Below are positions 1 through 64,000 of a stretch of 64,000 nt of DNA, piece by piece (position 1 is the first letter of the stretch; the number at the start of each line of letters is the position of its first letter). The notes beneath the pieces were generated by a model. The model was not told the origin of the DNA and ran no database searches. It saw only the letters and a list, made by a program, of their open reading frames with translations. The stretch covers positions 2,356,001 to 2,420,000 of the forward strand of contig NZ_CP047957.1 in the NCBI RefSeq assembly GCF_014280035.1, written 5' to 3'. Source of the stretch: Synechococcus sp. A18-25c (GTDB lineage Bacteria > Cyanobacteriota > Cyanobacteriia > PCC-6307 > Cyanobiaceae). The translations under genes and the position numbers were made by a program.

Positions 1-1
1 A

Positions 2-193
2 GTGGATGGATTAGCGCTTGTGAACGATCCCTGGCTGGAGGAAGGCTTCGGGGAACGCGGACCGTTCTGGAGCCGCCACTACCGCTTTTTCCGCCAAGGC
101 CGCGAACTCACCGTGATCCGCGAGGTGTTCAGTCCGGCGCTAGAGCGCTGGCTGGGGGAAGCGCCGAGACGGCCGCTTCATGCAGCGTCATGA
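2..193 (+). CDS. Chorismate lyase-like protein (DUF98 family), C-terminal end only
   Basis: Only the last 63 residues lie in the window; the open frame runs off the left edge, so the GTG at position 2 is not a real start. The segment VNDPWLEEGFGERGPFWSRH followed by an ELTVIREVFSPAL-type stretch matches my recollection of the C-terminus of cyanobacterial chorismate lyase-like proteins, which convert chorismate to 4-hydroxybenzoate for plastoquinone synthesis. The catalytic N-terminal half is not visible, so the assignment rests on this conserved tail. Confidence 0.65.
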   Translation: MDGLALVNDPWLEEGFGERGPFWSRHYRFFRQGRELTVIREVFSPALERWLGEAPRRPLHAAS

Positions 194-280
194 AGAAAAC
201 CAGCATTTGATGCGGATTCGCACTTGACAGCTTGCGGGGTGTTGTGCTCTAGCAATCATGATCGCATCGGCAACGGTTCT

Positions 281-712
281 ATGGCGAACTCCACCTGGGT
301 GACCCTCCACGATTTGGGCCGCCGTTTCGGCATCTCTTCAATCCAATGCGGACGCACTCTCGAGCAGGAAGGCTGGAGAGACCGGCACGGCCAACCGACA
401 CCCGCAGCCCTTTTGGCCGGCGCGGTCGAACAGCGCACACCCCACAGCTACGGGCGCAGCTTCCTCTGGAATGCCGACGTCTGCGCACTGGCACTAGAGA
501 GGCGTGGCTATCAGCCTGTGCCTCGCGCCGAGCACGTGGGGCAGTGGGTCGACTTGTTGGAGGCGATGGACCATGGGTCTCCGTCCATCACTACGACCGC
601 TGATCAGATGGCGGAGGAGCTGCCACAGGAGCTGGTGGAGGACGTCAACCGTCAACTGAGCCGCCGCGGTTGCCGCTACCAGGTGAACCGGCCGCTCAGC
701 AGCAGGCACTGA
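281..712 (+). CDS. Conserved hypothetical protein, 143 aa
   Basis: The frame is open from a TTG at 224, but the ATG at 281 gives a cleaner N-terminus (MANSTWVTLHDLGRRFGIS) and is preferred. The first 60 residues look like a small winged-helix or MerR-like fold (DLGRRFGIS...LEQEGWRD...PTPAAL), and the last 40 are charged and helical. No catalytic motif or membrane segment is visible. It lies 87 bases after the chorismate lyase gene on the same strand. I do not recognise a function; a DNA-binding role is only a suggestion from the HTH-like opening. Confidence 0.65.
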   Translation: MANSTWVTLHDLGRRFGISSIQCGRTLEQEGWRDRHGQPTPAALLAGAVEQRTPHSYGRSFLWNADVCALALERRGYQPVPRAEHVGQWVDLLEAMDHGSPSITTTADQMAEELPQELVEDVNRQLSRRGCRYQVNRPLSSRH

Positions 713-742
713 GAGGGATCAGCACAAGCACTATCAGCCCAA

Positions 743-892
743 TCACAGGTCTTCTGCCTGCTTGCGCACCCGCTTTAGCTGCTGTTTGAGCGTCTCTTCA
801 TCCCGATGACTGAGCTTCATCTGGATCAGCCGGGGGTGGGGTGCGTGAGGGCGCACCTCCTGGGCCTCTTCCACCGTGGGGGATCCCCCCAC
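743..892 (-). CDS. Possible small basic protein, about 49 aa
   Basis: On the minus strand an open frame ends at a TGA at 743-745 and reads VRPHAPHPRLIQMKLSHRDE followed by a lysine/arginine/glutamine-rich helical tail. This looks protein-like, unlike the shadow frames around it. The start is unclear: GTG at 892, TTG at 895 and an internal ATG at 820 (leaving 25 residues) are possible. It follows the 943-1551 gene on the same strand and could be the last cistron of the sprT-like operon. Function unknown. Confidence 0.4.
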   Translation of the reverse strand: MGGSPTVEEAQEVRPHAPHPRLIQMKLSHRDEETLKQQLKRVRKQAEDL

Positions 893-942
893 CAACCTGT
901 AGTGGGGGGTGTTGCAGACAGCCGAGTTGAGCCAACAGCCGA

Positions 943-1551
943 TCAGTCGCGGCGACGGCTGGAGCGCGGCAACGGTCGCCGGGCAGTGGTGCGTGGCGAA
1001 GCCGGAGACGCAGGGTCAGCCGACGCTGGACCCGATGGTCCGCGCCCCGAGCGCTTCCAGCGATCCACGCGGAAACTGTCATCGTCCGGCCAGGCATCAT
1101 CCGCCTCGACCGGGACTGGATCAACGGGATCGGGCTCCATCCTTGGTGCAGGCTCCACTGCTGGCGGTGGTGGGAGCACAGGCTGCCGTCGCGAAAGGGC
1201 CTCGAGAGGACGCTTGCGGCCATCAGCCACGGGCCGCTCCATTCGACTGGAAGACGCCGACCTGGCCGACACAGATGGGCGCGATGGCGGCCGTGGGCTG
1301 TCCCAGCGCGAGGAAGGTTCGGGCGGTTCCCGCCAGTCGTCGTCTTCGTCCAACAACCAATCGATGCGGTCACCCACCCAGCGACCCACCGCATCCAATC
1401 GAGAGGCTCCATCAAAACGATCGACACTGCGTCGTCCAGGGCGAGCCCCAGACACGCCATCAACAAGCTGGCGGCCCGTGTCCAGCCATCGATCCAAGCG
1501 TCGATCGAAGGGATCAGGACTGCGCTGTGAGCGTGGTCGACGTGAATCCAT
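943..1551 (-). CDS. Conserved hypothetical proline/arginine-rich protein, 202 aa
   Basis: The N-terminal 75 residues hold the conserved-looking part, with VGRWVGDRIDWLLDEDDDWR as its core. The remainder is low-complexity Pro/Arg/Ser/Ala sequence ending in a basic SSRRRD tail, as expected of a disordered region that might bind nucleic acid or act as a linker. No membrane segment is present. It starts 9 bases downstream of a 31-residue membrane peptide gene and behind a SprT-like protease gene on the same strand, so an operon is likely. Large open frames exist on the opposite strand, but they are compositional shadows. No function can be assigned. Confidence 0.7.
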   Translation of the reverse strand: MDSRRPRSQRSPDPFDRRLDRWLDTGRQLVDGVSGARPGRRSVDRFDGASRLDAVGRWVGDRIDWLLDEDDDWREPPEPSSRWDSPRPPSRPSVSARSASSSRMERPVADGRKRPLEALSRRQPVLPPPPAVEPAPRMEPDPVDPVPVEADDAWPDDDSFRVDRWKRSGRGPSGPASADPASPASPRTTARRPLPRSSRRRD

Positions 1552-1560
1552 GGACCGACG

Positions 1561-1656
1561 TTACCGACGCCTGTGCTGCAGCCAACGCTCCCGTTGCAGG
1601 CCGATCAAAACGATCGAGACTCCACCCAACTCCAGCACCCAGAAAAAAACCTCCAT
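1561..1656 (-). CDS. Small single-pass membrane peptide, 31 aa
   Basis: A short frame starting at an ATG (complement of 1654-1656) encodes MEVFFWVLELGGVSIVLIGL followed by a basic tail (QRERWLQHRRR): one hydrophobic helix with a positive C-terminus. The ATG lies 5 bases after the TGA of the SprT-like gene, and the stop is 9 bases before the next start, so the three form a tight cistron series. It is below usual gene-calling length but has the design of a real small membrane protein. Function unknown. Confidence 0.55.
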   Translation of the reverse strand: MEVFFWVLELGGVSIVLIGLQRERWLQHRRR

Positions 1657-1661
1657 CGGGC

Positions 1662-2210
1662 TCAGCTCTGCTCCGGTGCCGGCTCGTAGCGAAGCAGACA
1701 ACTGGCATGCCATCGACCCCCATGGTGCTGATTGCAACAGGTGCGGCATGCCGCCTGTCGCATCCGGCGGCGATAGGGCGTCCGCTTGCCGCATGAGGGG
1801 CAGACAGCCACCCAACGCGGGGGGCTCTGCGGCACTGGAAAGCGGTGGCGCACGCTCACTTCAAAACGCGACTGCGATGCGTTGATCGCTGCCATCCGCT
1901 CTCTGAAATGAGGACCATGCCCCTCGTCACGTTGGAGCACCAGATCCACCCAGGCATGAATCATTTCGTGGCACAGCGTGCTTTCTGTGGCTTCCCGGGG
2001 CAATGGATCCAGCAATGGCTTCGAGAGAACAATCTCCCTGCCAAAGGGTGGGGCGATCGCGGGCCCTCGGCGATAGAAACCCGCTGTCCTCCGTAGGCGT
2101 CCATCACTCCAGCGCACAGCCAACAAAGGCTGATGTCCGCTGGTGAGCGACCCCTCAAAATGCTCTCGGTTCAGGCGATGGAACAAAGGCAGCAGGGGCT
2201 CAAGCGGCAT
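1662..2210 (-). CDS. SprT-like zinc metalloprotease domain protein, 182 aa
   Basis: Residues 4-130 form a SprT-like domain with the zinc-protease signature HEMIHAWVD (HExxH) and a third histidine in GHGPHFRERM. The C-terminal part carries a zinc ribbon with CPSCG and CRTCC pairs. The family includes Spartan/SPRTN proteases acting on DNA-protein crosslinks and bacterial SprT of unknown role; which applies here is not known. The frame is open upstream to 2285, but the ATG at 2210 (MPLEPLLPLFHRLN) starts directly at the domain and is preferred. It heads an operon with a 31-residue membrane peptide and a Pro/Arg-rich protein. Confidence 0.85.
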   Translation of the reverse strand: MPLEPLLPLFHRLNREHFEGSLTSGHQPLLAVRWSDGRLRRTAGFYRRGPAIAPPFGREIVLSKPLLDPLPREATESTLCHEMIHAWVDLVLQRDEGHGPHFRERMAAINASQSRFEVSVRHRFPVPQSPPRWVAVCPSCGKRTPYRRRMRQAACRTCCNQHHGGRWHASCLLRYEPAPEQS

Positions 2211-2302
2211 GGCTGGCGCAGGCCTTGCACAAAAACGTCGGCCCAGTCTGCCTCCATCCCGCAGTCCGTCAGTCAGACTCAGCACTCACTTGGAAGCGGC
2301 TG

Positions 2303-2722
2303 ATGGATCTGGGTCTGGTACGAGAGATTGGAAGCAAGGCACTGCTGGCCGGTGGTGGCGCCCTGCTCCTGTATTGGACGATCACGGCCGTGAAGCTGGT
2401 GCTCAGCGCTCGCGGCATCAATCCGCTGATCAAACAGTTCTTCACGCAGGTGGCGGCAGGCCGCGTTGACGCTGCCTACCTGCTCACCACCAAAAACTAC
2501 CGGCAGCATGTGAATCGCCAGCAGTTCATCCGCTATCTGGCTGGCCTGAAGCTCAACCGCTTCAGCAACCTCAAATCCGGACGTCCTCGCCTCCAGGAAG
2601 GCAGCATGATCCTCACCGTGAAGCTGATCGCGGAAAACAAAGAGGAAATGCCTCTCGACTTCACCTTCACCAAGGTCGAAGACAACTGGAAGATCGAGCG
2701 AATCGCCACTGTCCAGAGCTGA
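2303..2722 (+). CDS. Membrane-anchored NTF2/DUF4864-like protein, 139 aa
   Basis: Starting at the ATG at 2303 (MDLGLVREIGSKALL), residues 12-35 form one membrane helix (AGGGALLLYWTITAVKLVL). The rest (FTQVAAGRVDAAYLLTTKNY, then FIRYLAGLKLN and a C-terminal DFTFTKVEDNWKIERI) has the pattern of a small NTF2-like alpha+beta domain, probably periplasmic. An earlier start at 2225 would add 26 residues of unlikely composition that overlap the opposite sprT start. It ends 12 bases before ligA, so co-transcription is likely. No catalytic residues are evident; a scaffold or ligand-binding role is inferred from the fold only. Confidence 0.7.
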   Translation: MDLGLVREIGSKALLAGGGALLLYWTITAVKLVLSARGINPLIKQFFTQVAAGRVDAAYLLTTKNYRQHVNRQQFIRYLAGLKLNRFSNLKSGRPRLQEGSMILTVKLIAENKEEMPLDFTFTKVEDNWKIERIATVQS

Positions 2723-2731
2723 AACTGCTGA

Positions 2732-4834
<2,103 letters not shown>

Positions 4835-4847
4835 CCAGATTCACCTC

Positions 4848-5963
4848 ATGAGCGCCCTGCTCAGGCGTGCCCTCAACAACGTCACCGGCGAGTGGAAGCT
4901 AAACCTGGACAACCGGGTCCCACCAAAAGAGCTCTACGCAGCACGGATCGCCTCCTCGAAGCCTTCCCTTGGCTTTTTTGTGTTGCTGATCTGCTCAGCG
5001 GAAATCGCCACCCTTGGACTGATCTCTAACAGCACCGCAGTAGTGATCGGCGCCATGATCGTGGCCCCTCTGATGGACCCGATCCTTAGCCTCGCCTTTG
5101 GACTTTCGATTGCCGATAACCGCTTGGTGAAGCGATCGGCGATCACGGTTGTCATCGGCGTCGCCACCGTGGTGTTCACGTCATGGCTGTTGGCGATGGT
5201 GCTCGGCGCCAGCGAAGTGAACCGTGAGATGACGGCTCGGACGGCACCCAACCTGATCGATCTCATGATTGCGGTGGCGGCCGCCATCGCCGGTTCCTTC
5301 ACGATCACTCGAGACAAGTTGTCGAACTCGATCGCTGGAGTTGCGATCGCAGTGGCTTTAGTGCCACCCCTCTGCGTGAGTGGCATCGGTCTCAGCCTCG
5401 GCCCCGAACTCGTCGCCGTGTTCGGACGGGGCACAGTCGCTGGACTCACCAATCAGGTGGCAGAGGGTTCCTTTCTGCTCTTCCTGGCCAATCTGATCGG
5501 CATCACTGTTGCCAGCTTGGTGGTGTTCATGGTGCAGCGCTACGGCAGCATTCAAAAAGCCTGGCGCCATCTCCTCGTGTGGTTAGGTCTGCTGGGGTTG
5601 CTCTGCATTCCGTTGTCTTCAGCGCTGCACGATTTCAGCGTGCGTCAGCAGATCAACAGCAGATTCACCAATTTCAAAGCCGGCCTCATTCAGGAAAGCC
5701 TTTATTCAGGTCTCAATCTGAACAGCTTGCGACGGATTCGCATGCTCTACAGCAATGTGCGCGTGGTCAATAACCGCGCCACCATCGAAGTCGTGCTGAA
5801 CGTTCCCACCAAGCTTGTTGGGAAAATTGAACTGACCGAATTTCAAAGGGAATTCCGCCGCGATGCCATCAAGGACTATGGCCTCGATGAGGTGGAAATC
5901 AATATCAGCGTGATTCCCACCCAGATCCTTCGCTACGACCCTGCAGCTAGCACCATCCCATGA
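4848..5963 (+). CDS. DUF389 family membrane protein, 371 aa
   Basis: The protein is recognisable by GFFVLLICSAEIATLGLISN followed by STAVVIGAMIVAPLMDPI, the hallmark of DUF389 proteins. About six to seven membrane helices span residues 40-265, and a soluble C-terminal domain of about 100 residues resembles the small alpha-beta domain of the family. The biochemical function of DUF389 proteins is not established. It lies 13 bases after ligA and its stop overlaps the ATG of a 56-residue protein by 4 bases, which points to translational coupling. Confidence 0.85.
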   Translation: MSALLRRALNNVTGEWKLNLDNRVPPKELYAARIASSKPSLGFFVLLICSAEIATLGLISNSTAVVIGAMIVAPLMDPILSLAFGLSIADNRLVKRSAITVVIGVATVVFTSWLLAMVLGASEVNREMTARTAPNLIDLMIAVAAAIAGSFTITRDKLSNSIAGVAIAVALVPPLCVSGIGLSLGPELVAVFGRGTVAGLTNQVAEGSFLLFLANLIGITVASLVVFMVQRYGSIQKAWRHLLVWLGLLGLLCIPLSSALHDFSVRQQINSRFTNFKAGLIQESLYSGLNLNSLRRIRMLYSNVRVVNNRATIEVVLNVPTKLVGKIELTEFQREFRRDAIKDYGLDEVEINISVIPTQILRYDPAASTIP

Positions 5964-6130
5964 CTCAACAGCCCATCCACTCCTGGATCAAAACGGAATG
6001 CGGCCGTGCCAAATATCAAGAGCTTTCAGCCAAGCCCGGCGCGATCGCCAAGCTGCGCCTGCTTTGGTTTGTGTTGATCGCTGCTCTCCGCGACGCCCCC
6101 TTACCCAATCCCGATCAGCACTCAAGCTGA
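5960..6130 (+). CDS. Small hypothetical protein overlapping the DUF389 gene, 56 aa
   Basis: An ATG at 5960 overlaps the upstream TGA as ATGA and opens a frame of 56 codons. The N-terminal half is hydrophilic (MTQQPIHSWIKTECGRAKYQ), followed by a short hydrophobic stretch (LRLLWFVLIAALRDAP). The 4-base overlap, the codon style and the absence of any other gene in this stretch support it as a real coupled cistron. Its last 16 bases overlap the 3' end of the convergent VTT-domain gene. Function unknown. Confidence 0.55.
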   Translation: MTQQPIHSWIKTECGRAKYQELSAKPGAIAKLRLLWFVLIAALRDAPLPNPDQHSS

Positions 6131-6738
6131 TTCGATTCAGCCTCCAAGGCCCGCCGGGCCGCCCGGCCGACAAGCCACACCACAGCCACAGTGGCCAGAA
6201 TCCCCACGACCCGCAAGGCCCATCCAGCGGGGCTCGTCTCGCCACTCAGCACGTCGCCGAAACGGGCCACATCCCCTGCCAAGGCACCAAGGGCACAAAA
6301 CAGAATCGTTCCGGGGATGATGCCAATCAAACCCAGGTTGTAATCGCGCAAGCTCACCTCGCTCAGGCCATAGGCGAGGTTGAGTAGTGAGAAAGGAAAC
6401 GCCGGTGACAGGCGCGTCAGCAGCACAAGTTTGAAACCTTCACGGCTGACCGCCCGTTCGATCGCCAACAATTTGGGAAACCCAACGAGACGGCGCCGTG
6501 ACCAGTCTCTGATCCCGTATCGCCCAAGCAGAAAGGCTGCTTCAGCACCAAGACTCGCCCCAACAAACACGATCAGGCTTCCCCACAAGGTGCCGTACAA
6601 GACTCCAGCCAGCATGGAGGCCCAGATTCCCGGCAGCAGCAGAGTGACCCAGATCGCATATAGCGGCACGAACAGAACGGCCCCCAGAGGAGATTCCAAC
6701 CAAGTGATGAGCTCACTGGATCCCAGCCAATCCAACAC
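6115..6738 (-). CDS. TVP38/TMEM64 (VTT/DedA-type) membrane protein, about 207 aa
   Basis: The sequence LPGIWASMLAGVLYGTLWGS, then GASLGAEAAFLLGRYGIRDW and LTRLSPAFPFSLLNLAYGLS, is the classic VTT/SNARE-associated Golgi domain, with re-entrant glycine-rich loops and the F-x-x-G-R-Y arginine. Members of this broad superfamily act in membrane or lipid homeostasis, with scramblase activity shown for some. I prefer the GTG at 6738 (VLDWLGSSELI); the frame is open to 6837, but that adds residues unlike the family. It is convergent with the DUF389 operon. Confidence 0.85.
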   Translation of the reverse strand: MLDWLGSSELITWLESPLGAVLFVPLYAIWVTLLLPGIWASMLAGVLYGTLWGSLIVFVGASLGAEAAFLLGRYGIRDWSRRRLVGFPKLLAIERAVSREGFKLVLLTRLSPAFPFSLLNLAYGLSEVSLRDYNLGLIGIIPGTILFCALGALAGDVARFGDVLSGETSPAGWALRVVGILATVAVVWLVGRAARRALEAESNQLEC

Positions 6739-6949
6739 GGTTCCGTTTCGGCTTGGGATCGTTTCTACTTCGGATGGTTGACCACCGAGTGCGCAGTCAC
6801 CAGCTATCTGCTGCCTCTGCAGAAACCCACAAGCCAACCCTCCCGATCCTCAGAGTGCAGGTCTAAGCCGAGTTGGTTGCACTTCACGGCCAGTGCCCTA
6901 GACAACGACAACGCTTTGCTCAGTGACTGAGCATCCTCACGACTGGTCC

Positions 6950-8221
6950 ATGCGTTGTCGAAGCCGTGATTCGAAATCTTCTCGGGCCTTGCGACGGATC
7001 GGACTCCTTGCCCTCGGCGTTCTTCTGACGGCATGCAGCAACAGAAACCGTCAGCAACCGACCTCGCTGCTGCGGGTGGCGCGGACATTGCCAAGCAGCG
7101 AAACCGTAACAACGGCCGACAGCGAACGGGATCGCAAACTCCTGCGCCAATTCCAGACCAGTGTGCGCGAAGTAGTGCCAGGGCTACAGCTTCAGCCATC
7201 GCTCTACACCGAATCATCAATCGAAGCAGAACTACGTCGTCAGACCAACAGTGGACTCGGTCCCGATCTGGTCATCAGCGATGCACGCACGATTCACGCG
7301 CTGTTCGAAGCCCGGTTGCTTGACCCCGTTCCTCTTACCAAGGACCAGCGGCAGGCCGTCGCTCCAACACTGCTCAAACGACTCACCAACGACCAAGGCC
7401 AGATCACAGGTCTGCCCGTGTCCCAATCGCTGCAACTGGCCTGCTACGACAAAAGCAAACTGAAAACTCCACCGGCTTCACTGTCAGAGCTCGCCAAAGC
7501 CAGCAGCGGTGAGTCCGTGTTCGGCATCGCGCAGAACTTCGAAGATCTCTACTGGAGCATGGGCAGCTTCGAGGCGGGGCCAGCCCTCGTGACGTCCTTG
7601 CGCGGACAAACACCAACAGCCCCAGAAACGCGTCAATTGGTGCGCTGGCTTGGCTGGCTGCAGGACACCAGCTTTCAGCAGAACGTGATCTTCCTACGCG
7701 ATCAACCCACGCTAAGACGCCAACTGATCCAAGGCCGACTCAACTGGATCAGCTGCTGGAGCACACAGCTGCCGCAACTCAGAGAGGCCATGAAAGAGAA
7801 ACTCGGGGTGAGTGTGTTGCCGGCTGGGCCTGTCGGTCAAGCCACTCCCGTCAGCAAACTGCAGGTGTGGGGCTTGGGTCGCAACTCCAGCCAGCGCCAA
7901 CGCGCCAGCAGCGAAGAACTAATGCAATTCATCGTTCAACCCTGGGCTCAGAAAACCTGGTCACTGCGCTACCGAACCAGCTACCCGGTCAACCCCGTGG
8001 CAGCGGCGATCGTGAACAGTCAAATCCCGGGAACCGATGATCTTTATCTGATGAAATCCAGGGAAGGCATCCTGATTGGCGATGAAATCATGGCCAGCCT
8101 GGATGCCAATCCGGAACTGAACGAAGGCCTGCAAGACATCATCAATGACGTGATCTTCGGGACGGAATCGCCCGCACAAGCAGCCGGAAAGATCCACCAA
8201 CTGCTGAAGCAAGCCTCATGA
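6950..8221 (+). CDS. Extracellular solute-binding-like lipoprotein coupled to an MscS channel (copy 1), 423 aa
   Basis: A basic N-terminus and hydrophobic core end in a lipobox LTAC with Cys at residue 29, so this is probably a lipoprotein facing the periplasm. The body resembles bacterial extracellular solute-binding proteins (type 1, ABC-importer class), e.g. LGPDLVISDARTIHALFEAR and a C-terminal YRTSYPVNPVA. No ABC permease or ATPase is adjacent. Instead its stop overlaps the ATG of an MscS channel gene by 4 bases. A paralogue with the same partner lies at 16438. ATG at 6950 is preferred over GTG at 6923. It may sense a ligand for the channel rather than import it; this is inference. Confidence 0.75.
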   Translation: MRCRSRDSKSSRALRRIGLLALGVLLTACSNRNRQQPTSLLRVARTLPSSETVTTADSERDRKLLRQFQTSVREVVPGLQLQPSLYTESSIEAELRRQTNSGLGPDLVISDARTIHALFEARLLDPVPLTKDQRQAVAPTLLKRLTNDQGQITGLPVSQSLQLACYDKSKLKTPPASLSELAKASSGESVFGIAQNFEDLYWSMGSFEAGPALVTSLRGQTPTAPETRQLVRWLGWLQDTSFQQNVIFLRDQPTLRRQLIQGRLNWISCWSTQLPQLREAMKEKLGVSVLPAGPVGQATPVSKLQVWGLGRNSSQRQRASSEELMQFIVQPWAQKTWSLRYRTSYPVNPVAAAIVNSQIPGTDDLYLMKSREGILIGDEIMASLDANPELNEGLQDIINDVIFGTESPAQAAGKIHQLLKQAS

Positions 8222-9576
8222 ATTTCGTTCGTCCCACACACTTTGGAACCGTCTCTCCTGACGAGATTCTGGTGGAAATCCTGAGCTGGATGGCCTTCCT
8301 GCAGCGCTGGACCGTGCTGATCCAATTGCTGGTGGTCTTGGTGGTGATCGTGATCGCAAGAACCCGCAGCATGCAACTTGCGATCAGTCGCTATCGCTTT
8401 CATCAGCTGGTCCCTGAAGCGCTGCGCGTGCTGATTGGACCGGTCCTCATCTTGATCACAGCAGGTGGTTTCGCCCTGGCAAACGTCCCTTTTGGCCTGT
8501 TGCGTTATTTCGGACTTCTGTGGCTGGGATGGAACCTATTCACACCTCTCAAGCTGCTCGTGGAGCGGGTGAGCCCCCGCTTTCCAATTGGGGAAGTGGA
8601 GACCACGCTGTTCAAGCCGATTTATGTGTTCAGTGCCACCTTGTCTTTGCTGAGCCTGCTGGGAAGTAGGGAGAATCTCGCCAGAATTGGAGTCGCCAAT
8701 TTATTTGGTGTAGAGATCACTCTGGGCAAGATTTATACCGCCATTGTTGCGATCTATCTGATCGTGACCGTTGCTTCAAGACCGGCGGCTCTGATGGCTT
8801 GGCTCAGCGGTGTGGTGTTCGGCGTCAAGCAACGGAACCAGCGCGGCCTCGAGTTGCTGTTCCGGTACAGCGTGATCGGCATCGGTGTGATCAGCGTCGC
8901 CTACTACATCGGGATCAATGGCAACGCTTTTATCGCCATCGCCGGTGGTTTGTCAGTGGGCATCGGCTTCGGGATCAAAGAAATCATCTCCAACTTCATC
9001 AGCAGCATCTGGCTGCTATTTGAAGGATCCGTGCGACCAGGAGAAATCCTGATGATCAACGGCGATCCTTGCACCGTGCGCAAACTCGGACTGCGCGCCA
9101 CACAACTGCGTCGTGGGCGCGACGGCGCCGAGCTGTTGATTCCCAACCAAAACTTTTTCACCCAGGAGGCGGCGTCCTACACGGCAACTGAAACTTCACG
9201 CCGCGACAGCGTTGAGGTCGGTGCTGCCTATGACCACGACCCCGATCGCGTGATTGATGTACTGCTTCAAGTCGCAGCAGAACATTCAAAGGTGAAGACT
9301 TATCCACCGGCATCGGCCTTTGTCACCGAATTTGCCGACTCCTCGATCAACTACAAAATGCTGTTCTGGGTTGCCGATCCCCTCGATGCCTTTGCTGTTG
9401 GTAGCGATCTTCGTCGCGCCATCTGGAAACGCTTTGAGAAGGAGAGCATCACCATTCCCTTCCCACAGCGTCAGGTATATCCCATGGAATGGCCGCCGAG
9501 CAATCAGCAGAGCTTGCGTCCCCAGCTACAGGCAGAGCTGAACATTGATGGAGATCTGGCAGACGACATGAGCTAA
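8218..9576 (+). CDS. MscS-family mechanosensitive channel (partner of lipoprotein copy 1), 452 aa
   Basis: Several membrane helices (residues 20-45, 65-100, 130-190, 210-245) precede the conserved pore helix and beta domain: FIAIAGGLSVGIGFGIKEII, then IWLLFEGSVRPGEIL and a C-terminal MscS domain with AYDHDPDRVIDVLLQVA. MscS channels open on membrane tension to release solutes during hypo-osmotic shock. The ATG overlaps the lipoprotein stop (ATGA), so the two are translated together. The protein is closely similar in its pore and beta domain to the channel at 17664. Another, more distant MscS follows 17 bases after the stop. Confidence 0.9.
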   Translation: MNFVRPTHFGTVSPDEILVEILSWMAFLQRWTVLIQLLVVLVVIVIARTRSMQLAISRYRFHQLVPEALRVLIGPVLILITAGGFALANVPFGLLRYFGLLWLGWNLFTPLKLLVERVSPRFPIGEVETTLFKPIYVFSATLSLLSLLGSRENLARIGVANLFGVEITLGKIYTAIVAIYLIVTVASRPAALMAWLSGVVFGVKQRNQRGLELLFRYSVIGIGVISVAYYIGINGNAFIAIAGGLSVGIGFGIKEIISNFISSIWLLFEGSVRPGEILMINGDPCTVRKLGLRATQLRRGRDGAELLIPNQNFFTQEAASYTATETSRRDSVEVGAAYDHDPDRVIDVLLQVAAEHSKVKTYPPASAFVTEFADSSINYKMLFWVADPLDAFAVGSDLRRAIWKRFEKESITIPFPQRQVYPMEWPPSNQQSLRPQLQAELNIDGDLADDMS

Positions 9577-9593
9577 GTTCAAAAGGTCGGCAA

Positions 9594-10712
9594 GTGAGTC
9601 TCATACCTGGTCCTCATTCCGCCAACGACTTCAACCTGGAGTTCCTGCAAACAAACATCGGTTTGCTGATGGGAACCCTGGCGCTTTTGGGTGCCTGGCT
9701 GTTGCTGCAACTGTTGAGCCGCCATGGGCGCAACATGGGCAGCCAACTTGCAGCGGCACTCAGGCGGCCTGTGCTGATTGGATTCGGCGTGTCGCTATAC
9801 GCCAGCTGGATCATCCATCAGCTCAACAAAGACCTCCGACTCGGTCTGCTCGTGCAGGCGGAAGTCAACCGGATCTCCACCACTTTGGTTATCGCCAGCA
9901 TCACCTGGGCCGTGATGAATGTCGGCCAGACGGTGTTGATGTCTGCATCCATGAAGCGATGGATTCAGATCAAGGATCAGCAGGATGAATCCATGCTGAT
10001 CAATGTGATGAGCAGGTTATACACCATTTCTGTACTGCTCATTGCAACAGCAGCACTGATGGTGAACTTTGGCGTTCCCTCCGGCGCCATTGCCACGATG
10101 CTTGGGGGCGCCGGAATTGGCTTCTCATTCGCAACACAGCAGATCAGCCAAAATTTTCTTTCCGGCTTCATGTTGTTTTTCAACCGCCCCTTCAGGGAAG
10201 GCGATTGGATCAACGCAAACAACTTGGAAGGGACTGTGGAAAAAATTGGCTGGTATTACACACGAATTCGCACTTTTGATCGACGACCTCTCTACATTCC
10301 TAATTCGGTTTTTGCAATCAACCCGATTGAAAACCCTGGGGAAATGTACAACCGAAGAATCTTTGCCAATATCGGTCTTCGTTATGAAGATTTAAGCAAG
10401 ATTGGCAATATCACGCAAGAAGTGCGCACCTATCTTGAGCAGCATCCAGACATCGACCAAAACCAAAGCATTGTTGTCAGTTTTAATGAATGGGATTCTT
10501 CATCAATCAACATGATGGTTTACTGCTTTACAAAAACAACTATCTGGAAAGATTGGCTCGAGATACAACAAGCTATCTTTCTTGAGATCGCTGGAATTGT
10601 TCAGCGCAGCGGTGCTGATTTTGCCTTTAATTGCACCACTCTCTATCCAGCACCTAATGCCAACGCAGACACACTCATCAAGTCACTCAATCAAGGTAAG
10701 CCTGCGTCTTAA
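9594..10712 (+). CDS. MscS-family mechanosensitive channel, second type, 372 aa
   Basis: The pore region GAIATMLGGAGIGFSFATQQ and the beta domain (FFNRPFREGDWINANNLEGT, then IPNSVFAINPIENPGEMYNR) place it in the MscS family but in a different subgroup from its neighbour; it resembles YbdG/YnaI-type channels. About four to five membrane helices lie in residues 20-175. It begins with a GTG 17 bases after the previous channel, suggesting one operon with lipoprotein and channel. The last 350 bases are noticeably AT-richer than the upstream part. Confidence 0.9.
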   Translation: MSLIPGPHSANDFNLEFLQTNIGLLMGTLALLGAWLLLQLLSRHGRNMGSQLAAALRRPVLIGFGVSLYASWIIHQLNKDLRLGLLVQAEVNRISTTLVIASITWAVMNVGQTVLMSASMKRWIQIKDQQDESMLINVMSRLYTISVLLIATAALMVNFGVPSGAIATMLGGAGIGFSFATQQISQNFLSGFMLFFNRPFREGDWINANNLEGTVEKIGWYYTRIRTFDRRPLYIPNSVFAINPIENPGEMYNRRIFANIGLRYEDLSKIGNITQEVRTYLEQHPDIDQNQSIVVSFNEWDSSSINMMVYCFTKTTIWKDWLEIQQAIFLEIAGIVQRSGADFAFNCTTLYPAPNANADTLIKSLNQGKPAS

Positions 10713-10801
10713 TAGACAAAGAATCTCACTACATTTTGGTTGTTTTCAAAACACACGGCAGAGTCATTCGAAGTACAAGTCATACCGGACGCCATAGCAG
10801 T

Positions 10802-11590
10802 TCAACTGGACGCGGATGTGTAAAAGCGCAGGGCAAACAACCAGAAAGTACGGGCAATCGCAAAGAACATCAGCGCCAGAGCCAAACCCGCCAGCAACAT
10901 CGGCACCGCCGCCTCACCCAGCAACACCTGAGCGGGAACCGTCGTGAGAAAGGCCACCGGCAGCACGAAGGTGAACAACAGGCGCAGGGTCGGCGGATAG
11001 GCACTGAGCGGATAACGACCGGAGGCCAGCAGCGCCCGCAACACCTCAGTGGCATTCCAGGTTTTGACGAACCAAATACTGGTGGCAGCGATCAGAAACC
11101 AGAGCGAATAGAGGATCAGGCCACCGGCTATCAACATCACCAACACGGCGAAAAGGGCAGGCAAGCTGACCACCACACCGGCCTGATGACTGCCCCAGGC
11201 CAAAAGCCCCAGTCCCAGACCGATCTCCGGCAGCCCCGCTGGCGACAACGTGCGCAACGACAACCAGAACTGGCTGTCGATCGGTTTGAGCAGGACGAAA
11301 TCCAAGGTGCCCTCGCGCACATGGGTGACGATCGCCCCGAGGTTGGGACGGAGCCAGGTGGTGGCCATGCCGTCGAACACCGTGTAGAGGCCCTGCACCA
11401 TCAGCGCCTGAGCCCAGCTCCAGCCCCCCAACGTCTGATCGGGGCCATAAAACAGCGAGAGCAGCAGCAGGCTGCCACTGAGGCTCATCGCCATCGCCAG
11501 CAGCTCGATCAACACATTGGCTTGATATTCCAGTTGCACGGCCACGGCCGTGCCCCAGAAGCGTCGCAGGGTTCGCCAGTACCGTCCCAT
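10802..11590 (-). CDS. ABC-2 type transporter permease (DUF990-like), 262 aa
   Basis: Six predicted membrane helices, a cytoplasmic N-terminus (MGRYWRTLRRFWGTAVAVQL) and the motif HVREGTLDFVLLKPIDSQFW are typical of ABC-2 permeases that pair with a second, similar permease and one ATPase. The three genes 13361 to 10802 are contiguous on the minus strand with 1-base overlaps, giving a complete exporter. The substrate is unknown. The gene is last in the operon and ends about 90 bases from the convergent MscS gene. Confidence 0.85.
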   Translation of the reverse strand: MGRYWRTLRRFWGTAVAVQLEYQANVLIELLAMAMSLSGSLLLLSLFYGPDQTLGGWSWAQALMVQGLYTVFDGMATTWLRPNLGAIVTHVREGTLDFVLLKPIDSQFWLSLRTLSPAGLPEIGLGLGLLAWGSHQAGVVVSLPALFAVLVMLIAGGLILYSLWFLIAATSIWFVKTWNATEVLRALLASGRYPLSAYPPTLRLLFTFVLPVAFLTTVPAQVLLGEAAVPMLLAGLALALMFFAIARTFWLFALRFYTSASS

Positions 11591-12387
11591 CAGGCCCCCA
11601 TGGCGCTGTAACGCCGCACGCCAGCCCGCCAGAGCAGCAGCACCATCGGCAACAACAAGGCAATCCAGGCCAATTGAGCCCCAAAGCCCGCCAACAGATC
11701 CACCGGTTGGCCCGCCAGCACGCGGGCCGGGAAATCAATCAGATAGGGGAACGGCGTCCACTCGGCCACGGCCCGAACCGCCGGCGGAAAGGCCGTGAGC
11801 GGTGCCAGCAGCCCAGACAGGAACAGAAAGGGAATGAACTGGAGACGCTCTAGGGCACTGGCCTTCTCACTCCAGAAACAGAGGGCTGCAATCAGGCTCT
11901 GAAACAGGAAGGCGATGGCAAAGGCCATCCAGGTGGCCAACCAGGCCATCAGGAACCCCCCGAACGACGGCAACCAGAAGGCCTGGGGCTGCACCGCAAA
12001 AAACACGGCCGCGATCAGGGCCGCGAAGGGCAGACGCGTGAGCTGCTCGCCGAGGTGGGCCGCCACATAACGCCAGAGCGGATGCAGTGGCTGCAGCAGA
12101 TAGGGCGAGAGCCGGCCGAGCAGTGCGTCTTCCTCGAAGGCGTAGACAACCCACACCACCGAAAATTGGCGCACCAGAAAGGCACTGAGGAAATAGCGAT
12201 CCAGGGCCACACCATCGAGACCAAGACCCGAGCGCGCATCGCTGCCGCTCCAGACGCTGAGCATGACGAACGGCAGCACTCCAGAGAGGGCCCAGAGGGC
12301 GATCTCAGCGCGGTACTCGAGCATGTGGGCGTACTGGGAGCCCAACAGCACCCGGATAATCCGCCGGTTCAAGCCGAAGATCCGCAT
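11590..12387 (-). CDS. ABC-2 type transporter permease, 265 aa
   Basis: This is the second membrane subunit of the transporter, with about six helices and the segment VVYAFEEDALLGRLSPYLLQ, which corresponds to the REG/LLxPL motif of this permease family. The N-terminus MRIFGLNRRIIRVLLGSQYA is amphipathic and cytoplasmic. Its ATG overlaps the last base of the ATPase stop, and its stop shares a base with the next permease start, so the three subunits are probably made in fixed ratio. Likely role: export of a lipid, drug or polymer; substrate not deducible. Confidence 0.85.
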   Translation of the reverse strand: MRIFGLNRRIIRVLLGSQYAHMLEYRAEIALWALSGVLPFVMLSVWSGSDARSGLGLDGVALDRYFLSAFLVRQFSVVWVVYAFEEDALLGRLSPYLLQPLHPLWRYVAAHLGEQLTRLPFAALIAAVFFAVQPQAFWLPSFGGFLMAWLATWMAFAIAFLFQSLIAALCFWSEKASALERLQFIPFLFLSGLLAPLTAFPPAVRAVAEWTPFPYLIDFPARVLAGQPVDLLAGFGAQLAWIALLLPMVLLLWRAGVRRYSAMGA

Positions 12388-13361
12388 CAGACACGCCCCT
12401 GGCGGAACAGACCACCGATCAGTTCTTCGATCGGAGGATCGGTCACGTCCAGATCGCGCACCGCAAAACGATCCAGCAGCTGCGCCACCACGGCAGTGAG
12501 CTGATCGCGGGGCACCAACAGCCGCACGTCACACCCCTCCACCAGCTCCAACCGCCCCAGACCGGCCAAAGCTTCCGGCGCCACAGGCGACTCCAACTCC
12601 AGCCGCACCTCTCGCTCCGGCGCCAGCTGATCCGCCAGAGCCTCGAGCGGACCGTCATGAAACAACCGACCCTGGTGGATCAGCAGCACTCGGGGGCACA
12701 AGGCCGTGATGTCAGCCATGTAATGGCTGGTGAGCAACACCGTTGCCCCCGTCCTGCGGTTGTATTCCGCCAGGAACTGGCGCACCCGTGCCTGAGCATT
12801 CACGTCCAACCCCAGAGTCGGTTCATCCAGGAACAACACATCCGGCTCGTGCAGTAGCGCCGCCAAAAGTTCGGCTTTCATCCGCTGGCCCAGGGAAAGC
12901 TTGCGCACCGGCCGGGTGAGCTCCTCCCCCAGCTCCAGCAGATCAGCCAGCTCCTTGATCCGCCTCCGGGCCACACCATCGGAGATGCCATACACCGCCG
13001 CGTTCACCCGCAGCGAATCCATGGGCGGCAGGTCCCAGAGCAGCTGCTGTTTCTGGCCCATCACCAAAGTGATCCGGCGCAGGAACTCCGCCTGACGCCG
13101 CTGGGGCCGGTGCCCCGCCACCTGCACCTCGCCAGCGCTGGGGTGGATCAAGCCGCAGAGCATCTTCAAGGTGGTGGTCTTGCCGGCGCCATTAGCGCCA
13201 AGAAAGCCCACCATCTCCCCCGGCTCAATCGCAAACGACACATCCTGCACCGCCGTCACATCCCGAGTGCGCCGGCGAATGAAATGGCGCAATGTGCCGG
13301 CCAGCCCAGGCTGCTTCTCGGCAACCCGGTAGGTCTTGCTCAGCCCCTCAACCTGTATCAC
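12387..13361 (-). CDS. ABC transporter ATP-binding protein, 324 aa
   Basis: Walker A GANGAGKTT, signature LSLGQRM, Walker B VLFLDEPTLGLD and the switch histidine (LLTSHYM) are all present. An N-terminal extension with TLRHFIRRRTRDVTAVQDVS is typical for ATPases of ABC-2 exporters such as the NatA/DrrA-like group. The roughly 80 residues after the nucleotide-binding core form a C-terminal regulatory domain. It overlaps the following permease by one base, and valS lies immediately upstream on the same strand (4 bases between), so readthrough from valS is likely. Confidence 0.9.
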   Translation of the reverse strand: MIQVEGLSKTYRVAEKQPGLAGTLRHFIRRRTRDVTAVQDVSFAIEPGEMVGFLGANGAGKTTTLKMLCGLIHPSAGEVQVAGHRPQRRQAEFLRRITLVMGQKQQLLWDLPPMDSLRVNAAVYGISDGVARRRIKELADLLELGEELTRPVRKLSLGQRMKAELLAALLHEPDVLFLDEPTLGLDVNAQARVRQFLAEYNRRTGATVLLTSHYMADITALCPRVLLIHQGRLFHDGPLEALADQLAPEREVRLELESPVAPEALAGLGRLELVEGCDVRLLVPRDQLTAVVAQLLDRFAVRDLDVTDPPIEELIGGLFRQGRV

Positions 13362-13365
13362 TGCT

Positions 13366-16119
13366 TCAGCTCAGATCCGCCAGGCGCTTGCGCGCCAGAT
13401 CCGCCTGAGCCTGCTTCTCTGCCAGGTTGGCCTTGCATTCCGCCACCACCTCCGGGGGTGCCTTGTCGGCGAAGTTGGGATTGCCCAGCCGGCCCGCCAG
13501 GCCCTTGATTTCCTTCTCGGCCTTGGCAATGTCTTTTTCCAGGCGGCCCTTGAGCGCATCGAGATCGACGAGGCCTTCGATCGGCAGCAGCACCTGCAGC
13601 TCACCGCTCACCCCCGCCAGGGCCTTGGCCACCGGAGCCGCATCAGCTTCCGCCGGCGCCATCACCGCCACCGACTCCGCCCGAGTCAAGGCCGTGATGT
13701 CGGCCGTGGCCTGGTTGAGCACAGCTGCCAGCTCGCCGCGGCCGGTGACAAAGCGCACTGGCACCGATTGCGAGGGCTTCAGGCCCGCCACCGCGCGCAG
13801 GTTGCGCACCACACGGATGGCACCGATCAGCTCAGTAAAGGAGGCTTCCAACGCATCATCCAGAGCGCTCTCATCCAGTGCCGGCCAGGGCTGCAGGGCG
13901 AGGAAAGTGGTCTCCGGCTCGTTAGTGACGCTGTGCCAGAGCTCTTCTGTGAGGTGGGGCATCAACGGGTGCAGCATCAGATGCATCTGGCTAATCACCT
14001 TTGCCAGCACCTGCTTGGCCACCCGCTGATCAGCCAGGGCCTCCGCTGAAGGGTTCTCACCGGGATTAAGCCGGCGCTTGCTCAACTCCAAATACCAATC
14101 GCAAACGTCGTTCCAGGCGAACTCGTAAAGCCCCTTGGCCGCCTCACCCAGGCCAAAGTTGCTGTAGCGCTCGGCCGTTTCCCGGGTCACCCGGGCCAGG
14201 CGGGAGAGGATCCAGCGGTCCGCCAGCTGCAGGGCAGCGGGATCGGGGTCACCGAGTTGGCCCGGCGTTTCACCGCCCAGGTTCATCAGGGCGAAACGGG
14301 TGGCGTTCCAGAGCTTGTTGGCGAAGTTGCGCGAGGCCTCCACCGTGGCGGAAGTGTCCTTCTTGCGGTCGTAGTCCAGGCGGATGTCCTGACCCGCACC
14401 GGCCACCTCCCGCACCAACGCAAAACGCAGGGCATCGGTGCCGTAACGGTCGATCAGCAGCAGCGGATCGATGCCGTTGCCGGCGCTCTTGCTCATCTTG
14501 CGGTTCTGCTCATCCCGCACCAGGCCGTGAATGTAGACGTCCTGGAAGGGCATCTCGCCGGTGAAGGCGCCGGCCATCATCGTCATCCGGGCCACCCAGA
14601 AAAAGATGATGTCGAAGCCCGTCACCAGGGTGCTGGTGGGGTACCAGCGCTGCAAGTCAGCGCTATCTGCATTCGGCCAACCCAGGGTGGAGAAGGGCCA
14701 GAGGCCGCTGGAGAACCAGGTGTCGAGCACGTCTTCGTCCTGCTCGATCTCCGCCGCCGCGCCGTACTCCGCCTTGGCCTTCTCCAGGGCTTCGGCTTCG
14801 TCGCGGGCCACCACATAGGGCGTGGTGTCGGTGTACTTGCCGCCGGTCTCGCTGATCACGAACCAGGCGGGGATGCGATGGCCCCACCAGAGCTGACGGC
14901 TGATGCACCAGTCGCGGATGTCGGTGAGCCAATCGCGGTAGACCTTTTCCCAGCGCTCCGGGATGAAGCGGGGATCCTTCTTCTCCAGAGCCTCGCGGCA
15001 GCGAGCCGCCAAAGGCTCGGTTTTGACAAACCACTGGGTGGAGAGCAGCGGCTCCACCGGCACCTTGCCGCGGTCGGAATAGGGAACGCTGTGGCGGTAG
15101 TCCTCCACCTTCACCAGCAGCCCCAGCTCCTCCAGGCCTGCCACCACGGCCTTGCGGGCCTCGAAGCGATCCAGCCCCTCGAACTGACCGGCCTCATTAT
15201 TCATTGTGCCGTTCTTGCACATCACCGTGATCTGGGGCAGACCGTGGCGCTGGCCGATGGCGAAGTCGTTGGGGTCGTGGGCCGGCGTCACCTTGACGCA
15301 GCCGGTGCCGAAGTCCTTCTCCACGTGGTCGTCGGCCACGATCGGAATCTCCCGCCCCACGAACGGCAGCGTGAGGGTCTGGCCCACCAGGTGGGCGTAG
15401 CGCTCGTCGGTGGGATTCACCGCCACCGCCGTATCGCCCAGCATCGTTTCGGGCCGGGTGGTGGCCACCTCCAGGTGACCGTCGCCGCTGCTGAGCGGAT
15501 AGCGGAAATGCCAGAGGTGGCCATCCACCTCCTTCATCTCCACCTCCAGATCGCTGACCGCCGAACCGGAGGCGGGGCACCAGTTCACCAGGTATTCCCC
15601 GCGGTAGATCAGCCCCTGCTCATGCAGACGCACGAAGGCTTCCTTCACCGCCTCACTCAGGCCCTCATCGAGGGTGAAGCGCTGTCGCTTCCAATCCACG
15701 GAATAACCCAGGCGCCGCAGCTGGCCCACGATCCGGCCCCCGCTTTCGGCCTTCCACTGCCAGGCCCGCTCCAGGAAGGCTTCGCGGCCAAGGTCGTAGC
15801 GGGTCTTGCCCTCCTGCTTGAGCTGCTTCTCGAGAATCGTCTGCACCGCGATCGAAGCGTGGTCGGTGCCGGGCAGACAGAGCACGTTCTTTCCCGCTAA
15901 GCGCTGGTAGCGCACGATCGTGTCGATCAGGGCCGTATTGAAGGCATGGCCCATGTGCAGGCTGCCGGTCACGTTCGGCGGCGGGATCACCACCGAGAAC
16001 GGTTCACCGGGGGCCTTCGGGTCGGGATGGAACGCTCCCAGGTCCTCCCAGGCCTGCTGCCAGCGGGCCTCCGTGCCAACCGGGTCGTAGGTCTTGGCCA
16101 GTTCGGGCACGGGAGGCAT
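13366..16119 (-). CDS. valS: Valyl-tRNA synthetase, 917 aa
   Basis: A class I aminoacyl-tRNA synthetase that charges tRNA-Val. It shows the HIGH-type motif in [16 protein letters not shown], the KMSKS motif in [11 protein letters not shown], the editing domain ([19 protein letters not shown]), the tryptophan-rich active site ([15 protein letters not shown]) and the C-terminal coiled-coil arm (about residues 850-917, [19 protein letters not shown]). The frame is open upstream to 16194, but the ATG at 16119 ([15 protein letters not shown]) matches the family start. The ABC exporter genes follow with 4 bases between. Confidence 0.97.
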
Positions 16120-16437
16120 GCGCACACAGCCGCCCATGCTCGCAAAGGGGCGGAAGAGCGCACAACAACGAGGCACCAACCTCAATCCCCACAATCAACG
16201 CACTCACAAACACCGACTGGTGATTGATGGCATCGGCGTTGGTCGTCTGCTGAAGCGCCTGCTTCGTGACTGCAGTTTTCGGAAGTCGCGATGACCGGTG
16301 CTGCTGTGTTCCGCAAGATGCATTAGCGACAGCACATCCCGCCAACACAACGCCGAACTGGACAGTGGATTTGTTGCATCGATCAACTCACACCAACAAA
16401 AAGAAATCACAATGTCTGCAAAGACGATCTCTGTCGC
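16120..16437. other. Intergenic region between divergent valS and lipoprotein copy 2
   Basis: This 318-base spacer separates the divergent valS and lipoprotein/MscS genes and must hold both promoters. I see no convincing -10/-35 pair. A short ATG frame at 16412 stops after nine codons just over the TTG start of the lipoprotein gene; it could be a leader or chance. Open frames on either strand here look like shadows. Confidence 0.4.
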
Positions 16438-17667
16438 TTGATCCGAAAGCTCGCTGTCAGCCTGCTGATCACGTCGTGGCTTCTCACAAGCTGCGGGCGC
16501 ATTGGCAGCGAGATGCCGGTGTTGCTTTATCTAGCCATCGCAATCGACAAGGACGCCAACATCGAGACCAGCACGCAGGCTGACTTCCGCAGAAGAGTCG
16601 AGCTCATTGCTGACGACTACCGCAAGATTCATCCGCATGTTCAATTGCAATTTGAGCTGTACGAGCACAGCAAGCTCCTCAGAGAGCTCAAACGTCGCGA
16701 TGCCTCAGACCTGGGACCGGATCTGATCATCACCGACACACTGCAAGCCCATCAACTGTTCGCAGCTGGGCTCACAGATGCCGTTCCGTTGTCTGAAGCC
16801 AAACGTCTCGACACCGAAACCTCACTCTGGGAACGGGTGATGCTCAGCAATGGAGAGATCGTGGCGCAACCGATCGTGATTTTTCCCCAAATCGCCTGCT
16901 TCAACAAAACCGCCATCAACACTGCACCCGCCACGTTGAGCGCTTTGCAGCAATTAGGAATGGCCGGTGCGCGCGTCGGGCTGCCGGTGACCTTCACCGA
17001 ATTGCTTTGGACCGCAGGCAGCCTTGGTGCCTTATCAAGCCTGGCGCGTGCCGGAGACGGAGACACCCTTTCCACGCAAAACATCCAATCGATCCAGAAC
17101 TGGATCCAATGGCTGGAAAATGCCAGTGCGCAAAACAACATCACCTTCTTCAAAGATCAGGGCCAACTGGAAAAGCTGCTGAAAGAAGAGGAGCTGGACT
17201 GGGTGACCTGCAATGCCAACAGCCTCCCCCGACTTCGAGAAGTTTTAGGCGACAAGCTCGCCGTGTCTGCACTACCCGAGGGTCCAAGCGGTGCAGCAAG
17301 CCCGGTGAACGATGTGAGGGTGCTCGCACTGGGCTCCAACTCAAGCCCCCGGCAACGTGCCGTTGCCATCAACCTGACTTACTACATCACCAACGCCATG
17401 ATCCAGCGCAATCTCTCTCTGCGCTCCTTGGCATTTCTTCCCGTCAATCCAAACGTCGACGTCACCGACTCAACCTCCACCACCCTGACAACACTCGCGG
17501 CTTCTAAAAAAGCAGCCACGCAGCATGAAGAGGATCTTGCCGGCCTCGTCCACCAAGTCGATCTGTCCAGCCAGATCAATCCAACCCTGATCCCCTTGAT
17601 CTTCGGCGACTCCACGCCGCAATCGAGCGCCGATGCCCTGATTCAGAGCCTGCAACGCCGACCATGA
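16438..17667 (+). CDS. Extracellular solute-binding-like lipoprotein coupled to an MscS channel (copy 2), 409 aa
   Basis: A TTG start gives an n-region (IRK), a hydrophobic core and a lipobox LTSC with Cys at residue 19. The body is paralogous to the protein at 6950: both have LGPDL(V/I)I(S/T)D, the L-x-D-x-VPL stretch, a P-x-GP-x-G-x-A-(T/S)-PV segment, an NSS-x-RQRA motif and a C-terminal PVNP. As in copy 1, the stop overlaps the ATG of an MscS channel (ATGA at 17664) and no ABC permease is near. I infer a sensor or substrate-presenting partner of the channel. The TTG start is the only one that retains the signal sequence. Confidence 0.72.
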   Translation: MIRKLAVSLLITSWLLTSCGRIGSEMPVLLYLAIAIDKDANIETSTQADFRRRVELIADDYRKIHPHVQLQFELYEHSKLLRELKRRDASDLGPDLIITDTLQAHQLFAAGLTDAVPLSEAKRLDTETSLWERVMLSNGEIVAQPIVIFPQIACFNKTAINTAPATLSALQQLGMAGARVGLPVTFTELLWTAGSLGALSSLARAGDGDTLSTQNIQSIQNWIQWLENASAQNNITFFKDQGQLEKLLKEEELDWVTCNANSLPRLREVLGDKLAVSALPEGPSGAASPVNDVRVLALGSNSSPRQRAVAINLTYYITNAMIQRNLSLRSLAFLPVNPNVDVTDSTSTTLTTLAASKKAATQHEEDLAGLVHQVDLSSQINPTLIPLIFGDSTPQSSADALIQSLQRRP

Positions 17668-18932
17668 ACGAACTGCTCTGGGAAATCGTCGGGTGGTTCG
17701 GCTATTTACAGCGAGGTGCTGTGATCAGCCAAGTCCTGCTCATCGCAGGCATCAGCGTGGCCTGGCGCCTTACCGCCCATCAACGATGGCGAGTCAAAGC
17801 ACATCGCTCGCTTCGCTTGATGGTGGGTCCGGTGGCCGTCTTGCTCACGGCATGGCTGATTGGAGCAGGTGGCGGCAAAACCGGATTGATCAGCTATGCC
17901 GGTTTCTGCTGGCTGGGCTGGAATCTACTGAGCCTGCTCAGAAAGGGATTGCAGCGATTTATCCCTACCGAACAAGTGCGTTCGCTGGAAAGCCGTTTAC
18001 TCAGGCCTCTTTATCTTGTCGTCGCTGGCCTCAATCTGGTCAGTCAATTCGATAACCCTGCCGATCTCGGCGTCATCAAACTTGGCAACTTATTCGGCGT
18101 TGCAATCAACTTAAACACGTTAGTCCTATCTTTGTTGGTGACTTACTTGCTCTTAGTTGCCAACAAACCGCCCGCTGCTGGTCTGGCCTGGTTGCTCAAA
18201 CAACTACTCGGTTATACAGAAAATAGCCGCAAAGCCGTCGAACTTATCATCCGCTACATGCTTGTGGGCATCGGTGCTTTAGCCGTGAGTTTTCAAATCG
18301 GATTGAACAGCACGGCTCTACTCACGATCGCCGGAGGGTTGTCCGTAGGCCTTGGCTTTGGCGTGAAAGAAGTATTCTCGAACTTCATCAGCGGAATCTG
18401 GCTGCTGTTCGAAGGATCCGTACGACCTGGAGAGATTCTTGTAGTCGATGGAGACCTTTGCGAGGTCCGCAAATTGGGCTTGCGCGCCACCTTGCTTTGG
18501 CGGGGAAAAGACAATGCCGAACTGCTGATTCCCAATCAGCAGTTCTTCACCGATCAAGCCACCAGTTACACCGCCACCGACCGCATGCGGCGGAGCCAAA
18601 TCAGAGTGGGCGCGGCTTACCACCACGACCCTGAAAAGGTGATCGCCATCTTGGAACAATCGGCTCTCGGCATCACAAAGCTGCTGGACTACCCAAAACC
18701 CATGGCACGCCTCGTGAACTACGGGGAGTCCGCCATCGAATACTCCCTGAGCTTCTGGATGGAAGACCCCATGAGCAATGCGGGGATCAAAAGCGATCTC
18801 AATCGTGCGATCTGGGCAGCATTCCAACGCGAACAGATTGAGATCCCACTCCCGCAGCGCGTGGACTACATCCGAGAATGGCCACCTGGAGATCCTGCTG
18901 ATCAACAGATGGACGATCAGCACGCGAGCTAA
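17664..18932 (+). CDS. MscS-family mechanosensitive channel (partner of lipoprotein copy 2), 422 aa
   Basis: The pore and beta domain are nearly superimposable on the channel at 8218: LLTIAGGLSVGLGFGVKEVF, then IWLLFEGSVRPGEIL and LGLRATLLWRGKDNAELLIP. About five to six membrane helices precede it. The C-terminal domain AAYHHDPEKVIAILEQSA ends in a PQRVDYIREWPP tail resembling the copy 1 tail. It overlaps the lipoprotein gene by 4 bases. Unlike the first locus, no further MscS gene follows; a convergent oxygenase gene ends 18 bases downstream. Confidence 0.9.
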   Translation: MNELLWEIVGWFGYLQRGAVISQVLLIAGISVAWRLTAHQRWRVKAHRSLRLMVGPVAVLLTAWLIGAGGGKTGLISYAGFCWLGWNLLSLLRKGLQRFIPTEQVRSLESRLLRPLYLVVAGLNLVSQFDNPADLGVIKLGNLFGVAINLNTLVLSLLVTYLLLVANKPPAAGLAWLLKQLLGYTENSRKAVELIIRYMLVGIGALAVSFQIGLNSTALLTIAGGLSVGLGFGVKEVFSNFISGIWLLFEGSVRPGEILVVDGDLCEVRKLGLRATLLWRGKDNAELLIPNQQFFTDQATSYTATDRMRRSQIRVGAAYHHDPEKVIAILEQSALGITKLLDYPKPMARLVNYGESAIEYSLSFWMEDPMSNAGIKSDLNRAIWAAFQREQIEIPLPQRVDYIREWPPGDPADQQMDDQHAS

Positions 18933-18950
18933 ACGAACGCAAAACAGAAT

Positions 18951-19595
18951 TCAGGTGTGCGAGAGCCGCTGAAGGTATCCCTCACGCGTGCCAGCATTGA
19001 TCCAGCCCGTCGCGATGGTTTTGCTGAATTGGTGGTTCACACGACCACGATGAATATGGCTAGGTCCGGCGGGGAAAATCACTAATTTCCCGCGCTCAGC
19101 CTCTTCATGGTGCTGCTGCCAGTGAAACTCGGTACCGGCTTCTTCTACGGAGTTGCAATACAAAATCCAAGCCAGCACGCGATGCACAGGCTCCGTTGCT
19201 TCATCACTGATGGTCCAATCGCAATGCCATTGGCGAAAGCCCTCCCCGGGGGCGTAACGCTGGAGGTTGAAGATCGGCAGCACAAATAAGTCCCGGTCGG
19301 GACACACCTCGCGAAACAAAGGGCGCTCCTGCAGATAACGCTCCAGCCCAGCCGAGATGCCACGCATGATCACCTCAGAAAGAGCACAGGCTTCCGGATC
19401 ACTGCGGTCGATCGCTACGAGACTGATATCCGTGCTGACTTTGGCGGGCTCCTGGTCGTCGGCAGAGCCAAAGGCAATGCCAGGACGCTGGAGATCCTGG
19501 CGACGATCAAAAAACGCCATCACGCCATCGGCCACGGAGGCATAACCAGCATTGCTGTAGCGCCCGATCAAATTGGAACCATCCATCTCAGACAT
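18951..19595 (-). CDS. 2OG-Fe(II) dioxygenase superfamily protein, 214 aa
   Basis: The metal-binding triad is visible: H124-x-D126 in RQWHCDW and a distal histidine in PSHIHRGRV (180 or 182), followed by a basic residue (SKTIATGW) for 2-oxoglutarate binding. The layout resembles prolyl 4-hydroxylase-like oxygenases, where EEAGTEFHW corresponds to the GG-x-(L/T)-x-F strand. Such enzymes hydroxylate amino acids, peptides or small molecules; the substrate here is unknown. A small hypothetical gene lies 5 bases upstream (19601-20056) on the same strand, so the two probably form an operon. Confidence 0.8.
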   Translation of the reverse strand: MSEMDGSNLIGRYSNAGYASVADGVMAFFDRRQDLQRPGIAFGSADDQEPAKVSTDISLVAIDRSDPEACALSEVIMRGISAGLERYLQERPLFREVCPDRDLFVLPIFNLQRYAPGEGFRQWHCDWTISDEATEPVHRVLAWILYCNSVEEAGTEFHWQQHHEEAERGKLVIFPAGPSHIHRGRVNHQFSKTIATGWINAGTREGYLQRLSHT

Positions 19596-19600
19596 CGGTT

Positions 19601-20056
19601 TCAGGCTTCAGTCGAACTCCAAGGAATCGCGATCACCCCCTCCAGCTGTTGCCAGCGAGTGCGCTCCACCACGCGTCCACTCAAGCCCACCCGCTCCAGT
19701 GCCTTGGCCACCTGATCAGAGCTGAGCACGGAAGCATCCTGGGGCGCCTGCGACAGCACCAACACCTGCTGCTCAGCAGGATCCGCCAGCACCTGAAGCT
19801 CGAGATCTCCGAATTCGCGCTCAAAGAACACGCGCCTCAAGCGAGACCTCAGGGGGTCACCCAGCGCCTTGGCAAACCTCTCCAGGCTGTCGCGTTCGCC
19901 AGACAAACCGCAATTGAGCGCCAGCCAGATCAGCAATTTCGCCCAGCTATCGACCGTCCAAAGCGGTTGGAAACTCTCCCGATGCTGACGGATCAGCTCT
20001 ATGAGAGCGAAATCAACCAACGTGCCCTGCAGCTGATCGGGATCGGGATGGCTCAT
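19601..20056 (-). CDS. Conserved hypothetical protein, 151 aa
   Basis: A soluble protein with a helical first half (LVDFALIELIRQHRESFQPL, WAKLLIWLALNCGLSGERDS) and an alpha/beta second half (DLELQVLADPAEQQVLVL). No signal peptide, membrane segment or recognisable catalytic motif. It is 5 bases upstream of the 2OG-Fe(II) oxygenase gene on the same strand and divergent from the 20125 gene. I do not recognise the family; co-transcription with the oxygenase suggests a linked role. Confidence 0.65.
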   Translation of the reverse strand: MSHPDPDQLQGTLVDFALIELIRQHRESFQPLWTVDSWAKLLIWLALNCGLSGERDSLERFAKALGDPLRSRLRRVFFEREFGDLELQVLADPAEQQVLVLSQAPQDASVLSSDQVAKALERVGLSGRVVERTRWQQLEGVIAIPWSSTEA

Positions 20057-20124
20057 GCTGATCCTTGCTTGAAGACATCCTCACCCCTGGGGGGCAGACT
20101 GTTGCTGCGCTTGTTCGCCTGACC

Positions 20125-20382
20125 ATGACCCTGGATCTCAACGATCCCGAACTCGAGTTCTCCGATCTGGTGTACGCCTATCAGAGCTGGGTGATGGCGA
20201 TCATCAACGACGAGAAGCTCGAGGGCGAGGACATTCTTCTCACCGATGAGATCGCTGAAGACGCTCTCAATGCAATGCGCTTCCTTCCCGGGGAGGTCAC
20301 AAGCGCCATCGAAACCTCACTCGCACGCGTTTACGACGTGGATGCTGATGAGCTGGCTGCTTTGCTCTTCCCCGAAGACTGA
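20125..20382 (+). CDS. Small acidic conserved hypothetical protein, 85 aa
   Basis: From the ATG at 20125 the protein reads MTLDLNDPELEFSDLVYAYQ and continues as a strongly acidic, helical chain ending ADELAALLFPED. No cysteine pairs, membrane segments or catalytic motifs are visible. The frame is open upstream to 20065, but those residues are of different composition. It resembles small cyanobacterial acidic proteins of unknown function. Divergent from 19601 and 38 bases before the SDR gene. Confidence 0.7.
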   Translation: MTLDLNDPELEFSDLVYAYQSWVMAIINDEKLEGEDILLTDEIAEDALNAMRFLPGEVTSAIETSLARVYDVDADELAALLFPED

Positions 20383-20420
20383 GCTCACGCGCGAAACTGC
20401 ACACGAGCTGCCATCGCCGC

Positions 20421-21341
20421 ATGGGCTGGACCATCGACGACATGCCTGACCAACGGGGGCGAATCGCCCTTGTGACAGGAGCCAACAGTGGACTGGGCCT
20501 GGAGACAACCCTGGCCCTGCTCAAAGCTGGTGCCACGGTGTTGATGGCCTGCCGAAGCCGCCGGAAAGGGGAAGCAGCCCGCTCTCAATTGCTGGAACTG
20601 GGCTCCTCTGGCATTGACCTACTCCATCTGGATCTCGCAGACCTGGCCAACGTGGACGCCTGCAGCGACGAGGTGAAATCGCGTTACGGTCGGCTGGATT
20701 TGCTGATCAACAACGCGGGGGTCATGGCACCTCCGCGCTTGCTGAGCCAACAGGGGCATGAGATGCAATGGGCTGTCAATCACCTCGGACACTTCGCGCT
20801 CACCAACGCCCTGTTGCCCCTGATGGAGGGCCGAGAGCAAGCGAGGGTGGTGACAGTCACGTCTGGGGCGCAGTATTTCGGCACGATTGGCTGGGATGAC
20901 CTCAACGGTGAACGCCGCTACGACCGCTGGAAGGCTTACTGCCAGAGCAAACTTGCCAATGTGATGTTCGCGATCCAGCTGAACGAACGCCTGGAACAAC
21001 GCGGGAGCTGCGTTCGCTCTCTGGCTGCCCATCCAGGACTCGCCAGAACAAATCTGCAACCCATGTCGGTGGCGGCGTCAGGTGCTTGGCAGGAAGCGAT
21101 GGCCTATCGCCTCATGGATCCGTTGTTCCAGAGCGCTGCACAAGGTGCCTTACCTCAGTTGCATGCAGCGACAAGCCCCTCGGCGAAGGGAGGCGAGCAC
21201 TACGGACCCGGACAGTTCGGCGGCATGCGTGGCGCTCCCAAACAACAACCCATCGCACCCAGCGCACGCAAGGCACAGGATCGCGAACGCCTTTGGCAAA
21301 TCAGCGAAACGCTGATTGGAACCCGCAGCACTGCGGCCTGA
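20421..21341 (+). CDS. Short-chain dehydrogenase/reductase, 306 aa
   Basis: A classical SDR: cofactor motif TGANSGLGLE (TGxxxGxG), NNAGVMAPP, catalytic Ser in VVTVTSGAQYF and the Y-x-x-x-K pair in AYCQSKLANV. The arginine in ACRSRRKGE after the second strand suggests NADP(H). Its length and the C-terminal GPGQFGGMRG region resemble retinol dehydrogenase/WWOX-type and protochlorophyllide-reductase-like SDRs rather than fatty acid SDRs, but the LPOR signature is not clear. The start is ATG at 20421; a second ATG at 20442 (MPDQRG) is possible. The next gene begins one base after its stop. Confidence 0.88.
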   Translation: MGWTIDDMPDQRGRIALVTGANSGLGLETTLALLKAGATVLMACRSRRKGEAARSQLLELGSSGIDLLHLDLADLANVDACSDEVKSRYGRLDLLINNAGVMAPPRLLSQQGHEMQWAVNHLGHFALTNALLPLMEGREQARVVTVTSGAQYFGTIGWDDLNGERRYDRWKAYCQSKLANVMFAIQLNERLEQRGSCVRSLAAHPGLARTNLQPMSVAASGAWQEAMAYRLMDPLFQSAAQGALPQLHAATSPSAKGGEHYGPGQFGGMRGAPKQQPIAPSARKAQDRERLWQISETLIGTRSTAA

Positions 21342-21342
21342 G

Positions 21343-21744
21343 ATGACCATGGAGCAGCAAGGATCCACAGCCACCCAGCGTCAACAGCTGCTGCTGAACG
21401 AGCTGCGGCGCAGTGACAATGAGATGAGCGGGCAACAACTGCATCGGCAGCTGGAAGGCCGCCCCGGAGCGATGGGCCTGGCAACCGTTTACCGAAACCT
21501 GCGCAAGCTTCAACAATGCGGGAAGGTGAGGTGTCGACATTTGCCAAACGGCGAAGCGTTGTATGCACCGGTGGATCGCGACGAGCACCATCTCACCTGT
21601 GTGAACTGCGGATCCACGCAAACACTTGAGCACTGCCCCATCCATGGCATTCGCGTGAACGCGCCGGAAACGAGCAATTTTCAACTGCTCTTTCACACCC
21701 TTGAATTTTTTGGACTGTGCGATGCCTGCCGCCAGGATCGCTAA
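21343..21744 (+). CDS. Fur-family transcriptional regulator, 133 aa
   Basis: The N-terminal winged helix (QRQQLLLNELRR, then LATVYRNLRKLQQCGKVRCR) and the C-terminal dimerisation domain with HHLTCVNCGSTQTLEHC and CDAC give two CxxC pairs that usually bind a structural zinc. The family includes Fur, Zur and PerR; the sequence alone does not decide between them, although Zur-like or PerR-like is possible given the short, Cys-rich form. Start: ATG at 21343, two bases after the SDR stop, which suggests co-transcription with the SDR. Confidence 0.88.
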   Translation: MTMEQQGSTATQRQQLLLNELRRSDNEMSGQQLHRQLEGRPGAMGLATVYRNLRKLQQCGKVRCRHLPNGEALYAPVDRDEHHLTCVNCGSTQTLEHCPIHGIRVNAPETSNFQLLFHTLEFFGLCDACRQDR

Positions 21745-21878
21745 AGCACACACCCACCGGGGAAGCCAGAACACCACAACCGAGAAGCAGAACGAGACAA
21801 AACCGAGAAGCGTGAGATTAGATACGACATGGATTGCGCTTGATGGGCCATGACTAGGGGAACTTCCACCTCTCCCCG

Positions 21879-22082
21879 ATGGCTTCTCAACCTGAACTGA
21901 TCGCGCTGACACCACGAGGCTCCTCCATCCACAAACTTGAAAGCGGCGGATACAAAGCCTGCGATCAAGAGCACCACTGCCATTTCACCAACAGCCTTTA
22001 CCGAGCCGAAGAAGTGGTTCGCGAGATGGAACAGGGTTACGACTACCCCTACGCAACGAGCTTTCATGAAATCGCGCACTGA
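21879..22082 (+). CDS. Small conserved hypothetical protein, 67 aa
   Basis: The peptide MASQPELIALTPRGSSIHKL continues to a Cys/His-containing centre (CDQEHHCHFTNS) and ends in a tyrosine-rich stretch (EQGYDYPYATSFHEIAH). The compact acidic-aromatic composition and defined length suggest a real picocyanobacterial small protein. A competing minus-strand frame across the same bases has shadow-like composition. The C-x5-C plus histidines could bind a metal, but this is only a suggestion. Confidence 0.65.
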   Translation: MASQPELIALTPRGSSIHKLESGGYKACDQEHHCHFTNSLYRAEEVVREMEQGYDYPYATSFHEIAH

Positions 22083-22097
22083 AGACGCTGCTGCGAA

Positions 22098-22325
22098 TTG
22101 ATTTCTGCAGACAACCGTGCCCGCACGCTGGCTTCAAAGAGACTGCGGGCAACCGATATTGGCCGAGCGGCAGAGCGTTTTTGCCATGAAGGCAAGATTC
22201 AGCAGAGATTGGCAGGCAAGCCATTCATGAACGACTGTTGCATTAACGCAACAAGCCACTGGTTAAAGAAGGCATTCGCAGCCAACGGCGGCTGGCTACT
22301 GCGAAACAGAGAAGCCATGCATTGA
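22098..22325 (+). CDS. Uncertain small ORF, 75 aa
   Basis: A frame from a TTG start reads LISADNRARTLASKRLRATD and continues through CINATSHWLKKAFAANGGWL to a TGA. It is somewhat protein-like (balanced charge, no strong bias) and fills a stretch with no other gene, 15 bases after the previous stop. There is no obvious ribosome binding site and I do not recognise it. A gene remnant is equally possible. Confidence 0.28.
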   Translation: MISADNRARTLASKRLRATDIGRAAERFCHEGKIQQRLAGKPFMNDCCINATSHWLKKAFAANGGWLLRNREAMH

Positions 22326-22422
22326 CCCGAATCTTGCCAGTGATGTAACTGATGCTATTTGGCGAATAAAAGCTGCATCCAACCATCCGGTCGATGAAGA
22401 GCTAACAATGAAGAACTCCGCC

Positions 22423-22533
22423 TCAGCGGCTTTGCTGCAGAAGAGCCCGACGCCTCACTCGGTCGGCTCGCCCCGCCGCCAGAACAAGCAACAACCAAAT
22501 CACCAACAAACCGAAAACGATGAGCGTTTTCAT
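22423..22533 (-). CDS. Small single-pass membrane peptide, 36 aa
   Basis: On the minus strand an ATG (complement of 22531-22533) encodes a hydrophobic helix, MKTLIVFGLLVIWLLLVLAA, followed by a basic tail (GRADRVRRRALLQQSR). A short N-terminus, one helix and a positive cytoplasmic tail are typical of small cyanobacterial membrane proteins. The plus-strand frame over the same bases (ATG at 22409) gives a low-complexity Gln-rich peptide and is less convincing. Function unknown. Confidence 0.5.
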   Translation of the reverse strand: MKTLIVFGLLVIWLLLVLAAGRADRVRRRALLQQSR

Positions 22534-22711
22534 GTTCAGAAACAAGACGCCTAAACCTTAAACATTCATCTGAAAAGGCAGGTTGAGATCATTTCAACAT
22601 CTGACTAAGACCGGGTAATCACAGCGACCACGCCAGCCCACAAGTCGGTAGTCCAGAAGACCAAACCAGTGGTCATGCGCAGATAAAATAAGCTCACATG
22701 AGCACAAAACA

Positions 22712-22954
22712 ATGTCCAAGGCTTCCAAGCTCATTAAAGCAATCGATGAGGCGTTGAACCGGTTTGACACCTTTGGCGACGACCCAGATGCTTTTGTGAT
22801 CAACCTCATTCTTGAGCTTGAAGTGGAGATTGAAGAGGTTTTAAATAATGGAAAACCCAAACAATTTCAAGCCATCTATGTTGAGCGTGACCGCGCAAGT
22901 ATCAAAGAAAAAATTCTGAACCACGTGATGGCGCAAAACCATCCATCGAGCTAG
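22712..22954 (+). CDS. Small acidic hypothetical protein, 80 aa
   Basis: The protein (MSKASKLIKAIDEALNRFDT, then FVINLILELEVEIEEVLNNG) is acidic and mostly helical, with no cysteine or membrane segment. The lower GC content than in its neighbours and the isolated position hint at accessory DNA. I do not recognise the family. Confidence 0.6.
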   Translation: MSKASKLIKAIDEALNRFDTFGDDPDAFVINLILELEVEIEEVLNNGKPKQFQAIYVERDRASIKEKILNHVMAQNHPSS

Positions 22955-23477
22955 TCATCTCTTAGGCCACCATATTTACCTGAACGAGAAGTGAGCTGGG
23001 TGCACGAGCCTCGACTCAACGTCAAATCAAAGTTCTCTAAAAAGTAGGCAAGGGAGGTTGACTGAGCATCCTTCTCATCGCCAGCGAGCATGACTTAAGC
23101 CAACGACGAACCCTCATTTAGGAGGCGAGACAGTTGGCACGTGGCCATAGAGCTTAACCCTGTGTTGACGTTGGTTTTCGAGGACCCTGCATCCCCGAAA
23201 GAGACCCAAATCAGGAACAAGTGGGCACATGTTGGAAAGCAGTTGTCCGCATCAACTCAGCCACCGTTGCAGGCAGCAGCTCCAGATTCGATGGATCATG
23301 CGGGCAAGCGAGCTGCACCGATGTCAGGGCTCGAACCAACCATGGTGGTCTGCACCTGCCTGATCAAGCCAATTAAATCTAGATTGCAAACAACAGCTTC
23401 AATGCGTTGCGGCATCGCTTAGCAAGCCGCTGGGTGGCAGGTGAGGTTCGGCCAAGAAGTCTTGTCGTGACAGATAG
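22955..23477. other. Gene-poor stretch upstream of the tRNA-Val fragment
   Basis: About 520 bases without a convincing gene. A GTG frame at 23141-23422 (93 codons) follows an AGGAGG at about 23120, but its product is low in conserved-looking sequence and I rate it as doubtful. No integrase, transposase or tRNA gene is seen. Its junction position next to the tRNA fragment suggests an old insertion scar. Confidence 0.4.
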
Positions 23478-23483
23478 GTGATC

Positions 23484-23523
23484 CTGGGATCGAACCAGTG
23501 ACAATCTCCTTGTAAGAGAGGTG
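23484..23523 (-). repeat. Partial tRNA-Val copy (probable attachment-site relic)
   Basis: Positions 23484-23516 are identical for 33 bases to 28141-28173 inside the intact tRNA-Val, covering the T arm, variable region and anticodon loop. After one mismatch (23517) six more bases match. The acceptor-stem side (23476-23483) matches at only five of eight positions and the D-arm side is degenerate, so no cloverleaf forms. It is in the same orientation as the intact gene, 4657 bases away, as expected for the displaced 3' half left by integration into a tRNA gene. Confidence 0.75.
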
Positions 23524-23817
23524 TCTGCTCTAGTTAGAGACTGAGTTCTCAGCGATTTCGAAGGGTGCTGTGCGCAAATGTGTGCGCAAATGTGACCCAT
23601 GGCCATATCTTTGCGTGCGCACAGTCCAGATCTCGACCAGCAGATCCCGCTGCAGGTGAAACAGGCACCGCCCCATCGCGGTGGTGGCCTGCCCCAGGTC
23701 GTGCTCTCCGATCAGGGCTACGCATCGGGCCAGGTCGAGATGATCACCCCAATGGTTCGGCATGCCGTAGCAGCTGCGGCGCTCAGTCTGATCAGGGTGC
23801 TCGCCAGACTCACCGGC

Positions 23818-24093
23818 ATGCCCAACAAGGACCGCCCCCTCGTTGATCGTCATCCGCCCAAGCCTGGCGGAGAGGGCTGGCTGGTGAACGCTCAGGAGCA
23901 GCTTGTGGTGCAGTTCAAACCCGACAACCCATCGCCTCATGCGGAGTGGGTGTCAGTACGGACCTACAGCTGGGTGCCACCACATCCACCAGTGCCGCAG
24001 ACACGCAGGCGGATGCTCAGGCATAACGCCATTGATACGTGGAAGGAGATGCAGAAAACAGGCTGGCAACGGTGCTCAGCACAAGTGCGCTAA
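23818..24093 (+). CDS. DUF1651 family protein, about 91 aa
   Basis: The region GEGWLVNAQEQLVVQFKPDN followed by WVSVRTYSWVPPHPPVPQTR and DTWKEMQKTGWQRC is what I recognise as DUF1651, a family of marine Synechococcus and Prochlorococcus proteins of unknown function, frequent in islands. The ATG at 23818 (MPNKDRPLVDRHPPKPGG) gives the usual length. The frame stays open to 23599 and would add 73 residues of unrecognised sequence, which may be a fused relic. It is the first gene inside the tRNA-Val-bounded island. Confidence 0.7.
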   Translation: MPNKDRPLVDRHPPKPGGEGWLVNAQEQLVVQFKPDNPSPHAEWVSVRTYSWVPPHPPVPQTRRRMLRHNAIDTWKEMQKTGWQRCSAQVR

Positions 24094-24179
24094 TTGATAT
24101 TTAATGCGGGCGATCGTGCCAGGTATTGACTGCTGATTGATGGGGTTAGTCAGACGATTGAAGCAATAAATAGCTCATG

Positions 24180-24485
24180 TCAACACAGGGGAAGAGGCTT
24201 TATTGAGGGCGTAGGCTTAATACACACCGCCCCAGTATTCACAATCACTGGTCCTCTATGGTCAAAACACCGACCGTAACCGCCAGCTGCACTTTCCAGC
24301 TCCTCGTCTGACAATTCTGCCGTTGCCGATTGCATTGATTGAATATCTTCTGCGGTAATTGCAAAGCCTGCGTCTTTAGCGATATCAAGAGCAGCTTCAT
24401 TGGAGCGTGCTGCATTGAGCTTTACCTGAAGGCTGGTGTCACCTTGGACCTTCTCTAGAAAGGCTTTGAGTTGCTCTTCTGACAT
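24180..24485 (-). CDS. Prochlorosin-like lanthipeptide precursor with Nif11-type leader, 101 aa
   Basis: The leader begins MSEEQLKAFLEKVQGDTSLQ and ends ELSDEELESAAGG at residue 69, closely resembling ProcA leaders, which the enzyme ProcM modifies and a C39-type exporter cleaves after the double glycine. The 32-residue core has Cys at core positions 4, 19 and 32 and Ser/Thr at 15, 23 and 25, so (methyl)lanthionine rings are possible (for example T15-C19 and S25-C32). The frame is open to 24638, but ATG at 24485 fits the family. No lanthipeptide synthetase lies in the window, so modification would be in trans, as known for prochlorosins. Confidence 0.78.
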   Translation of the reverse strand: MSEEQLKAFLEKVQGDTSLQVKLNAARSNEAALDIAKDAGFAITAEDIQSMQSATAELSDEELESAAGGYGRCFDHRGPVIVNTGAVCIKPTPSIKPLPLC

Positions 24486-24556
24486 TGGAGTGACTGGAGC
24501 TACAGCCTGGTCATAGCAATGGTCGGCAGCAGTATTCAGTCCTAGTGCGTCAATGC

Positions 24557-25162
24557 TCAGGCAGGAATTAGCTGATCTCCAAAACAAGGTGAAGAGCCGA
24601 TATTCATGCTGCCGTCCGGGCAGGTTGTTCGGAACCAAAACGCCCCGTTCACATTCCGTGCCGAATCCAAATTGATTGCTCCTGTCAGGTCCGCACGCAA
24701 CAGGTCCGTATCCCTCAGGTCCGCACGCAACAGGTCCGCACCCCTCAGGTCCGCGTCCCTCAGGTCCGCACGCCTCAGGACCGCATCCCTCAGGTCCGCA
24801 TCCCTCAGGTCCGCACGCAACAAGACCGCATCCCTCAGGTCCGCACGCAACAGGTCCGTATCCCTCAGGTCCGCATCCCTCAGGTATGCATCAACGAGAT
24901 TTCTCCCTCTGCCATCAGGAAACCATTCAGGGCGCCATCTCACACCCCATCCTTGAGGAGTTCTCGGAAGGCTTTCGGCGCCAATGATCTCGTCGTCTTG
25001 TGCCTCTTTGCCAAAGAAGCTTTCGAGAGACCCGATCAGAGAGTCGGTGAGGGTCCCTGGCTTATCGCAATCACAATCTTCTGGTTTCTCTATTGGCGTC
25101 GTCTCCCAAAAGCGATCCAAATCGAGGTAGTCGTACCAGTTGGCATTTGCCACAACAGGCAA
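24557..25162 (-). CDS. Pentapeptide-repeat protein, about 201 aa
   Basis: Residues 90-165 consist of tandem A(D/N)L-x-x repeats (LRDADLRDTDLLRADLRDAV and so on), which fold as a right-handed quadrilateral beta-helix. The N-terminal 85 residues contain an unusual CDCDKPG motif and a helical segment (TDSLIGSLESFFGKEAQDDE). The C-terminus (CPDGSMNIGSSPCFGDQL) has two cysteines. The start is TTG at 25162 or GTG at 25153. The repeat region is also repetitive at DNA level (24690-24895), which may allow copy-number change. Function unknown. It lies upstream of, and in the same orientation as, the prochlorosin-like gene. Confidence 0.78.
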   Translation of the reverse strand: MPVVANANWYDYLDLDRFWETTPIEKPEDCDCDKPGTLTDSLIGSLESFFGKEAQDDEIIGAESLPRTPQGWGVRWRPEWFPDGRGRNLVDAYLRDADLRDTDLLRADLRDAVLLRADLRDADLRDAVLRRADLRDADLRGADLLRADLRDTDLLRADLTGAINLDSARNVNGAFWFRTTCPDGSMNIGSSPCFGDQLIPA

Positions 25163-25352
25163 CAGGCAATTAATAGCGATTTGATAGCAGTGTTGGATGA
25201 CTGCTGAAGCCGAATGTCAGCTAACGGGCTTGGGTCTGGCTGGAAGCGGCATCGAGTGCTCAAATGCTCTGGGCTGAGCCACCAAAGAGCCACTTCAGCA
25301 TGGGTCGCATGCCTGGGCAACGCCCCCATGGCTCGTCATGCGCTTCCTCTTG

Positions 25353-25622
25353 TCAGCAAACTGCGTCGCGATTCGTGCCACCAGCAATGGCAGCGAGAGC
25401 GACGATGTCCAGCTCGAAATCATCAAACTCATCGTCCTCATCCATCTGCTTGAGGAAGCCCTTCACCTCTTCCACGGTGAGGGTCATCCCCTTCTCTGCC
25501 GCAATCTCCACCATCCGCTTGAAGGACGCTTCAGGGTCTGAAGTGAACAGGCGATAAAGCTCTGCTTGCACCTCTGCTGGGACTGAATCGCGAAGTGCTT
25601 TGAAGTCGTCGAGGGTTGTCAT
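25353..25622 (-). CDS. Nif11-leader RiPP precursor with seven-residue core, 89 aa
   Basis: The leader contains MVEIAAEKGMTLTVEEVKGF and an acidic stretch (QMDEDDEFDDFELD) ending ALAAIAGG, a double-glycine cleavage site as in Nif11-type leaders (TIGR03798-like). After it only seven residues remain, T-N-R-D-A-V-C, with one Thr and a terminal Cys, so at most one thioether ring could form. The leader is closely similar to the gene upstream (25626-25898), from which it is separated by 3 bases. A conventional hypothetical protein whose tail is not a product is the main alternative. Confidence 0.72.
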   Translation of the reverse strand: MTTLDDFKALRDSVPAEVQAELYRLFTSDPEASFKRMVEIAAEKGMTLTVEEVKGFLKQMDEDDEFDDFELDIVALAAIAGGTNRDAVC

Positions 25623-25625
25623 GGC

Positions 25626-25898
25626 TCAGCAACCACTCCCTTCGCCTCGCATACCACCAGCAATGGCAGCAAGGGCAACCGCATCCAGCTCGAAATCATC
25701 GAATTCATCGTCGTCATCCATCTGCCTAAGGAAGCCACGCACCTCATCGGCGGTCACCGTCATTCCTTTCTCTGCTGCGATCTCCACCATGCGCTGGATC
25801 GAGGCATCAGGGTCTGAAGTCATCAGCTTGAACAGCTCCCCTTGCACACTCATCGGCACCGCATCACGCATTGCCTTGAACTCTTCCAGCGTTGCCAT
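25626..25898 (-). CDS. Nif11-leader RiPP precursor with eight-residue core, 90 aa
   Basis: A tandem paralogue of the 25353 gene: MATLEEFKAMRDAVPMSVQG, MVEIAAEKGMTVTADEVRGF and an ALAAIAGG cleavage site, then a core of eight residues, M-R-G-E-G-S-G-C, with Ser and Cys two residues apart. The leader parts of the pair are highly similar while the cores differ in every position except the terminal Cys, the pattern of RiPP families with diversified cores. No modifying enzyme is nearby. The stop is 3 bases before the next precursor. Confidence 0.72.
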   Translation of the reverse strand: MATLEEFKAMRDAVPMSVQGELFKLMTSDPDASIQRMVEIAAEKGMTVTADEVRGFLRQMDDDDEFDDFELDAVALAAIAGGMRGEGSGC

Positions 25899-25959
25899 CA
25901 GGGGAATTGCAGCGTGACTCCGTTGTAGCCGTGGCGCAGCAACGGTTCAGTGACCCGCT

Positions 25960-26115
25960 TCAGCGCACTTGGACCCGAAGTCCTTCCTCGATGCGGTTTA
26001 AAGATGATTGCTCGGAGTGAGTGGCGAGCATGCCAATGACGGTGAAGGCGATAACCAGTGCGCAAGCCATGAGCTGAAAGGTGTGTGGTTTGGGGTCTCC
26101 CCCGTGTGTCCTCAC
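25960..26115 (-). CDS. Small single-pass membrane protein, 51 aa
   Basis: From a GTG (complement of 26113-26115) the frame gives a hydrophilic start (RTHGGDPKPHTFQL), one hydrophobic helix (MACALVIAFTVIGMLA) and a charged tail ending RIEEGLRVQVR. An internal ATG at the helix gives a shorter version. It lies upstream of the Nif11-leader pair on the same strand. A longer frame on the same strand (25898-26152) overlaps it but has shadow-like content. Function unknown. Confidence 0.5.
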   Translation of the reverse strand: MRTHGGDPKPHTFQLMACALVIAFTVIGMLATHSEQSSLNRIEEGLRVQVR

Positions 26116-26377
26116 CTTCTCGGCAATCCAAGCCTCTGCTGATGACCAGCATCAGTTCGACCTGTGATTTTGGTCACTGTTCAATCAGTGCTCTGACCCT
26201 CTGCCAGAAGCTTCGACCCTTTCTCGCGTTCCAAACGTGATGGGTTGAACAATGCGCAAACGAGCGAGCTAAGCCTTCTTTCCACAGGGAAGGGAGGCCT
26301 TCCTCTTGTGCAGTCATTGATCTCTCCAGAGCACGACAATTAGCCAAACCCACACTGCTACAGCCTCGGAATACCCC

Positions 26378-26710
26378 TCATCCGTTGTGATCGAGCAATC
26401 TTGTTAGCTGTGCTTGAAGCTTCAAAGCACCCACAGCATTGCTGTGTTGCTTGCTTTCGATGCTGGCCTGAATGATCTTGTCGAGCAGGGCCAGGCGTGA
26501 GCCGTGGAAGTCAGATCGTTCGACTGGGTAGTCAGCCTTGATGATCTCTCGGGCACGTTTCATGTATCGCTCTGCTATTGCCTGACTCACCCCCCATTCA
26601 TCCTTCGCGTAACTGCAGACGTAACTAGATGTCTTCGCAGACGACAACAGTTTCACGACGGTGTGAACCCGACGATCAATCTCTGCTTTGTCGCTCTTTC
26701 CCATATTCAT
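26378..26710 (-). CDS. Phage terminase small-subunit-like DNA-binding protein, 110 aa
   Basis: The chain (KAEIDRRVHTVVKLLSSAKT, then SYAKDEWGVSQAIAERYMKR) has a helix-turn-helix of the type found in phage terminase small subunits and related proteins, followed by a helical region (LALLDKIIQASIESKQHSNA) that could oligomerise. No large subunit, portal or capsid gene is present, so it cannot serve packaging here unless in trans. It is intact and sits beside a DNA polymerase remnant. The family call is by pattern and moderately certain. Confidence 0.5.
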   Translation of the reverse strand: MNMGKSDKAEIDRRVHTVVKLLSSAKTSSYVCSYAKDEWGVSQAIAERYMKRAREIIKADYPVERSDFHGSRLALLDKIIQASIESKQHSNAVGALKLQAQLTRLLDHNG

Positions 26711-26727
26711 ATCTTAGGTGCTGCTAA

Positions 26728-27087
26728 TCAATGAGCCTCTCCCCACGTTTCAGCGACGTTGCAATCCGCTTCGAGGGGAATGTCCCCCAGATATTGCTTT
26801 TGCAGCCTGTGCGAGGTCATGCAGGCCAATGCAATCTCTCTGACTTGATCCACTAAATCCCTGGGAACCTCGAGGAGGATCTCGTCATGGATCAGGCCAA
26901 CGATGTGAACACCGGGGAACGGATCTAAGGCAGGCCAGAGGTCACCAAAAGCAGCAGCTCCAGATCCGGCGCTTTGCGGACGAACTCCGGCAGCTGGGTG
27001 GACTTCACCGGTGCCCTCCATGGCCAAGCGCCTCAGTAGTCGGGAGGAAACCTTGAGAACGGAGCACCAGCGCCTCAGAGTGCTCAT
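26728..27087 (-). pseudogene. Remnant of a family A DNA polymerase (C-terminal end)
   Basis: Residues 60-119 of this frame (VHIVGLIHDEILLEVPRDLV, then GDIPLEADCNVAETWGEAH) match the extreme C-terminus of PolA-type polymerases, with motif C HDE present. The preceding 45 residues do not look like polymerase and the fingers and O-helix are missing, so the gene is truncated. Only about 60 of more than 550 residues remain. A second, different polymerase C-terminus lies at 27958. Both point to phage-derived DNA at this tRNA-bounded site. Confidence 0.65.
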
Positions 27088-27128
27088 GGTGATGGAGTGG
27101 GTTTAAGCGTCGAGCTGCCCACTGGTTA

Positions 27129-27206
27129 GGGGATCGAGGACCATCTGGACTCTCCCCTGCAACCTCGGGGGATTGAGGGCCATCTGGACTCTCCCCCAAG
27201 GCTTTG
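27129..27206. repeat. Imperfect 29-bp direct repeat, two copies
   Basis: Copy 1 at 27129-27157 and copy 2 at 27178-27206 start 49 bases apart and share all but two of 29 bases; the core CCATCTGGACTCTCCCC is identical. Each copy begins GGGGAT and ends in CCCC. They lie between the polymerase remnant and the HTH fragment. In one minus-strand frame they read as a repeated GESPDGP(Q/R)SP. Confidence 0.7.
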
Positions 27207-27334
27207 AAAAGTGACCGACTGCTCTGCAAGCGACTGGTCTTCAGGGAAAGAAGCTGCTTGATCACAGGGCTTCCTCCTCCGCTGTGGAAGCTCACTTGCA
27301 GATTCACTTTCAATCGGGCTGATTTCGGCATCGA

Positions 27335-27484
27335 TCACCGGTGCCACCGACAGAACGTGGCTTTGCTGATTCCCAGCTTTGCGATGACCTCGCCCTTGCG
27401 GTAACCCGCCACTAGGAGGTCAACGGCTACTCGCTGCTTCCTCGTCAGCGGCCGGAGCTTCAGATCGGGCTGGATCCTGGCCAA
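27335..27484 (-). pseudogene. Truncated helix-turn-helix protein fragment, 49 aa
   Basis: Read from a TTG at 27484 the frame gives KLRPLTRKQRVAVDLLVAGY and EVIAKLGISKATFCRWHR, then stops. This is the HTH opening of phage-type DNA-binding proteins (terminase small-subunit or resolvase-like), ending abruptly after the recognition helix. A frame shifted by one base continues as VIDAEISPIESESASELPQR (27126-27347), so a frameshift may have split one gene. Minus strand, upstream of the polymerase remnant. Confidence 0.45.
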
Positions 27485-27574
27485 GCGGAGAATTATTGCG
27501 ACTTGTTCGCATTAATTCTGGTTCTGCTTTTTGTTCGTGGCGGGTAGCTACAAACAGATCAATGAGGCGGCTCG

Positions 27575-27949
27575 ATGAAAGTTTCCAGTAAATCTTTAGC
27601 GCTCTCGATCTTTGCGTCGCTGTCCGCTTTCCTGGTGCCCCAGGCTCAAGCTGGTTGTGGTCCTGCGGAAGGATTAATGCAGGTCTGTTATCGGGACCGA
27701 TGTGAGGTTCAGAAGCTTGTTAGGCAATGCTCCAGCGTTGTCGCAGGTAATCACTACGAATCAGATCTAGGCTGGTTTTACGGATACTCGGAATACATCG
27801 ATGGCTATGCGACTCAAATGATCGTCAGATTTCAACCTCACAATAAAATCTTGTATCAGGGCCATCCTGAAGACTCCCCCTACACATTCGATATTTGTGG
27901 AGGCCGCATGACAGGTGGGCCCTGTTCAGAGAAGCCTTGGGCTAAGTGA
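27575..27949 (+). CDS. Secreted hypothetical protein with signal peptide, 124 aa
   Basis: A Sec-type signal peptide (MKVSSKSLALSIFASLSAFL, cleavage after PQAQA) precedes a mature domain of about 100 residues with six cysteines (CGPAEGLMQVCYRDRCEVQK, CSS, FDICGGR, GGPCSE), likely paired as disulfides. Tyrosine-rich central part (WFYGYSEYIDGYATQM). No known family recognised. It is the only exported protein in the island and is AT-richer than the housekeeping genes. It lies between the HTH fragment and the second polymerase remnant on the opposite strand. Confidence 0.68.
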   Translation: MKVSSKSLALSIFASLSAFLVPQAQAGCGPAEGLMQVCYRDRCEVQKLVRQCSSVVAGNHYESDLGWFYGYSEYIDGYATQMIVRFQPHNKILYQGHPEDSPYTFDICGGRMTGGPCSEKPWAK

Positions 27950-27957
27950 ATCCTGAT

Positions 27958-28074
27958 CTAGTGAGCGTCACCCCAGTTGTCCGCCACCGAGGCATCCGCA
28001 TTAAGAGGAACATCACCCATGTAGGTGTCCCGCAGCCGCTGTGACGTCATGGCCTCAAGCGCCACGGGCAGTTC
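27958..28074 (-). pseudogene. Second family A DNA polymerase C-terminal remnant
   Basis: Between an in-frame TAA and a terminal TAG the minus strand reads ELPVALEAMTSQRLRDTYMG, then DVPLNADASVADNWGDAH. This aligns by eye with the end of the 26728 remnant (ACMTSHRLQKQYLGDIPLEA, then DCNVAETWGEAH), but the two differ at many positions, so they come from different polymerase genes or a very old duplication. It has no start codon of its own and is only 38 codons. It sits 59 bases from the 3' end of tRNA-Val. Confidence 0.6.
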
Positions 28075-28132
28075 TTATCAGAAACTTTCGAAAGCCTTTC
28101 CACAACTGCAGAAATGAGCTGTGGGCCGGAAT

Positions 28133-28203
28133 GGGCGATACTGGGATCGAACCAGTGACAATCTCCTTGTAAGGGAGGTGCTCTACCGCTGAGCTAATCG
28201 CCC
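28133..28203 (-). tRNA. tRNA-Val (anticodon UAC)
   Basis: The minus strand forms a full cloverleaf: acceptor GGGCGAT/ATCGCCC, D arm GCTC-AGCGGTA-GAGC, anticodon stem-loop CCTCC-CTTACAA-GGAGA with anticodon TAC, and T arm ACTGG-TTCGATC-CCAGT. The first anticodon-stem pair is a C-A mismatch. CCA is not encoded. The 3' half is copied at 23484-23523, making it the probable integration target of the island to its left. Confidence 0.93.
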
Positions 28204-28242
28204 GTCGGGCTAATTCTGCCTGATCGCGGCAATCTGGATCTG

Positions 28243-28773
28243 TTGTTGATCGCTGCGTCAGTGGCCTGCGGCCGTGACCATGACCGCGCCACTGCGGCTT
28301 TCTGCATTCCCATCGGGATGATCATCAGCTGGTGGCTGGGCTGGAGGACTGGGAGCATCACTGCTGTCTCATTTCTGGTGGGCGGCCTCTGGCTGTCGCC
28401 GGATCTTGACGTTCAATCCCGTGCCTTGAAGCGCTGGGGCCTGCTGGCCTGGATCTGGTGGCCCTACCGGCGGCTAGTCCCGCATCGCTCCTTGTGGTCG
28501 CATGGTCCGTTGATCGGCATGACGGTGCGCCTGGCCTGGGTCCTGCTGCTGCTGGGGCTGGCATGGACTGGACTGGCTTGGTTCCTGCAACCCACCATCC
28601 CGACACCCCTGCAGGCATGGCCAGAACTTCTTGATGCCGCACGGCAACACCCGCGCGCACTGTGGGGAACCTTGCTGGGACTAGAGGCCAGCGTGTGGCT
28701 GCACTTGCTGCTCGATGGCGACCCTTTGCCCCCTGAATGGCCCAAACGATGGCGCCGGCGTCGCCAACGGTGA
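28243..28773 (+). CDS. DUF2227 family membrane protein (putative metal-binding), 176 aa
   Basis: The motifs ACGRDHDRATAAF, GGLWLSPDLDVQSRALKRWG and PYRRLVPHRSLWSHGPLIG match the cyanobacterial DUF2227 family, whose conserved His and Asp residues are thought to bind metal. Four hydrophobic segments and a final LLLDGDPLPPEW region are present. It resembles YdjM-like membrane hydrolases in layout, but no activity is established. Starts at one of two adjacent TTG codons (28243 or 28246); a GTG a few codons later is also possible. Confidence 0.8.
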   Translation: MLIAASVACGRDHDRATAAFCIPIGMIISWWLGWRTGSITAVSFLVGGLWLSPDLDVQSRALKRWGLLAWIWWPYRRLVPHRSLWSHGPLIGMTVRLAWVLLLLGLAWTGLAWFLQPTIPTPLQAWPELLDAARQHPRALWGTLLGLEASVWLHLLLDGDPLPPEWPKRWRRRRQR

Positions 28774-28801
28774 GAGGGTGGCGGCAACCTTTGGCTTCAC
28801 C

Positions 28802-29635
28802 ATGGCCCACGACGTGCCAGTCCCCGAACCCACGGATCCTCTACGCCGCCTTGAAGCCGTGGTGGCTCGCCTGCGCGATCCCAATGGTGGCTGCCCGTGG
28901 GACCTGGAACAGACCCATGCATCGTTGACGCCCTACGTGCTGGAGGAAGCCCACGAGGTAGCCGACGCCATCCGCCATGGCGATGACCAGCAGCTGCGGG
29001 AAGAACTGGGGGACCTGTTGCTGCAAGTGGTGCTGCATGCCCAGATCGCCACGGAACGCCAGGCCTTCAACCTGGATGCCGTCGCCGACGCCATCAGCGA
29101 GAAACTGATCCGTCGCCATCCCCATGTGTTTGCGGATGAAACAGCAGAAGACAGCGCAGCGGTTCGCGCCAGCTGGGAAGCGATCAAAGCGCAGGAGCGG
29201 GCCCAGAGCTCGGGGGTTACCAAGTCTGCAAGCCCACTGAGCGATCAACTCGGCAGCAAAGTTCGTGGTCAGCCCGCGTTGGCCGGCGCCATGACCATTT
29301 CCAAAAAAGCAGCCAAAGCCGGCTTCGAATGCGACGACATGGCCGGAGTGTGGGAGAAGGTGCACGAGGAGCTCGATGAACTCAAGGAGGCAGTCGCATC
29401 GGGAGACCGATCCCACGCCCAGGAGGAACTGGGGGATGTGTTGTTCACGCTTGTGAATGTGGCCCGGTGGTGCGAGATCGACCCTGAAGACGGATTGGCC
29501 GGCACCAACCACCGCTTTCTTGATCGCTTTTCCAGAGTGGAAGCCGCCCTGGGTGGAGACATTCAGGGCAAAAGCATTCGCGAGCTGGAAGCCCTCTGGC
29601 AACAGGCCAAAGCGGCAATCCGCGCAGAGTCCTGA
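28802..29635 (+). CDS. mazG: Nucleoside triphosphate pyrophosphohydrolase MazG, 277 aa
   Basis: Two MazG domains in tandem, as in the E. coli enzyme: the first with CPWDLEQTHASLTPYVLEEA and REELGDLLLQVVLHAQIA, the second with EKVHEELDELKEAVA and AQEELGDVLFTLVNVARWCE. The EExxE acids coordinate magnesium, and the enzyme hydrolyses (d)NTPs to monophosphate and pyrophosphate, cleaning the nucleotide pool. ATG at 28802 (MAHDVPVPEPTDPL) is preferred to the longer frame from 28715, which overlaps the DUF2227 gene. Confidence 0.95.
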   Translation: MAHDVPVPEPTDPLRRLEAVVARLRDPNGGCPWDLEQTHASLTPYVLEEAHEVADAIRHGDDQQLREELGDLLLQVVLHAQIATERQAFNLDAVADAISEKLIRRHPHVFADETAEDSAAVRASWEAIKAQERAQSSGVTKSASPLSDQLGSKVRGQPALAGAMTISKKAAKAGFECDDMAGVWEKVHEELDELKEAVASGDRSHAQEELGDVLFTLVNVARWCEIDPEDGLAGTNHRFLDRFSRVEAALGGDIQGKSIRELEALWQQAKAAIRAES

Positions 29636-29701
29636 ACGCAAGCATCAAATCAGCGCAGATGCGGAGAGCACCGTGATCAGGAGATCACGCCAATCGCAGC
29701 A

Positions 29702-29887
29702 TCACTCGTGGGAGACGATCGTGCCCTCAGTGGTGCCCCACAGGTGGCGCTTGACCTGATCGGCCTGACGGATGAATGCCCGCGCCTGCTCTCGCGATGT
29801 GCAACGACGAGCACCTTCCTCCAGACGCATCAGAGCAACAAGCTCTTCAGTTGGCGAATGCCAAGGCCTTGACGGGTTTTGCTTCAT
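29702..29887 (-). CDS. Small hypothetical protein, 61 aa
   Basis: From the ATG at 29887 the chain reads MKQNPSRPWHSPTEELVALM and continues through EEGARRCTSREQARAFIRQA to TIVSHE. It is helical and charged without cysteine pairs or membrane helices. The frame is open to 29941, but the extra residues are of a different kind. Convergent with mazG. Function unknown. Confidence 0.55.
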   Translation of the reverse strand: MKQNPSRPWHSPTEELVALMRLEEGARRCTSREQARAFIRQADQVKRHLWGTTEGTIVSHE

Positions 29888-29956
29888 CACTCCACCTCCA
29901 TGACACACTTGAATTAATCCCACCTTAACCAAAACTTCCACCCTTCTTAGTAATGG

Positions 29957-30391
29957 CTAATCGTCCAAAGAGGGGCGGCCCTGTCGACGTCGCTTGAGCT
30001 CGCTACGGCGACCTTTGGCATCCAGCCGTCGTTTCACAGCACCGCGTCCAGGACGGGTGGGTTTGCGTTTGGGCGGTGGTGATTTCAAGCCCTCCCTCAG
30101 CAGATCAGCCAGACGCGCCAAGGCCCGCTGGCGGTTCTGCCACTGCGAGCGTTCCTCCGCCGCGACCACCCGCAGACAGCCGCTCTGCAGACGCGTTGCC
30201 AGTTGTTCCCGCAACAGCCGTTGCCGAAACGGGCCAAGCGCCTTGGACTGCTCCAGATCGAAAAGCAGCTCAACGCGGGAGTCAGTGGTATTCACCCCCT
30301 GCCCGCCTGGACCAGAAGCCCGTGAGAACCGCCACTGCAGCTCAGCCGCAGGAATCACCAGCCGGTCATTGATGTGGAGATCTTGAACCAT
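29957..30391 (-). CDS. arfB: Ribosome-rescue peptidyl-tRNA hydrolase ArfB (YaeJ), 144 aa
   Basis: The catalytic GGQ motif lies in SRASGPGGQGVNTTDSRVEL of a small class I release-factor-like domain without codon-recognition domains. The C-terminal tail is very basic (KRKPTRPGRGAVKRRLDAKG and further RRQG), as needed to enter the empty mRNA channel of stalled ribosomes. Length (144) matches ArfB. It works in the cytoplasm to release peptides from non-stop complexes. The 30413 gene lies 21 bases upstream on the same strand. Confidence 0.93.
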   Translation of the reverse strand: MVQDLHINDRLVIPAAELQWRFSRASGPGGQGVNTTDSRVELLFDLEQSKALGPFRQRLLREQLATRLQSGCLRVVAAEERSQWQNRQRALARLADLLREGLKSPPPKRKPTRPGRGAVKRRLDAKGRRSELKRRRQGRPSLDD

Positions 30392-30412
30392 GACAACGCT
30401 CCGGCCGTTCTC

Positions 30413-31099
30413 CTAGCGGAAGAGATTCATGCCCAGCAGCTGCTGCTTGGCGTTGGGCGTCTGCAGATGCTCAGGAAGCCGCAGATCAATGGCATCCCAG
30501 ATCGGCACCTCCAGATACGCAGCCAGGGTTCGGGCATCGTCACGAATGGCATGAAGCGAGCCGTGGTCCGTCACATTCAGCCGCCGGCCATCGCGACACA
30601 CCAAATTGAGTTCAAAGCTGTCGTAAGAGCTTTTGTGGCCACGCACAAACTCCCGCAGCAACTGCAGGGCATGCACCTCCCGCAACGGCGTCGCGCGATC
30701 CCGCTGCACAAACACTCCCTTGGATTGATCGAAGCAAACCTGCTGACGACGGAGGTGCCAAAAGAACAATCCCCCCATCCCTGAAAACACCAGTGGCGCC
30801 AACGCCATCAGCGGAGCCTGAGCGACTGAGGGCGTGAACAACAGATGGCTGACGCTAACGACAACACCGAACAGCACGAATGCGCCACATCCAAACGTCA
30901 CCAGCGGCGTGACCACAAAAGTCAGCGTCGAATCCATCAAGCCCTTACGCAGCTGCGCACGATGGGTGCAGACATTGGTACCGCCGCGCACCAGCGGTGT
31001 CCAATCGACCTGCAAGGCCAAGGGATCGTCAAAGCAGGCAGGATCCAGCAGCTCCCGCTTGTCTGCGAACACCGACAAGGCCGATTGGATCCAGCCCAT
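30413..31099 (-). CDS. Conserved hypothetical membrane protein, 228 aa
   Basis: Two adjacent membrane helices (LTFVVTPLVTFGCGAFVLFG onward, and APLMALAPLVFSGMGGLFFW) lie between a short N-terminal cytoplasmic part (MGWIQSALSVFADKRELLDP) and a C-terminal domain (VHALQLLREFVRGHKSSYDS, NLVCRDGRRLNVTDHGSLHA) that resembles PH-like or bPH2-type membrane-protein domains. ATG at 31099 is preferred over the TTG at 31141. It precedes arfB on the same strand. Function unknown. Confidence 0.65.
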   Translation of the reverse strand: MGWIQSALSVFADKRELLDPACFDDPLALQVDWTPLVRGGTNVCTHRAQLRKGLMDSTLTFVVTPLVTFGCGAFVLFGVVVSVSHLLFTPSVAQAPLMALAPLVFSGMGGLFFWHLRRQQVCFDQSKGVFVQRDRATPLREVHALQLLREFVRGHKSSYDSFELNLVCRDGRRLNVTDHGSLHAIRDDARTLAAYLEVPIWDAIDLRLPEHLQTPNAKQQLLGMNLFR

Positions 31100-31221
31100 A
31101 GAAGCTCTGCAGGGATGGGTCCAGTCTGCTCCGAACAACAAGCGCCGAACAGCAGCCGCCGATCAACAGAGCAGGTGAACCGACGCTGGTCTTAGCTGGA
31201 GGAGAACCCAAGCGTCCAGCC

Positions 31222-32085
31222 ATGACCCAACCATCTCCAGCCGCGACAGGCTGGATTGATGAACCCCACCAGGGGGTGCGCTACGGCCTCGAGGGTCGCG
31301 TGCTGGTGGAAGAGCAGAGCGACTTCCAGCGCATCACCGTGATCGAAAGCACGCGCTACGGCAAAGGGCTGCTGCTCGACGGCTGCTGGATGACGGCTGA
31401 ACGACAGGAACGCCACTACCACGAATCCCTGGTGCACCCGGCCCTCTGTGGTGCGGAAGGCATCGCCAAAGTGCTGGTGATCGGAGGTGGCGATGGCGGC
31501 ACCGCACGCGAATGCCTGCGACACCCCGGTGTGCAACACCTCGACATGGTGGAGATCGACGGGCGAGTTGTGGCGCTCAGTCAGGAACATCTGAGCTCAA
31601 TCGGCGGCGGCTGCTGGAACGACCCCCGCTTTCACCTCACCGTGGGCGACGGGATCGCCTGGGCCGCAGCCGCACCAGATGCCAGCTACGACGTGGTGAT
31701 CGTGGACGGCTCTGACCCAACAGGCCCCGCCGAAGGCCTCTTCAACCGGACCTTCTTCCAGCACTGCCAACGCATTCTTAGACCGGGTGGTGTGTTTGCC
31801 ACGCAGAGCGAATCACCGGAGGCCTTTCGGCACGTGCATATCGACCTGGTGCGACTGCTGCGGGAGGTGTTTGACCATGCCGATCCTCTCTATGGATGGG
31901 TTCCGATGTATCCCAGCGGTTGGTGGAGCTGGACCTTCGCTGCTCAGGGACAACCCCGCTACCGGCAAGCTGATCCCGCCCGTGTCGCAGCCATTGCAGC
32001 GGACTGCAAGATCTGGAGCCCCCGGTGGCAGTCGGGCGCCTTTGAAGCCATGCCCGTGTTCATGGAGCGGGAGCTGAAGCCATGA
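31222..32085 (+). CDS. speE: Spermidine synthase, 287 aa
   Basis: Transfers the aminopropyl group from decarboxylated S-adenosylmethionine to putrescine. The motif [16 protein letters not shown] is the signature of the family, followed by the catalytic Asp in [16 protein letters not shown]. It starts at ATG 31222 and its stop overlaps the start of speB by 4 bases (ATGA), so polyamine formation from agmatine and spermidine synthesis are coupled genes. Confidence 0.94.
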
Positions 32086-32948
32086 CGGACGAGCTCAATA
32101 GCCTGTTTGACCAGGAGGGCGCCATCTTTATGGGAGCGCGGCGCGAACCAAAGAACTGCCAGGTCGGACTTTTTGGGGTGCCCTATGACGGCACCACATC
32201 ATTCCGTCCTGGCACCCGCTTCGGGCCTGCCGCCGTGCGGGAGGTGAGCACAGGACTCGAGACCTATTGCCCGCAACTGGACCGTGACCTCGAAGCCATG
32301 GCCTACGCGGACCTGGGCGCTGTGGAGATTCCCTTTGGAGCACCGGACCCAGTCGTGGACACCGTGAGAAGAGCCACCGCCTTCATCCTCAGCCAGGACC
32401 TCAAACCGCTGATGCTGGGAGGGGAACACTCAATCACGTCCGGAGCCGTCGCTGCCGTTGCAACCCATCACGCCGATCTGGTGATGGTGCAGCTGGATGC
32501 CCATGCCGATCTGCGCGATGAATGGCTGGGGGCCCAGCACAGCCATGCCTGCGCCATGCGCCGCTGCCTGGAGGTGCTGCCCAGCCAAACGCTGCTGCAA
32601 ATCGCCATTCGCAGTGGCACCAAGCAGGAGTTTTCAGAACTGACCTCCAGTGGGCGGTTCACCCCCTTCGAGCAGATCGCGCAACGACTCCATCCCCTCC
32701 GCGGCCAACCCCTCTATCTCACCGTGGATCTCGACTGGTTTGATCCAGCGGTGATGCCTGGAACGGGGACGCCCGAACCAGGGGGCTATCTCTGGCAGCA
32801 CTTTGCGGAACTGGTCGATGAACTAAAACACCACAAGCTCGTTGGAGCGGATGTGGTGGAGCTGGCGCCTCAGCTCGACCCCAGCGGCATCAGCAGTGTG
32901 TTGGCGGCCAAGGTGACGCGAACCTTGCTGCTCCTGCTTGGTCAATAG
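32082..32948 (+). CDS. speB: Agmatinase/ureohydrolase family enzyme, 288 aa
   Basis: An arginase-superfamily protein with the manganese-binding motifs [19 protein letters not shown] and [20 protein letters not shown]. Agmatinase splits agmatine to putrescine and urea, feeding the adjacent speE. Arginase or guanidinobutyrase cannot be excluded from sequence, but the tight coupling to spermidine synthase favours agmatinase. The last 7 bases overlap the convergent cNMP-domain gene. Confidence 0.9.
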
Positions 32949-33322
32949 AAATGTGTTGCATCCAGACGCTGCTCACGAAGACGACGGTGCTGAGTACTCA
33001 ACAACGTCAGAACAAGCGTGGGATGCGAGTGGATCAGCTCAAGAAAACTCTTGCGGTCCAAACGCAACGCATGCACCGGTGTGATGGCCTTGGCAGTGCG
33101 GCTGTGACGCGCATTGTCCGCCACCAGATCCTCATAGAAAAACACCTCTCCGTCTTGATAGCGGAGGCGATCACGGCCATCAGAAGTCAACTCCACCAGG
33201 CCGCGCTGAATGGCGTACAGCGCATTCGCCGTCTCGCCGCGAGCAAACAGGATGCTTCCTGTGGGCAGCAACAGCTGATCCACGTTGCGATGTTCAGCGA
33301 TCAGCTGGACGGCGGTCGGCAT
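32942..33322 (-). CDS. Cyclic-nucleotide-binding-domain protein, 126 aa
   Basis: A single CRP-like cNMP-binding domain: LLPTGSILFARGETANALYA, the phosphate cassette region DGEVFFYEDLVADNARHSRT and a closing helix (DRKSFLELIHSHPTLVLTLL). No DNA-binding wing follows, so it is not a transcription factor by itself. It starts at ATG 33322 (MPTAVQLIAEHRN); the longer frame to 33361 adds hydrophobic residues. It may be a stand-alone cAMP/cGMP or second-messenger sensor. The cassette lacks a clear RxA arginine, so nucleotide binding is doubtful. Confidence 0.75.
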   Translation of the reverse strand: MPTAVQLIAEHRNVDQLLLPTGSILFARGETANALYAIQRGLVELTSDGRDRLRYQDGEVFFYEDLVADNARHSRTAKAITPVHALRLDRKSFLELIHSHPTLVLTLLSTQHRRLREQRLDATHFY

Positions 33323-33417
33323 GGACGTCTGGGCCGGCAACGCAAGAAACCAAAGAACCACCTCATTGTTGCCAACGCGTCAACGCTCTGATGTGTTCAG
33401 AACAACGAGGTCAGGGG

Positions 33418-33627
33418 TTACAACAACCGAGCGGGTTCAGCCTGGGAATGAACAGATTCCACTGGATCGCCGAGATCCAACTGCCGGTCACCACCAAGTA
33501 AGGCCTGATCGGTCGCTACCAGCGGAGGTAGCGCCGGTGAGCGGGGCATCCAGTGATGGCAAAAGAGAGCCCGTGCGAGCTCAGGGTGCACCTGCAAACG
33601 CCGCAGGCGACACCATCCGCCCGCCAT
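33418..33627 (-). CDS. Small hypothetical protein, 69 aa
   Basis: The minus-strand frame reads MAGGWCRLRRLQVHPELARA, then FCHHWMPRSPALPPLVATDQ and ends in a charged tail at a TAA. Codon style matches the GC-rich host genes. The H-H-W cluster and defined length make it plausible. I do not recognise it; a longer alternative frame (33581-33790) has shadow-like composition. It lies just before the switch to AT-richer DNA. Confidence 0.45.
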   Translation of the reverse strand: MAGGWCRLRRLQVHPELARALFCHHWMPRSPALPPLVATDQALLGGDRQLDLGDPVESVHSQAEPARLL

Positions 33628-33823
33628 CGCTGATGACGAGGCTACGCAGTGAAGGCAAGAGTGGCAGGAAGCCTGGGACAGAACTCTGATTTTGAGAGAC
33701 TCTCAAGCTAAGAACGCTTGCCAACGTGGTCGAGACCAAAATCGCAATCTGCGGCTTTGCTTCCACTTCCAACAAAAAACTGAGAGACATTCATAGGATC
33801 CCGATCCAAGCAGACGTTCCGCC

Positions 33824-34933
33824 ATGGGCAAACGAAAAACACCACTCCATGGCCGCTGCCTAGAAGCAGGCGCAAAAATGGTTGAGTTTGCTGGATGGGA
33901 AATGCCCATTCAGTTTGATGGGGTGATACAAGAACACAAAGCAGTCCGACAGTCCTGCGGACTGTTTGACATCTCCCATATGGGTGTCATTACTTTGCGC
34001 GGTGAGCAAGCAAAAGAAGCCCTCCAAAATTTAGTCCCGTCAGACCTCTTCAGAATTGGGGCTGGCCAAGCCTGCTACACAGTACTAACCAATGAAAAGG
34101 GTGGAATCATCGACGATTTAATCGTTTACGACAACGGTTTCAACCAAGAGAACGTTCAAGAACTCCATCTTGTGATCAACGCAGCAACGGCCCAAAAAGA
34201 TATTGAATGGATTACAGATCATTCAAGGAAATACAAAGCAGACGTAGTTGACAAGAAAGGAAATGGGGTTTTACTTGCACTTCAAGGCCCTGGGAGCGAA
34301 CTAAAATTAGAAGCGGTCATAAAAAAGAATCTTAAAGAACTACCGTCATTTGGACATCAGACATTCATCACTGATCATTGTGGCGAGGTGATGATCAGCA
34401 GAACTGGATACACAGGTGAGGATGGATTTGAGTTGCTCATGGGAGAAGAAGAAGGAAAACATTTCTGGGATCTATGCCAGGCATCAGAAGTCCAACTTTG
34501 TGGACTAGCCGCTCGAGACATCCTGAGGCTTGAAGCAGGGATGCATCTTTATGGCAACGACATAACAGAAGAAACAACACCGTTCGAAGCAGGGTTAGGG
34601 TGGCTTGTTCACCTAGAAATGCCAAAAGACTTTATCGGTAGAAAATGCTTAGAAGAACAAGCAGAGGGGACGATCCAACAAAAACTTATTTGTATCAAAA
34701 TGGACGAAAGGGCCATACCCCGCAGGGGCTATAACATCCAAGACAGTAACGGAAACGTGGTCGGAGAAGTCACAAGCGGAGGCTGGTCACCAACATTAGA
34801 AGCTGGAATCGCGTTTGCGTGCGTGAACCAACGAGAGAGCAAATGTGGAACCAGGTTGAGCGTAGACATTAGAGGTCAACAGATCCCCTGCAAAGTTGTT
34901 AAACGACCATTTGTGAGAGGCCACAGGTTTTAA
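33824..34933 (+). CDS. gcvT: Glycine cleavage system T protein (aminomethyltransferase), 369 aa
   Basis: Catalyses the tetrahydrofolate-dependent step of glycine cleavage, releasing ammonia from the H-protein-bound intermediate, important in photorespiratory glycine use. Visible features: FAGWEMPIQFDGVIQEHKAV, CGLFDISHMG, ISRTGYTGEDGFELL, GLAARDILRLEAGMHLYGND and EVTSGGWSPTL. The length is normal. The gene is clearly AT-richer, with more AAA/GAA/ATT codons, than speE-speB upstream or aspS. Its product is complete, so it may be a transferred or replaced copy. It opens the low-GC tract that runs to about 49.4 kb. Confidence 0.93.
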   Translation: MGKRKTPLHGRCLEAGAKMVEFAGWEMPIQFDGVIQEHKAVRQSCGLFDISHMGVITLRGEQAKEALQNLVPSDLFRIGAGQACYTVLTNEKGGIIDDLIVYDNGFNQENVQELHLVINAATAQKDIEWITDHSRKYKADVVDKKGNGVLLALQGPGSELKLEAVIKKNLKELPSFGHQTFITDHCGEVMISRTGYTGEDGFELLMGEEEGKHFWDLCQASEVQLCGLAARDILRLEAGMHLYGNDITEETTPFEAGLGWLVHLEMPKDFIGRKCLEEQAEGTIQQKLICIKMDERAIPRRGYNIQDSNGNVVGEVTSGGWSPTLEAGIAFACVNQRESKCGTRLSVDIRGQQIPCKVVKRPFVRGHRF

Positions 34934-34952
34934 GAAAAGACAACCGCAGACC

Positions 34953-37073
34953 TTACGGACCAAGCCATTTCCAGACCATCACAGTAAGATCATCGAACTG
35001 CTCTTGTAGACCCTTGTATTGATCAACCGCACTGAGAATCGTACTCATAAGTGTGGATGCACTTTCGTCAGAGAAACGAATCAGTAATTGCTGAAGACGT
35101 TCACAACCCCAACCCTCCTCTGATGTTCCACGAGCATCAACAAGACCATCGCTATAAATCACCAATGAGTCGCGGGGCTGAAGCTGTAGGGTGGACACAG
35201 AATATTGAGCAGAATCAAATAAACCAATCGCAGGACCACCCATTGAATCTAATTTAGACAGCTCAGATGTGCCAATTATCAGGGGTGGCTCATGACCTGC
35301 ACTAATATATGAAACATATCCAGTTGAAGTATTAATTGCCGCAATAAAGACTGTCGCAAACATCATTGATGAATTCTGGTTTAAGGCCATATATTGATTC
35401 GTTTGTTCAATCGCTAAACGAATACATTCAGAAGCAATCTGGTCAGCTTGAGGATCAGGAATACTGTTTAAAGTCTCATGATCGTCAAGACGAGATGAAA
35501 GATCAATCAACTTCGAACGAATTAAGCTTCGAAAAACAGACATGTACAAAGCCGAAGGGACTCCTTTATCACAAACATCAGCAACAACAATAAAAACATA
35601 CTGACCAACTTTAACCATATCGTACCAATCAGCACCAATGGTTAATGCAGGACGTGAATACGCCTCGACTTCATAAAGGGATGAATTGGGTAGATCAGTA
35701 AGCAAAAAGTCAGCCTGAATCGCCTTTGCCGTCTCAAGCTGCTTTTCTGTTACAGCAAAGGACGTCGCTTGCGCAAGAAAACGTTTAAGACGATTCGCCG
35801 CACTTTGAATATCATGAACAAGCCCTCCCATCTCATCATTACCTCCATCTGGCAACTCTAAATCAAAATCACCATCACTAATACGATGCAGAGCATTAGC
35901 AGCTAGCGATATAGGGGATGAAATTGCACATGCCATTGATCGTACAATAAAAACAGCCAACAAAATACTAATAACTCCTATTAACACGAACAGAAACCCC
36001 AGCTGACGTATAGCAGTCAAGGGACGATTTTCATTCAAAAGAAGAACAATTGACCAAGCAGAATCGACTTTATTCGTGAGCACAAAATATCGATCATCCG
36101 CGATATCAATCCTTCGGTAAGATTTTGCACCTTCCATGGCACTGGAGATAACAGGATAAAGGCTGGCATATTTTGAAGATTTTATATCGTCTACATTGGG
36201 AATTAAGTAAGAACTTGCTTTGTCACCAGGAAAAAGAAGTTGGCCGGTATTACTAACTAAAATCAATGCACTCTCCACACCGGAGGGATCATTGAGAAAA
36301 TCATTCTGCTGAGTCTGGCCTGCCAACAATTCAAAACGTTGATCTGAAAACAATTCATCGAGACCAGTATCTTCAGCAAGTTTGTCAAGTGGAATACACA
36401 TGACAAGAATACCTGCCAGATCAGTCCTGACAGGAACAGACAGAACAGATGTATGGTCAATAAGATCCTGGGCAGATGTAATGACAACTGAATTTTTTTG
36501 AACTGTGCCATACTTAAACACAGGCTTGGAAACGTTTAGGCATCCCTGATCTGTGGTTCGTGACAAAACACTCTGGTAAGTGGGATAGCCACGCAATGCA
36601 GCTTGAAAATAATAACGATTCAACTGATTCGCTTCAGCAGCAAGCTTTTGCTTTGATCTGATCGAAGCTGTATGAGCGAGCAATTCAGGTGCTTCTGAGC
36701 TTGCAGACCAGAAACGCCAAAACCGACCAGGCTCAGAAACGTTTAAACGATTAAAAATTTTCTGGATTTCATCGATATTGCCTTGACGAAGTGCAGGAGC
36801 CTGAGAAAGATAATTCAGCGAATAAGAAACGCCAATCCCCCATTCACGCAAACCATAAGAAATCAACTCTGCTTCAGCCTGGAGTCGACGCTCAACTGAT
36901 TTATAAACTCTGGAAAAAACAACCTGATTTAAAACAACAAAGCCAATTCCTAACGTGGGAACAAGAGCAATCGCAATTCCTAAAGTCAGCTGATCACGAA
37001 CGGACAAAACGTGAAGCCGAGCAAAGAGACGATCAAGGAATCGAATAGATTTTTCTGACGGGGACTTTGTCAT
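34953..37073 (-). CDS. Cache-like sensor, HAMP and SpoIIE-type protein phosphatase, 706 aa
   Basis: Order: membrane helix (residues 30-55), a periplasmic domain of about 300 residues of the Cache/dCache kind, second helix (GFLFVLIGVISILLAVFIVR, about 355-375), HAMP (ALHRISDGDFDLELPDGGND) and a PP2C/SpoIIE phosphatase domain with GADWYD, VVADVCDKGVPSALYMS and YSDGLVDA plus QFDDLTVMVW. The acidic residues bind two metal ions. Such RsbU-like phosphatases dephosphorylate STAS anti-anti-sigma proteins, and two of these lie 7-10 kb away. It is on the minus strand, downstream of the amylase gene (85 bases between). Confidence 0.85.
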   Translation of the reverse strand: MTKSPSEKSIRFLDRLFARLHVLSVRDQLTLGIAIALVPTLGIGFVVLNQVVFSRVYKSVERRLQAEAELISYGLREWGIGVSYSLNYLSQAPALRQGNIDEIQKIFNRLNVSEPGRFWRFWSASSEAPELLAHTASIRSKQKLAAEANQLNRYYFQAALRGYPTYQSVLSRTTDQGCLNVSKPVFKYGTVQKNSVVITSAQDLIDHTSVLSVPVRTDLAGILVMCIPLDKLAEDTGLDELFSDQRFELLAGQTQQNDFLNDPSGVESALILVSNTGQLLFPGDKASSYLIPNVDDIKSSKYASLYPVISSAMEGAKSYRRIDIADDRYFVLTNKVDSAWSIVLLLNENRPLTAIRQLGFLFVLIGVISILLAVFIVRSMACAISSPISLAANALHRISDGDFDLELPDGGNDEMGGLVHDIQSAANRLKRFLAQATSFAVTEKQLETAKAIQADFLLTDLPNSSLYEVEAYSRPALTIGADWYDMVKVGQYVFIVVADVCDKGVPSALYMSVFRSLIRSKLIDLSSRLDDHETLNSIPDPQADQIASECIRLAIEQTNQYMALNQNSSMMFATVFIAAINTSTGYVSYISAGHEPPLIIGTSELSKLDSMGGPAIGLFDSAQYSVSTLQLQPRDSLVIYSDGLVDARGTSEEGWGCERLQQLLIRFSDESASTLMSTILSAVDQYKGLQEQFDDLTVMVWKWLGP

Positions 37074-37158
37074 CCTCAGATTTTAAGAGGTGAACAAAAA
37101 GCACGCAATAATTCCGTGTCATTATCACAGCATGAAAACAGAATGAAACGGCTCATCA

Positions 37159-39012
37159 TTAACGATTCGACCAAAGTGCATCAAACTTCTGTCGACCTGA
37201 TTCTGCAAGCAAAAAGCGCCTTGGAAGAATGCCCTCATATCTAGGCTGTGAGTATTCACTGATCACGACAAATTTGAATTGAATTTGCCGACCAACACTC
37301 TCATCAAATGCAACTTCACAGATCCAAGTATTTAGATTGACATATTCCATCCCATAAGCCTGATTAAGATCCCAATTGCCAAGTTCAAAACAATCGCCCA
37401 ACAAAACGACAGATTGACCGGGTGACGTCTCCAGTCCATTAAGTTGAAATGTGACGACAAGGGTGCCAGCCACCCGTTCACCAGTCGAACTTAAAAGAAA
37501 AGCACCAGAACTAGGCACATTGAGATGAAGCTGCCCATCCACATCAAAGAATTCTTGATTAGTTAATGCACAACACAAAGACTTGGTGTGAAGAGATCCT
37601 GGCAAATCCAACGTTAGTGAGGTTTGGGGACCATTGTTCAAGACGCAGATCGCAAAAGAGTCTCGATAGGAGCGGAGAAAAGCGTAAATATTTTCTGAGA
37701 CATAAAGCTGACGGTGTGACCCAAAAGTAAGGGCTTGGTTTCCTCGTCGTGTCGTAATAAGTTTTTCAAGCAACGTGAAGCATGAACACGTCAGGTCCCA
37801 GGTTTCCATCATTGGTCTGTTGTATGGATCACCACCACCATCGGTTTGATTCACAAGATATTGCTCTGTGCCATAAAAAACGCAAGGAACACCTCGAAGG
37901 CAAAAAAGCAGTATCAATGCCTGATCCAATGCTTGTTGAGAATCACAGATAGATAGAAATCGCGGCATATCATGGTTATCGATAAAGGTCACAAGCTCAT
38001 TCGCCCTGTGATAAACATGGTCATACGCCAAAACAGATTCAACTAAGTGGAAACCACCCGGCTCTTGTCCAGAAAACGCAAATCGAATTGCATCGCATAG
38101 ACCAAAATCGAGAATAGACATCCCCGATTGGTTTGCATAATCAACAGTTCGCTGCTCCCAGGGCTTACCGAACCCGTATTCACCAAACATGAACAATTCT
38201 GGCTTATGAGCTTTCATATCAGCTGTAAATTCCTGCCAGAACCAAATTGGCATGTGTTTGATAGTGTCAATCCGCAAAGCATCAACTCCAACATCCAACC
38301 AATCAATAATTGCTGATTTTATATATTTCCGATAGCCAGGATTGCGCTCATTAAAGGTTGCAAGACCACACATTTCACCGTTAATTAATTGAAACTCATC
38401 CTCCCAATCGGTTATCTCAGCATTGTGATGGTAAAAGCCATGAACATCATCGTTAAAATCACACAGAAGTTTGCCATCATCAAACACCACTCCTTTTGAT
38501 CCGTTCAAATCAGGAGAGCTATGATTGCAAACAACATCTAAAATGAGCTTGATATCATTAGCATGGAGTGAATCAACGAGTTGGCGCAATGTAGGGGAAG
38601 AATTAAGGCTATTAGGCTCATTGGTCGGCAAGAATCTTGGGTTAATACGCTTAAAGTCTTTTGTCCAGTAACCGTGCATTGGTGCACGATCATATTGCAT
38701 ATCATCAACCTGTTCAAACAAAGGGGAAAGCCACACTGCCGTAATGCCAAGCTGTTTAAGATACGGTATTTTTTCAATGATTCCCTGCAGATTACCACCC
38801 CAATACTTACCCCATTGGGTCCAAGTTTTGTCGTATAAACCTTGCTTAGAACCCCGATCCCAAACTCCTTGTCTCTCTTCTTCATCGCTCAATGCATCAT
38901 AAAATCGATCAACAATGAGAAAGTAAATTACTTCCTCGCGAAATTCACGCTCTGTGATTGACCAACCGCGGGTCAACGGATCAGACTCAAGTGTTAAAAG
39001 ATTAGGATTCAT
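37159..39012 (-). CDS. GH13 alpha-amylase-like enzyme with C-terminal CBM20, 617 aa
   Basis: The (beta/alpha)8 catalytic domain shows the conserved regions: ILDVVCNHSSPD, GVDALRIDTIKHMP (nucleophile Asp), LFMFGEYGFGKPW (acid/base Glu) and FIDNHDMPRF (third Asp). The last 100 residues (VTFQLNGLETSPGQSVVLLG, GNWDLNQAYGM) form a CBM20 starch-binding domain. No signal peptide, so it acts inside the cell, probably on glycogen. CGTase or maltogenic amylase activity is possible by architecture. Divergent from the epimerase-glgX operon; located next to the SpoIIE-type phosphatase gene. Confidence 0.88.
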   Translation of the reverse strand: MNPNLLTLESDPLTRGWSITEREFREEVIYFLIVDRFYDALSDEEERQGVWDRGSKQGLYDKTWTQWGKYWGGNLQGIIEKIPYLKQLGITAVWLSPLFEQVDDMQYDRAPMHGYWTKDFKRINPRFLPTNEPNSLNSSPTLRQLVDSLHANDIKLILDVVCNHSSPDLNGSKGVVFDDGKLLCDFNDDVHGFYHHNAEITDWEDEFQLINGEMCGLATFNERNPGYRKYIKSAIIDWLDVGVDALRIDTIKHMPIWFWQEFTADMKAHKPELFMFGEYGFGKPWEQRTVDYANQSGMSILDFGLCDAIRFAFSGQEPGGFHLVESVLAYDHVYHRANELVTFIDNHDMPRFLSICDSQQALDQALILLFCLRGVPCVFYGTEQYLVNQTDGGGDPYNRPMMETWDLTCSCFTLLEKLITTRRGNQALTFGSHRQLYVSENIYAFLRSYRDSFAICVLNNGPQTSLTLDLPGSLHTKSLCCALTNQEFFDVDGQLHLNVPSSGAFLLSSTGERVAGTLVVTFQLNGLETSPGQSVVLLGDCFELGNWDLNQAYGMEYVNLNTWICEVAFDESVGRQIQFKFVVISEYSQPRYEGILPRRFLLAESGRQKFDALWSNR

Positions 39013-39421
39013 ATCTACCGAGAATCAGTCGTGCAGTGGACAAAAATAAAAAGAAATCACAGATACAGGGCGATTCAAATCATGATGATGATGATGAAGG
39101 CCAAATTCATAGGTACAACGCCAAAGGAGATGAGAAGCAGGAAATCATCAGGACTAGTCAGACATCGGATGTGGGATGACAAACGAAAAAAGCGTAGCCC
39201 CCATAAAATTGCAGATGGTTTGATAGCTGCATAGTTACCAAAGCCATAGACATAAAACCAAAGACGGATGGATCTTGCTCTACTTTTTTTTAGATTCAAA
39301 CAATCGAAACAACAACTTTGTATCGAAAAGAACACAGAAAGCAAGCACGATCTTATCTATTAATTTTTCTTGCAATCAAGCGCGCGGGTAATGCCGTGGC
39401 TATGTTGACTCAGGATTGGTC
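39013..39421. other. Divergent promoter region, amylase versus PfpI-AGE-STAS-glgX operon
   Basis: This 409-base AT-rich spacer separates the divergent amylase and PfpI-like genes and should hold both promoters. It contains an ATGATGATGATGATG run at about 39078-39100 and a T-rich tract near 39284-39292. The frame at 39031-39234, whose product has five methionines in a row, looks like chance. I cannot point to a certain promoter or operator. Confidence 0.45.
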
Positions 39422-40018
39422 ATGCGGAGTATCAAATTGACCCAAAAGATTTTGGTGCTAATTGAAGAGCATTATGATGAAACTGAATACAATGTCTTCA
39501 ATGACTTTTTCCCAAGCAACGGCATAGAGGTTGAATATGCATCCTACCTATGGGGCAATGATTGCTTAACCTTCGAAGGGAACGACAAAACGAGCAAGGT
39601 TACGGTCAGCAAGTGCGTTAGTCAAACAAATTTGAACGATTACCAAGGCTTGATACTCATTGGCGGATACGCCATGGATCGACTCCGTTATGAAGAAACT
39701 TGCAGTGAAGTGAGTCAAGCGCCGGCTGTCGTTCTACTGCGCAAGGCTGTCGCTTTGATGGATCAAGGGTCCATCGCGATTGGAACAATTTGCCATTCAC
39801 TATGGCTGTTTTGTGCTGATCCAAACCTGATCCAAGGAAGAGAGGTGACATGCGCACACAACATTATTTGCGATGTTGAAAATGCAGGTGCAAAAGTCAT
39901 CAAGCAGTCTGGTGTCAACGTTGAACTTCATCAACAAGGTTTGCTCGTTACTGGAAAACATCCTGGATGCGTTGATGTCTTTGTTAGCGCATTTAAAAAT
40001 GCACTCAACAAACTTTAA
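39422..40018 (+). CDS. DJ-1/PfpI-family protein, 198 aa
   Basis: The class I glutamine-amidotransferase-like fold shows KILVLIEEHYDETEYNVF, LILIGGYAMDRLRYE and the nucleophile elbow GTICHSLWLFC (catalytic-type Cys followed by His). PfpI-like proteins range from proteases and amidases to glyoxalases and chaperones, so the reaction is not clear. The acidic partner residue is in the GLLVTGKHPGCVD region. ATG at 39422 is used (an upstream TTG at 39416 adds two residues). First gene of the operon leading to the AGE-like protein and glgX. Confidence 0.75.
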   Translation: MRSIKLTQKILVLIEEHYDETEYNVFNDFFPSNGIEVEYASYLWGNDCLTFEGNDKTSKVTVSKCVSQTNLNDYQGLILIGGYAMDRLRYEETCSEVSQAPAVVLLRKAVALMDQGSIAIGTICHSLWLFCADPNLIQGREVTCAHNIICDVENAGAKVIKQSGVNVELHQQGLLVTGKHPGCVDVFVSAFKNALNKL

Positions 40019-40057
40019 TTTTAGTCAAGACGTCCAAACCTACTATCAACCAAAACC

Positions 40058-41887
40058 ATGAACAACCTTACTTTCACATTCTCAGATCTAATCTCTGGAT
40101 ACGTAACCTCATACAACGAGGCCGAAAAGCTTATTGGTATCAAAACTTCTGACGGGAGAGAATTTGAAGCAAAACTAACAGGCAATACGTATGCCAAACT
40201 GAGCCAAAATCTTGGAGAAGACTGGCCAGACCGATCAGGTGAACTTCATAAGCTCTTAGTTCCAGGGCAGATGATCTTCGTCTATGGAACGTTTTTCCCG
40301 GAAAACAAAGTCAAGTTTGAAGTCAATTACATTGTATTCGCTGGTGATGGAAAAGATCAATACCGCTACGCTGATGAACCAGGCTGGTGGATCAAACAAA
40401 TTGACCAAATTGCTTCGTCTTATTGTGAGTGGCAATTCAATGCTCCAACACAAGATATTGACTACAACAATTACCGAACAATCATTAACCTGACAGGGGG
40501 GAAAGAGCAGGAAGACTATCTCCAAGAAACTGACACAATTTCTAGGATGGTCTATGGAATGGCATGCGCGTACATGCTAACGGGTAAGGATTTATATCTA
40601 GATGCTGCTGAAAAGGGAACCGAATATTTACGGGATAAAATGCGATTCACAGATACTGATACAGGCTTGATTTACTGGTACCACGGTCAAAAAGTTGGTA
40701 GTGGTGGAGAAGAGCAAAAGCTATTAGTGTCAGAGTTCGGCGATGATTATGATTGCATTCCCGCCTATGAACAAATTTATGCATTAGCTGGCCCTGTTCA
40801 AACCTATCGAATCACAGGAGATCCTCAAATTCTCCATGACGCTGAAAAAACGGTGGATTTGTTCGACGAATGTTTTAAAGATAACGAAAAAGGGGGATAT
40901 TACTCACATATTCATGCTGTGACCCTTAGCGCGCATGAAGCAAGCCTTGGACGTAACCAAGCGAAAAAGAACTGGAATTCCGTAGGAGATCACGCTCCAG
41001 CCTACCTCATTAATCTTTGGCTCGCGACAGGAGAAGAACGATATAGGACAATGTTGGAGGAAACATTCGATACAATTACAAGCCACTTTCCAGATTACGA
41101 GGAAAGCCCCTTTGTCCAAGAAAAATTCTTTGACGATTGGAGTAAAGATCAAACTTGGGGGTGGCAACAAAATCGAGCCGTCGTGGGACACAATCTCAAA
41201 ATCGCCTGGAATTTGATGAGATTTTATGCTGAGATGGGAAAAGACAAATACATCGATATCGCAAAAAAAATTGCTTCACTAATGCCTAAAGTGGGATACG
41301 ACAGCCAAAGATTTGGATGGTATGACGTTGTCGAACGGGTGCTTGGAAAAGACGAAAAATATCATCGATACGCATGGCATGACCGGAAAGCATGGTGGCA
41401 GCAAGAACAGGGAATCCTTGCTTACTTGATTCTTCAAGGACATATGCCAGACAATCAGGAATACAAAAAATATGCAGAAGAGTCAGCGGCTTTCTACAAC
41501 GCCTTTTTCTTGGACAATAACGATGGTGGCGTCTATTTTAATGTTCTTGCGAATGGTGTGCCCTATCTAGTTGGCACAGAAAGATACAAAGGTAGCCATT
41601 CAATGAGTGCTTATCACTCCACTGAGCTTTGCTTCCTTTCAACAATATATATCGATCTCATGATTAAGAAACGACCTCTTAATCTCTATTTCAAGCCAAT
41701 GCCTAATGGGTTCAAAGACAGACTACTTAGAGTCGCACCTGACATTCTTCCCAAAGACTCTCTCTATATCAGCAAATGCGAAATTGATGGTAAAGAGCAT
41801 TCTGATTACGATTCAAAAACAATGACCGTTCGGCTTCCAGAAGCTGATCAGCGACTGAAAGTCAAAGTCACAATTGAGACAAAGTAA
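40058..41887 (+). CDS. AGE-family (N-acylglucosamine 2-epimerase-like) protein with extra N-terminal domain, 609 aa
   Basis: Residues 130-520 form an (alpha/alpha)6-barrel of the N-acylglucosamine 2-epimerase/cellobiose epimerase type, visible in VVGHNLKIAWNLMRFYAEMG, YAWHDRKAWWQQEQGILAYL (conserved H-x-x-K-x-x-W-x-x-QE) and KGGYYSHIHAVTLSAHEA. Residues 1-110 are a separate, unrecognised beta-rich domain, and residues 530-609 form another module. The exact substrate is unknown: 2-epimerisation of a glucose-type sugar released from glucan is one option. It lies between the PfpI-like and STAS genes, 13 bases before the latter. Confidence 0.72.
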   Translation: MNNLTFTFSDLISGYVTSYNEAEKLIGIKTSDGREFEAKLTGNTYAKLSQNLGEDWPDRSGELHKLLVPGQMIFVYGTFFPENKVKFEVNYIVFAGDGKDQYRYADEPGWWIKQIDQIASSYCEWQFNAPTQDIDYNNYRTIINLTGGKEQEDYLQETDTISRMVYGMACAYMLTGKDLYLDAAEKGTEYLRDKMRFTDTDTGLIYWYHGQKVGSGGEEQKLLVSEFGDDYDCIPAYEQIYALAGPVQTYRITGDPQILHDAEKTVDLFDECFKDNEKGGYYSHIHAVTLSAHEASLGRNQAKKNWNSVGDHAPAYLINLWLATGEERYRTMLEETFDTITSHFPDYEESPFVQEKFFDDWSKDQTWGWQQNRAVVGHNLKIAWNLMRFYAEMGKDKYIDIAKKIASLMPKVGYDSQRFGWYDVVERVLGKDEKYHRYAWHDRKAWWQQEQGILAYLILQGHMPDNQEYKKYAEESAAFYNAFFLDNNDGGVYFNVLANGVPYLVGTERYKGSHSMSAYHSTELCFLSTIYIDLMIKKRPLNLYFKPMPNGFKDRLLRVAPDILPKDSLYISKCEIDGKEHSDYDSKTMTVRLPEADQRLKVKVTIETK

Positions 41888-41900
41888 GGAGCCTGCAAAC

Positions 41901-42227
41901 ATGGACGTTCAAAGCAGCACATTTAAAAACTGGCAAGTGATCAAAGTCAGTGGTCAGATCGATTCAAAGACTGTGATCAAGCTTCGAGATTTTATCGATT
42001 CAGAGCTAAAGCCAGATCAACCTGTGGCTCTCGAGCTCACAGATGTTCCATTCATGTCGAGTGCCGGCTTACGCACGCTGTTAACACTACAAAGGAAAAC
42101 GAAGGAACTGAACATCTCACTGGCCCTCATCGGACTTGGAGATGGGATAGCAGACACAATGAAAGTGACGGGCTTCTATCAGTTTTTCACGATCTATGAG
42201 TCACTTGAGGCGATCCCGGGGGTCTGA
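41901..42227 (+). CDS. STAS-domain anti-anti-sigma-type protein (copy 1), 108 aa
   Basis: A complete single STAS domain: WQVIKVSGQIDSKTVIKLRD, then LELTDVPFMSSAGLRTLLTL with the serine that is phosphorylated in SpoIIAA/RsbV-type proteins. The ATG at 41901 follows a good AAGGAG-type site (41886-41892). It lies between the AGE-like gene and glgX (5 bases to glgX), inside the same operon, so antagonist and enzymes are made together. Expected partners are an RsbW-like kinase (44710) and the SpoIIE phosphatases. Confidence 0.88.
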   Translation: MDVQSSTFKNWQVIKVSGQIDSKTVIKLRDFIDSELKPDQPVALELTDVPFMSSAGLRTLLTLQRKTKELNISLALIGLGDGIADTMKVTGFYQFFTIYESLEAIPGV

Positions 42228-42232
42228 CAGAA

Positions 42233-44341
42233 ATGAATTATGAAAGAATTGACAATTTACCAACAGACACGCTGGAGGGATATCGGACAAGACCAGGCAA
42301 ACCATTGCCATTCGGCGTTTCCCATGTTCCCGGTGGTCTAAATTTCTCGATCTATACCTCTGCGGGAACAGCCTGTTCACTAGTACTTTTTAGTCGAGAA
42401 AACAACACATGTCTAGCTGAAATTAAAATCCCCGATCACTATCGAATAGGAGATGTTTATGCCATCGTAGTCTATGGTCTTGATGATGAAGACATCGAAT
42501 ACGGATTTAAAGTAGATGGACCAAATGCGCCAGAACTTGGCTATCGATTTAATTCAAAAAATATCCTGATGGATCCATATGCAAAAGTTGTTTCGGGCAG
42601 GGATGTGTGGGGAGAAGAGCCAGATTGGAGCAATCCATACCAATATCGATCGCGAGTTGCATTTGATGATTTTGATTGGGAAGGTGATCATCCACTTGAG
42701 ATAGATGATGCAGATCTTGTGATCTACGAACTTCACGTACGATCCTTCACGAAGAGTGAAACTTCAAATAATAAATTTAAGGGTACTTATGCAGGCATTG
42801 TGGAAAAGATTCCCTATCTCAAATCACTTGGGATCAATGCTGTTGAATTAATGCCCGTTTTTGAGTTTGACGAATTTGAAAACTCAAGAATTCATCCAGA
42901 TACTGGTGAAAGACTCTACAACTATTGGGGCTATAGCACAGTAGGATTCTTTGCTCCTAAAGCAGGACTGGCAGAGTCAGGACGCTTTGGAATGCAGGTT
43001 GATGAATTCAAACAACTAGTGAAACAACTGCATCAAGCGGGTATTGAAGTCATTCTTGACGTAGTTTTTAACCATACAGCTGAGGGTAACGAACGCGGGC
43101 CAACAATTTCGTTTAAAGGGTTAGACAACAAAATATACTATATGCTGACTCCTGAAGGATATTACTTTAATTTCAGCGGAACTGGAAATACCCTAAACTG
43201 CAATAACCCAGTGGTTAGAAATCTAGTTCTTGATTGCCTAAGGTATTGGACATCTGAATACCACATTGACGGATTTAGGTTTGACTTGGCAAGTATTTTG
43301 GGTCGTGATCCGTGGGGTGCACCCTTAAGTAACCCGCCACTCCTAGAATCACTTGCCTTTGATCCGATTCTGTCATCGTGCAAATTAATTGCTGAAGCCT
43401 GGGATGCTGGTGGCTTATATCAAGTCGGAACATTCCCTGCTTTTGGCCGCTGGTCTGAGTGGAATGGAAAATACAGAGACACCTTGAGACGATATCTAAA
43501 AGGAGATGACGGCCAACTTGGTGAAATGGCACAAAGAGTTCAAGGATCTCCTGATCTCTATCAATGGAATGGTCGATCACCAGCAACATCCATTAATTTT
43601 ATTACCTGCCATGATGGATTTACATTGGCAGACTTAGTTTCATTCAATGGAAAACATAACGAAGCGAACGGCGAAAATAATCAAGATGGAGGCAATGACA
43701 ACTACAGCTGGAACTGTGGTGTAGAAGGTTGGAGTGACGACAGCAATATCATCTCGCTACGCAGAAAACAATGCATGAATGCTCTTAGCATGCTGATGAC
43801 AAGTAGAGGAACACCTATGTTGCTCATGGGTGATGAATTTGGACGATCTCAACAAGGAAACAACAATGCTTACTGTATTGATTCGCCACTCACATGGGTT
43901 GACTGGAATTTACTTGAAAGCAATAGCATGCTCTTTGAATTTACTCAACATTTAATTCGTTTTAGACATAATCATCCATGCTTACGCATCAACGACTTTG
44001 CACATCAGGGAAGCAAGTATTTCCCGAGCTGCAGCTTCCATGGCACATCGCCTTGGCAGGTCAATTGGTCAAATGAAACAAAACAACTTGCATGGCTTAT
44101 GAGCTGTGAGCAATCCGAGAATGGTGACATTGATACCGTTTATGTTGCCACTAACACTGCTCACTATGCAACATGGTTTGATTTGCCATCATTGCCCAAC
44201 GACTATGAATGGCAGCTCAATTTCAATACAGGTGATAGTCAGACTCCCGTTACTCAGGGATCTTCATCATTCTCAGATCAAGGTATTTTAGTGGGTGAAA
44301 GGTCTGTCGTTATCTTTTCTGCGTCTCGCTCCGAGACGTAA
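42233..44341 (+). CDS. glgX: Glycogen debranching enzyme (isoamylase/GlgX type), 702 aa
   Basis: A GH13_11-type enzyme with an N-terminal CBM48-like domain (residues 15-140: PLPFGVSHVPGGLNFSIYTS) and the catalytic barrel with ILDVVFNHTAEGNERGP, IDGFRFDLASILGRD (nucleophile), LIAEAWDAGGLYQVG (acid/base) and FITCHDGFTLADLV. It cleaves alpha-1,6 branches in glycogen or limit dextrin. The length is typical. Sits between two STAS genes and is AT-rich in codon use. Together with the divergent amylase it could degrade storage glucan. Confidence 0.93.
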   Translation: MNYERIDNLPTDTLEGYRTRPGKPLPFGVSHVPGGLNFSIYTSAGTACSLVLFSRENNTCLAEIKIPDHYRIGDVYAIVVYGLDDEDIEYGFKVDGPNAPELGYRFNSKNILMDPYAKVVSGRDVWGEEPDWSNPYQYRSRVAFDDFDWEGDHPLEIDDADLVIYELHVRSFTKSETSNNKFKGTYAGIVEKIPYLKSLGINAVELMPVFEFDEFENSRIHPDTGERLYNYWGYSTVGFFAPKAGLAESGRFGMQVDEFKQLVKQLHQAGIEVILDVVFNHTAEGNERGPTISFKGLDNKIYYMLTPEGYYFNFSGTGNTLNCNNPVVRNLVLDCLRYWTSEYHIDGFRFDLASILGRDPWGAPLSNPPLLESLAFDPILSSCKLIAEAWDAGGLYQVGTFPAFGRWSEWNGKYRDTLRRYLKGDDGQLGEMAQRVQGSPDLYQWNGRSPATSINFITCHDGFTLADLVSFNGKHNEANGENNQDGGNDNYSWNCGVEGWSDDSNIISLRRKQCMNALSMLMTSRGTPMLLMGDEFGRSQQGNNNAYCIDSPLTWVDWNLLESNSMLFEFTQHLIRFRHNHPCLRINDFAHQGSKYFPSCSFHGTSPWQVNWSNETKQLAWLMSCEQSENGDIDTVYVATNTAHYATWFDLPSLPNDYEWQLNFNTGDSQTPVTQGSSSFSDQGILVGERSVVIFSASRSET

Positions 44342-44381
44342 TCACCAACCAACTCATCCAACACGTTCAGGTTGATCCAAC

Positions 44382-44708
44382 ATGACACTTGCAATTGGCG
44401 TCACAAAAGCAGAGGATTGCGTCACCATGACACTGAGTGGTGAAGTGGACACAAAAACAGCCCCAGATCTTTTACAAGAACTTACCGGACTTGATTTAAA
44501 TGCTCTCGGCCAATTACGCCTTAAGCTTGCGGAGGTTGGCTTCATGAGCAGTGCAGGACTCAGAGCTCTTGTTTTTGCAAAACAAAAAATGCCTCATAGT
44601 TCTAGCCTATATATCATTGGAGCCTCAGAAGTCATTCAAGATACCATCACAAAAACTGGGCTGGCCCAAGCAGTCGTCATGGTAGACAACGAGGGTGAAA
44701 TTGAATGA
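44382..44708 (+). CDS. STAS-domain anti-anti-sigma-type protein (copy 2), 108 aa
   Basis: Another single STAS domain, MTLAIGVTKAEDCVTMTLSG with LKLAEVGFMSSAGLRALVFA holding the phospho-acceptor serine region. It is diverged from the 41901 copy outside this motif (for example in the first strands), so it is an old paralogue, not a fresh duplication. One base separates its stop from the ATG of the RsbW-like kinase gene, the classical rsbV-rsbW arrangement. Confidence 0.88.
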   Translation: MTLAIGVTKAEDCVTMTLSGEVDTKTAPDLLQELTGLDLNALGQLRLKLAEVGFMSSAGLRALVFAKQKMPHSSSLYIIGASEVIQDTITKTGLAQAVVMVDNEGEIE

Positions 44709-44709
44709 T

Positions 44710-45180
44710 ATGAGCAATACGATAAGAGAGCAAAGTCTCGAAAAATATGAAGCGCCAGCCTCAATGGAATTCTGGGACGACTTTACTAATTTTGCAAGTG
44801 AACAAATTAATGATTTACTTGTGGATGAATCCCGTGCGTATAAGTTGAGGCTTGCCTATGAAGAATTAATCTCCAATATTATTCGATATGCAAATGATGG
44901 CAAGCAACAGAACAGTGAGGCCACCAAACTAGAGGTATCACTTGTTCTAAAAACTATTGATGCAGAGCGATGGCTTATTTTACAAACAAAAGATACGGGC
45001 ACTCAATTCAATCCACACTTTTATCACCGATCGCCCGTTGATACAGATCAGCCAGTTGCTGAGAGACAAATTGGCGGTCTTGGACTGTTCCTGATTGAAC
45101 AATCAGTCGACAAAGCAACATACGACTGGATCGACAACAAGAATATTTACCAACTAAAAATGTGCTGCTCCGCACATTAA
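44710..45180 (+). CDS. RsbW-like GHKL serine kinase/anti-sigma-type ATPase, 156 aa
   Basis: The HATPase_c fold of anti-sigma kinases: N-box RLAYEELISNIIRYAND, G1 box ILQTKDTGTQFNP and G2 region IGGLGLFLIEQSVD. No histidine-kinase dimerisation domain, so it is of the RsbW/SpoIIAB class that phosphorylates STAS partners. Start ATG 44710, one base after the STAS gene; an overlapping GTG start at 44695 is less likely. A 294-base gap with no clear gene follows before the second phosphatase. Confidence 0.85.
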   Translation: MSNTIREQSLEKYEAPASMEFWDDFTNFASEQINDLLVDESRAYKLRLAYEELISNIIRYANDGKQQNSEATKLEVSLVLKTIDAERWLILQTKDTGTQFNPHFYHRSPVDTDQPVAERQIGGLGLFLIEQSVDKATYDWIDNKNIYQLKMCCSAH

Positions 45181-45474
45181 AATAACAAAGCAGTAACGGT
45201 TAAGATGCCGACAAAACGATGGGCGTTCTTAATTAAAGGAAGAATCTTAAATCTTTCACAAGCCGTGTTAAAGGCCGGTGATCTATATAAACGCTTGCGA
45301 ATTCAATATAGATCCCGAATGGTGATTATCTTCAAAAATAAATACTGACCTCCACATAACCGTTTAAGACCATCTTGCAAAAGGTCCTAGATCGAAACGA
45401 TGACGATTTTTGTGTGAGCAAACTAATATTTCAGCAGCAAGTCAAACAAGCCTGAAGAGCAGTTTGTTACTAAG

Positions 45475-47580
45475 ATGAAAATAAAGCCACGGGAAATGCT
45501 CTTTAAATCTGCCCCGTCCGTGCGCCAAAAGTATTGGCTTGTCATCGTGGCAGCCTGTCTAGGTGCACTTGCCAATTTGCATCCCTATGAGCTCTACGTC
45601 AATACGAGTTTGACGCTTGGCATGAGCATCGCTCTCTTCACGCTCTTCGTAGCAAGAGGCTGGTGGGGATTTGCTGTTGCAATCCCTGCAGGTTTCATGA
45701 ACATGGATTATCTGGGTCGCTATTACTCATTTATAATTTACATGATTGAAATGCTATCTCTTACCTATTTCATTAACAGTCGTTCTGGAAATCGTCTTTT
45801 AGAAAAAGGGCACATTATTATTGTTGGGTTCCTATTTTGGTTATTGATCGGTGCACCACTCCATTACCTTGCGCATTACTTTCTAGTCGGCCTGACTCAT
45901 ATTGAAGCTTTTACGCTAGCAGAAAAGACCCTTTTGAATGGTGTTGTCAACATATTGATCGCATTCATTGCTTATTCAGCTCTCGCCTTATTGCAGAATA
46001 AACGAGAGATGGAACGAGCGGCTGTCTCAATTCAAGCCTTAACGCTATCGACTGTTTACAGCCTGATTGTCTTTATTTCACTGTTTACGGCTTCTACGCT
46101 TTTCAAAAATGTAAACACAATGCAAGCTAAGAATCTTTCAGTATTTTTTCGCGATCAAGCTGCATACATTTTTGATACTTTAAGTCTAAGCAGCTCAGAG
46201 GAAGAGCAAAAGAAAATTATTGACTATATGGAGTCACAAAATGTGTTTTTCAGATGGGAGAATCTAAAGTCTCCTAGTGAGGTTGTATCAACAGATAATC
46301 AAGATATCAATAAGGTCATCGAATCCTATCAACCGTCATCAGCTCGAACACCACTCTCACGTCTAGCTGCTGAACTGGCGGAGCCTCCGAACAGGATCAG
46401 ATTATTAATGCCTCCGAGCATCGATAAAAAACGTTTGCTGAAAAAAATTGAGATGAGTTATTGGAGAGTACGACTCTTTAACGATGAAGAATCCGTAACC
46501 ATCATTCAACGCGCTCTACCAAGTTTTAACGCTCTGATCGGCTTTTACCGAAGCATGTTAAATACTTTGATCATATGCCTGATGATCGGAATCATCATCA
46601 GTGTCCTCATATCATTAATAATCCACAGAGAATTCGTTTCTGTTTTAAAAACTAAACGGACAATTGCTGATTCCAATGCCCAAAAAGACGACATTGATGA
46701 AGACGAAGACATCTACTTACAGTTATCCCCAATATGTGAAGTTCGAGAACTTGCAGATAAGGTCAATGAAAGAACATCAATCATCGAAGCTAGTAAAAAG
46801 AAGATTGAAGAGCTAAACAATATTGCACAACAGCAATTAAGCACGGCAGGCGAAATCCAACAATGCTTTCTTGGCAAGCGAGACGAGTTTTCTGAAAAAC
46901 CAGATGTCAGTCTATTCATGCGCCCTGCATACAATGCAGGCGGAGATTGGTATGATATTTTTGAGGTGAATTCTAAAACCTATCTTGTTGTCGCAGATGT
47001 TTGCGACAAAGGTGTAGGTGCAGCATTATTTATGTCTGTGTTTCGGAGCCTCATTCGATATTCTGCAGAATCACTCTGCGCACAGAATCCTGAAACAAAT
47101 GAACCCCTCGATGAAGTCATTGAAAGTGTCAATAATTACATGAGCACGAAACATGCAGATACAACTATGTTTGCCACTGTTTTTTTAGCATGCATAAATA
47201 GAGATCTTCAACAACTAGATTATATCCTGGCAGGGCACGAACATCCGATTCTACTTAGTTCGAAAGGAGAGAGCACCGAGTTTGAATTTTCAGGGCCGGC
47301 AATTGGCTTGTTCCCTGATGCAACGTATTCCATTGGAAGCATCAAATATGATCAAGGTTCAATCTTGGTGGGCTACTCCGACGGGGTTGTCGATGCTCGG
47401 AATACTAATAATGTTTCCTACGGTCATGAACGGCTGATGGAACTTATTTTAGACCTCAAAAAGAATGACCCTGATCTAAAAGCCAAAACCATTACAGATA
47501 CCCTGATCAAAGAACTGGATGAGCATATTGGAGAAGCAGAACAATTTGACGACATTACTGCTGTAGCAGCAATCCTTTAA
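45475..47580 (+). CDS. Multi-pass membrane sensor with SpoIIE-type phosphatase domain, 701 aa
   Basis: Six or seven helices (residues 20-210) of a MASE-like sensor, an extracytoplasmic part (about 215-345), another helix (NTLIICLMIGIIISVLISLI), a coiled linker (EASKKKIEELNNIAQQQLS) and the PP2C/SpoIIE domain with AGGDWYDIF, VVADVCDKGVGAALFMSVFR and YSDGVVDA plus EQFDDITAVAAI. It differs from the 34953 phosphatase in its sensory part while keeping the same catalytic motifs. So two different signals may converge on the two STAS proteins encoded just upstream. Confidence 0.82.
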   Translation: MKIKPREMLFKSAPSVRQKYWLVIVAACLGALANLHPYELYVNTSLTLGMSIALFTLFVARGWWGFAVAIPAGFMNMDYLGRYYSFIIYMIEMLSLTYFINSRSGNRLLEKGHIIIVGFLFWLLIGAPLHYLAHYFLVGLTHIEAFTLAEKTLLNGVVNILIAFIAYSALALLQNKREMERAAVSIQALTLSTVYSLIVFISLFTASTLFKNVNTMQAKNLSVFFRDQAAYIFDTLSLSSSEEEQKKIIDYMESQNVFFRWENLKSPSEVVSTDNQDINKVIESYQPSSARTPLSRLAAELAEPPNRIRLLMPPSIDKKRLLKKIEMSYWRVRLFNDEESVTIIQRALPSFNALIGFYRSMLNTLIICLMIGIIISVLISLIIHREFVSVLKTKRTIADSNAQKDDIDEDEDIYLQLSPICEVRELADKVNERTSIIEASKKKIEELNNIAQQQLSTAGEIQQCFLGKRDEFSEKPDVSLFMRPAYNAGGDWYDIFEVNSKTYLVVADVCDKGVGAALFMSVFRSLIRYSAESLCAQNPETNEPLDEVIESVNNYMSTKHADTTMFATVFLACINRDLQQLDYILAGHEHPILLSSKGESTEFEFSGPAIGLFPDATYSIGSIKYDQGSILVGYSDGVVDARNTNNVSYGHERLMELILDLKKNDPDLKAKTITDTLIKELDEHIGEAEQFDDITAVAAIL

Positions 47581-47716
47581 GCCTGTTGGTGAATGAATGG
47601 TCGTTAGCCACGTCTTCACCATGATGCGAAAAGAGTAGAGACTGACGGGAAATGTCATTCTTTTCCTTGATACAAACTACGATTAACCTTCACTTATATT
47701 AAAGTAATTCCAGTGA

Positions 47717-49342
47717 CTAGAAAAAGAGCCAAACCTGAAATCCTGCAACGACGGCAGGCGAAACACCAGGATCGCCACCTGGATTAACAATAAACTGAAT
47801 GTTAGGCATCAGTTTAAGACTTTGATTGAGATTAAAGCTATAATTTAGTTCAGTTGCCCATTCAGTTCCAGGAGTATATGTCTCTGGAACTAAGCCAAGC
47901 AAGAAATAATCACTGTTAAATGAAGCATAGCTAGTTCCAATGCTAAATGTATCAAAAGGTCGTTTAGGTAACAAACCCTCTATCACCAACCCAGCCTGTC
48001 CGCCTGAGTAAAACTTTTGCACATCAGGATTGAAACCCAAACCACCACTCAGAAAAATTCGATGATCCAAACCCAAAGAAAACCCTGGGATCCTCAAGCT
48101 AAAGATCCCATAGGCACCGTTATTTGTAGAGTCAGCAGACTCTGAGTCTGCCACAGTTTGAAATGATCCGGACCCAAGCCATCCACCTAAAGTGATCGTC
48201 CCAGGAGGCAAGTTAGATTGGTAGATTGCATTCGCCTGGTCCCAAGAAGAAGCTTTTGAAATATGATTTTGCTGACTAACTTGTACAGGTATTTGCGCCT
48301 TGGTCAAAATCGGGACGCGCAGCTCTGCGAAATGCGCCACTCCGTTTCCCTGATTAAATCTAAAATCCAGACCATGATATTTAGGTGCGAATGTATCCGG
48401 TGCGATCTGGTAGATGCCATATCTTAAGTTAACATTGTTTGAATCGCCAAAAGCCACAACCGCGCCATAGCTATTGAAAGGATTGCCAGGTATATCAATC
48501 ATTGAAGGAACCCCTTCTGCCCAACCACAAAGACCAAAATTAGAAAAATAACATTGAATCGGATTAACAGTAAAATCTTGGGCCTGCATTAATTTTCCTA
48601 ATTTCACCATCGAAATTAACTCACCTTCGGCTTTATATTCTAAATTTAAATAATTGAGGCGCGCTATTGGACCATTCCCGAAATTCCACTGCGTATTCAG
48701 TTGATTTGGTATCGATGAGGAAAGAATCTGTCCAGCGCGCTGCGTAAAAAGGGCATTGATAGCAATCTTCGATTGAAATGATTGATGAGCTTGCTGTTCA
48801 GGCGACGTTGAGTCCCGCTGCCAAGAAAAACCATTTCTCACCGCCTCTAGAGGCATCAAACGAAAGCCCAAATTAAAAAGATTTGACGAAGTCGGTTGAA
48901 CCTGTGGGGAAGAAAACGACGCATTATTTTGGCTCAAAATCGAAGCATTAAGTTCAAACCACTCCGGCATTGATAATGCTTGATTTAAATTCCATCCCTC
49001 CTGCAATGAAATGGTCGGAAGTGCTTCAGCCGTATTGAGGTTATTTGTCTGTTGAGCGACATATTCAAGACGGAGATCATTGGCCTTCTTTTGAAGGCTT
49101 TTATGAGTATTGCTTTTTTCCGCTTGGAATTCTCTTGCAACCTGAACAGGTGGCTCGCGACCAGCATGGTCTTGTTGATCCCTCGTTTCAACAATTTCAG
49201 AACGAGCAGACTGCGCTGTTGAAACAGTTCCCGCTGCCCCCAACACAACAAGACAAGCCACCAACCGACCTCGAAAATTGCTGGAAAGCTTCGTATCCTG
49301 CAAGCCGAAGGGAAACAAATCATTCTCCGGAGATTGCAGCAA
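47717..49342 (-). CDS. OprB-type carbohydrate-selective porin, 541 aa
   Basis: The N-terminal SNFRGRLVACLVVLGAAGTV gives a signal peptide, and the barrel part shows repeated amphipathic beta-strands and the late motif SIGTSYASFNSDYFL with a C-terminal NPGGDPGVSPAVVAGFQVWL ending in Phe, as required for outer-membrane insertion. Cyanobacterial porins usually carry an SLH domain before the barrel; I do not see one here, only about 100 residues of charged linker. Start TTG at 49342 is uncertain. It ends the AT-rich tract and could import sugars or other small solutes. Confidence 0.78.
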   Translation of the reverse strand: MLQSPENDLFPFGLQDTKLSSNFRGRLVACLVVLGAAGTVSTAQSARSEIVETRDQQDHAGREPPVQVAREFQAEKSNTHKSLQKKANDLRLEYVAQQTNNLNTAEALPTISLQEGWNLNQALSMPEWFELNASILSQNNASFSSPQVQPTSSNLFNLGFRLMPLEAVRNGFSWQRDSTSPEQQAHQSFQSKIAINALFTQRAGQILSSSIPNQLNTQWNFGNGPIARLNYLNLEYKAEGELISMVKLGKLMQAQDFTVNPIQCYFSNFGLCGWAEGVPSMIDIPGNPFNSYGAVVAFGDSNNVNLRYGIYQIAPDTFAPKYHGLDFRFNQGNGVAHFAELRVPILTKAQIPVQVSQQNHISKASSWDQANAIYQSNLPPGTITLGGWLGSGSFQTVADSESADSTNNGAYGIFSLRIPGFSLGLDHRIFLSGGLGFNPDVQKFYSGGQAGLVIEGLLPKRPFDTFSIGTSYASFNSDYFLLGLVPETYTPGTEWATELNYSFNLNQSLKLMPNIQFIVNPGGDPGVSPAVVAGFQVWLFF

Positions 49343-49583
49343 TTTTAAGCCGTTTATTGATCAAAAGGAAGCCTCAATTAAGCAAGTTCAAACTCTCTAA
49401 TAGGAATGTTATTGATGTTTCAGGGTCGATCCCGGATCGGTCTCGGCACGTCCTTCTCCATGGGGCACCCAAATAAAGGGAAACCGTCCTGAGATGAACC
49501 ACTCGACTGCTCAGCGACCAGCGCACTCCATCAAGCAGCCAGCAAGGTGGGACAATCGCCAACTAACTTCATCTGTTTTCACC

Positions 49584-51419
49584 ATGCGCAGCAACGGTTG
49601 CGGCGACCTGCGAGAGCAGACCATCGACAAGCAGGTGCAACTGTGCGGCTGGGTGGATCGACGCCGCGATCACGGTGGGGTGATCTTCATTGACCTCAGA
49701 GACCGCAGCGGCACGGTGCAGATCACCGTTGACCCGGATCTGGGAGCCGAAGCGTTCGCTGTCGCCGAACATCTCCGCAGCGAAACCGTGTTGCAGGTTG
49801 AGGGAATAGTTCGAGCCCGTCCCGCTGAATCCCTCAACGACAAGCTCGCGACAGGCGCTGTGGAGGTGCTGGCCAGTGGCATCACTGTGCTGAACAGCGT
49901 CAAGGGCAACCTGCCGTTCCCCGTGTCGGTGCACGACGAGGAAAACACCCGCGAAGAGCTGCGTCTGCGTCACCGCTATCTGGATCTGCGCCGCAAGCGC
50001 ATGAACGACAACCTGCGCCTGCGGGCCCAGACCATCCAGGCCGCTAGACGCTTTCTTGAGGACGAAGGTTTCATCGAGGTGGAGACGCCGGTGCTGACCC
50101 GCTCCACTCCTGAGGGCGCCCGTGACTACGTGCTGCCCAGCCGGGTCTGCGGCGGCGACTGGTTTGCTCTGCCCCAGTCCCCCCAGTTGTTCAAGCAGCT
50201 GCTGATGGTGGGCGGCATCGAGCGCTATTACCAGGTGGCCCGCTGTTTCCGCGACGAAGACCTGCGCGCCGACCGACAGCCGGAATTCACCCAGCTGGAC
50301 ATCGAGATGAGCTTTATGGATCAGGAGCAGATCCTGGAGCTGAACGAATCGCTGATCTGCGCGATCTGGAAAGCCGTGAAGGGCATCGAACTGCCGCGGC
50401 CCTTCCCCCGCATGACCTGGCATGACGCCATGGATCGCTACGGCACCGACAGACCCGACACCCGCTACGGCATGGAGCTCACCAACGTGAGTGACATCGT
50501 CAAAGACATGGGCTTCAAGGTGTTCAGCGGCGCCGTGAAATCCGGCGGCGCTGTGAAATGCATTGCGGTGCCCGGCGGCAACGATGCCCTCTCCAATGTG
50601 CGCATCAAACCCGGCGGCGATGTTTTCAGCGAAGCCCAGAAAGCCGGTGCCGGTGGCCTGGCCTTCATTCGCGTGCGTGACGGTGGCGAAATCGACACGA
50701 TCGGCGCCATCAAGGACAATCTCAGCGATGAGCAGAAGCAGGAGCTGCTCAGCCGCACTGGCGCAGAACCCGGCACCCTGCTGCTCTTCGGCGCCGGCGA
50801 CACCGCCACGGTGAACAAGGCCCTCGATCGCATACGCCAGTACTTGGCCAAGGAGCTGGGCATGGTCAAAGCCGACCAAGACAACGATCAGTGGAATTTC
50901 CTCTGGGTGGTGGACTTCCCGATGTTCGAGTTCAACAACGACGAGAACCGTTATGAGGCCTTGCACCACCCCTTCTGTGCCCCCAACGACGAGGATCTCG
51001 GCAACGATGCATCGCAATGGGCCGACACCCTGCCCGGGGCTCGGGCCCAGGCCTACGACCTGGTGCTGAATGGCCTTGAGCTCGGCGGTGGCTCCCTGCG
51101 CATCCATGACTCCGCCCTACAGCGTCAGGTTTTGCAGACCGTTGGTCTGCCCCTCGAGGAGGCCCAAGAACAGTTCGGCTTCCTGATGGACGCATTGGAT
51201 GTAGGCGCACCTCCCCACGGCGGCTTGGCCTTCGGTGTGGACCGCATGGTGATGCTGCTGGCGGGAGAGGAATCAATCCGCGACACCATTGCCTTCCCCA
51301 AGACCCAACAGGCGCGCTGCTTGATGACCAATGCCCCGGGGGGCGTGGCCGACAAGCAGCTGGAAGAGCTGCATGTGGCCAGCACCTGGGTGGATCCAAG
51401 CGAAGAAAAGCAGGACTAG
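49584..51419 (+). CDS. aspS: Aspartyl-tRNA synthetase, 611 aa
   Basis: A class II synthetase: anticodon-binding OB fold ([20 protein letters not shown]), motif 2 region ([20 protein letters not shown] with [10 protein letters not shown]), a bacterial GAD insertion (about residues 300-420) and motif 3 ([17 protein letters not shown]). ATG at 49584 ([12 protein letters not shown]) is the family start; the frame is open to 49494 but those residues are unlike AspRS. Return to GC-rich sequence is abrupt here. A strong hairpin terminator follows 48 bases downstream of the stop. Confidence 0.96.
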
Positions 51420-51467
51420 ATCCCGAACAGAAACAGGCGTTTCTGTGCACTGAAGCTCGGAAGGATC

Positions 51468-51503
51468 AACCCTGGAAGAGCAGTCAGCCTTCCAGGGTTT
51501 TTT
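51468..51503 (+). terminator. Rho-independent terminator after aspS
   Basis: An 11-base stem AACCCTGGAAG/CTTCCAGGGTT (51468-51478 with 51489-51499) with a 10-base loop runs directly into a T tract (51498-51503). This is a textbook intrinsic terminator on the plus strand. The T tract includes the TTG start codon of the sigma-factor gene, an unusual placement. Confidence 0.85.
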
Positions 51504-52632
51504 GTCCGACAAACCACGATCGACGGGACATGCCCCGATCCGCTGGAGCGGCGGCAATGACCTGCTCCGCCTGTATCTGCAGGACATCGGTCGCGTGGAC
51601 CTGCTCACCAGCGAGGAGGAGGTGACCCTCTCGCGCCTGGTGCAGCAGCGGGAGAAGCTGCTGGTGCAGGAACGTGATCTGAGCAATCGCCACGCGGCGA
51701 TCCGGGTGCTCCTAGATCTGGAGGAACTGCAGCTGCGTGAAGCCAACCAGGTCAGCCACTGGCCCACCCGACAGGAATGGGCACGGGCTGCTGCACTGCC
51801 GCTGGAGGAACTGAACCAGCAACTGAACGAGGGCTACACCCTTTGGGCAGAGGAAGTGGGACTCGAGGCCAAAGAGCTGCAGCGGCGACTGCGGGATGGT
51901 CGCCGAGCCAGGGATCGCATGATCCAGGCCAATTTGCGCCTGGTGGTGGCTGTCGCCAAGAAGTATCAGCAACGGGGCATGGAGCTCCTTGACCTTGTGC
52001 AGGAAGGCACTCTCGGCCTCGAGCGGGCCGTGGAAAAATTCGATCCCACCCGCGGTTTCCGCTTCAGCACTTACGCCTATTGGTGGATCCGCCAAGGCAT
52101 CACCCGAGCCATTGCCACCCAGAGCCGCACCATCCGCCTGCCGGTTCATGTCACGGAAAAGCTGAACCGAATCAAGCGGGCGCAGCAGGAAATCGCTGCT
52201 GAGAAAGGGCGCCTGGCCTCCGTGAGCGATCTGGCCAAGGAGCTGGGACTGAGCGAAGACACAGTCCGTCAGACCCTCGCGCGCGTTCCTCGGTCCATCT
52301 CACTCGAGACCCGCGTCGGCAAAGACCAGGACACCCAGCTGGGGGATCTGCTGGAAGACGGCAACGCCACACCAGAGCAAACCCTCACCCGTGATGCCCT
52401 CCACGACGATCTAGAGCTGCTTCTGGATGAACTCTCACCGCGGGAAGCGGAAGTAATCCGCAGTCGCTTCGGCCTGGAGGACGACCATCCCCGCACCCTG
52501 GCGCAGATTGGCGAAGCGATGGAACTGTCACGGGAGCGGGTGCGTCAGATCGAGACACGCGCCCTCCTCAAGCTGCGGCAACCGCAGCGACGCTCCAAGG
52601 TGCGGGACTACATCCAGGGCCTTGATTCCTGA
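51502..52632 (+). CDS. Sigma-70 family group 2 RNA polymerase sigma factor, 376 aa
   Basis: Regions in order: 1.2 ([20 protein letters not shown]), 2 ([40 protein letters not shown]), 3 ([20 protein letters not shown]) and 4 with the [23 protein letters not shown]. It lacks the long acidic region 1.1 of primary RpoD, as in cyanobacterial type 2 sigma factors. The only start keeping region 1.2 is the TTG at 51502, which overlaps the T tract of the aspS terminator. Its product might be the target of the partner-switching set at 34.9-47.6 kb, but there is no direct evidence. Confidence 0.9.
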
Positions 52633-52675
52633 GCCCAATCCTCTCCCTTATCAGCTATCAGCACAGCCCACCACC

Positions 52676-53158
52676 ATGTCCAGCGCACCCCAGATCGACA
52701 TCGGCATCAACCAGACCGAACGTGAGCAGATCACGGCTGGGCTGAGCCGACTGCTCGCTGACACGTACGTGCTCTACGGCAACACCCACGGGTTCCATTG
52801 GAACGTCACCGGTCCGATGTTCAACACCCTGCATCTGATGTTCATGGACCAGTACACCGAACTCTGGAACGCGTTGGACGTGATTGCTGAACGGATTCGG
52901 TCCCTCGGCATGGTGGCGCCTCATGGTGGCTCCACACTGGCGGGCTTGGCCTCGATCAAGGAAGCTCCTCAGCAACCGGCCGCCCTCGACATGGTCCGTG
53001 AACTAGTGGCTGGGCATGAAGCCGTGGCTCGCACAGCCCGCGGGGTGTTTCCCCTGGCGGAGGCGGCCAGTGACGAACCGACGGCCGACCTGCTCACCCA
53101 ACGGTTGCAGGTCCATGAGAAAACGGCCTGGATGTTGCGCAGCCTGCTGGAGAGCTGA
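52676..53158 (+). CDS. dps: Dps-family ferritin-like DNA-protection protein, 160 aa
   Basis: Four-helix-bundle protein with the ferroxidase residues at subunit interfaces, [19 protein letters not shown] and [16 protein letters not shown]. Dps dodecamers store iron and protect DNA from oxidative damage. ATG at 52676 ([16 protein letters not shown]) gives the usual length; the longer frame from 52508 overlaps the sigma factor gene in another frame. It follows the sigma factor by 43 bases, so co-transcription is possible and would fit a stress role. Confidence 0.9.
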
Positions 53159-53246
53159 AGCTTGGGCTCAACAAATCTCAAGTCAGATGCGATCGCGGTC
53201 TGGAGACTTTGAGCACCTCAAAGCAACTGAAGCCTCGGTAGATTGA

Positions 53247-54944
<1,698 letters not shown>

Positions 54945-54958
54945 GTGTTGAGCGATCC

Positions 54959-55564
54959 ATGACCAGCTTGCCTGTGGTGGAGACCTTTCACTCGCTGCAG
55001 GGAGAAGGTTTGCATGCAGGCCGCAGTGCTTTTTTTATTCGACTCGGTGGCTGCCATGTGGGCTGCAGTTGGTGCGACACCAAACACTCTTGGCCGATGG
55101 AATCCCATCCCAAGCAAAGCGTCGACAGCCTCGCCACGAAAGCTGCGCAAGCTGAGCAGGCCGGTGCTGCCTTCGTGGTGATCACAGGTGGAGAGCCGCT
55201 GCATCACAACCTCAATGCCCTCACGGATGAAATTCGCCGCAGCTGCCATCTTCCTGTGCACATCGAGACCAGTGGCGTCGACCCACTCAGCGGAACGATC
55301 GACTGGGTCACACTCTCTCCGAAACGCCATCACCCACCACTCCCTGAGCTGCTGAGCGGCTGCCATGAGTTGAAGGTGGTGATCCATGAACCTGAGGATC
55401 TGCTGTTCGCTGACGTCGTCTCTGCTCAGGCCCCACAGGCGCAGTGGCTTCTACAACCGGGCTGGGACAGCCAGGAAGGTCAGCAACTGGCTGTCACCAA
55501 GGCACAAGGCGATGGCCGCTGGCGCTTGAGTTTGCAAAGCCATAAGTGGCTCGGCGTGCGCTGA
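54959..55564 (+). CDS. queE: 7-carboxy-7-deazaguanine synthase QueE (radical SAM), 201 aa
   Basis: Converts 6-carboxy-tetrahydropterin to 7-carboxy-7-deazaguanine, a step to queuosine in tRNA. The [4Fe-4S] motif is in LGGCHVGCSWCDTKHSW (CxxxCxxC) and the glycine-rich VITGGEPLHHNL follows. The start ATG at 54959 fits SLPVVETFHSLQGEGLHAGR at the N-terminus. queC lies at 61854, separated from queE by the secretion and ecotin genes. Confidence 0.93.
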   Translation: MTSLPVVETFHSLQGEGLHAGRSAFFIRLGGCHVGCSWCDTKHSWPMESHPKQSVDSLATKAAQAEQAGAAFVVITGGEPLHHNLNALTDEIRRSCHLPVHIETSGVDPLSGTIDWVTLSPKRHHPPLPELLSGCHELKVVIHEPEDLLFADVVSAQAPQAQWLLQPGWDSQEGQQLAVTKAQGDGRWRLSLQSHKWLGVR

Positions 55565-55598
55565 ATCGATACAACAGACGCGAGTCAGAGTCGTCGTC

Positions 55599-56246
55599 AT
55601 GCAGGGCATCCACTGGCCGCTGTTCCCTGCTCTGGCGCTGACCATGGCCGTCGCAATCAGCCCTGCCATCGGAGGGCTAAACGCGCGACCGCTCCCACCG
55701 GAACGCATCCCAGAGCGCACGGGAGTCTCAAATCTGGCCTTGCTCAGCAGTTCCCGTGCCCGGCGGCTGCCGCCATCACACCAACCCGTCCGTCCCGGAG
55801 AGACCCTTCAACTGGTCTATCCACTGCCGATCCCAGCCGAGGAGGTGCAGCCCTACGGCTGGCGCTATTCCAACCATCGCCAACGCTGGCGCATGCATGT
55901 CGGACATGACCTGATCGCACCCGCCGGAACGCCAGTGTTAGCGATGCTCTCGGGACGCGCGCAGTTGGTGCAATCCATTGATGGCTATGGACTGACTGTG
56001 TTGCTAGAGCATGGTCGCGGCTGGCAAACGGTGTATGCCCATCTGCAATCCGCTGAGATCCGACCCGGTGCGCTGGTGAAGGCGGGCGAACCGATCGGAC
56101 GCGTCGGACGCAGCGGCTCCGCCAGCACCAACCACTTGCACGTGGAGCTGCGCAGGCTGGATGGTCAGCAGGCCTACGCGTTGGACCTTGCACCGCTACT
56201 GCCCCTTACATGGGATCCACAAGAGATCCCTCACAACACTCGCTAA
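55599..56246 (+). CDS. M23-family peptidase, secreted, 215 aa
   Basis: A hydrophobic N-terminal signal (LFPALALTMAVAISPAIG) is followed by a linker and an LytM/M23 domain: GWRYSNHRQRWRMHVGHD (HxxxD), AGTPVLAMLSGRAQ, VYAHLQSAEIRPGALVKAGE and NHLHVEL (HxH). The four zinc ligands are present, so it is probably an active murein hydrolase or endopeptidase. It opens the block inserted between queE and queC and is 9 bases before the parvulin-like gene. Confidence 0.85.
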   Translation: MQGIHWPLFPALALTMAVAISPAIGGLNARPLPPERIPERTGVSNLALLSSSRARRLPPSHQPVRPGETLQLVYPLPIPAEEVQPYGWRYSNHRQRWRMHVGHDLIAPAGTPVLAMLSGRAQLVQSIDGYGLTVLLEHGRGWQTVYAHLQSAEIRPGALVKAGEPIGRVGRSGSASTNHLHVELRRLDGQQAYALDLAPLLPLTWDPQEIPHNTR

Positions 56247-56255
56247 CTTCGGGCG

Positions 56256-56999
56256 ATGGACGACTTCCGGCCCGCCGTACAGGCATCGCTTTCCGCTTTG
56301 GGTTCCGAAACCCTGGATTTGCTGCGACGCAGCGATTTGCTTCACAACCTGGTGCGTCGCCAGCTGATGGAGACAGCAACCGCCACGTTGACGCCTCCCC
56401 AGGAACTGATGCAGCAAGCCCTGACGAACCACTGTCGTCAGGAACAACTCAAGGACGAAGCTGCACTGAACAGCTGGCTAGAGGAACGCTGGCTCAGTCG
56501 TGAGGAGCTGCTCCACCAACTGAGCTTGCCTTTGAAACTCACCAAGTTCGCTCTCGATAGCTTCGGGATGCAAGCCGAAGCACGGTTCCTGCAACGCAAG
56601 GAAGCGCTCGACCAAGTGACCTACAGCCTGCTGCGGGTGAAGGATTCCGGCATGGCCCACGAGCTGTATTTGCAGCTTGAGGCGGGTGAAGCCGACTTTG
56701 AGAGCCTGGCCACTGATCACAGCGAGGGACCTGAGAAACAGAGCAGTGGCAAAGTTGGACCTGGCAGCTTGATGCGGGCTCACCCGCAGCTGCGCCAGCG
56801 CCTGCGCACGGCGACGCCAGGGCTAGTGATGGAGCCCTTGTTGATCGAGCAGTGGTGGGTGGTCACCCGCCTTGAAGAGCGCCATGAAGCCTCGTTTGAC
56901 ACGGCTATGCGTCAACGAATGGCCACAGAACTACTCCAGGACTGGTTACAGATCGAGACGAAATCCGTGATGAAATTTCTTCTAAGCGAGCAAAAATAG
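56256..56999 (+). CDS. Parvulin-type peptidylprolyl isomerase-like protein, 247 aa
   Basis: A SurA-like helical N-terminus (LEERWLSREELLHQLSLPLK) precedes a parvulin domain with ADFESLATDHSEGPEKQSSG and GPGSLMRAHPQLRQRLR. No signal peptide or membrane helix is seen, which is unusual for periplasmic SurA-type proteins. The gene is placed 55 bases before a type I secretion ABC exporter, so it may assist the cytoplasmic export substrate. The catalytic acidic/His set is only partly recognisable. Confidence 0.7.
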   Translation: MDDFRPAVQASLSALGSETLDLLRRSDLLHNLVRRQLMETATATLTPPQELMQQALTNHCRQEQLKDEAALNSWLEERWLSREELLHQLSLPLKLTKFALDSFGMQAEARFLQRKEALDQVTYSLLRVKDSGMAHELYLQLEAGEADFESLATDHSEGPEKQSSGKVGPGSLMRAHPQLRQRLRTATPGLVMEPLLIEQWWVVTRLEERHEASFDTAMRQRMATELLQDWLQIETKSVMKFLLSEQK

Positions 57000-57054
57000 G
57001 AGAACCGACGGCCGATCAATCCTGGAATCCGCAACGTCCAAAGGGCTGGAAGCC

Positions 57055-59970
57055 TTGCGCACCAGATTCCGCGAAAGTGGTGAAGCCCAGCGCTACGAAC
57101 TGGGCCAACCACTCTGCGAGAGCCGTTTCATTCCGGGGCGCATCCTGCTGATCGACAGCGGAAGCGCCCGCCTTCTCGGCGAACAGGAGGGTCGATTGAG
57201 CACCCTCATCCGGCTGGAAGCCGGCAGCTTTGTGGGTGTCGCCTCTCTACTGCGCTGCGCCCCTTGTGAAGAAGTCCGCGCGGCATCAGAACTGGTGGCC
57301 TACAGCCTCAGTGACGATCAGTTGCTGGAACTGATCAACACCGACCCGACGATCGCGGAAGCTTGTCGCAACCACCTTTGGGAGGCGGAACTGGCCGCAC
57401 TGCTGAACAGTCGGCTCGAGAGGTCCCCACAGCAATCACGGCCCCTCAGCAGCTGGCTGAGCGAAATGCTCCCGAAAGCCCAAATATTGGCGGCCTCGAA
57501 CCAAGCTGCTATTCACAACGCCCTCAACAACGGCCAACGTCTGTTCCTGGCCAGCCAACCCACGGATCCCAGCACAGGATCGCCAGGGGACGAGGTCGCG
57601 AACGCTGACGCAATCGCCGCCCTTCCTCTCGACATGCATGGGATGACGATGCGCCTGATCGCACTCCCAACAGAGGCGATCCTCGCGCTCGAACCCGGCG
57701 ATCAAGCGAAGTTGGTGGAGCCGGAGGTCATGAACTCTGGTTCCGACAGCGCCCTGACGCGCAGCGAGATCCCGCAGGCCCCACTCAGGCCGCCTGTGAG
57801 CCGCTTCAACCAGCAAGGCGAGCAGAACCGCGACTTCTTTGTTGCAGCGGAAGGAGTGCTTGAGGAAACCCTGGCCTGCTTCCAGATGCTCACCAAGCTG
57901 ATGAAGCTGCCCTTCCGGCGCGACGCGATCGAACGGGTCCTCCGTGATCAGCTCCGGCGCGGACAGACCCCGACCCTGCGTCTTTGCGGACAAATCGCAG
58001 CAGGCCTCGGCTTGCATGTGTCCGGAGCGAAAGTCGCAGCGCGAATGGGAATGCGACTGCAGACCCCCACACTGGTGCCCTGGGGGGAAGCCTTTGCCCT
58101 GGTCGTGCGCAGCGATCAACGCGGCCTGGTCCTGGCCTCCCCCAGCCAAGGGTTTGTGGAACTCGATCCCCAGCAGCTGGACACCGCTTTCCCTGAAGGC
58201 ATCGATCTGCTCTTGATGGATCGCACCAGCACCACACCGGAGCAGACCTTCGGACCGTCATGGTTCTGGCCCGCCTTAAAGCGCTACAGGGGGGTACTGA
58301 TTCAGGTGCTACTGGCCAGTTTCGTGGTGCAACTGTTCACCCTGGCCAATCCCCTGCTCATCCAGGTGATTATCGACAAGGTGATTAACCAAAGGAGCCT
58401 CGACACGCTGCAAGTGCTTGGCTTTGCCCTCGTAGCCGTCACCCTGCTGGAAGGGGTGCTGGGCAGTCTCAAGACCTACCTGTTCTCAGAGACCACCAAC
58501 CGCATCGACCAACGCCTTGGCGCCGAGGTGATCGATCACCTGTTGCGTCTGCCGCTGGGCTACTTCGACCGGCGCCCAGTGGGTGAATTGGGCTCCAGGA
58601 TCAGCGAATTGGAAAAGATCCGCAACTTCCTCACCGGTCAGGCCCTCACCACGGTTCTCGATGCGGCGTTCTCCGTCATCTACATCGTGGTGATGCTGTT
58701 CTACAGCTGGCTGCTGACCCTGATCGCCCTGGCAGTGCTGCCGATTCAGGTCGGCTTGACCCTGCTGGGTGCGCCGCTGTTCCGGCGCCAATACCGCAAG
58801 TCAGCTGAGGCCAATGCTTCCACCCAGAGTCACCTAGTGGAAGTGCTGACGGGCATTCAAACCGTGAAAAGCCAGAACGTGGAAATGATCAGCCGCTGGA
58901 CCTGGCAAGAGCGCTACGGGAAATACATCAGCCGCAGTTTCGAAAAGACCATCACCGGCACGGCACTGAGCCAGACCTCCCAGGTTCTGCAAAAGATCTC
59001 CCAGCTTCTGGTGCTCTGGGTGGGCGCATCTCTGGTGCTCTCCGGTGACCTCACCCTTGGCCAGCTGATCGCCTTCCGGATCATCTCCGGCTATGTGACA
59101 CAGCCCCTCCTGAGATTGTCATCGATCTGGCAGACAATCCAGGAGCTGCGCGTCAGTTTCGAACGTCTGGCCGATGTCATCGACACGCCCCAGGAATCGG
59201 ACGAACAAGACAAAGCCAAGGTTCCACTGCCACCGATCGAGGGAGCAGTGAGCTTCGACAATCTCACCTTTGGGTTCACTCCCGGCAGTGCACCCGTGCT
59301 GAACGATGTGTCACTGGCGGTGAAAGCCGGCACCTTCGTCGGGATCGTGGGACAGAGCGGCAGTGGCAAAAGCACCCTGATGAAGCTGCTGCCTCGTCTC
59401 TACTCACCCGGCCAAGGACGCATCCTGATCGATGGCTATGACATCGACAAGGTGGAGCTGTATTCACTGCGCCGCCAAATCGGCATCGTGCCCCAGGACC
59501 CGCTGCTCTTCTCAGGCAACGTCAACGAGAACATCGCTCTCACCCAACCGGATGCCTCTAGCGAAGAGATCGTGATGGCCGCCAAGGTGGCCTGCGCCCA
59601 CGACTTCATCATGGAACTGCCAGCGGGATACAGCACCCCAGTCGGCGAGCGGGGAACATCCCTCAGCGGTGGGCAGCGACAACGCATCGCCATTGCCCGA
59701 ACGCTGCTAGCCAACCCCAAGCTGTTGGTGATGGATGAAGCCACCAGCGCGCTCGACTACGAAACAGAACGCAGGGTCTGCGACAACCTGATCCAGGCTC
59801 TGCATGACTGCACGGTCTTCTTCATCACCCACCGACTGTCCACCGTGCGCCGAGCCGATCTGATTGTGGTAATGCATCAGGGTGCCGTGGTGGAGCAGGG
59901 CACCCACGACGAACTCATGAGCCGACGCGGCCGTTATTACGCCCTATACCGCCAGCAGGAGGCCAGCTGA
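57055..59970 (+). CDS. Type I secretion ABC transporter with cNMP-like and degenerate peptidase-like N-terminus, 971 aa
   Basis: Order: cNMP-binding-like domain (about 1-115; FIPGRILLIDSGSARLLGEQ), a linker, a C39-like domain (about 260-390) with no obvious catalytic Cys-His pair, six-helix transmembrane domain (about 410-690) and an ATPase with Walker A GQSGSGKST (about 766), LSGGQRQRIAIAR (about 870) and LLVMDEATSALD (about 891). HlyB-type exporters with a degenerate C39 domain secrete RTX and related proteins with an uncleaved signal. Start TTG at 57055 may be too late. HlyD follows after one base. Confidence 0.88.
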   Translation: MRTRFRESGEAQRYELGQPLCESRFIPGRILLIDSGSARLLGEQEGRLSTLIRLEAGSFVGVASLLRCAPCEEVRAASELVAYSLSDDQLLELINTDPTIAEACRNHLWEAELAALLNSRLERSPQQSRPLSSWLSEMLPKAQILAASNQAAIHNALNNGQRLFLASQPTDPSTGSPGDEVANADAIAALPLDMHGMTMRLIALPTEAILALEPGDQAKLVEPEVMNSGSDSALTRSEIPQAPLRPPVSRFNQQGEQNRDFFVAAEGVLEETLACFQMLTKLMKLPFRRDAIERVLRDQLRRGQTPTLRLCGQIAAGLGLHVSGAKVAARMGMRLQTPTLVPWGEAFALVVRSDQRGLVLASPSQGFVELDPQQLDTAFPEGIDLLLMDRTSTTPEQTFGPSWFWPALKRYRGVLIQVLLASFVVQLFTLANPLLIQVIIDKVINQRSLDTLQVLGFALVAVTLLEGVLGSLKTYLFSETTNRIDQRLGAEVIDHLLRLPLGYFDRRPVGELGSRISELEKIRNFLTGQALTTVLDAAFSVIYIVVMLFYSWLLTLIALAVLPIQVGLTLLGAPLFRRQYRKSAEANASTQSHLVEVLTGIQTVKSQNVEMISRWTWQERYGKYISRSFEKTITGTALSQTSQVLQKISQLLVLWVGASLVLSGDLTLGQLIAFRIISGYVTQPLLRLSSIWQTIQELRVSFERLADVIDTPQESDEQDKAKVPLPPIEGAVSFDNLTFGFTPGSAPVLNDVSLAVKAGTFVGIVGQSGSGKSTLMKLLPRLYSPGQGRILIDGYDIDKVELYSLRRQIGIVPQDPLLFSGNVNENIALTQPDASSEEIVMAAKVACAHDFIMELPAGYSTPVGERGTSLSGGQRQRIAIARTLLANPKLLVMDEATSALDYETERRVCDNLIQALHDCTVFFITHRLSTVRRADLIVVMHQGAVVEQGTHDELMSRRGRYYALYRQQEAS

Positions 59971-59971
59971 G

Positions 59972-61252
59972 ATGACCATGGATCCGAACGTGAACAAGTC
60001 CCCGCAGGGCCCAGGTGGTCAGAACGCCAACCAGGAGCAGGTCAGTGCTGCCGGCAAGCTGGTGAAGCAGGCGCGCTCCGCACTGGAGAGCCGCATCACG
60101 ACCATCTCCGACGAGGAGAATGTGCTGCAGCAGAGCCGCTTCTGGATGAAAGCGGTCACCTGGAGCCTGATCGGCACCACCTTTTTGGGCATCGGCTGGC
60201 TAGCGGTGGCGCGCACCGAAGAAGTGGTGGTCGCCACCGGCAAGCTCGAACCTGTCGGCAACGTGAAAGACGTGCGCATTCCACCCGGCGGCGTGGTGGA
60301 GGAGATCTTGGTGAAGAACGGCCAGCGGGTCTCCAAAGGCGACCCGCTGATTCGCTTGGATCAGGAAAGCACCGCTGAACAGCTCAAGTCACTCACCCAG
60401 GGGTTGCAGGAAAAGGACACGCAGATTGCACAGAAGGAACAGCAGCTGCAGCTGAAGAAGCTGGAAAGGGAGAGGACGTTGGATCTCAACCGCGAACAGG
60501 TTGCCACCACCCGCGCCAACCTCAGCCTCGAGCAGGAGATCCTCACCCGCCTCGCCAGCCTCGCTCAGGAAGGCGGCATCCAAGACATTCAATATCTTCA
60601 GCAACGCAACAGGGTGCAGGAGCTCAAGGGCGAGCTCACCAAACTGGATCTTGAAGGACGTCGTCAGATCAACCAGATCGACCAGCAGATCGAACAACTG
60701 AGCGCCGAGCTCGCCGGCTTGCGCAGCGAACGTGCGCAACTGAACGCCAACTTCACCGAAGTCAAAGTCACCAACAAGAACCAAACCCTGCGCGCGCCCG
60801 TGGATGGGATCGTGTTCGATCTGAAACTGAACAACCCCGGCTTCATCTCCCAGGCCTTGTCATCCGAAGTGGCCCTGAAGGTGGTGCCCTTCAGCACCCT
60901 GGAAGCCGATGTGGAGATCCCAAGCAACAAAATCGGTTTCGTGCGACCGGGGCAGCCGGCTGACATCAGCATCGACTCGTTCCCGGCTAGTGATTTCGGC
61001 GTTCTGGAGGGCACGGTGGCATCGGTGGGATCAGACGCGCTCCCCCCCGATCAGCAGCAGTTGCGTCAGGAATACAAATTCCCTGCCGTGATCAAGCTGA
61101 ACAGCCAGCAACTGCAACTGAGCAGTGGAACAACTCTGCCTTTGCAAGTGGGCATGTCGCTAACCGCCAACATCAAGCTGCGAAGCGTCAGTTACCTGCA
61201 ACTGCTGCTCAACACCTTCCAAAGCAAGACCGACTCCCTCAGAGAACTCTGA
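59972..61252 (+). CDS. HlyD-family membrane fusion protein, 426 aa
   Basis: One N-terminal membrane helix (AVTWSLIGTTFLGIGWLAVA), a barrel-sandwich lipoyl region (VVATGKLEPVGNVKDVRIPP), a long coiled coil (about residues 130-270; LKKLERERTLDLNREQVATT and further) and a beta-barrel end (VDGIVFDLKLNNPGF). It bridges the ABC exporter to an outer-membrane TolC-like channel, which is not in the window. Its gene follows the ABC transporter with one base between, so together they form a type I secretion system. Confidence 0.92.
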   Translation: MTMDPNVNKSPQGPGGQNANQEQVSAAGKLVKQARSALESRITTISDEENVLQQSRFWMKAVTWSLIGTTFLGIGWLAVARTEEVVVATGKLEPVGNVKDVRIPPGGVVEEILVKNGQRVSKGDPLIRLDQESTAEQLKSLTQGLQEKDTQIAQKEQQLQLKKLERERTLDLNREQVATTRANLSLEQEILTRLASLAQEGGIQDIQYLQQRNRVQELKGELTKLDLEGRRQINQIDQQIEQLSAELAGLRSERAQLNANFTEVKVTNKNQTLRAPVDGIVFDLKLNNPGFISQALSSEVALKVVPFSTLEADVEIPSNKIGFVRPGQPADISIDSFPASDFGVLEGTVASVGSDALPPDQQQLRQEYKFPAVIKLNSQQLQLSSGTTLPLQVGMSLTANIKLRSVSYLQLLLNTFQSKTDSLREL

Positions 61253-61280
61253 TCGGCATCCTTCAGCGCTTCACCCGCTC

Positions 61281-61826
61281 CTAAAGCTCAACTGCCTCCT
61301 GTTGGCGCGTCTCCGCTCTCCAAAGACGCCAGCGCAACTGAGCACCCTTGGGCAGATCCACCACGATCGGCCAGGAGGCGTTGTACGGAACCAGATAGGG
61401 CTGCTTGCCCAAGGACAGGAAGGAGCGCTTTGTGGGTTCGTCCGCCGGACAAGCCTTGCGCGTGCTGATCAGCGCCATCGGTCCCCGCACCTCAAAAAGT
61501 GCCTTGCCGGAGGCCTCTGGAAGCATGCGCATGGTCATTCCAGAGCCTGATAAGCGCTGCACGTTGCAATCCAGGTCAACCTCCTGGCCAACGATCAGCT
61601 GGATGCGCCAGTCAATCGGCCGAGCGGAAATGATCGGATCAGAACTGTTGGGCAGCAGACCCGAGGGCTGAATCACCCAACGCTGCAGACCCGGTGCGGG
61701 CGCGGGATAGCCGCTCAGATCGAGACGAGGAACCGCTGCGGCAACCGTCGGCATCATCAACAGCAGCGCCAGGCCAGATCCCACGGCGGTCATCGGCGTC
61801 AACGGAACACGCACGGACTTCGTCAT
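61281..61826 (-). CDS. Ecotin-like serine protease inhibitor with Arg at the reactive site, 181 aa
   Basis: A signal peptide (residues 1-31, ending VAAA) precedes an ecotin fold: [58 protein letters not shown]. The disulfide pair is C87-C126. The reactive loop reads STRKACP where E. coli ecotin has STMMACP, so P1-P1' is Arg-Lys instead of Met-Met, which predicts preference for trypsin-like proteases. The ATG at 61826 is preferred to 61850. Periplasmic. Convergent with hlyD and divergent from queC with only 27 bases between. Confidence 0.85.
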
Positions 61827-61853
61827 CCCCTTTTGGGCAACAGAATGCACAGC

Positions 61854-62534
61854 ATGACCGATTTCTCTGCGATCGCCCTGCTCTCCGGCGGGCTTGACTC
61901 CGCCACAGCAGCGGCTTTAGCGCAAGAAGCCGGAGGACGGGTGATCGGCTTGTCATTTGACTACGGCCAGCGACACCGGCGCGAATTGCAGTCGGCCGCG
62001 GCAATCGCTGAAGCCCTCAACCTGGTGGAACACCACACGGTCAGCGTCAACCTGGCCAGCTGGGGAGGGTCCTCACTCACCGACAACGCGCAAGCTTTGC
62101 CAGTTGATGGCGTGCAAGACGGGGTGATCCCCAGCACTTATGTCCCCGGGCGCAATACGGTATTCATCAGCATCGGGCTGAGCCTGGCCGAAGCCCGCGG
62201 CGCTGATCGCCTTGTGCTGGGCGTCAATGCCGTGGACTACTCCGGTTACCCCGACTGCCGACCGGACTACTTGGACGCTTTTCAGACCCTGGCGGATCTC
62301 AGCAGTAAGGTGGGCCGAGAAGGGCGTGGCCCACGGCTGTGGGCACCACTGGTAGAGTGGAGCAAGCTAAAAATCGTGGAAGAAGCACTACGCCTAGGGG
62401 TCCCGATCGAACGCACCTGGAGCTGTTACAGCGGCGGTGATGACCCCTGCGGCGTGTGTGACAGCTGCCGAATCCGCGATGCCGCGCTGCGGGAAGCCGG
62501 TCGGCCTGATCTTTGCAGCATCGCCAGGCGATGA
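61854..62534 (+). CDS. queC: 7-cyano-7-deazaguanine synthase QueC, 226 aa
   Basis: ATP-dependent conversion of 7-carboxy-7-deazaguanine to preQ0. The PP-loop SGGLDS lies at residues 11-16 ([20 protein letters not shown]), and a zinc site is formed by [15 protein letters not shown] near the end. ATG 61854 is used (earlier TTG 61833 and ATG 61845 are possible). Its stop overlaps the pabB start by 4 bases (ATGA). Works with queE at 54959. Confidence 0.94.
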
Positions 62535-63844
62535 GAGTGCTGCGCAGGCGATTGCCATGGCGTGAACCCGCTGAGGTCGCGGCTGTTCTGGCCCATCTGC
62601 ATGGAGAGCAGGGCCTCATCTGGCTGGACGGCGATGGCGGCGAACTGGGAGGGCGCATCACCCTGGCAGCGGATCCTTTGGAACAGCACTGCTGCCGCGG
62701 CCTACCTGGCGATCCTGATGCCACCAACCCCTTTTCCAGACTGCGGCAGCTGAGCCCAGGTCACTGGACCGGCTGGCTGAGTTACGACGCCGCGGCCTGG
62801 ACCGAACCGACGAACCCCTGGCGTGCCGATGCCATGGCCAGCCTTTGGATTGCGCGTCACGATCCAGTGCTGCGCTTTGACCTGCAGACCAAAGAACTCC
62901 ACCTGGAAGGCATCGACCCCACCCGCCATGCTGCGGTGGGGCATCAGCTGGAAACCCATCTGATTGAGGCCATCGCGCCCGAAGTCACCGCGACGCAGCG
63001 GCTCAGTTGCCAATGGCACCGCCACAGCAACCGCGACGCGTTCATGGCTGGGGTAACGCGCATCCGTGAACTGATCGCCAGCGGAGATCTCTTTCAGGCG
63101 AACCTCACCGCCTGTGCGAGCGCAACGCTTCCGCACCACACAAGCAACCTGGCGCTCTATCAACGCCTGCGCCAACGATGCCCCGCCCCCTTCAGCGGTT
63201 TGCTAGTCGGCGGCGGCACCGCCGCAGGCGAAGCCGTGCTGTCTACCTCACCGGAGCGGTTCCTTGAAGTCATGCCAGGTGGAGCCGTGCAGACCCGACC
63301 GATCAAAGGCACCCGTCCACGCCATCCCGATCCGCGCATCGACGATGACCTGGCGGCCGAACTGGTGTGCAGCGCCAAAGACCGAGCCGAGAACGTGATG
63401 ATCGTGGACCTGTTGCGCAATGACCTCGGCCGCGTTTGTGTTCCAGGCTCAGTGCAGGTGCCGGATCTGGTGCGCCTGGAAAGTTATGCACGCGTGCATC
63501 ACCTCACCTCGGTGGTTACCGGCCAGCTGAAAGCGGGCACCACCTGGGTGGATCTGCTGGAAGCGAGCTGGCCGGGCGGCTCCATCACAGGAGCCCCCAA
63601 GCTGCGGGCATGCCAACGCCTGCAGGAGCTGGAACCGCTGGGACGTGGTCCCTATTGCGGATCGATCTTGCACATCGACTGGGATGGCCGCTTCGACAGC
63701 AACATCCTGATTCGCACCCTGCTGCGCAAAGACGCTGCTCTGCGCTTGCATGCCGGCTGCGGCATTGTCGCCGACTCGGATCCCGCCGCTGAGGCCGACG
63801 AATTGGACTGGAAACTGCTGCCGCTGCTGGAGGCGCTCGCATGA
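62531..63844 (+). CDS. pabB: Aminodeoxychorismate synthase component I (PabB type), 437 aa
   Basis: A chorismate-binding TrpE/PabB-family enzyme with [61 protein letters not shown] and [20 protein letters not shown]. It aminates chorismate to 4-amino-4-deoxychorismate on the way to p-aminobenzoate and folate. The pabC-like gene overlapping its stop argues for PabB over TrpE. The start ATG at 62531 overlaps the queC stop. Confidence 0.9.
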
Positions 63845-64000
63845 CCTCGTCTGGGCTGGCGTGGCATGACGGCCAATGGGGAGACAGCCACAGCCTCCAT
63901 CTACCGCTCTCCGATCGCGGCCTGCAGCTGGCGGATGGGCTGTTCGAAACCGTGCTGATCCTCAACGGCAAAGCCCAGCTGCTCGAGGCCCACCTGCAGC
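63841..64000 (+). CDS. pabC: Aminodeoxychorismate lyase-like (class IV aminotransferase), 5' part only
   Basis: The ATG at 63841 overlaps the pabB stop. The visible 53 residues include LPLSDRGLQLADGLFETVLI, the N-terminal hallmark of fold type IV PLP enzymes (PabC, BCAT, D-amino acid aminotransferase). Coupling to pabB makes 4-amino-4-deoxychorismate lyase the likely role. The gene runs off the window, so the catalytic Lys region is not visible. Confidence 0.8.
   Translation, partial: MTSSGLAWHDGQWGDSHSLHLPLSDRGLQLADGLFETVLILNGKAQLLEAHLQ

Follow-up and report, generated by a model that had tools for sequence, protein, structure and literature searches.

In Bacillus, the RsbU/V/W-SigB and SpoIIE/AA/AB-SigF switches are built from a phosphatase, a STAS protein, and a HATPase kinase, with a conserved phosphosite. 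In the SiaABCD system of Pseudomonas aeruginosa, a membrane SpoIIE-type phosphatase and a small kinase act on a STAS-like protein, and this protein directly switches an enzyme, a diguanylate cyclase. The icfG set of Synechocystis comprises the epimerase-like Slr1855, the STAS protein Slr1856, GlgX (Slr1857), the STAS protein Slr1859, the phosphatase IcfG, and the kinase Slr1861 (PMC12329169, PMC8670252). According to Kurkela et al. 2025 (PMC12329169), Slr1861 has SigC as an interaction partner and acts together with Ssr1600 to control the formation of RNAP-SigC; the kinase phosphorylates both STAS proteins, IcfG dephosphorylates Slr1856 and not Slr1859, and mutants show a defect with glucose when carbon is low. 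The two STAS proteins, Slr1856 and Slr1859, are depicted there as putative anti-sigma antagonists, with their target sigma factors marked unknown. In Synechocystis, no putative anti-sigma gene adjoins ssr1600, so the gene for the STAS protein of the SigC pathway lies outside the icfG operon. The idea that the STAS proteins regulate the enzymes was not found stated in the available text of the open-access literature searched.

The window analyzed here is a stretch of 64,000 nucleotides from Synechococcus sp. A18-25c. Its glucan-enzyme cluster sits on a low-GC, horizontally acquired island between gcvT and aspS, with the following features.

33824 to 34933, plus strand: gcvT (Pfam GCV_T), the left border of the island.
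34953 to 37073, minus strand: SpoIIE_A, a PPM phosphatase (Pfam SpoIIE 131 bits, HAMP; motifs DVCDKG, YSDG, DDLT).
37159 to 39012, minus strand: GH13 amylase with C-terminal CBM20 (Pfam alpha-amylase, CBM_20, and Malt_amylase_C; motifs DALRID, FGEYG, FIDNHD).
39416 to 40018, plus strand: DJ-1/PfpI-family protein (Pfam 57.7 bits), which opens the plus-strand set.
40058 to 41887, plus strand: AGE-superfamily protein of 609 aa in the Slr1855 position (Pfam AGE family 52 bits).
41901 to 42227, plus strand: STAS1, of anti-sigma-antagonist type, in the Slr1856 position (Pfam STAS 63 bits, match frame 41874-42227).
42233 to 44341, plus strand: GlgX debranching enzyme in the Slr1857 position (TIGR02100; motifs GFRFDLA, IAEAWD, CHDG intact).
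44382 to 44708, plus strand: STAS2 in the Slr1859 position (Pfam STAS 44.5 bits; phosphosite Ser57).
44710 to 45180, plus strand: RsbW/SpoIIAB-type kinase of the Slr1861 type (HATPase_c_2 50 bits, match frame 44695-45180).
45475 to 47580, plus strand: SpoIIE_B, a PPM phosphatase (Pfam SpoIIE 134 bits; motifs DVCDKG, YSDG, DDIT).
47717 to 49342, minus strand: OprB-type carbohydrate porin (Pfam OprB 105 bits; GC 0.43), the right end of the island.
49494 to 51419, plus strand: aspS, a core gene (Pfam tRNA-synt_2), the right border of the island.

The two STAS proteins, the RsbW-like kinase, the two SpoIIE phosphatases, the amylase with CBM20, the AGE-like protein, and glgX had all been named in an earlier sequence-only reading of the window, and Pfam and NCBIfam recover each of them at these coordinates. 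That reading had missed that the cluster is of the icfG type, the kinase of which is the published anti-SigC factor in Synechocystis (PMC12329169). The intervals of 13, 5, 40, and 1 bases that it gave from the AGE gene to the kinase hold when ATG 41901, with AGGAG just 5′, and ATG 44710 are taken as the STAS1 and kinase starts. Its proposal of one transcript can be kept for DJ1-AGE-STAS1-GlgX-STAS2-RsbW, which looks like a single putative transcript, and not for the rest of the cluster, since SpoIIE_A and the amylase lie on the opposite strand and SpoIIE_B begins 294 bases past the kinase. A promoter and terminator scan returned fewer sites than shuffled sequences did.

As judged by locus numbers, the window shares with the icfG cluster of Synechocystis PCC 6803 (slr1852-slr1862) its core set and the succession AGE-STAS-GlgX-STAS; in both, an RsbW kinase and a SpoIIE-type phosphatase lie 3′ of that set in one cluster, but their order differs, with the phosphatase gene (slr1860) ahead of the kinase gene (slr1861) in Synechocystis and the kinase first in the window. 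To this arrangement the window adds two membrane phosphatases outside the enzyme set and the CBM20 amylase, as well as the OprB porin and the low-GC island itself, and the wider family further includes AGE~STAS2 fusions and non-cyanobacterial members. GlgX scores 694 bits with TIGR02100, above the 640.9 bits that NCBIfam requires of an equivalog, and inspection of the amylase by eye revealed no signal peptide. Both STAS proteins carry the phosphoacceptor Ser, and the kinase and phosphatases retain their catalytic residues. The STAS1 phosphosite is Ser63, numbered in the 117-aa frame from 41874, and both Ser of its SSAGLR motif are conserved in 87/87 upstream STAS rows; Ser57 of STAS2 is conserved in 75/75 downstream rows, and kinase residues N61, D100, G127, G128, and G130 in 73/73. 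In SpoIIE_A, two strong hydrophobic segments, predicted to lie in the membrane (29-47 and 359-377), and a weaker one (209-227) are found, with an intersegment region and HAMP, and hydrophobicity predicts several membrane segments in SpoIIE_B, so that the suggestion of two membrane inputs made in the earlier reading is plausible.

SiaA is the best NCBIfam match of both window phosphatases, at 52.6 and 49.9 bits against a cut-off of 700, and the SiaB score is 19.1 against 85; membership in the SiaABCD system was rejected on these values. Pfam identifies no diguanylate cyclase among the island genes, and in place of this enzyme the window has glucan enzymes. With the Bacillus switches, the window has in common the phosphatase/STAS/kinase logic and the phosphosite, but Pfam identifies no sigma factor between gcvT and aspS, and thus no cognate sigma factor encoded with the operon.

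Among 31 members of the genus, the island occupies this site in 2 and the site is empty in 27, in all of which (27/27) aspS abuts gcvT; the other 2, one without a gcvT match (G282) and one ending at a contig edge (L164, genome G284), were left out of the empty-site count. The island gcvT has a GC content of 0.46, compared with 0.55-0.68 in congeners without the island, and is 67% identical to that of congener G204 and 53-57% to those of the remaining congeners. This divergent low-GC gcvT copy arrived with the island. The OprB porin is also retained in G204 (locus L105).

The sequence-only reading had offered conservation of the STAS-GlgX-AGE order in relatives as a test, and in neighborhood comparison the order passes it strongly and far beyond picocyanobacteria. 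All five genes, AGE-STAS1-GlgX-STAS2-RsbW, are present in 63/80 loci from seven phyla, these 80 contig loci being the best-scoring of at least 566 confirmed stretches and not a random sample; from a 386-genome phylum sample, loci were obtained for its best matches only. A STAS gene lies 3′ of AGE within 3.5 kb in 86/86 loci, and within 300 bases in 78 of them, which excludes chance as the source of this adjacency. In loci with room, the STAS1-GlgX order is kept in 84/85, GlgX-STAS2 in 73/78, and a kinase or phosphatase follows STAS2 in 69/71. Two loci (L106 and L112) were left out of this count because they duplicate the L025 and L027 contigs, and L051 was scored as lacking GlgX because its frame extends upstream. 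The operon GlgX has a STAS gene upstream in 16/16 genomes and on both sides in 15/16, the miss (L171) being without STAS2 in the 1.5 kb retrieved. By comparison, of 14 non-operon GlgX/GH13 matches for which loci were obtained (many more gave none), 13 are without a STAS gene within ∼1.5 kb and the remaining one adjoins an AGE~STAS fusion. A DJ-1 homologue is found in 71/86 loci; of the 76 loci with room, 56 have it no more than 3.5 kb upstream and in the same orientation, and a variant locus type, DJ1-AGE-STAS2-RsbW-SpoIIE, is jointly devoid of STAS1 and GlgX. The icfG-type gene set itself is already known; what seems to be new is the retention of its order far outside cyanobacteria, along with the single region-3 sigma match in most Bacteroidota carriers and a second cyanobacterial AGE protein with a STAS2-type fusion, both described below.

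STAS1 and STAS2 form two clades in a tree and are position-locked across phyla, with one labeling artefact, again from the extended frame of L051. The STAS2 profile used in earlier locus searches was mixed, as loci without STAS2 had contributed STAS1, and the profiles were rebuilt from position-labeled rows. With these profiles and the alignment, a second AGE protein carrying a fused STAS2-type domain at its C-terminus was assigned in 16 cyanobacterial genomes; the fused rows score 25-98 bits with the STAS2 profile, and lower or not at all with the STAS1 profile in each case. Their placement in the tree was discarded, since the three rows included had a stem length of about 4 and could not be placed reliably, and a further fusion suspected from frame lengths in contig C208 of G416 proved to be a separate STAS2 gene. 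The phosphosite of the fused domains is Ser in 3, Thr in 2, Asp in 8, Glu in 1, Asn in 1, and Gly in 1. No clear kinase or phosphatase of this kind was found beside the fusion in the 12-20 kb inspected in 12 of these genomes, the sole kinase-like match being an 11-bit RsbW hit in a 498-aa frame (L228). The loss of Ser/Thr in 11/16 fusions, together with the lack of a clear adjacent kinase or phosphatase, means that the role of the fused domain may be no more than structural. Still, a switch protein fused to the enzyme in relatives hints at a switch that acts on the enzyme itself.

From the gene content and order, conserved phosphosites, catalytic motifs, fusions, and sigma counts observed, we infer that the enzymes are direct targets, as well as the direction of the effect and the pairing of STAS with enzyme. 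We propose that on this acquired island an icfG-type operon encodes STAS proteins that are set by the kinase and phosphatases and act on the co-encoded glucan enzymes, a reading in which our belief and our doubt are about equal. SpoIIE_A and SpoIIE_B, opposed by one RsbW-type kinase, would set the phosphorylation of STAS1 Ser63 and STAS2 Ser57. The free STAS proteins, probably unphosphorylated, would bind the glucan enzymes and set their activity, with the AGE-like protein as the partner of STAS2 and, more tentatively, GlgX as that of STAS1, and phosphorylation would free them again. Storage-glucan debranching and chain-end processing would in this way follow membrane signals post-translationally. 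It is possible, although here doubt somewhat outweighs belief, that this is a multi-phylum switch on metabolic enzymes rather than on sigma factors, in which one kinase and exchangeable sensors govern the docking of STAS2 on AGE and of STAS1 on GlgX, and which in some cyanobacteria has been frozen by fusion of the STAS domain and replacement of its phosphoserine by Asp or Glu.

The published Slr1861-SigC interaction (PMC12329169) counts against enzymes as targets and favors sigma-factor control, in which the kinase is an anti-sigma factor of the SigC type, the STAS proteins are its antagonists, and the enzyme genes are simply carbon-metabolism genes expressed alongside. The host offers candidates for such control, with seven region-3 sigma matches, one of them in the window (51502-52632), and a second stand-alone kinase-like gene and a STAS gene outside the island. 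In loci L043 and L048, which are among the 5/78 where STAS2 lies away from GlgX, STAS2 is found with RsbW and SpoIIE ∼6.5-7 kb off on the opposite strand, an arrangement that counts against the enzyme-directed reading, as it ties STAS2 to the kinase rather than to an enzyme. However, the window sigma gene follows the core gene aspS, beyond the low-GC island, and its homologue occurs in 1/86 loci, namely L025, which shares the aspS context as well; no sigma family was seen among the recognized neighbor families common to at least 8 of the 86 loci. In operon-bearing Bacteroidota, 16/18 genomes (of unstated completeness) have one region-3 sigma match and 2 have two, so that a SigC- or SigB-type target is not found in the 16, with ECF factors, uncounted here, as candidates. 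Sigma-factor control also leaves the position-lock of the STAS proteins to AGE and GlgX, and the AGE fusions, unexplained. We consider it rather unlikely, and SigC control as the entire explanation, while a rival, is not preferred.

The published SigC branch and the conservation beyond cyanobacteria are reconciled if the kinase of an ancestral enzyme-directed switch took on SigC as an additional partner later, in cyanobacteria, giving a glucan/transcription hub. The separate encoding of the SigC-pathway STAS in Synechocystis (PMC12329169) and the kinase-like and STAS genes that the host carries beyond the island are in keeping with this combination; with an enzyme branch that is still putative, we judge it improbable. 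Simple hitch-hiking, in which signaling and enzyme genes were transferred together and are expressed from one promoter but do not interact, would fit the patchy distribution of the cluster in picocyanobacteria and its presence at one site in two genera; set against the interleaving across seven phyla, the two position-locked STAS clades, and the AGE~STAS fusions, it is very improbable. In the simplest reading, the enzymes would be what the STAS proteins act on, and the SigC branch known from the literature would be a cyanobacterial offshoot. At the level of sequence, the position-locked paralogues, the fusions, and the single sigma match in most Bacteroidota carriers lend support to the earlier suggestion that the switch gates glucan enzymes. 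The cross-phylum interleaved order and the natural fusion narrow the question of Slr1856 and Slr1859 partners to two named binding pairs. If enzyme-directed switching is correct, a relay of phosphatase, kinase, and STAS protein would switch glycogen use at the post-translational level in cyanobacteria and in several other phyla, and the SigC role described so far would be secondary.

The AGE-like protein, 60-86% identical to 40 homologues, has an N-terminal beta domain, an alpha/alpha barrel, and a C-terminal beta part. Pfam, the AlphaFold model (pLDDT 82.8, pTM 0.89), and the closest solved fold, the Runella glucose-2-epimerase 8h1l, agree on the alpha/alpha barrel of the N-acylglucosamine/cellobiose 2-epimerases. 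The catalytic motif of these enzymes is GHxxE; the window protein has GHNLK instead, with Lys381 invariant in 41/41 sequences, and Gln370 at the site of Asp254 in 8h1k. As the motif is altered and its His is retained, the activity may differ from that of the 2-epimerases.

All genes named by the sequence-only reading are present in the window, as judged with Pfam and NCBIfam; it spans 2,356,001-2,420,000 of a genome that consists of one contig of 2.51 Mb. Pfam adds gcvT, a DJ-1/PfpI protein, and an OprB porin, and inspection finds the expected motifs intact in GlgX, the amylase, both phosphatases, and the kinase. The four intergenic gaps claimed from the AGE gene, which encodes an epimerase-like protein, to the kinase gene (13, 5, 40, and 1 bases) are exact, and the original observation is correct. 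The system is an icfG cluster and thus a member of an already known kind. PMC8670252 describes slr1852-slr1862 of Synechocystis as an operon that contains the epimerase Slr1855, the antagonist Slr1856, a GlgX, and IcfG; according to PMC12329169, Slr1859 and the kinase Slr1861 belong to it as well. Judged by locus numbers, the AGE-STAS-GlgX-STAS order is the same as in the window, whereas the phosphatase/kinase order is swapped. A Sigma-70 factor gene lies outside the island described next, behind aspS (window 51502-52632), and a homologue is also found near the operon in the Vulcanococcus MAG locus L025.

The cluster sits in one feature of distinct composition:

Window 33500-49400: a divergent gcvT and a low-GC island where gcvT and aspS otherwise meet

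The GC content falls from ∼0.61 to ∼0.41 between about 33.5 and 49.4 kb. In the 31 genomes of the genus that were searched, the host and G204 have the island inserted between gcvT and aspS, and the two genes abut directly in all 27 other genomes with a long enough stretch; G282 (gcvT unmatched) and G284 (L164, which stops at a contig edge) fall outside this count. The gcvT of the island-bearing pair is divergent, with a GC of 0.46 against 0.55-0.68 in other members, and therefore was probably acquired together with the island. The similar cluster in L025 also occupies the gcvT-aspS site, where the GC of gcvT is 0.56. Cluster GC is lower than far-flank GC in 8/9 related clusters checked, the exception being L109. 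The family search matched the AGE protein in 20 of 251 genomes: operon-type proteins (≥74% identity) in nine, host included; nine fused-type matches (50-52% identity), one of them in the operon-bearing G127; one fragment (G105); and two weak matches.

The order of AGE, STAS, and GlgX in relatives, which the sequence-only reading had proposed to compare, is kept well beyond the family. The best-scoring 80 of at least 566 confirmed stretches come from Cyanobacteriota (32), Bacteroidota (26), Pseudomonadota (9), Chloroflexota (6), Nitrospirota (2), Thermodesulfobacteriota (2), Balneolota (1), Planctomycetota (1), and one genome without a phylum name, as found by scanning genome contigs; 63 of these 80, in seven phyla, have all five core genes (AGE, STAS1, GlgX, STAS2, and the RsbW kinase) on one strand within 9 kb. 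When six loci from the family search are added and only loci with room are counted, pair order is kept in 86/86 (AGE-STAS), 84/85 (STAS1-GlgX), and 73/78 (GlgX-STAS2), and a kinase or phosphatase follows STAS2 in 69/71. The phosphosite Ser is kept in every upstream (87/87) and downstream (75/75) STAS row, and in a tree of 165 STAS domains the two copies form position-locked clades, with a frame-labelling artefact as the sole exception. In 16 operon-bearing genomes, a STAS gene lies upstream of the operon GlgX in all 16 and on both sides, within ∼1.5 kb, in 15; of 14 other GlgX/GH13 matches with loci given, 13 lack a STAS neighbor within that distance and the fourteenth adjoins an AGE~STAS fusion. 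Recurrent unlabelled gene families upstream of AGE (L025-L104) occur in 36, 33, 26, 24, 23, and 22 of the 86 loci; some resemble, by eye only, carboxymuconolactone decarboxylase, a ThDP enzyme, glyoxalase, and GMC oxidoreductase.

The AGE protein itself is strikingly conserved, with ≥60% identity to 40 homologues picked among the best matches. Its predicted fold is an AGE barrel with additional beta parts at both ends, and its closest relative is a Runella glucose-2-epimerase (profile E 4.4e-7). The AGE family carries a GHxxE motif. This position reads GHNLK here, with the Lys invariant, and the reaction may therefore be other than plain epimerisation. Sixteen cyanobacterial genomes encode an AGE of ∼720-750 aa with a C-terminal STAS domain:

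L013-L020, L024, L113-L121, L195-L200, and L216: AGE~STAS2 fusions, mostly adjoining a second GlgX type, phosphosite often Asp/Glu

In these predicted proteins, fusion physically ties a STAS domain to the AGE enzyme. The STAS2 profile outscores the STAS1 profile in all fused rows, and of four picocyanobacterial fusions tested with Pfam STAS, two pass the cut-off of 22.6 bits (36.6 and 27.1) and two fall under it (19.6 and 16.4). A different, lower-scoring GlgX type adjoins the fusion in 15/16 genomes (split across two frames in G162); in G503, GlgX is seen only as a 32-bit fragment at the stretch edge. The phosphosite is Ser in G270, G620, and G503, Thr in G540 and G522, Asp in eight, Glu in G416, Asn in G047, and Gly in G018, an acidic drift that looks like a frozen phospho-state. 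G416 also has a variant operon, DJ1-AGE-STAS2-RsbW-SpoIIE (L226 5918-10944), from which STAS1 is missing along with GlgX, a single case that hints at the same AGE-STAS2 pairing. A different pairing is suggested by L043 and L048, where STAS2 accompanies RsbW and SpoIIE. Further AGE relatives, which share 39-45% identity with the fused query, lie at G620:C1:878130, G433:C3:1980192, and G563:C2:3229618.

What the switch controls can be read in more than one way. PMC12329169 reports that Slr1861, together with its partner Ssr1600, acts as an anti-SigC factor, and leaves open which sigma factors Slr1856 and Slr1859 target. Control of sigma factors only, by an icfG-type switch, is a reading that we consider rather doubtful, and we prefer an enzyme-directed switch, to which we give an even chance, because of the conservation over several phyla, the AGE~STAS2 fusions, and the Bacteroidota carriers, most of which are missing a second region-3 sigma match. 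Of the 18 operon-bearing Bacteroidota genomes, all of which have SpoIIE phosphatases, 16 show exactly one region-3 sigma match and the other 2 show two, against 3 to 9 in the seven other genomes, host included, in the same search. The single match sits in a 287-residue frame in 13 of the 16, which we read as the housekeeping factor. No SigC- or SigB-type target was thus found among the region-3 matches of 16/18 carriers, a count that leaves ECF factors outside and for which genome completeness is not given.

In one Dyadobacter, the core is kept and the sensors are different ones. The operon in L229 (2686-18164) runs on for ∼15 kb past the kinase on the same strand, with genes for an nSTAND-WD40 protein, a TonB receptor, a HEAT-repeat protein, two histidine-kinase-domain proteins, and a response-regulator~SpoIIE phosphatase. 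SpoIIE and RsbW also occur, in either order, in one protein with GAF domains (L063 17040-18932; L082 14819-17308), the latter carrying a receiver domain too. Elsewhere in the host genome lie a stand-alone RsbW-like kinase and a STAS protein (G000:C1:1533246 and 1570619), which could engage in cross-talk with the island.
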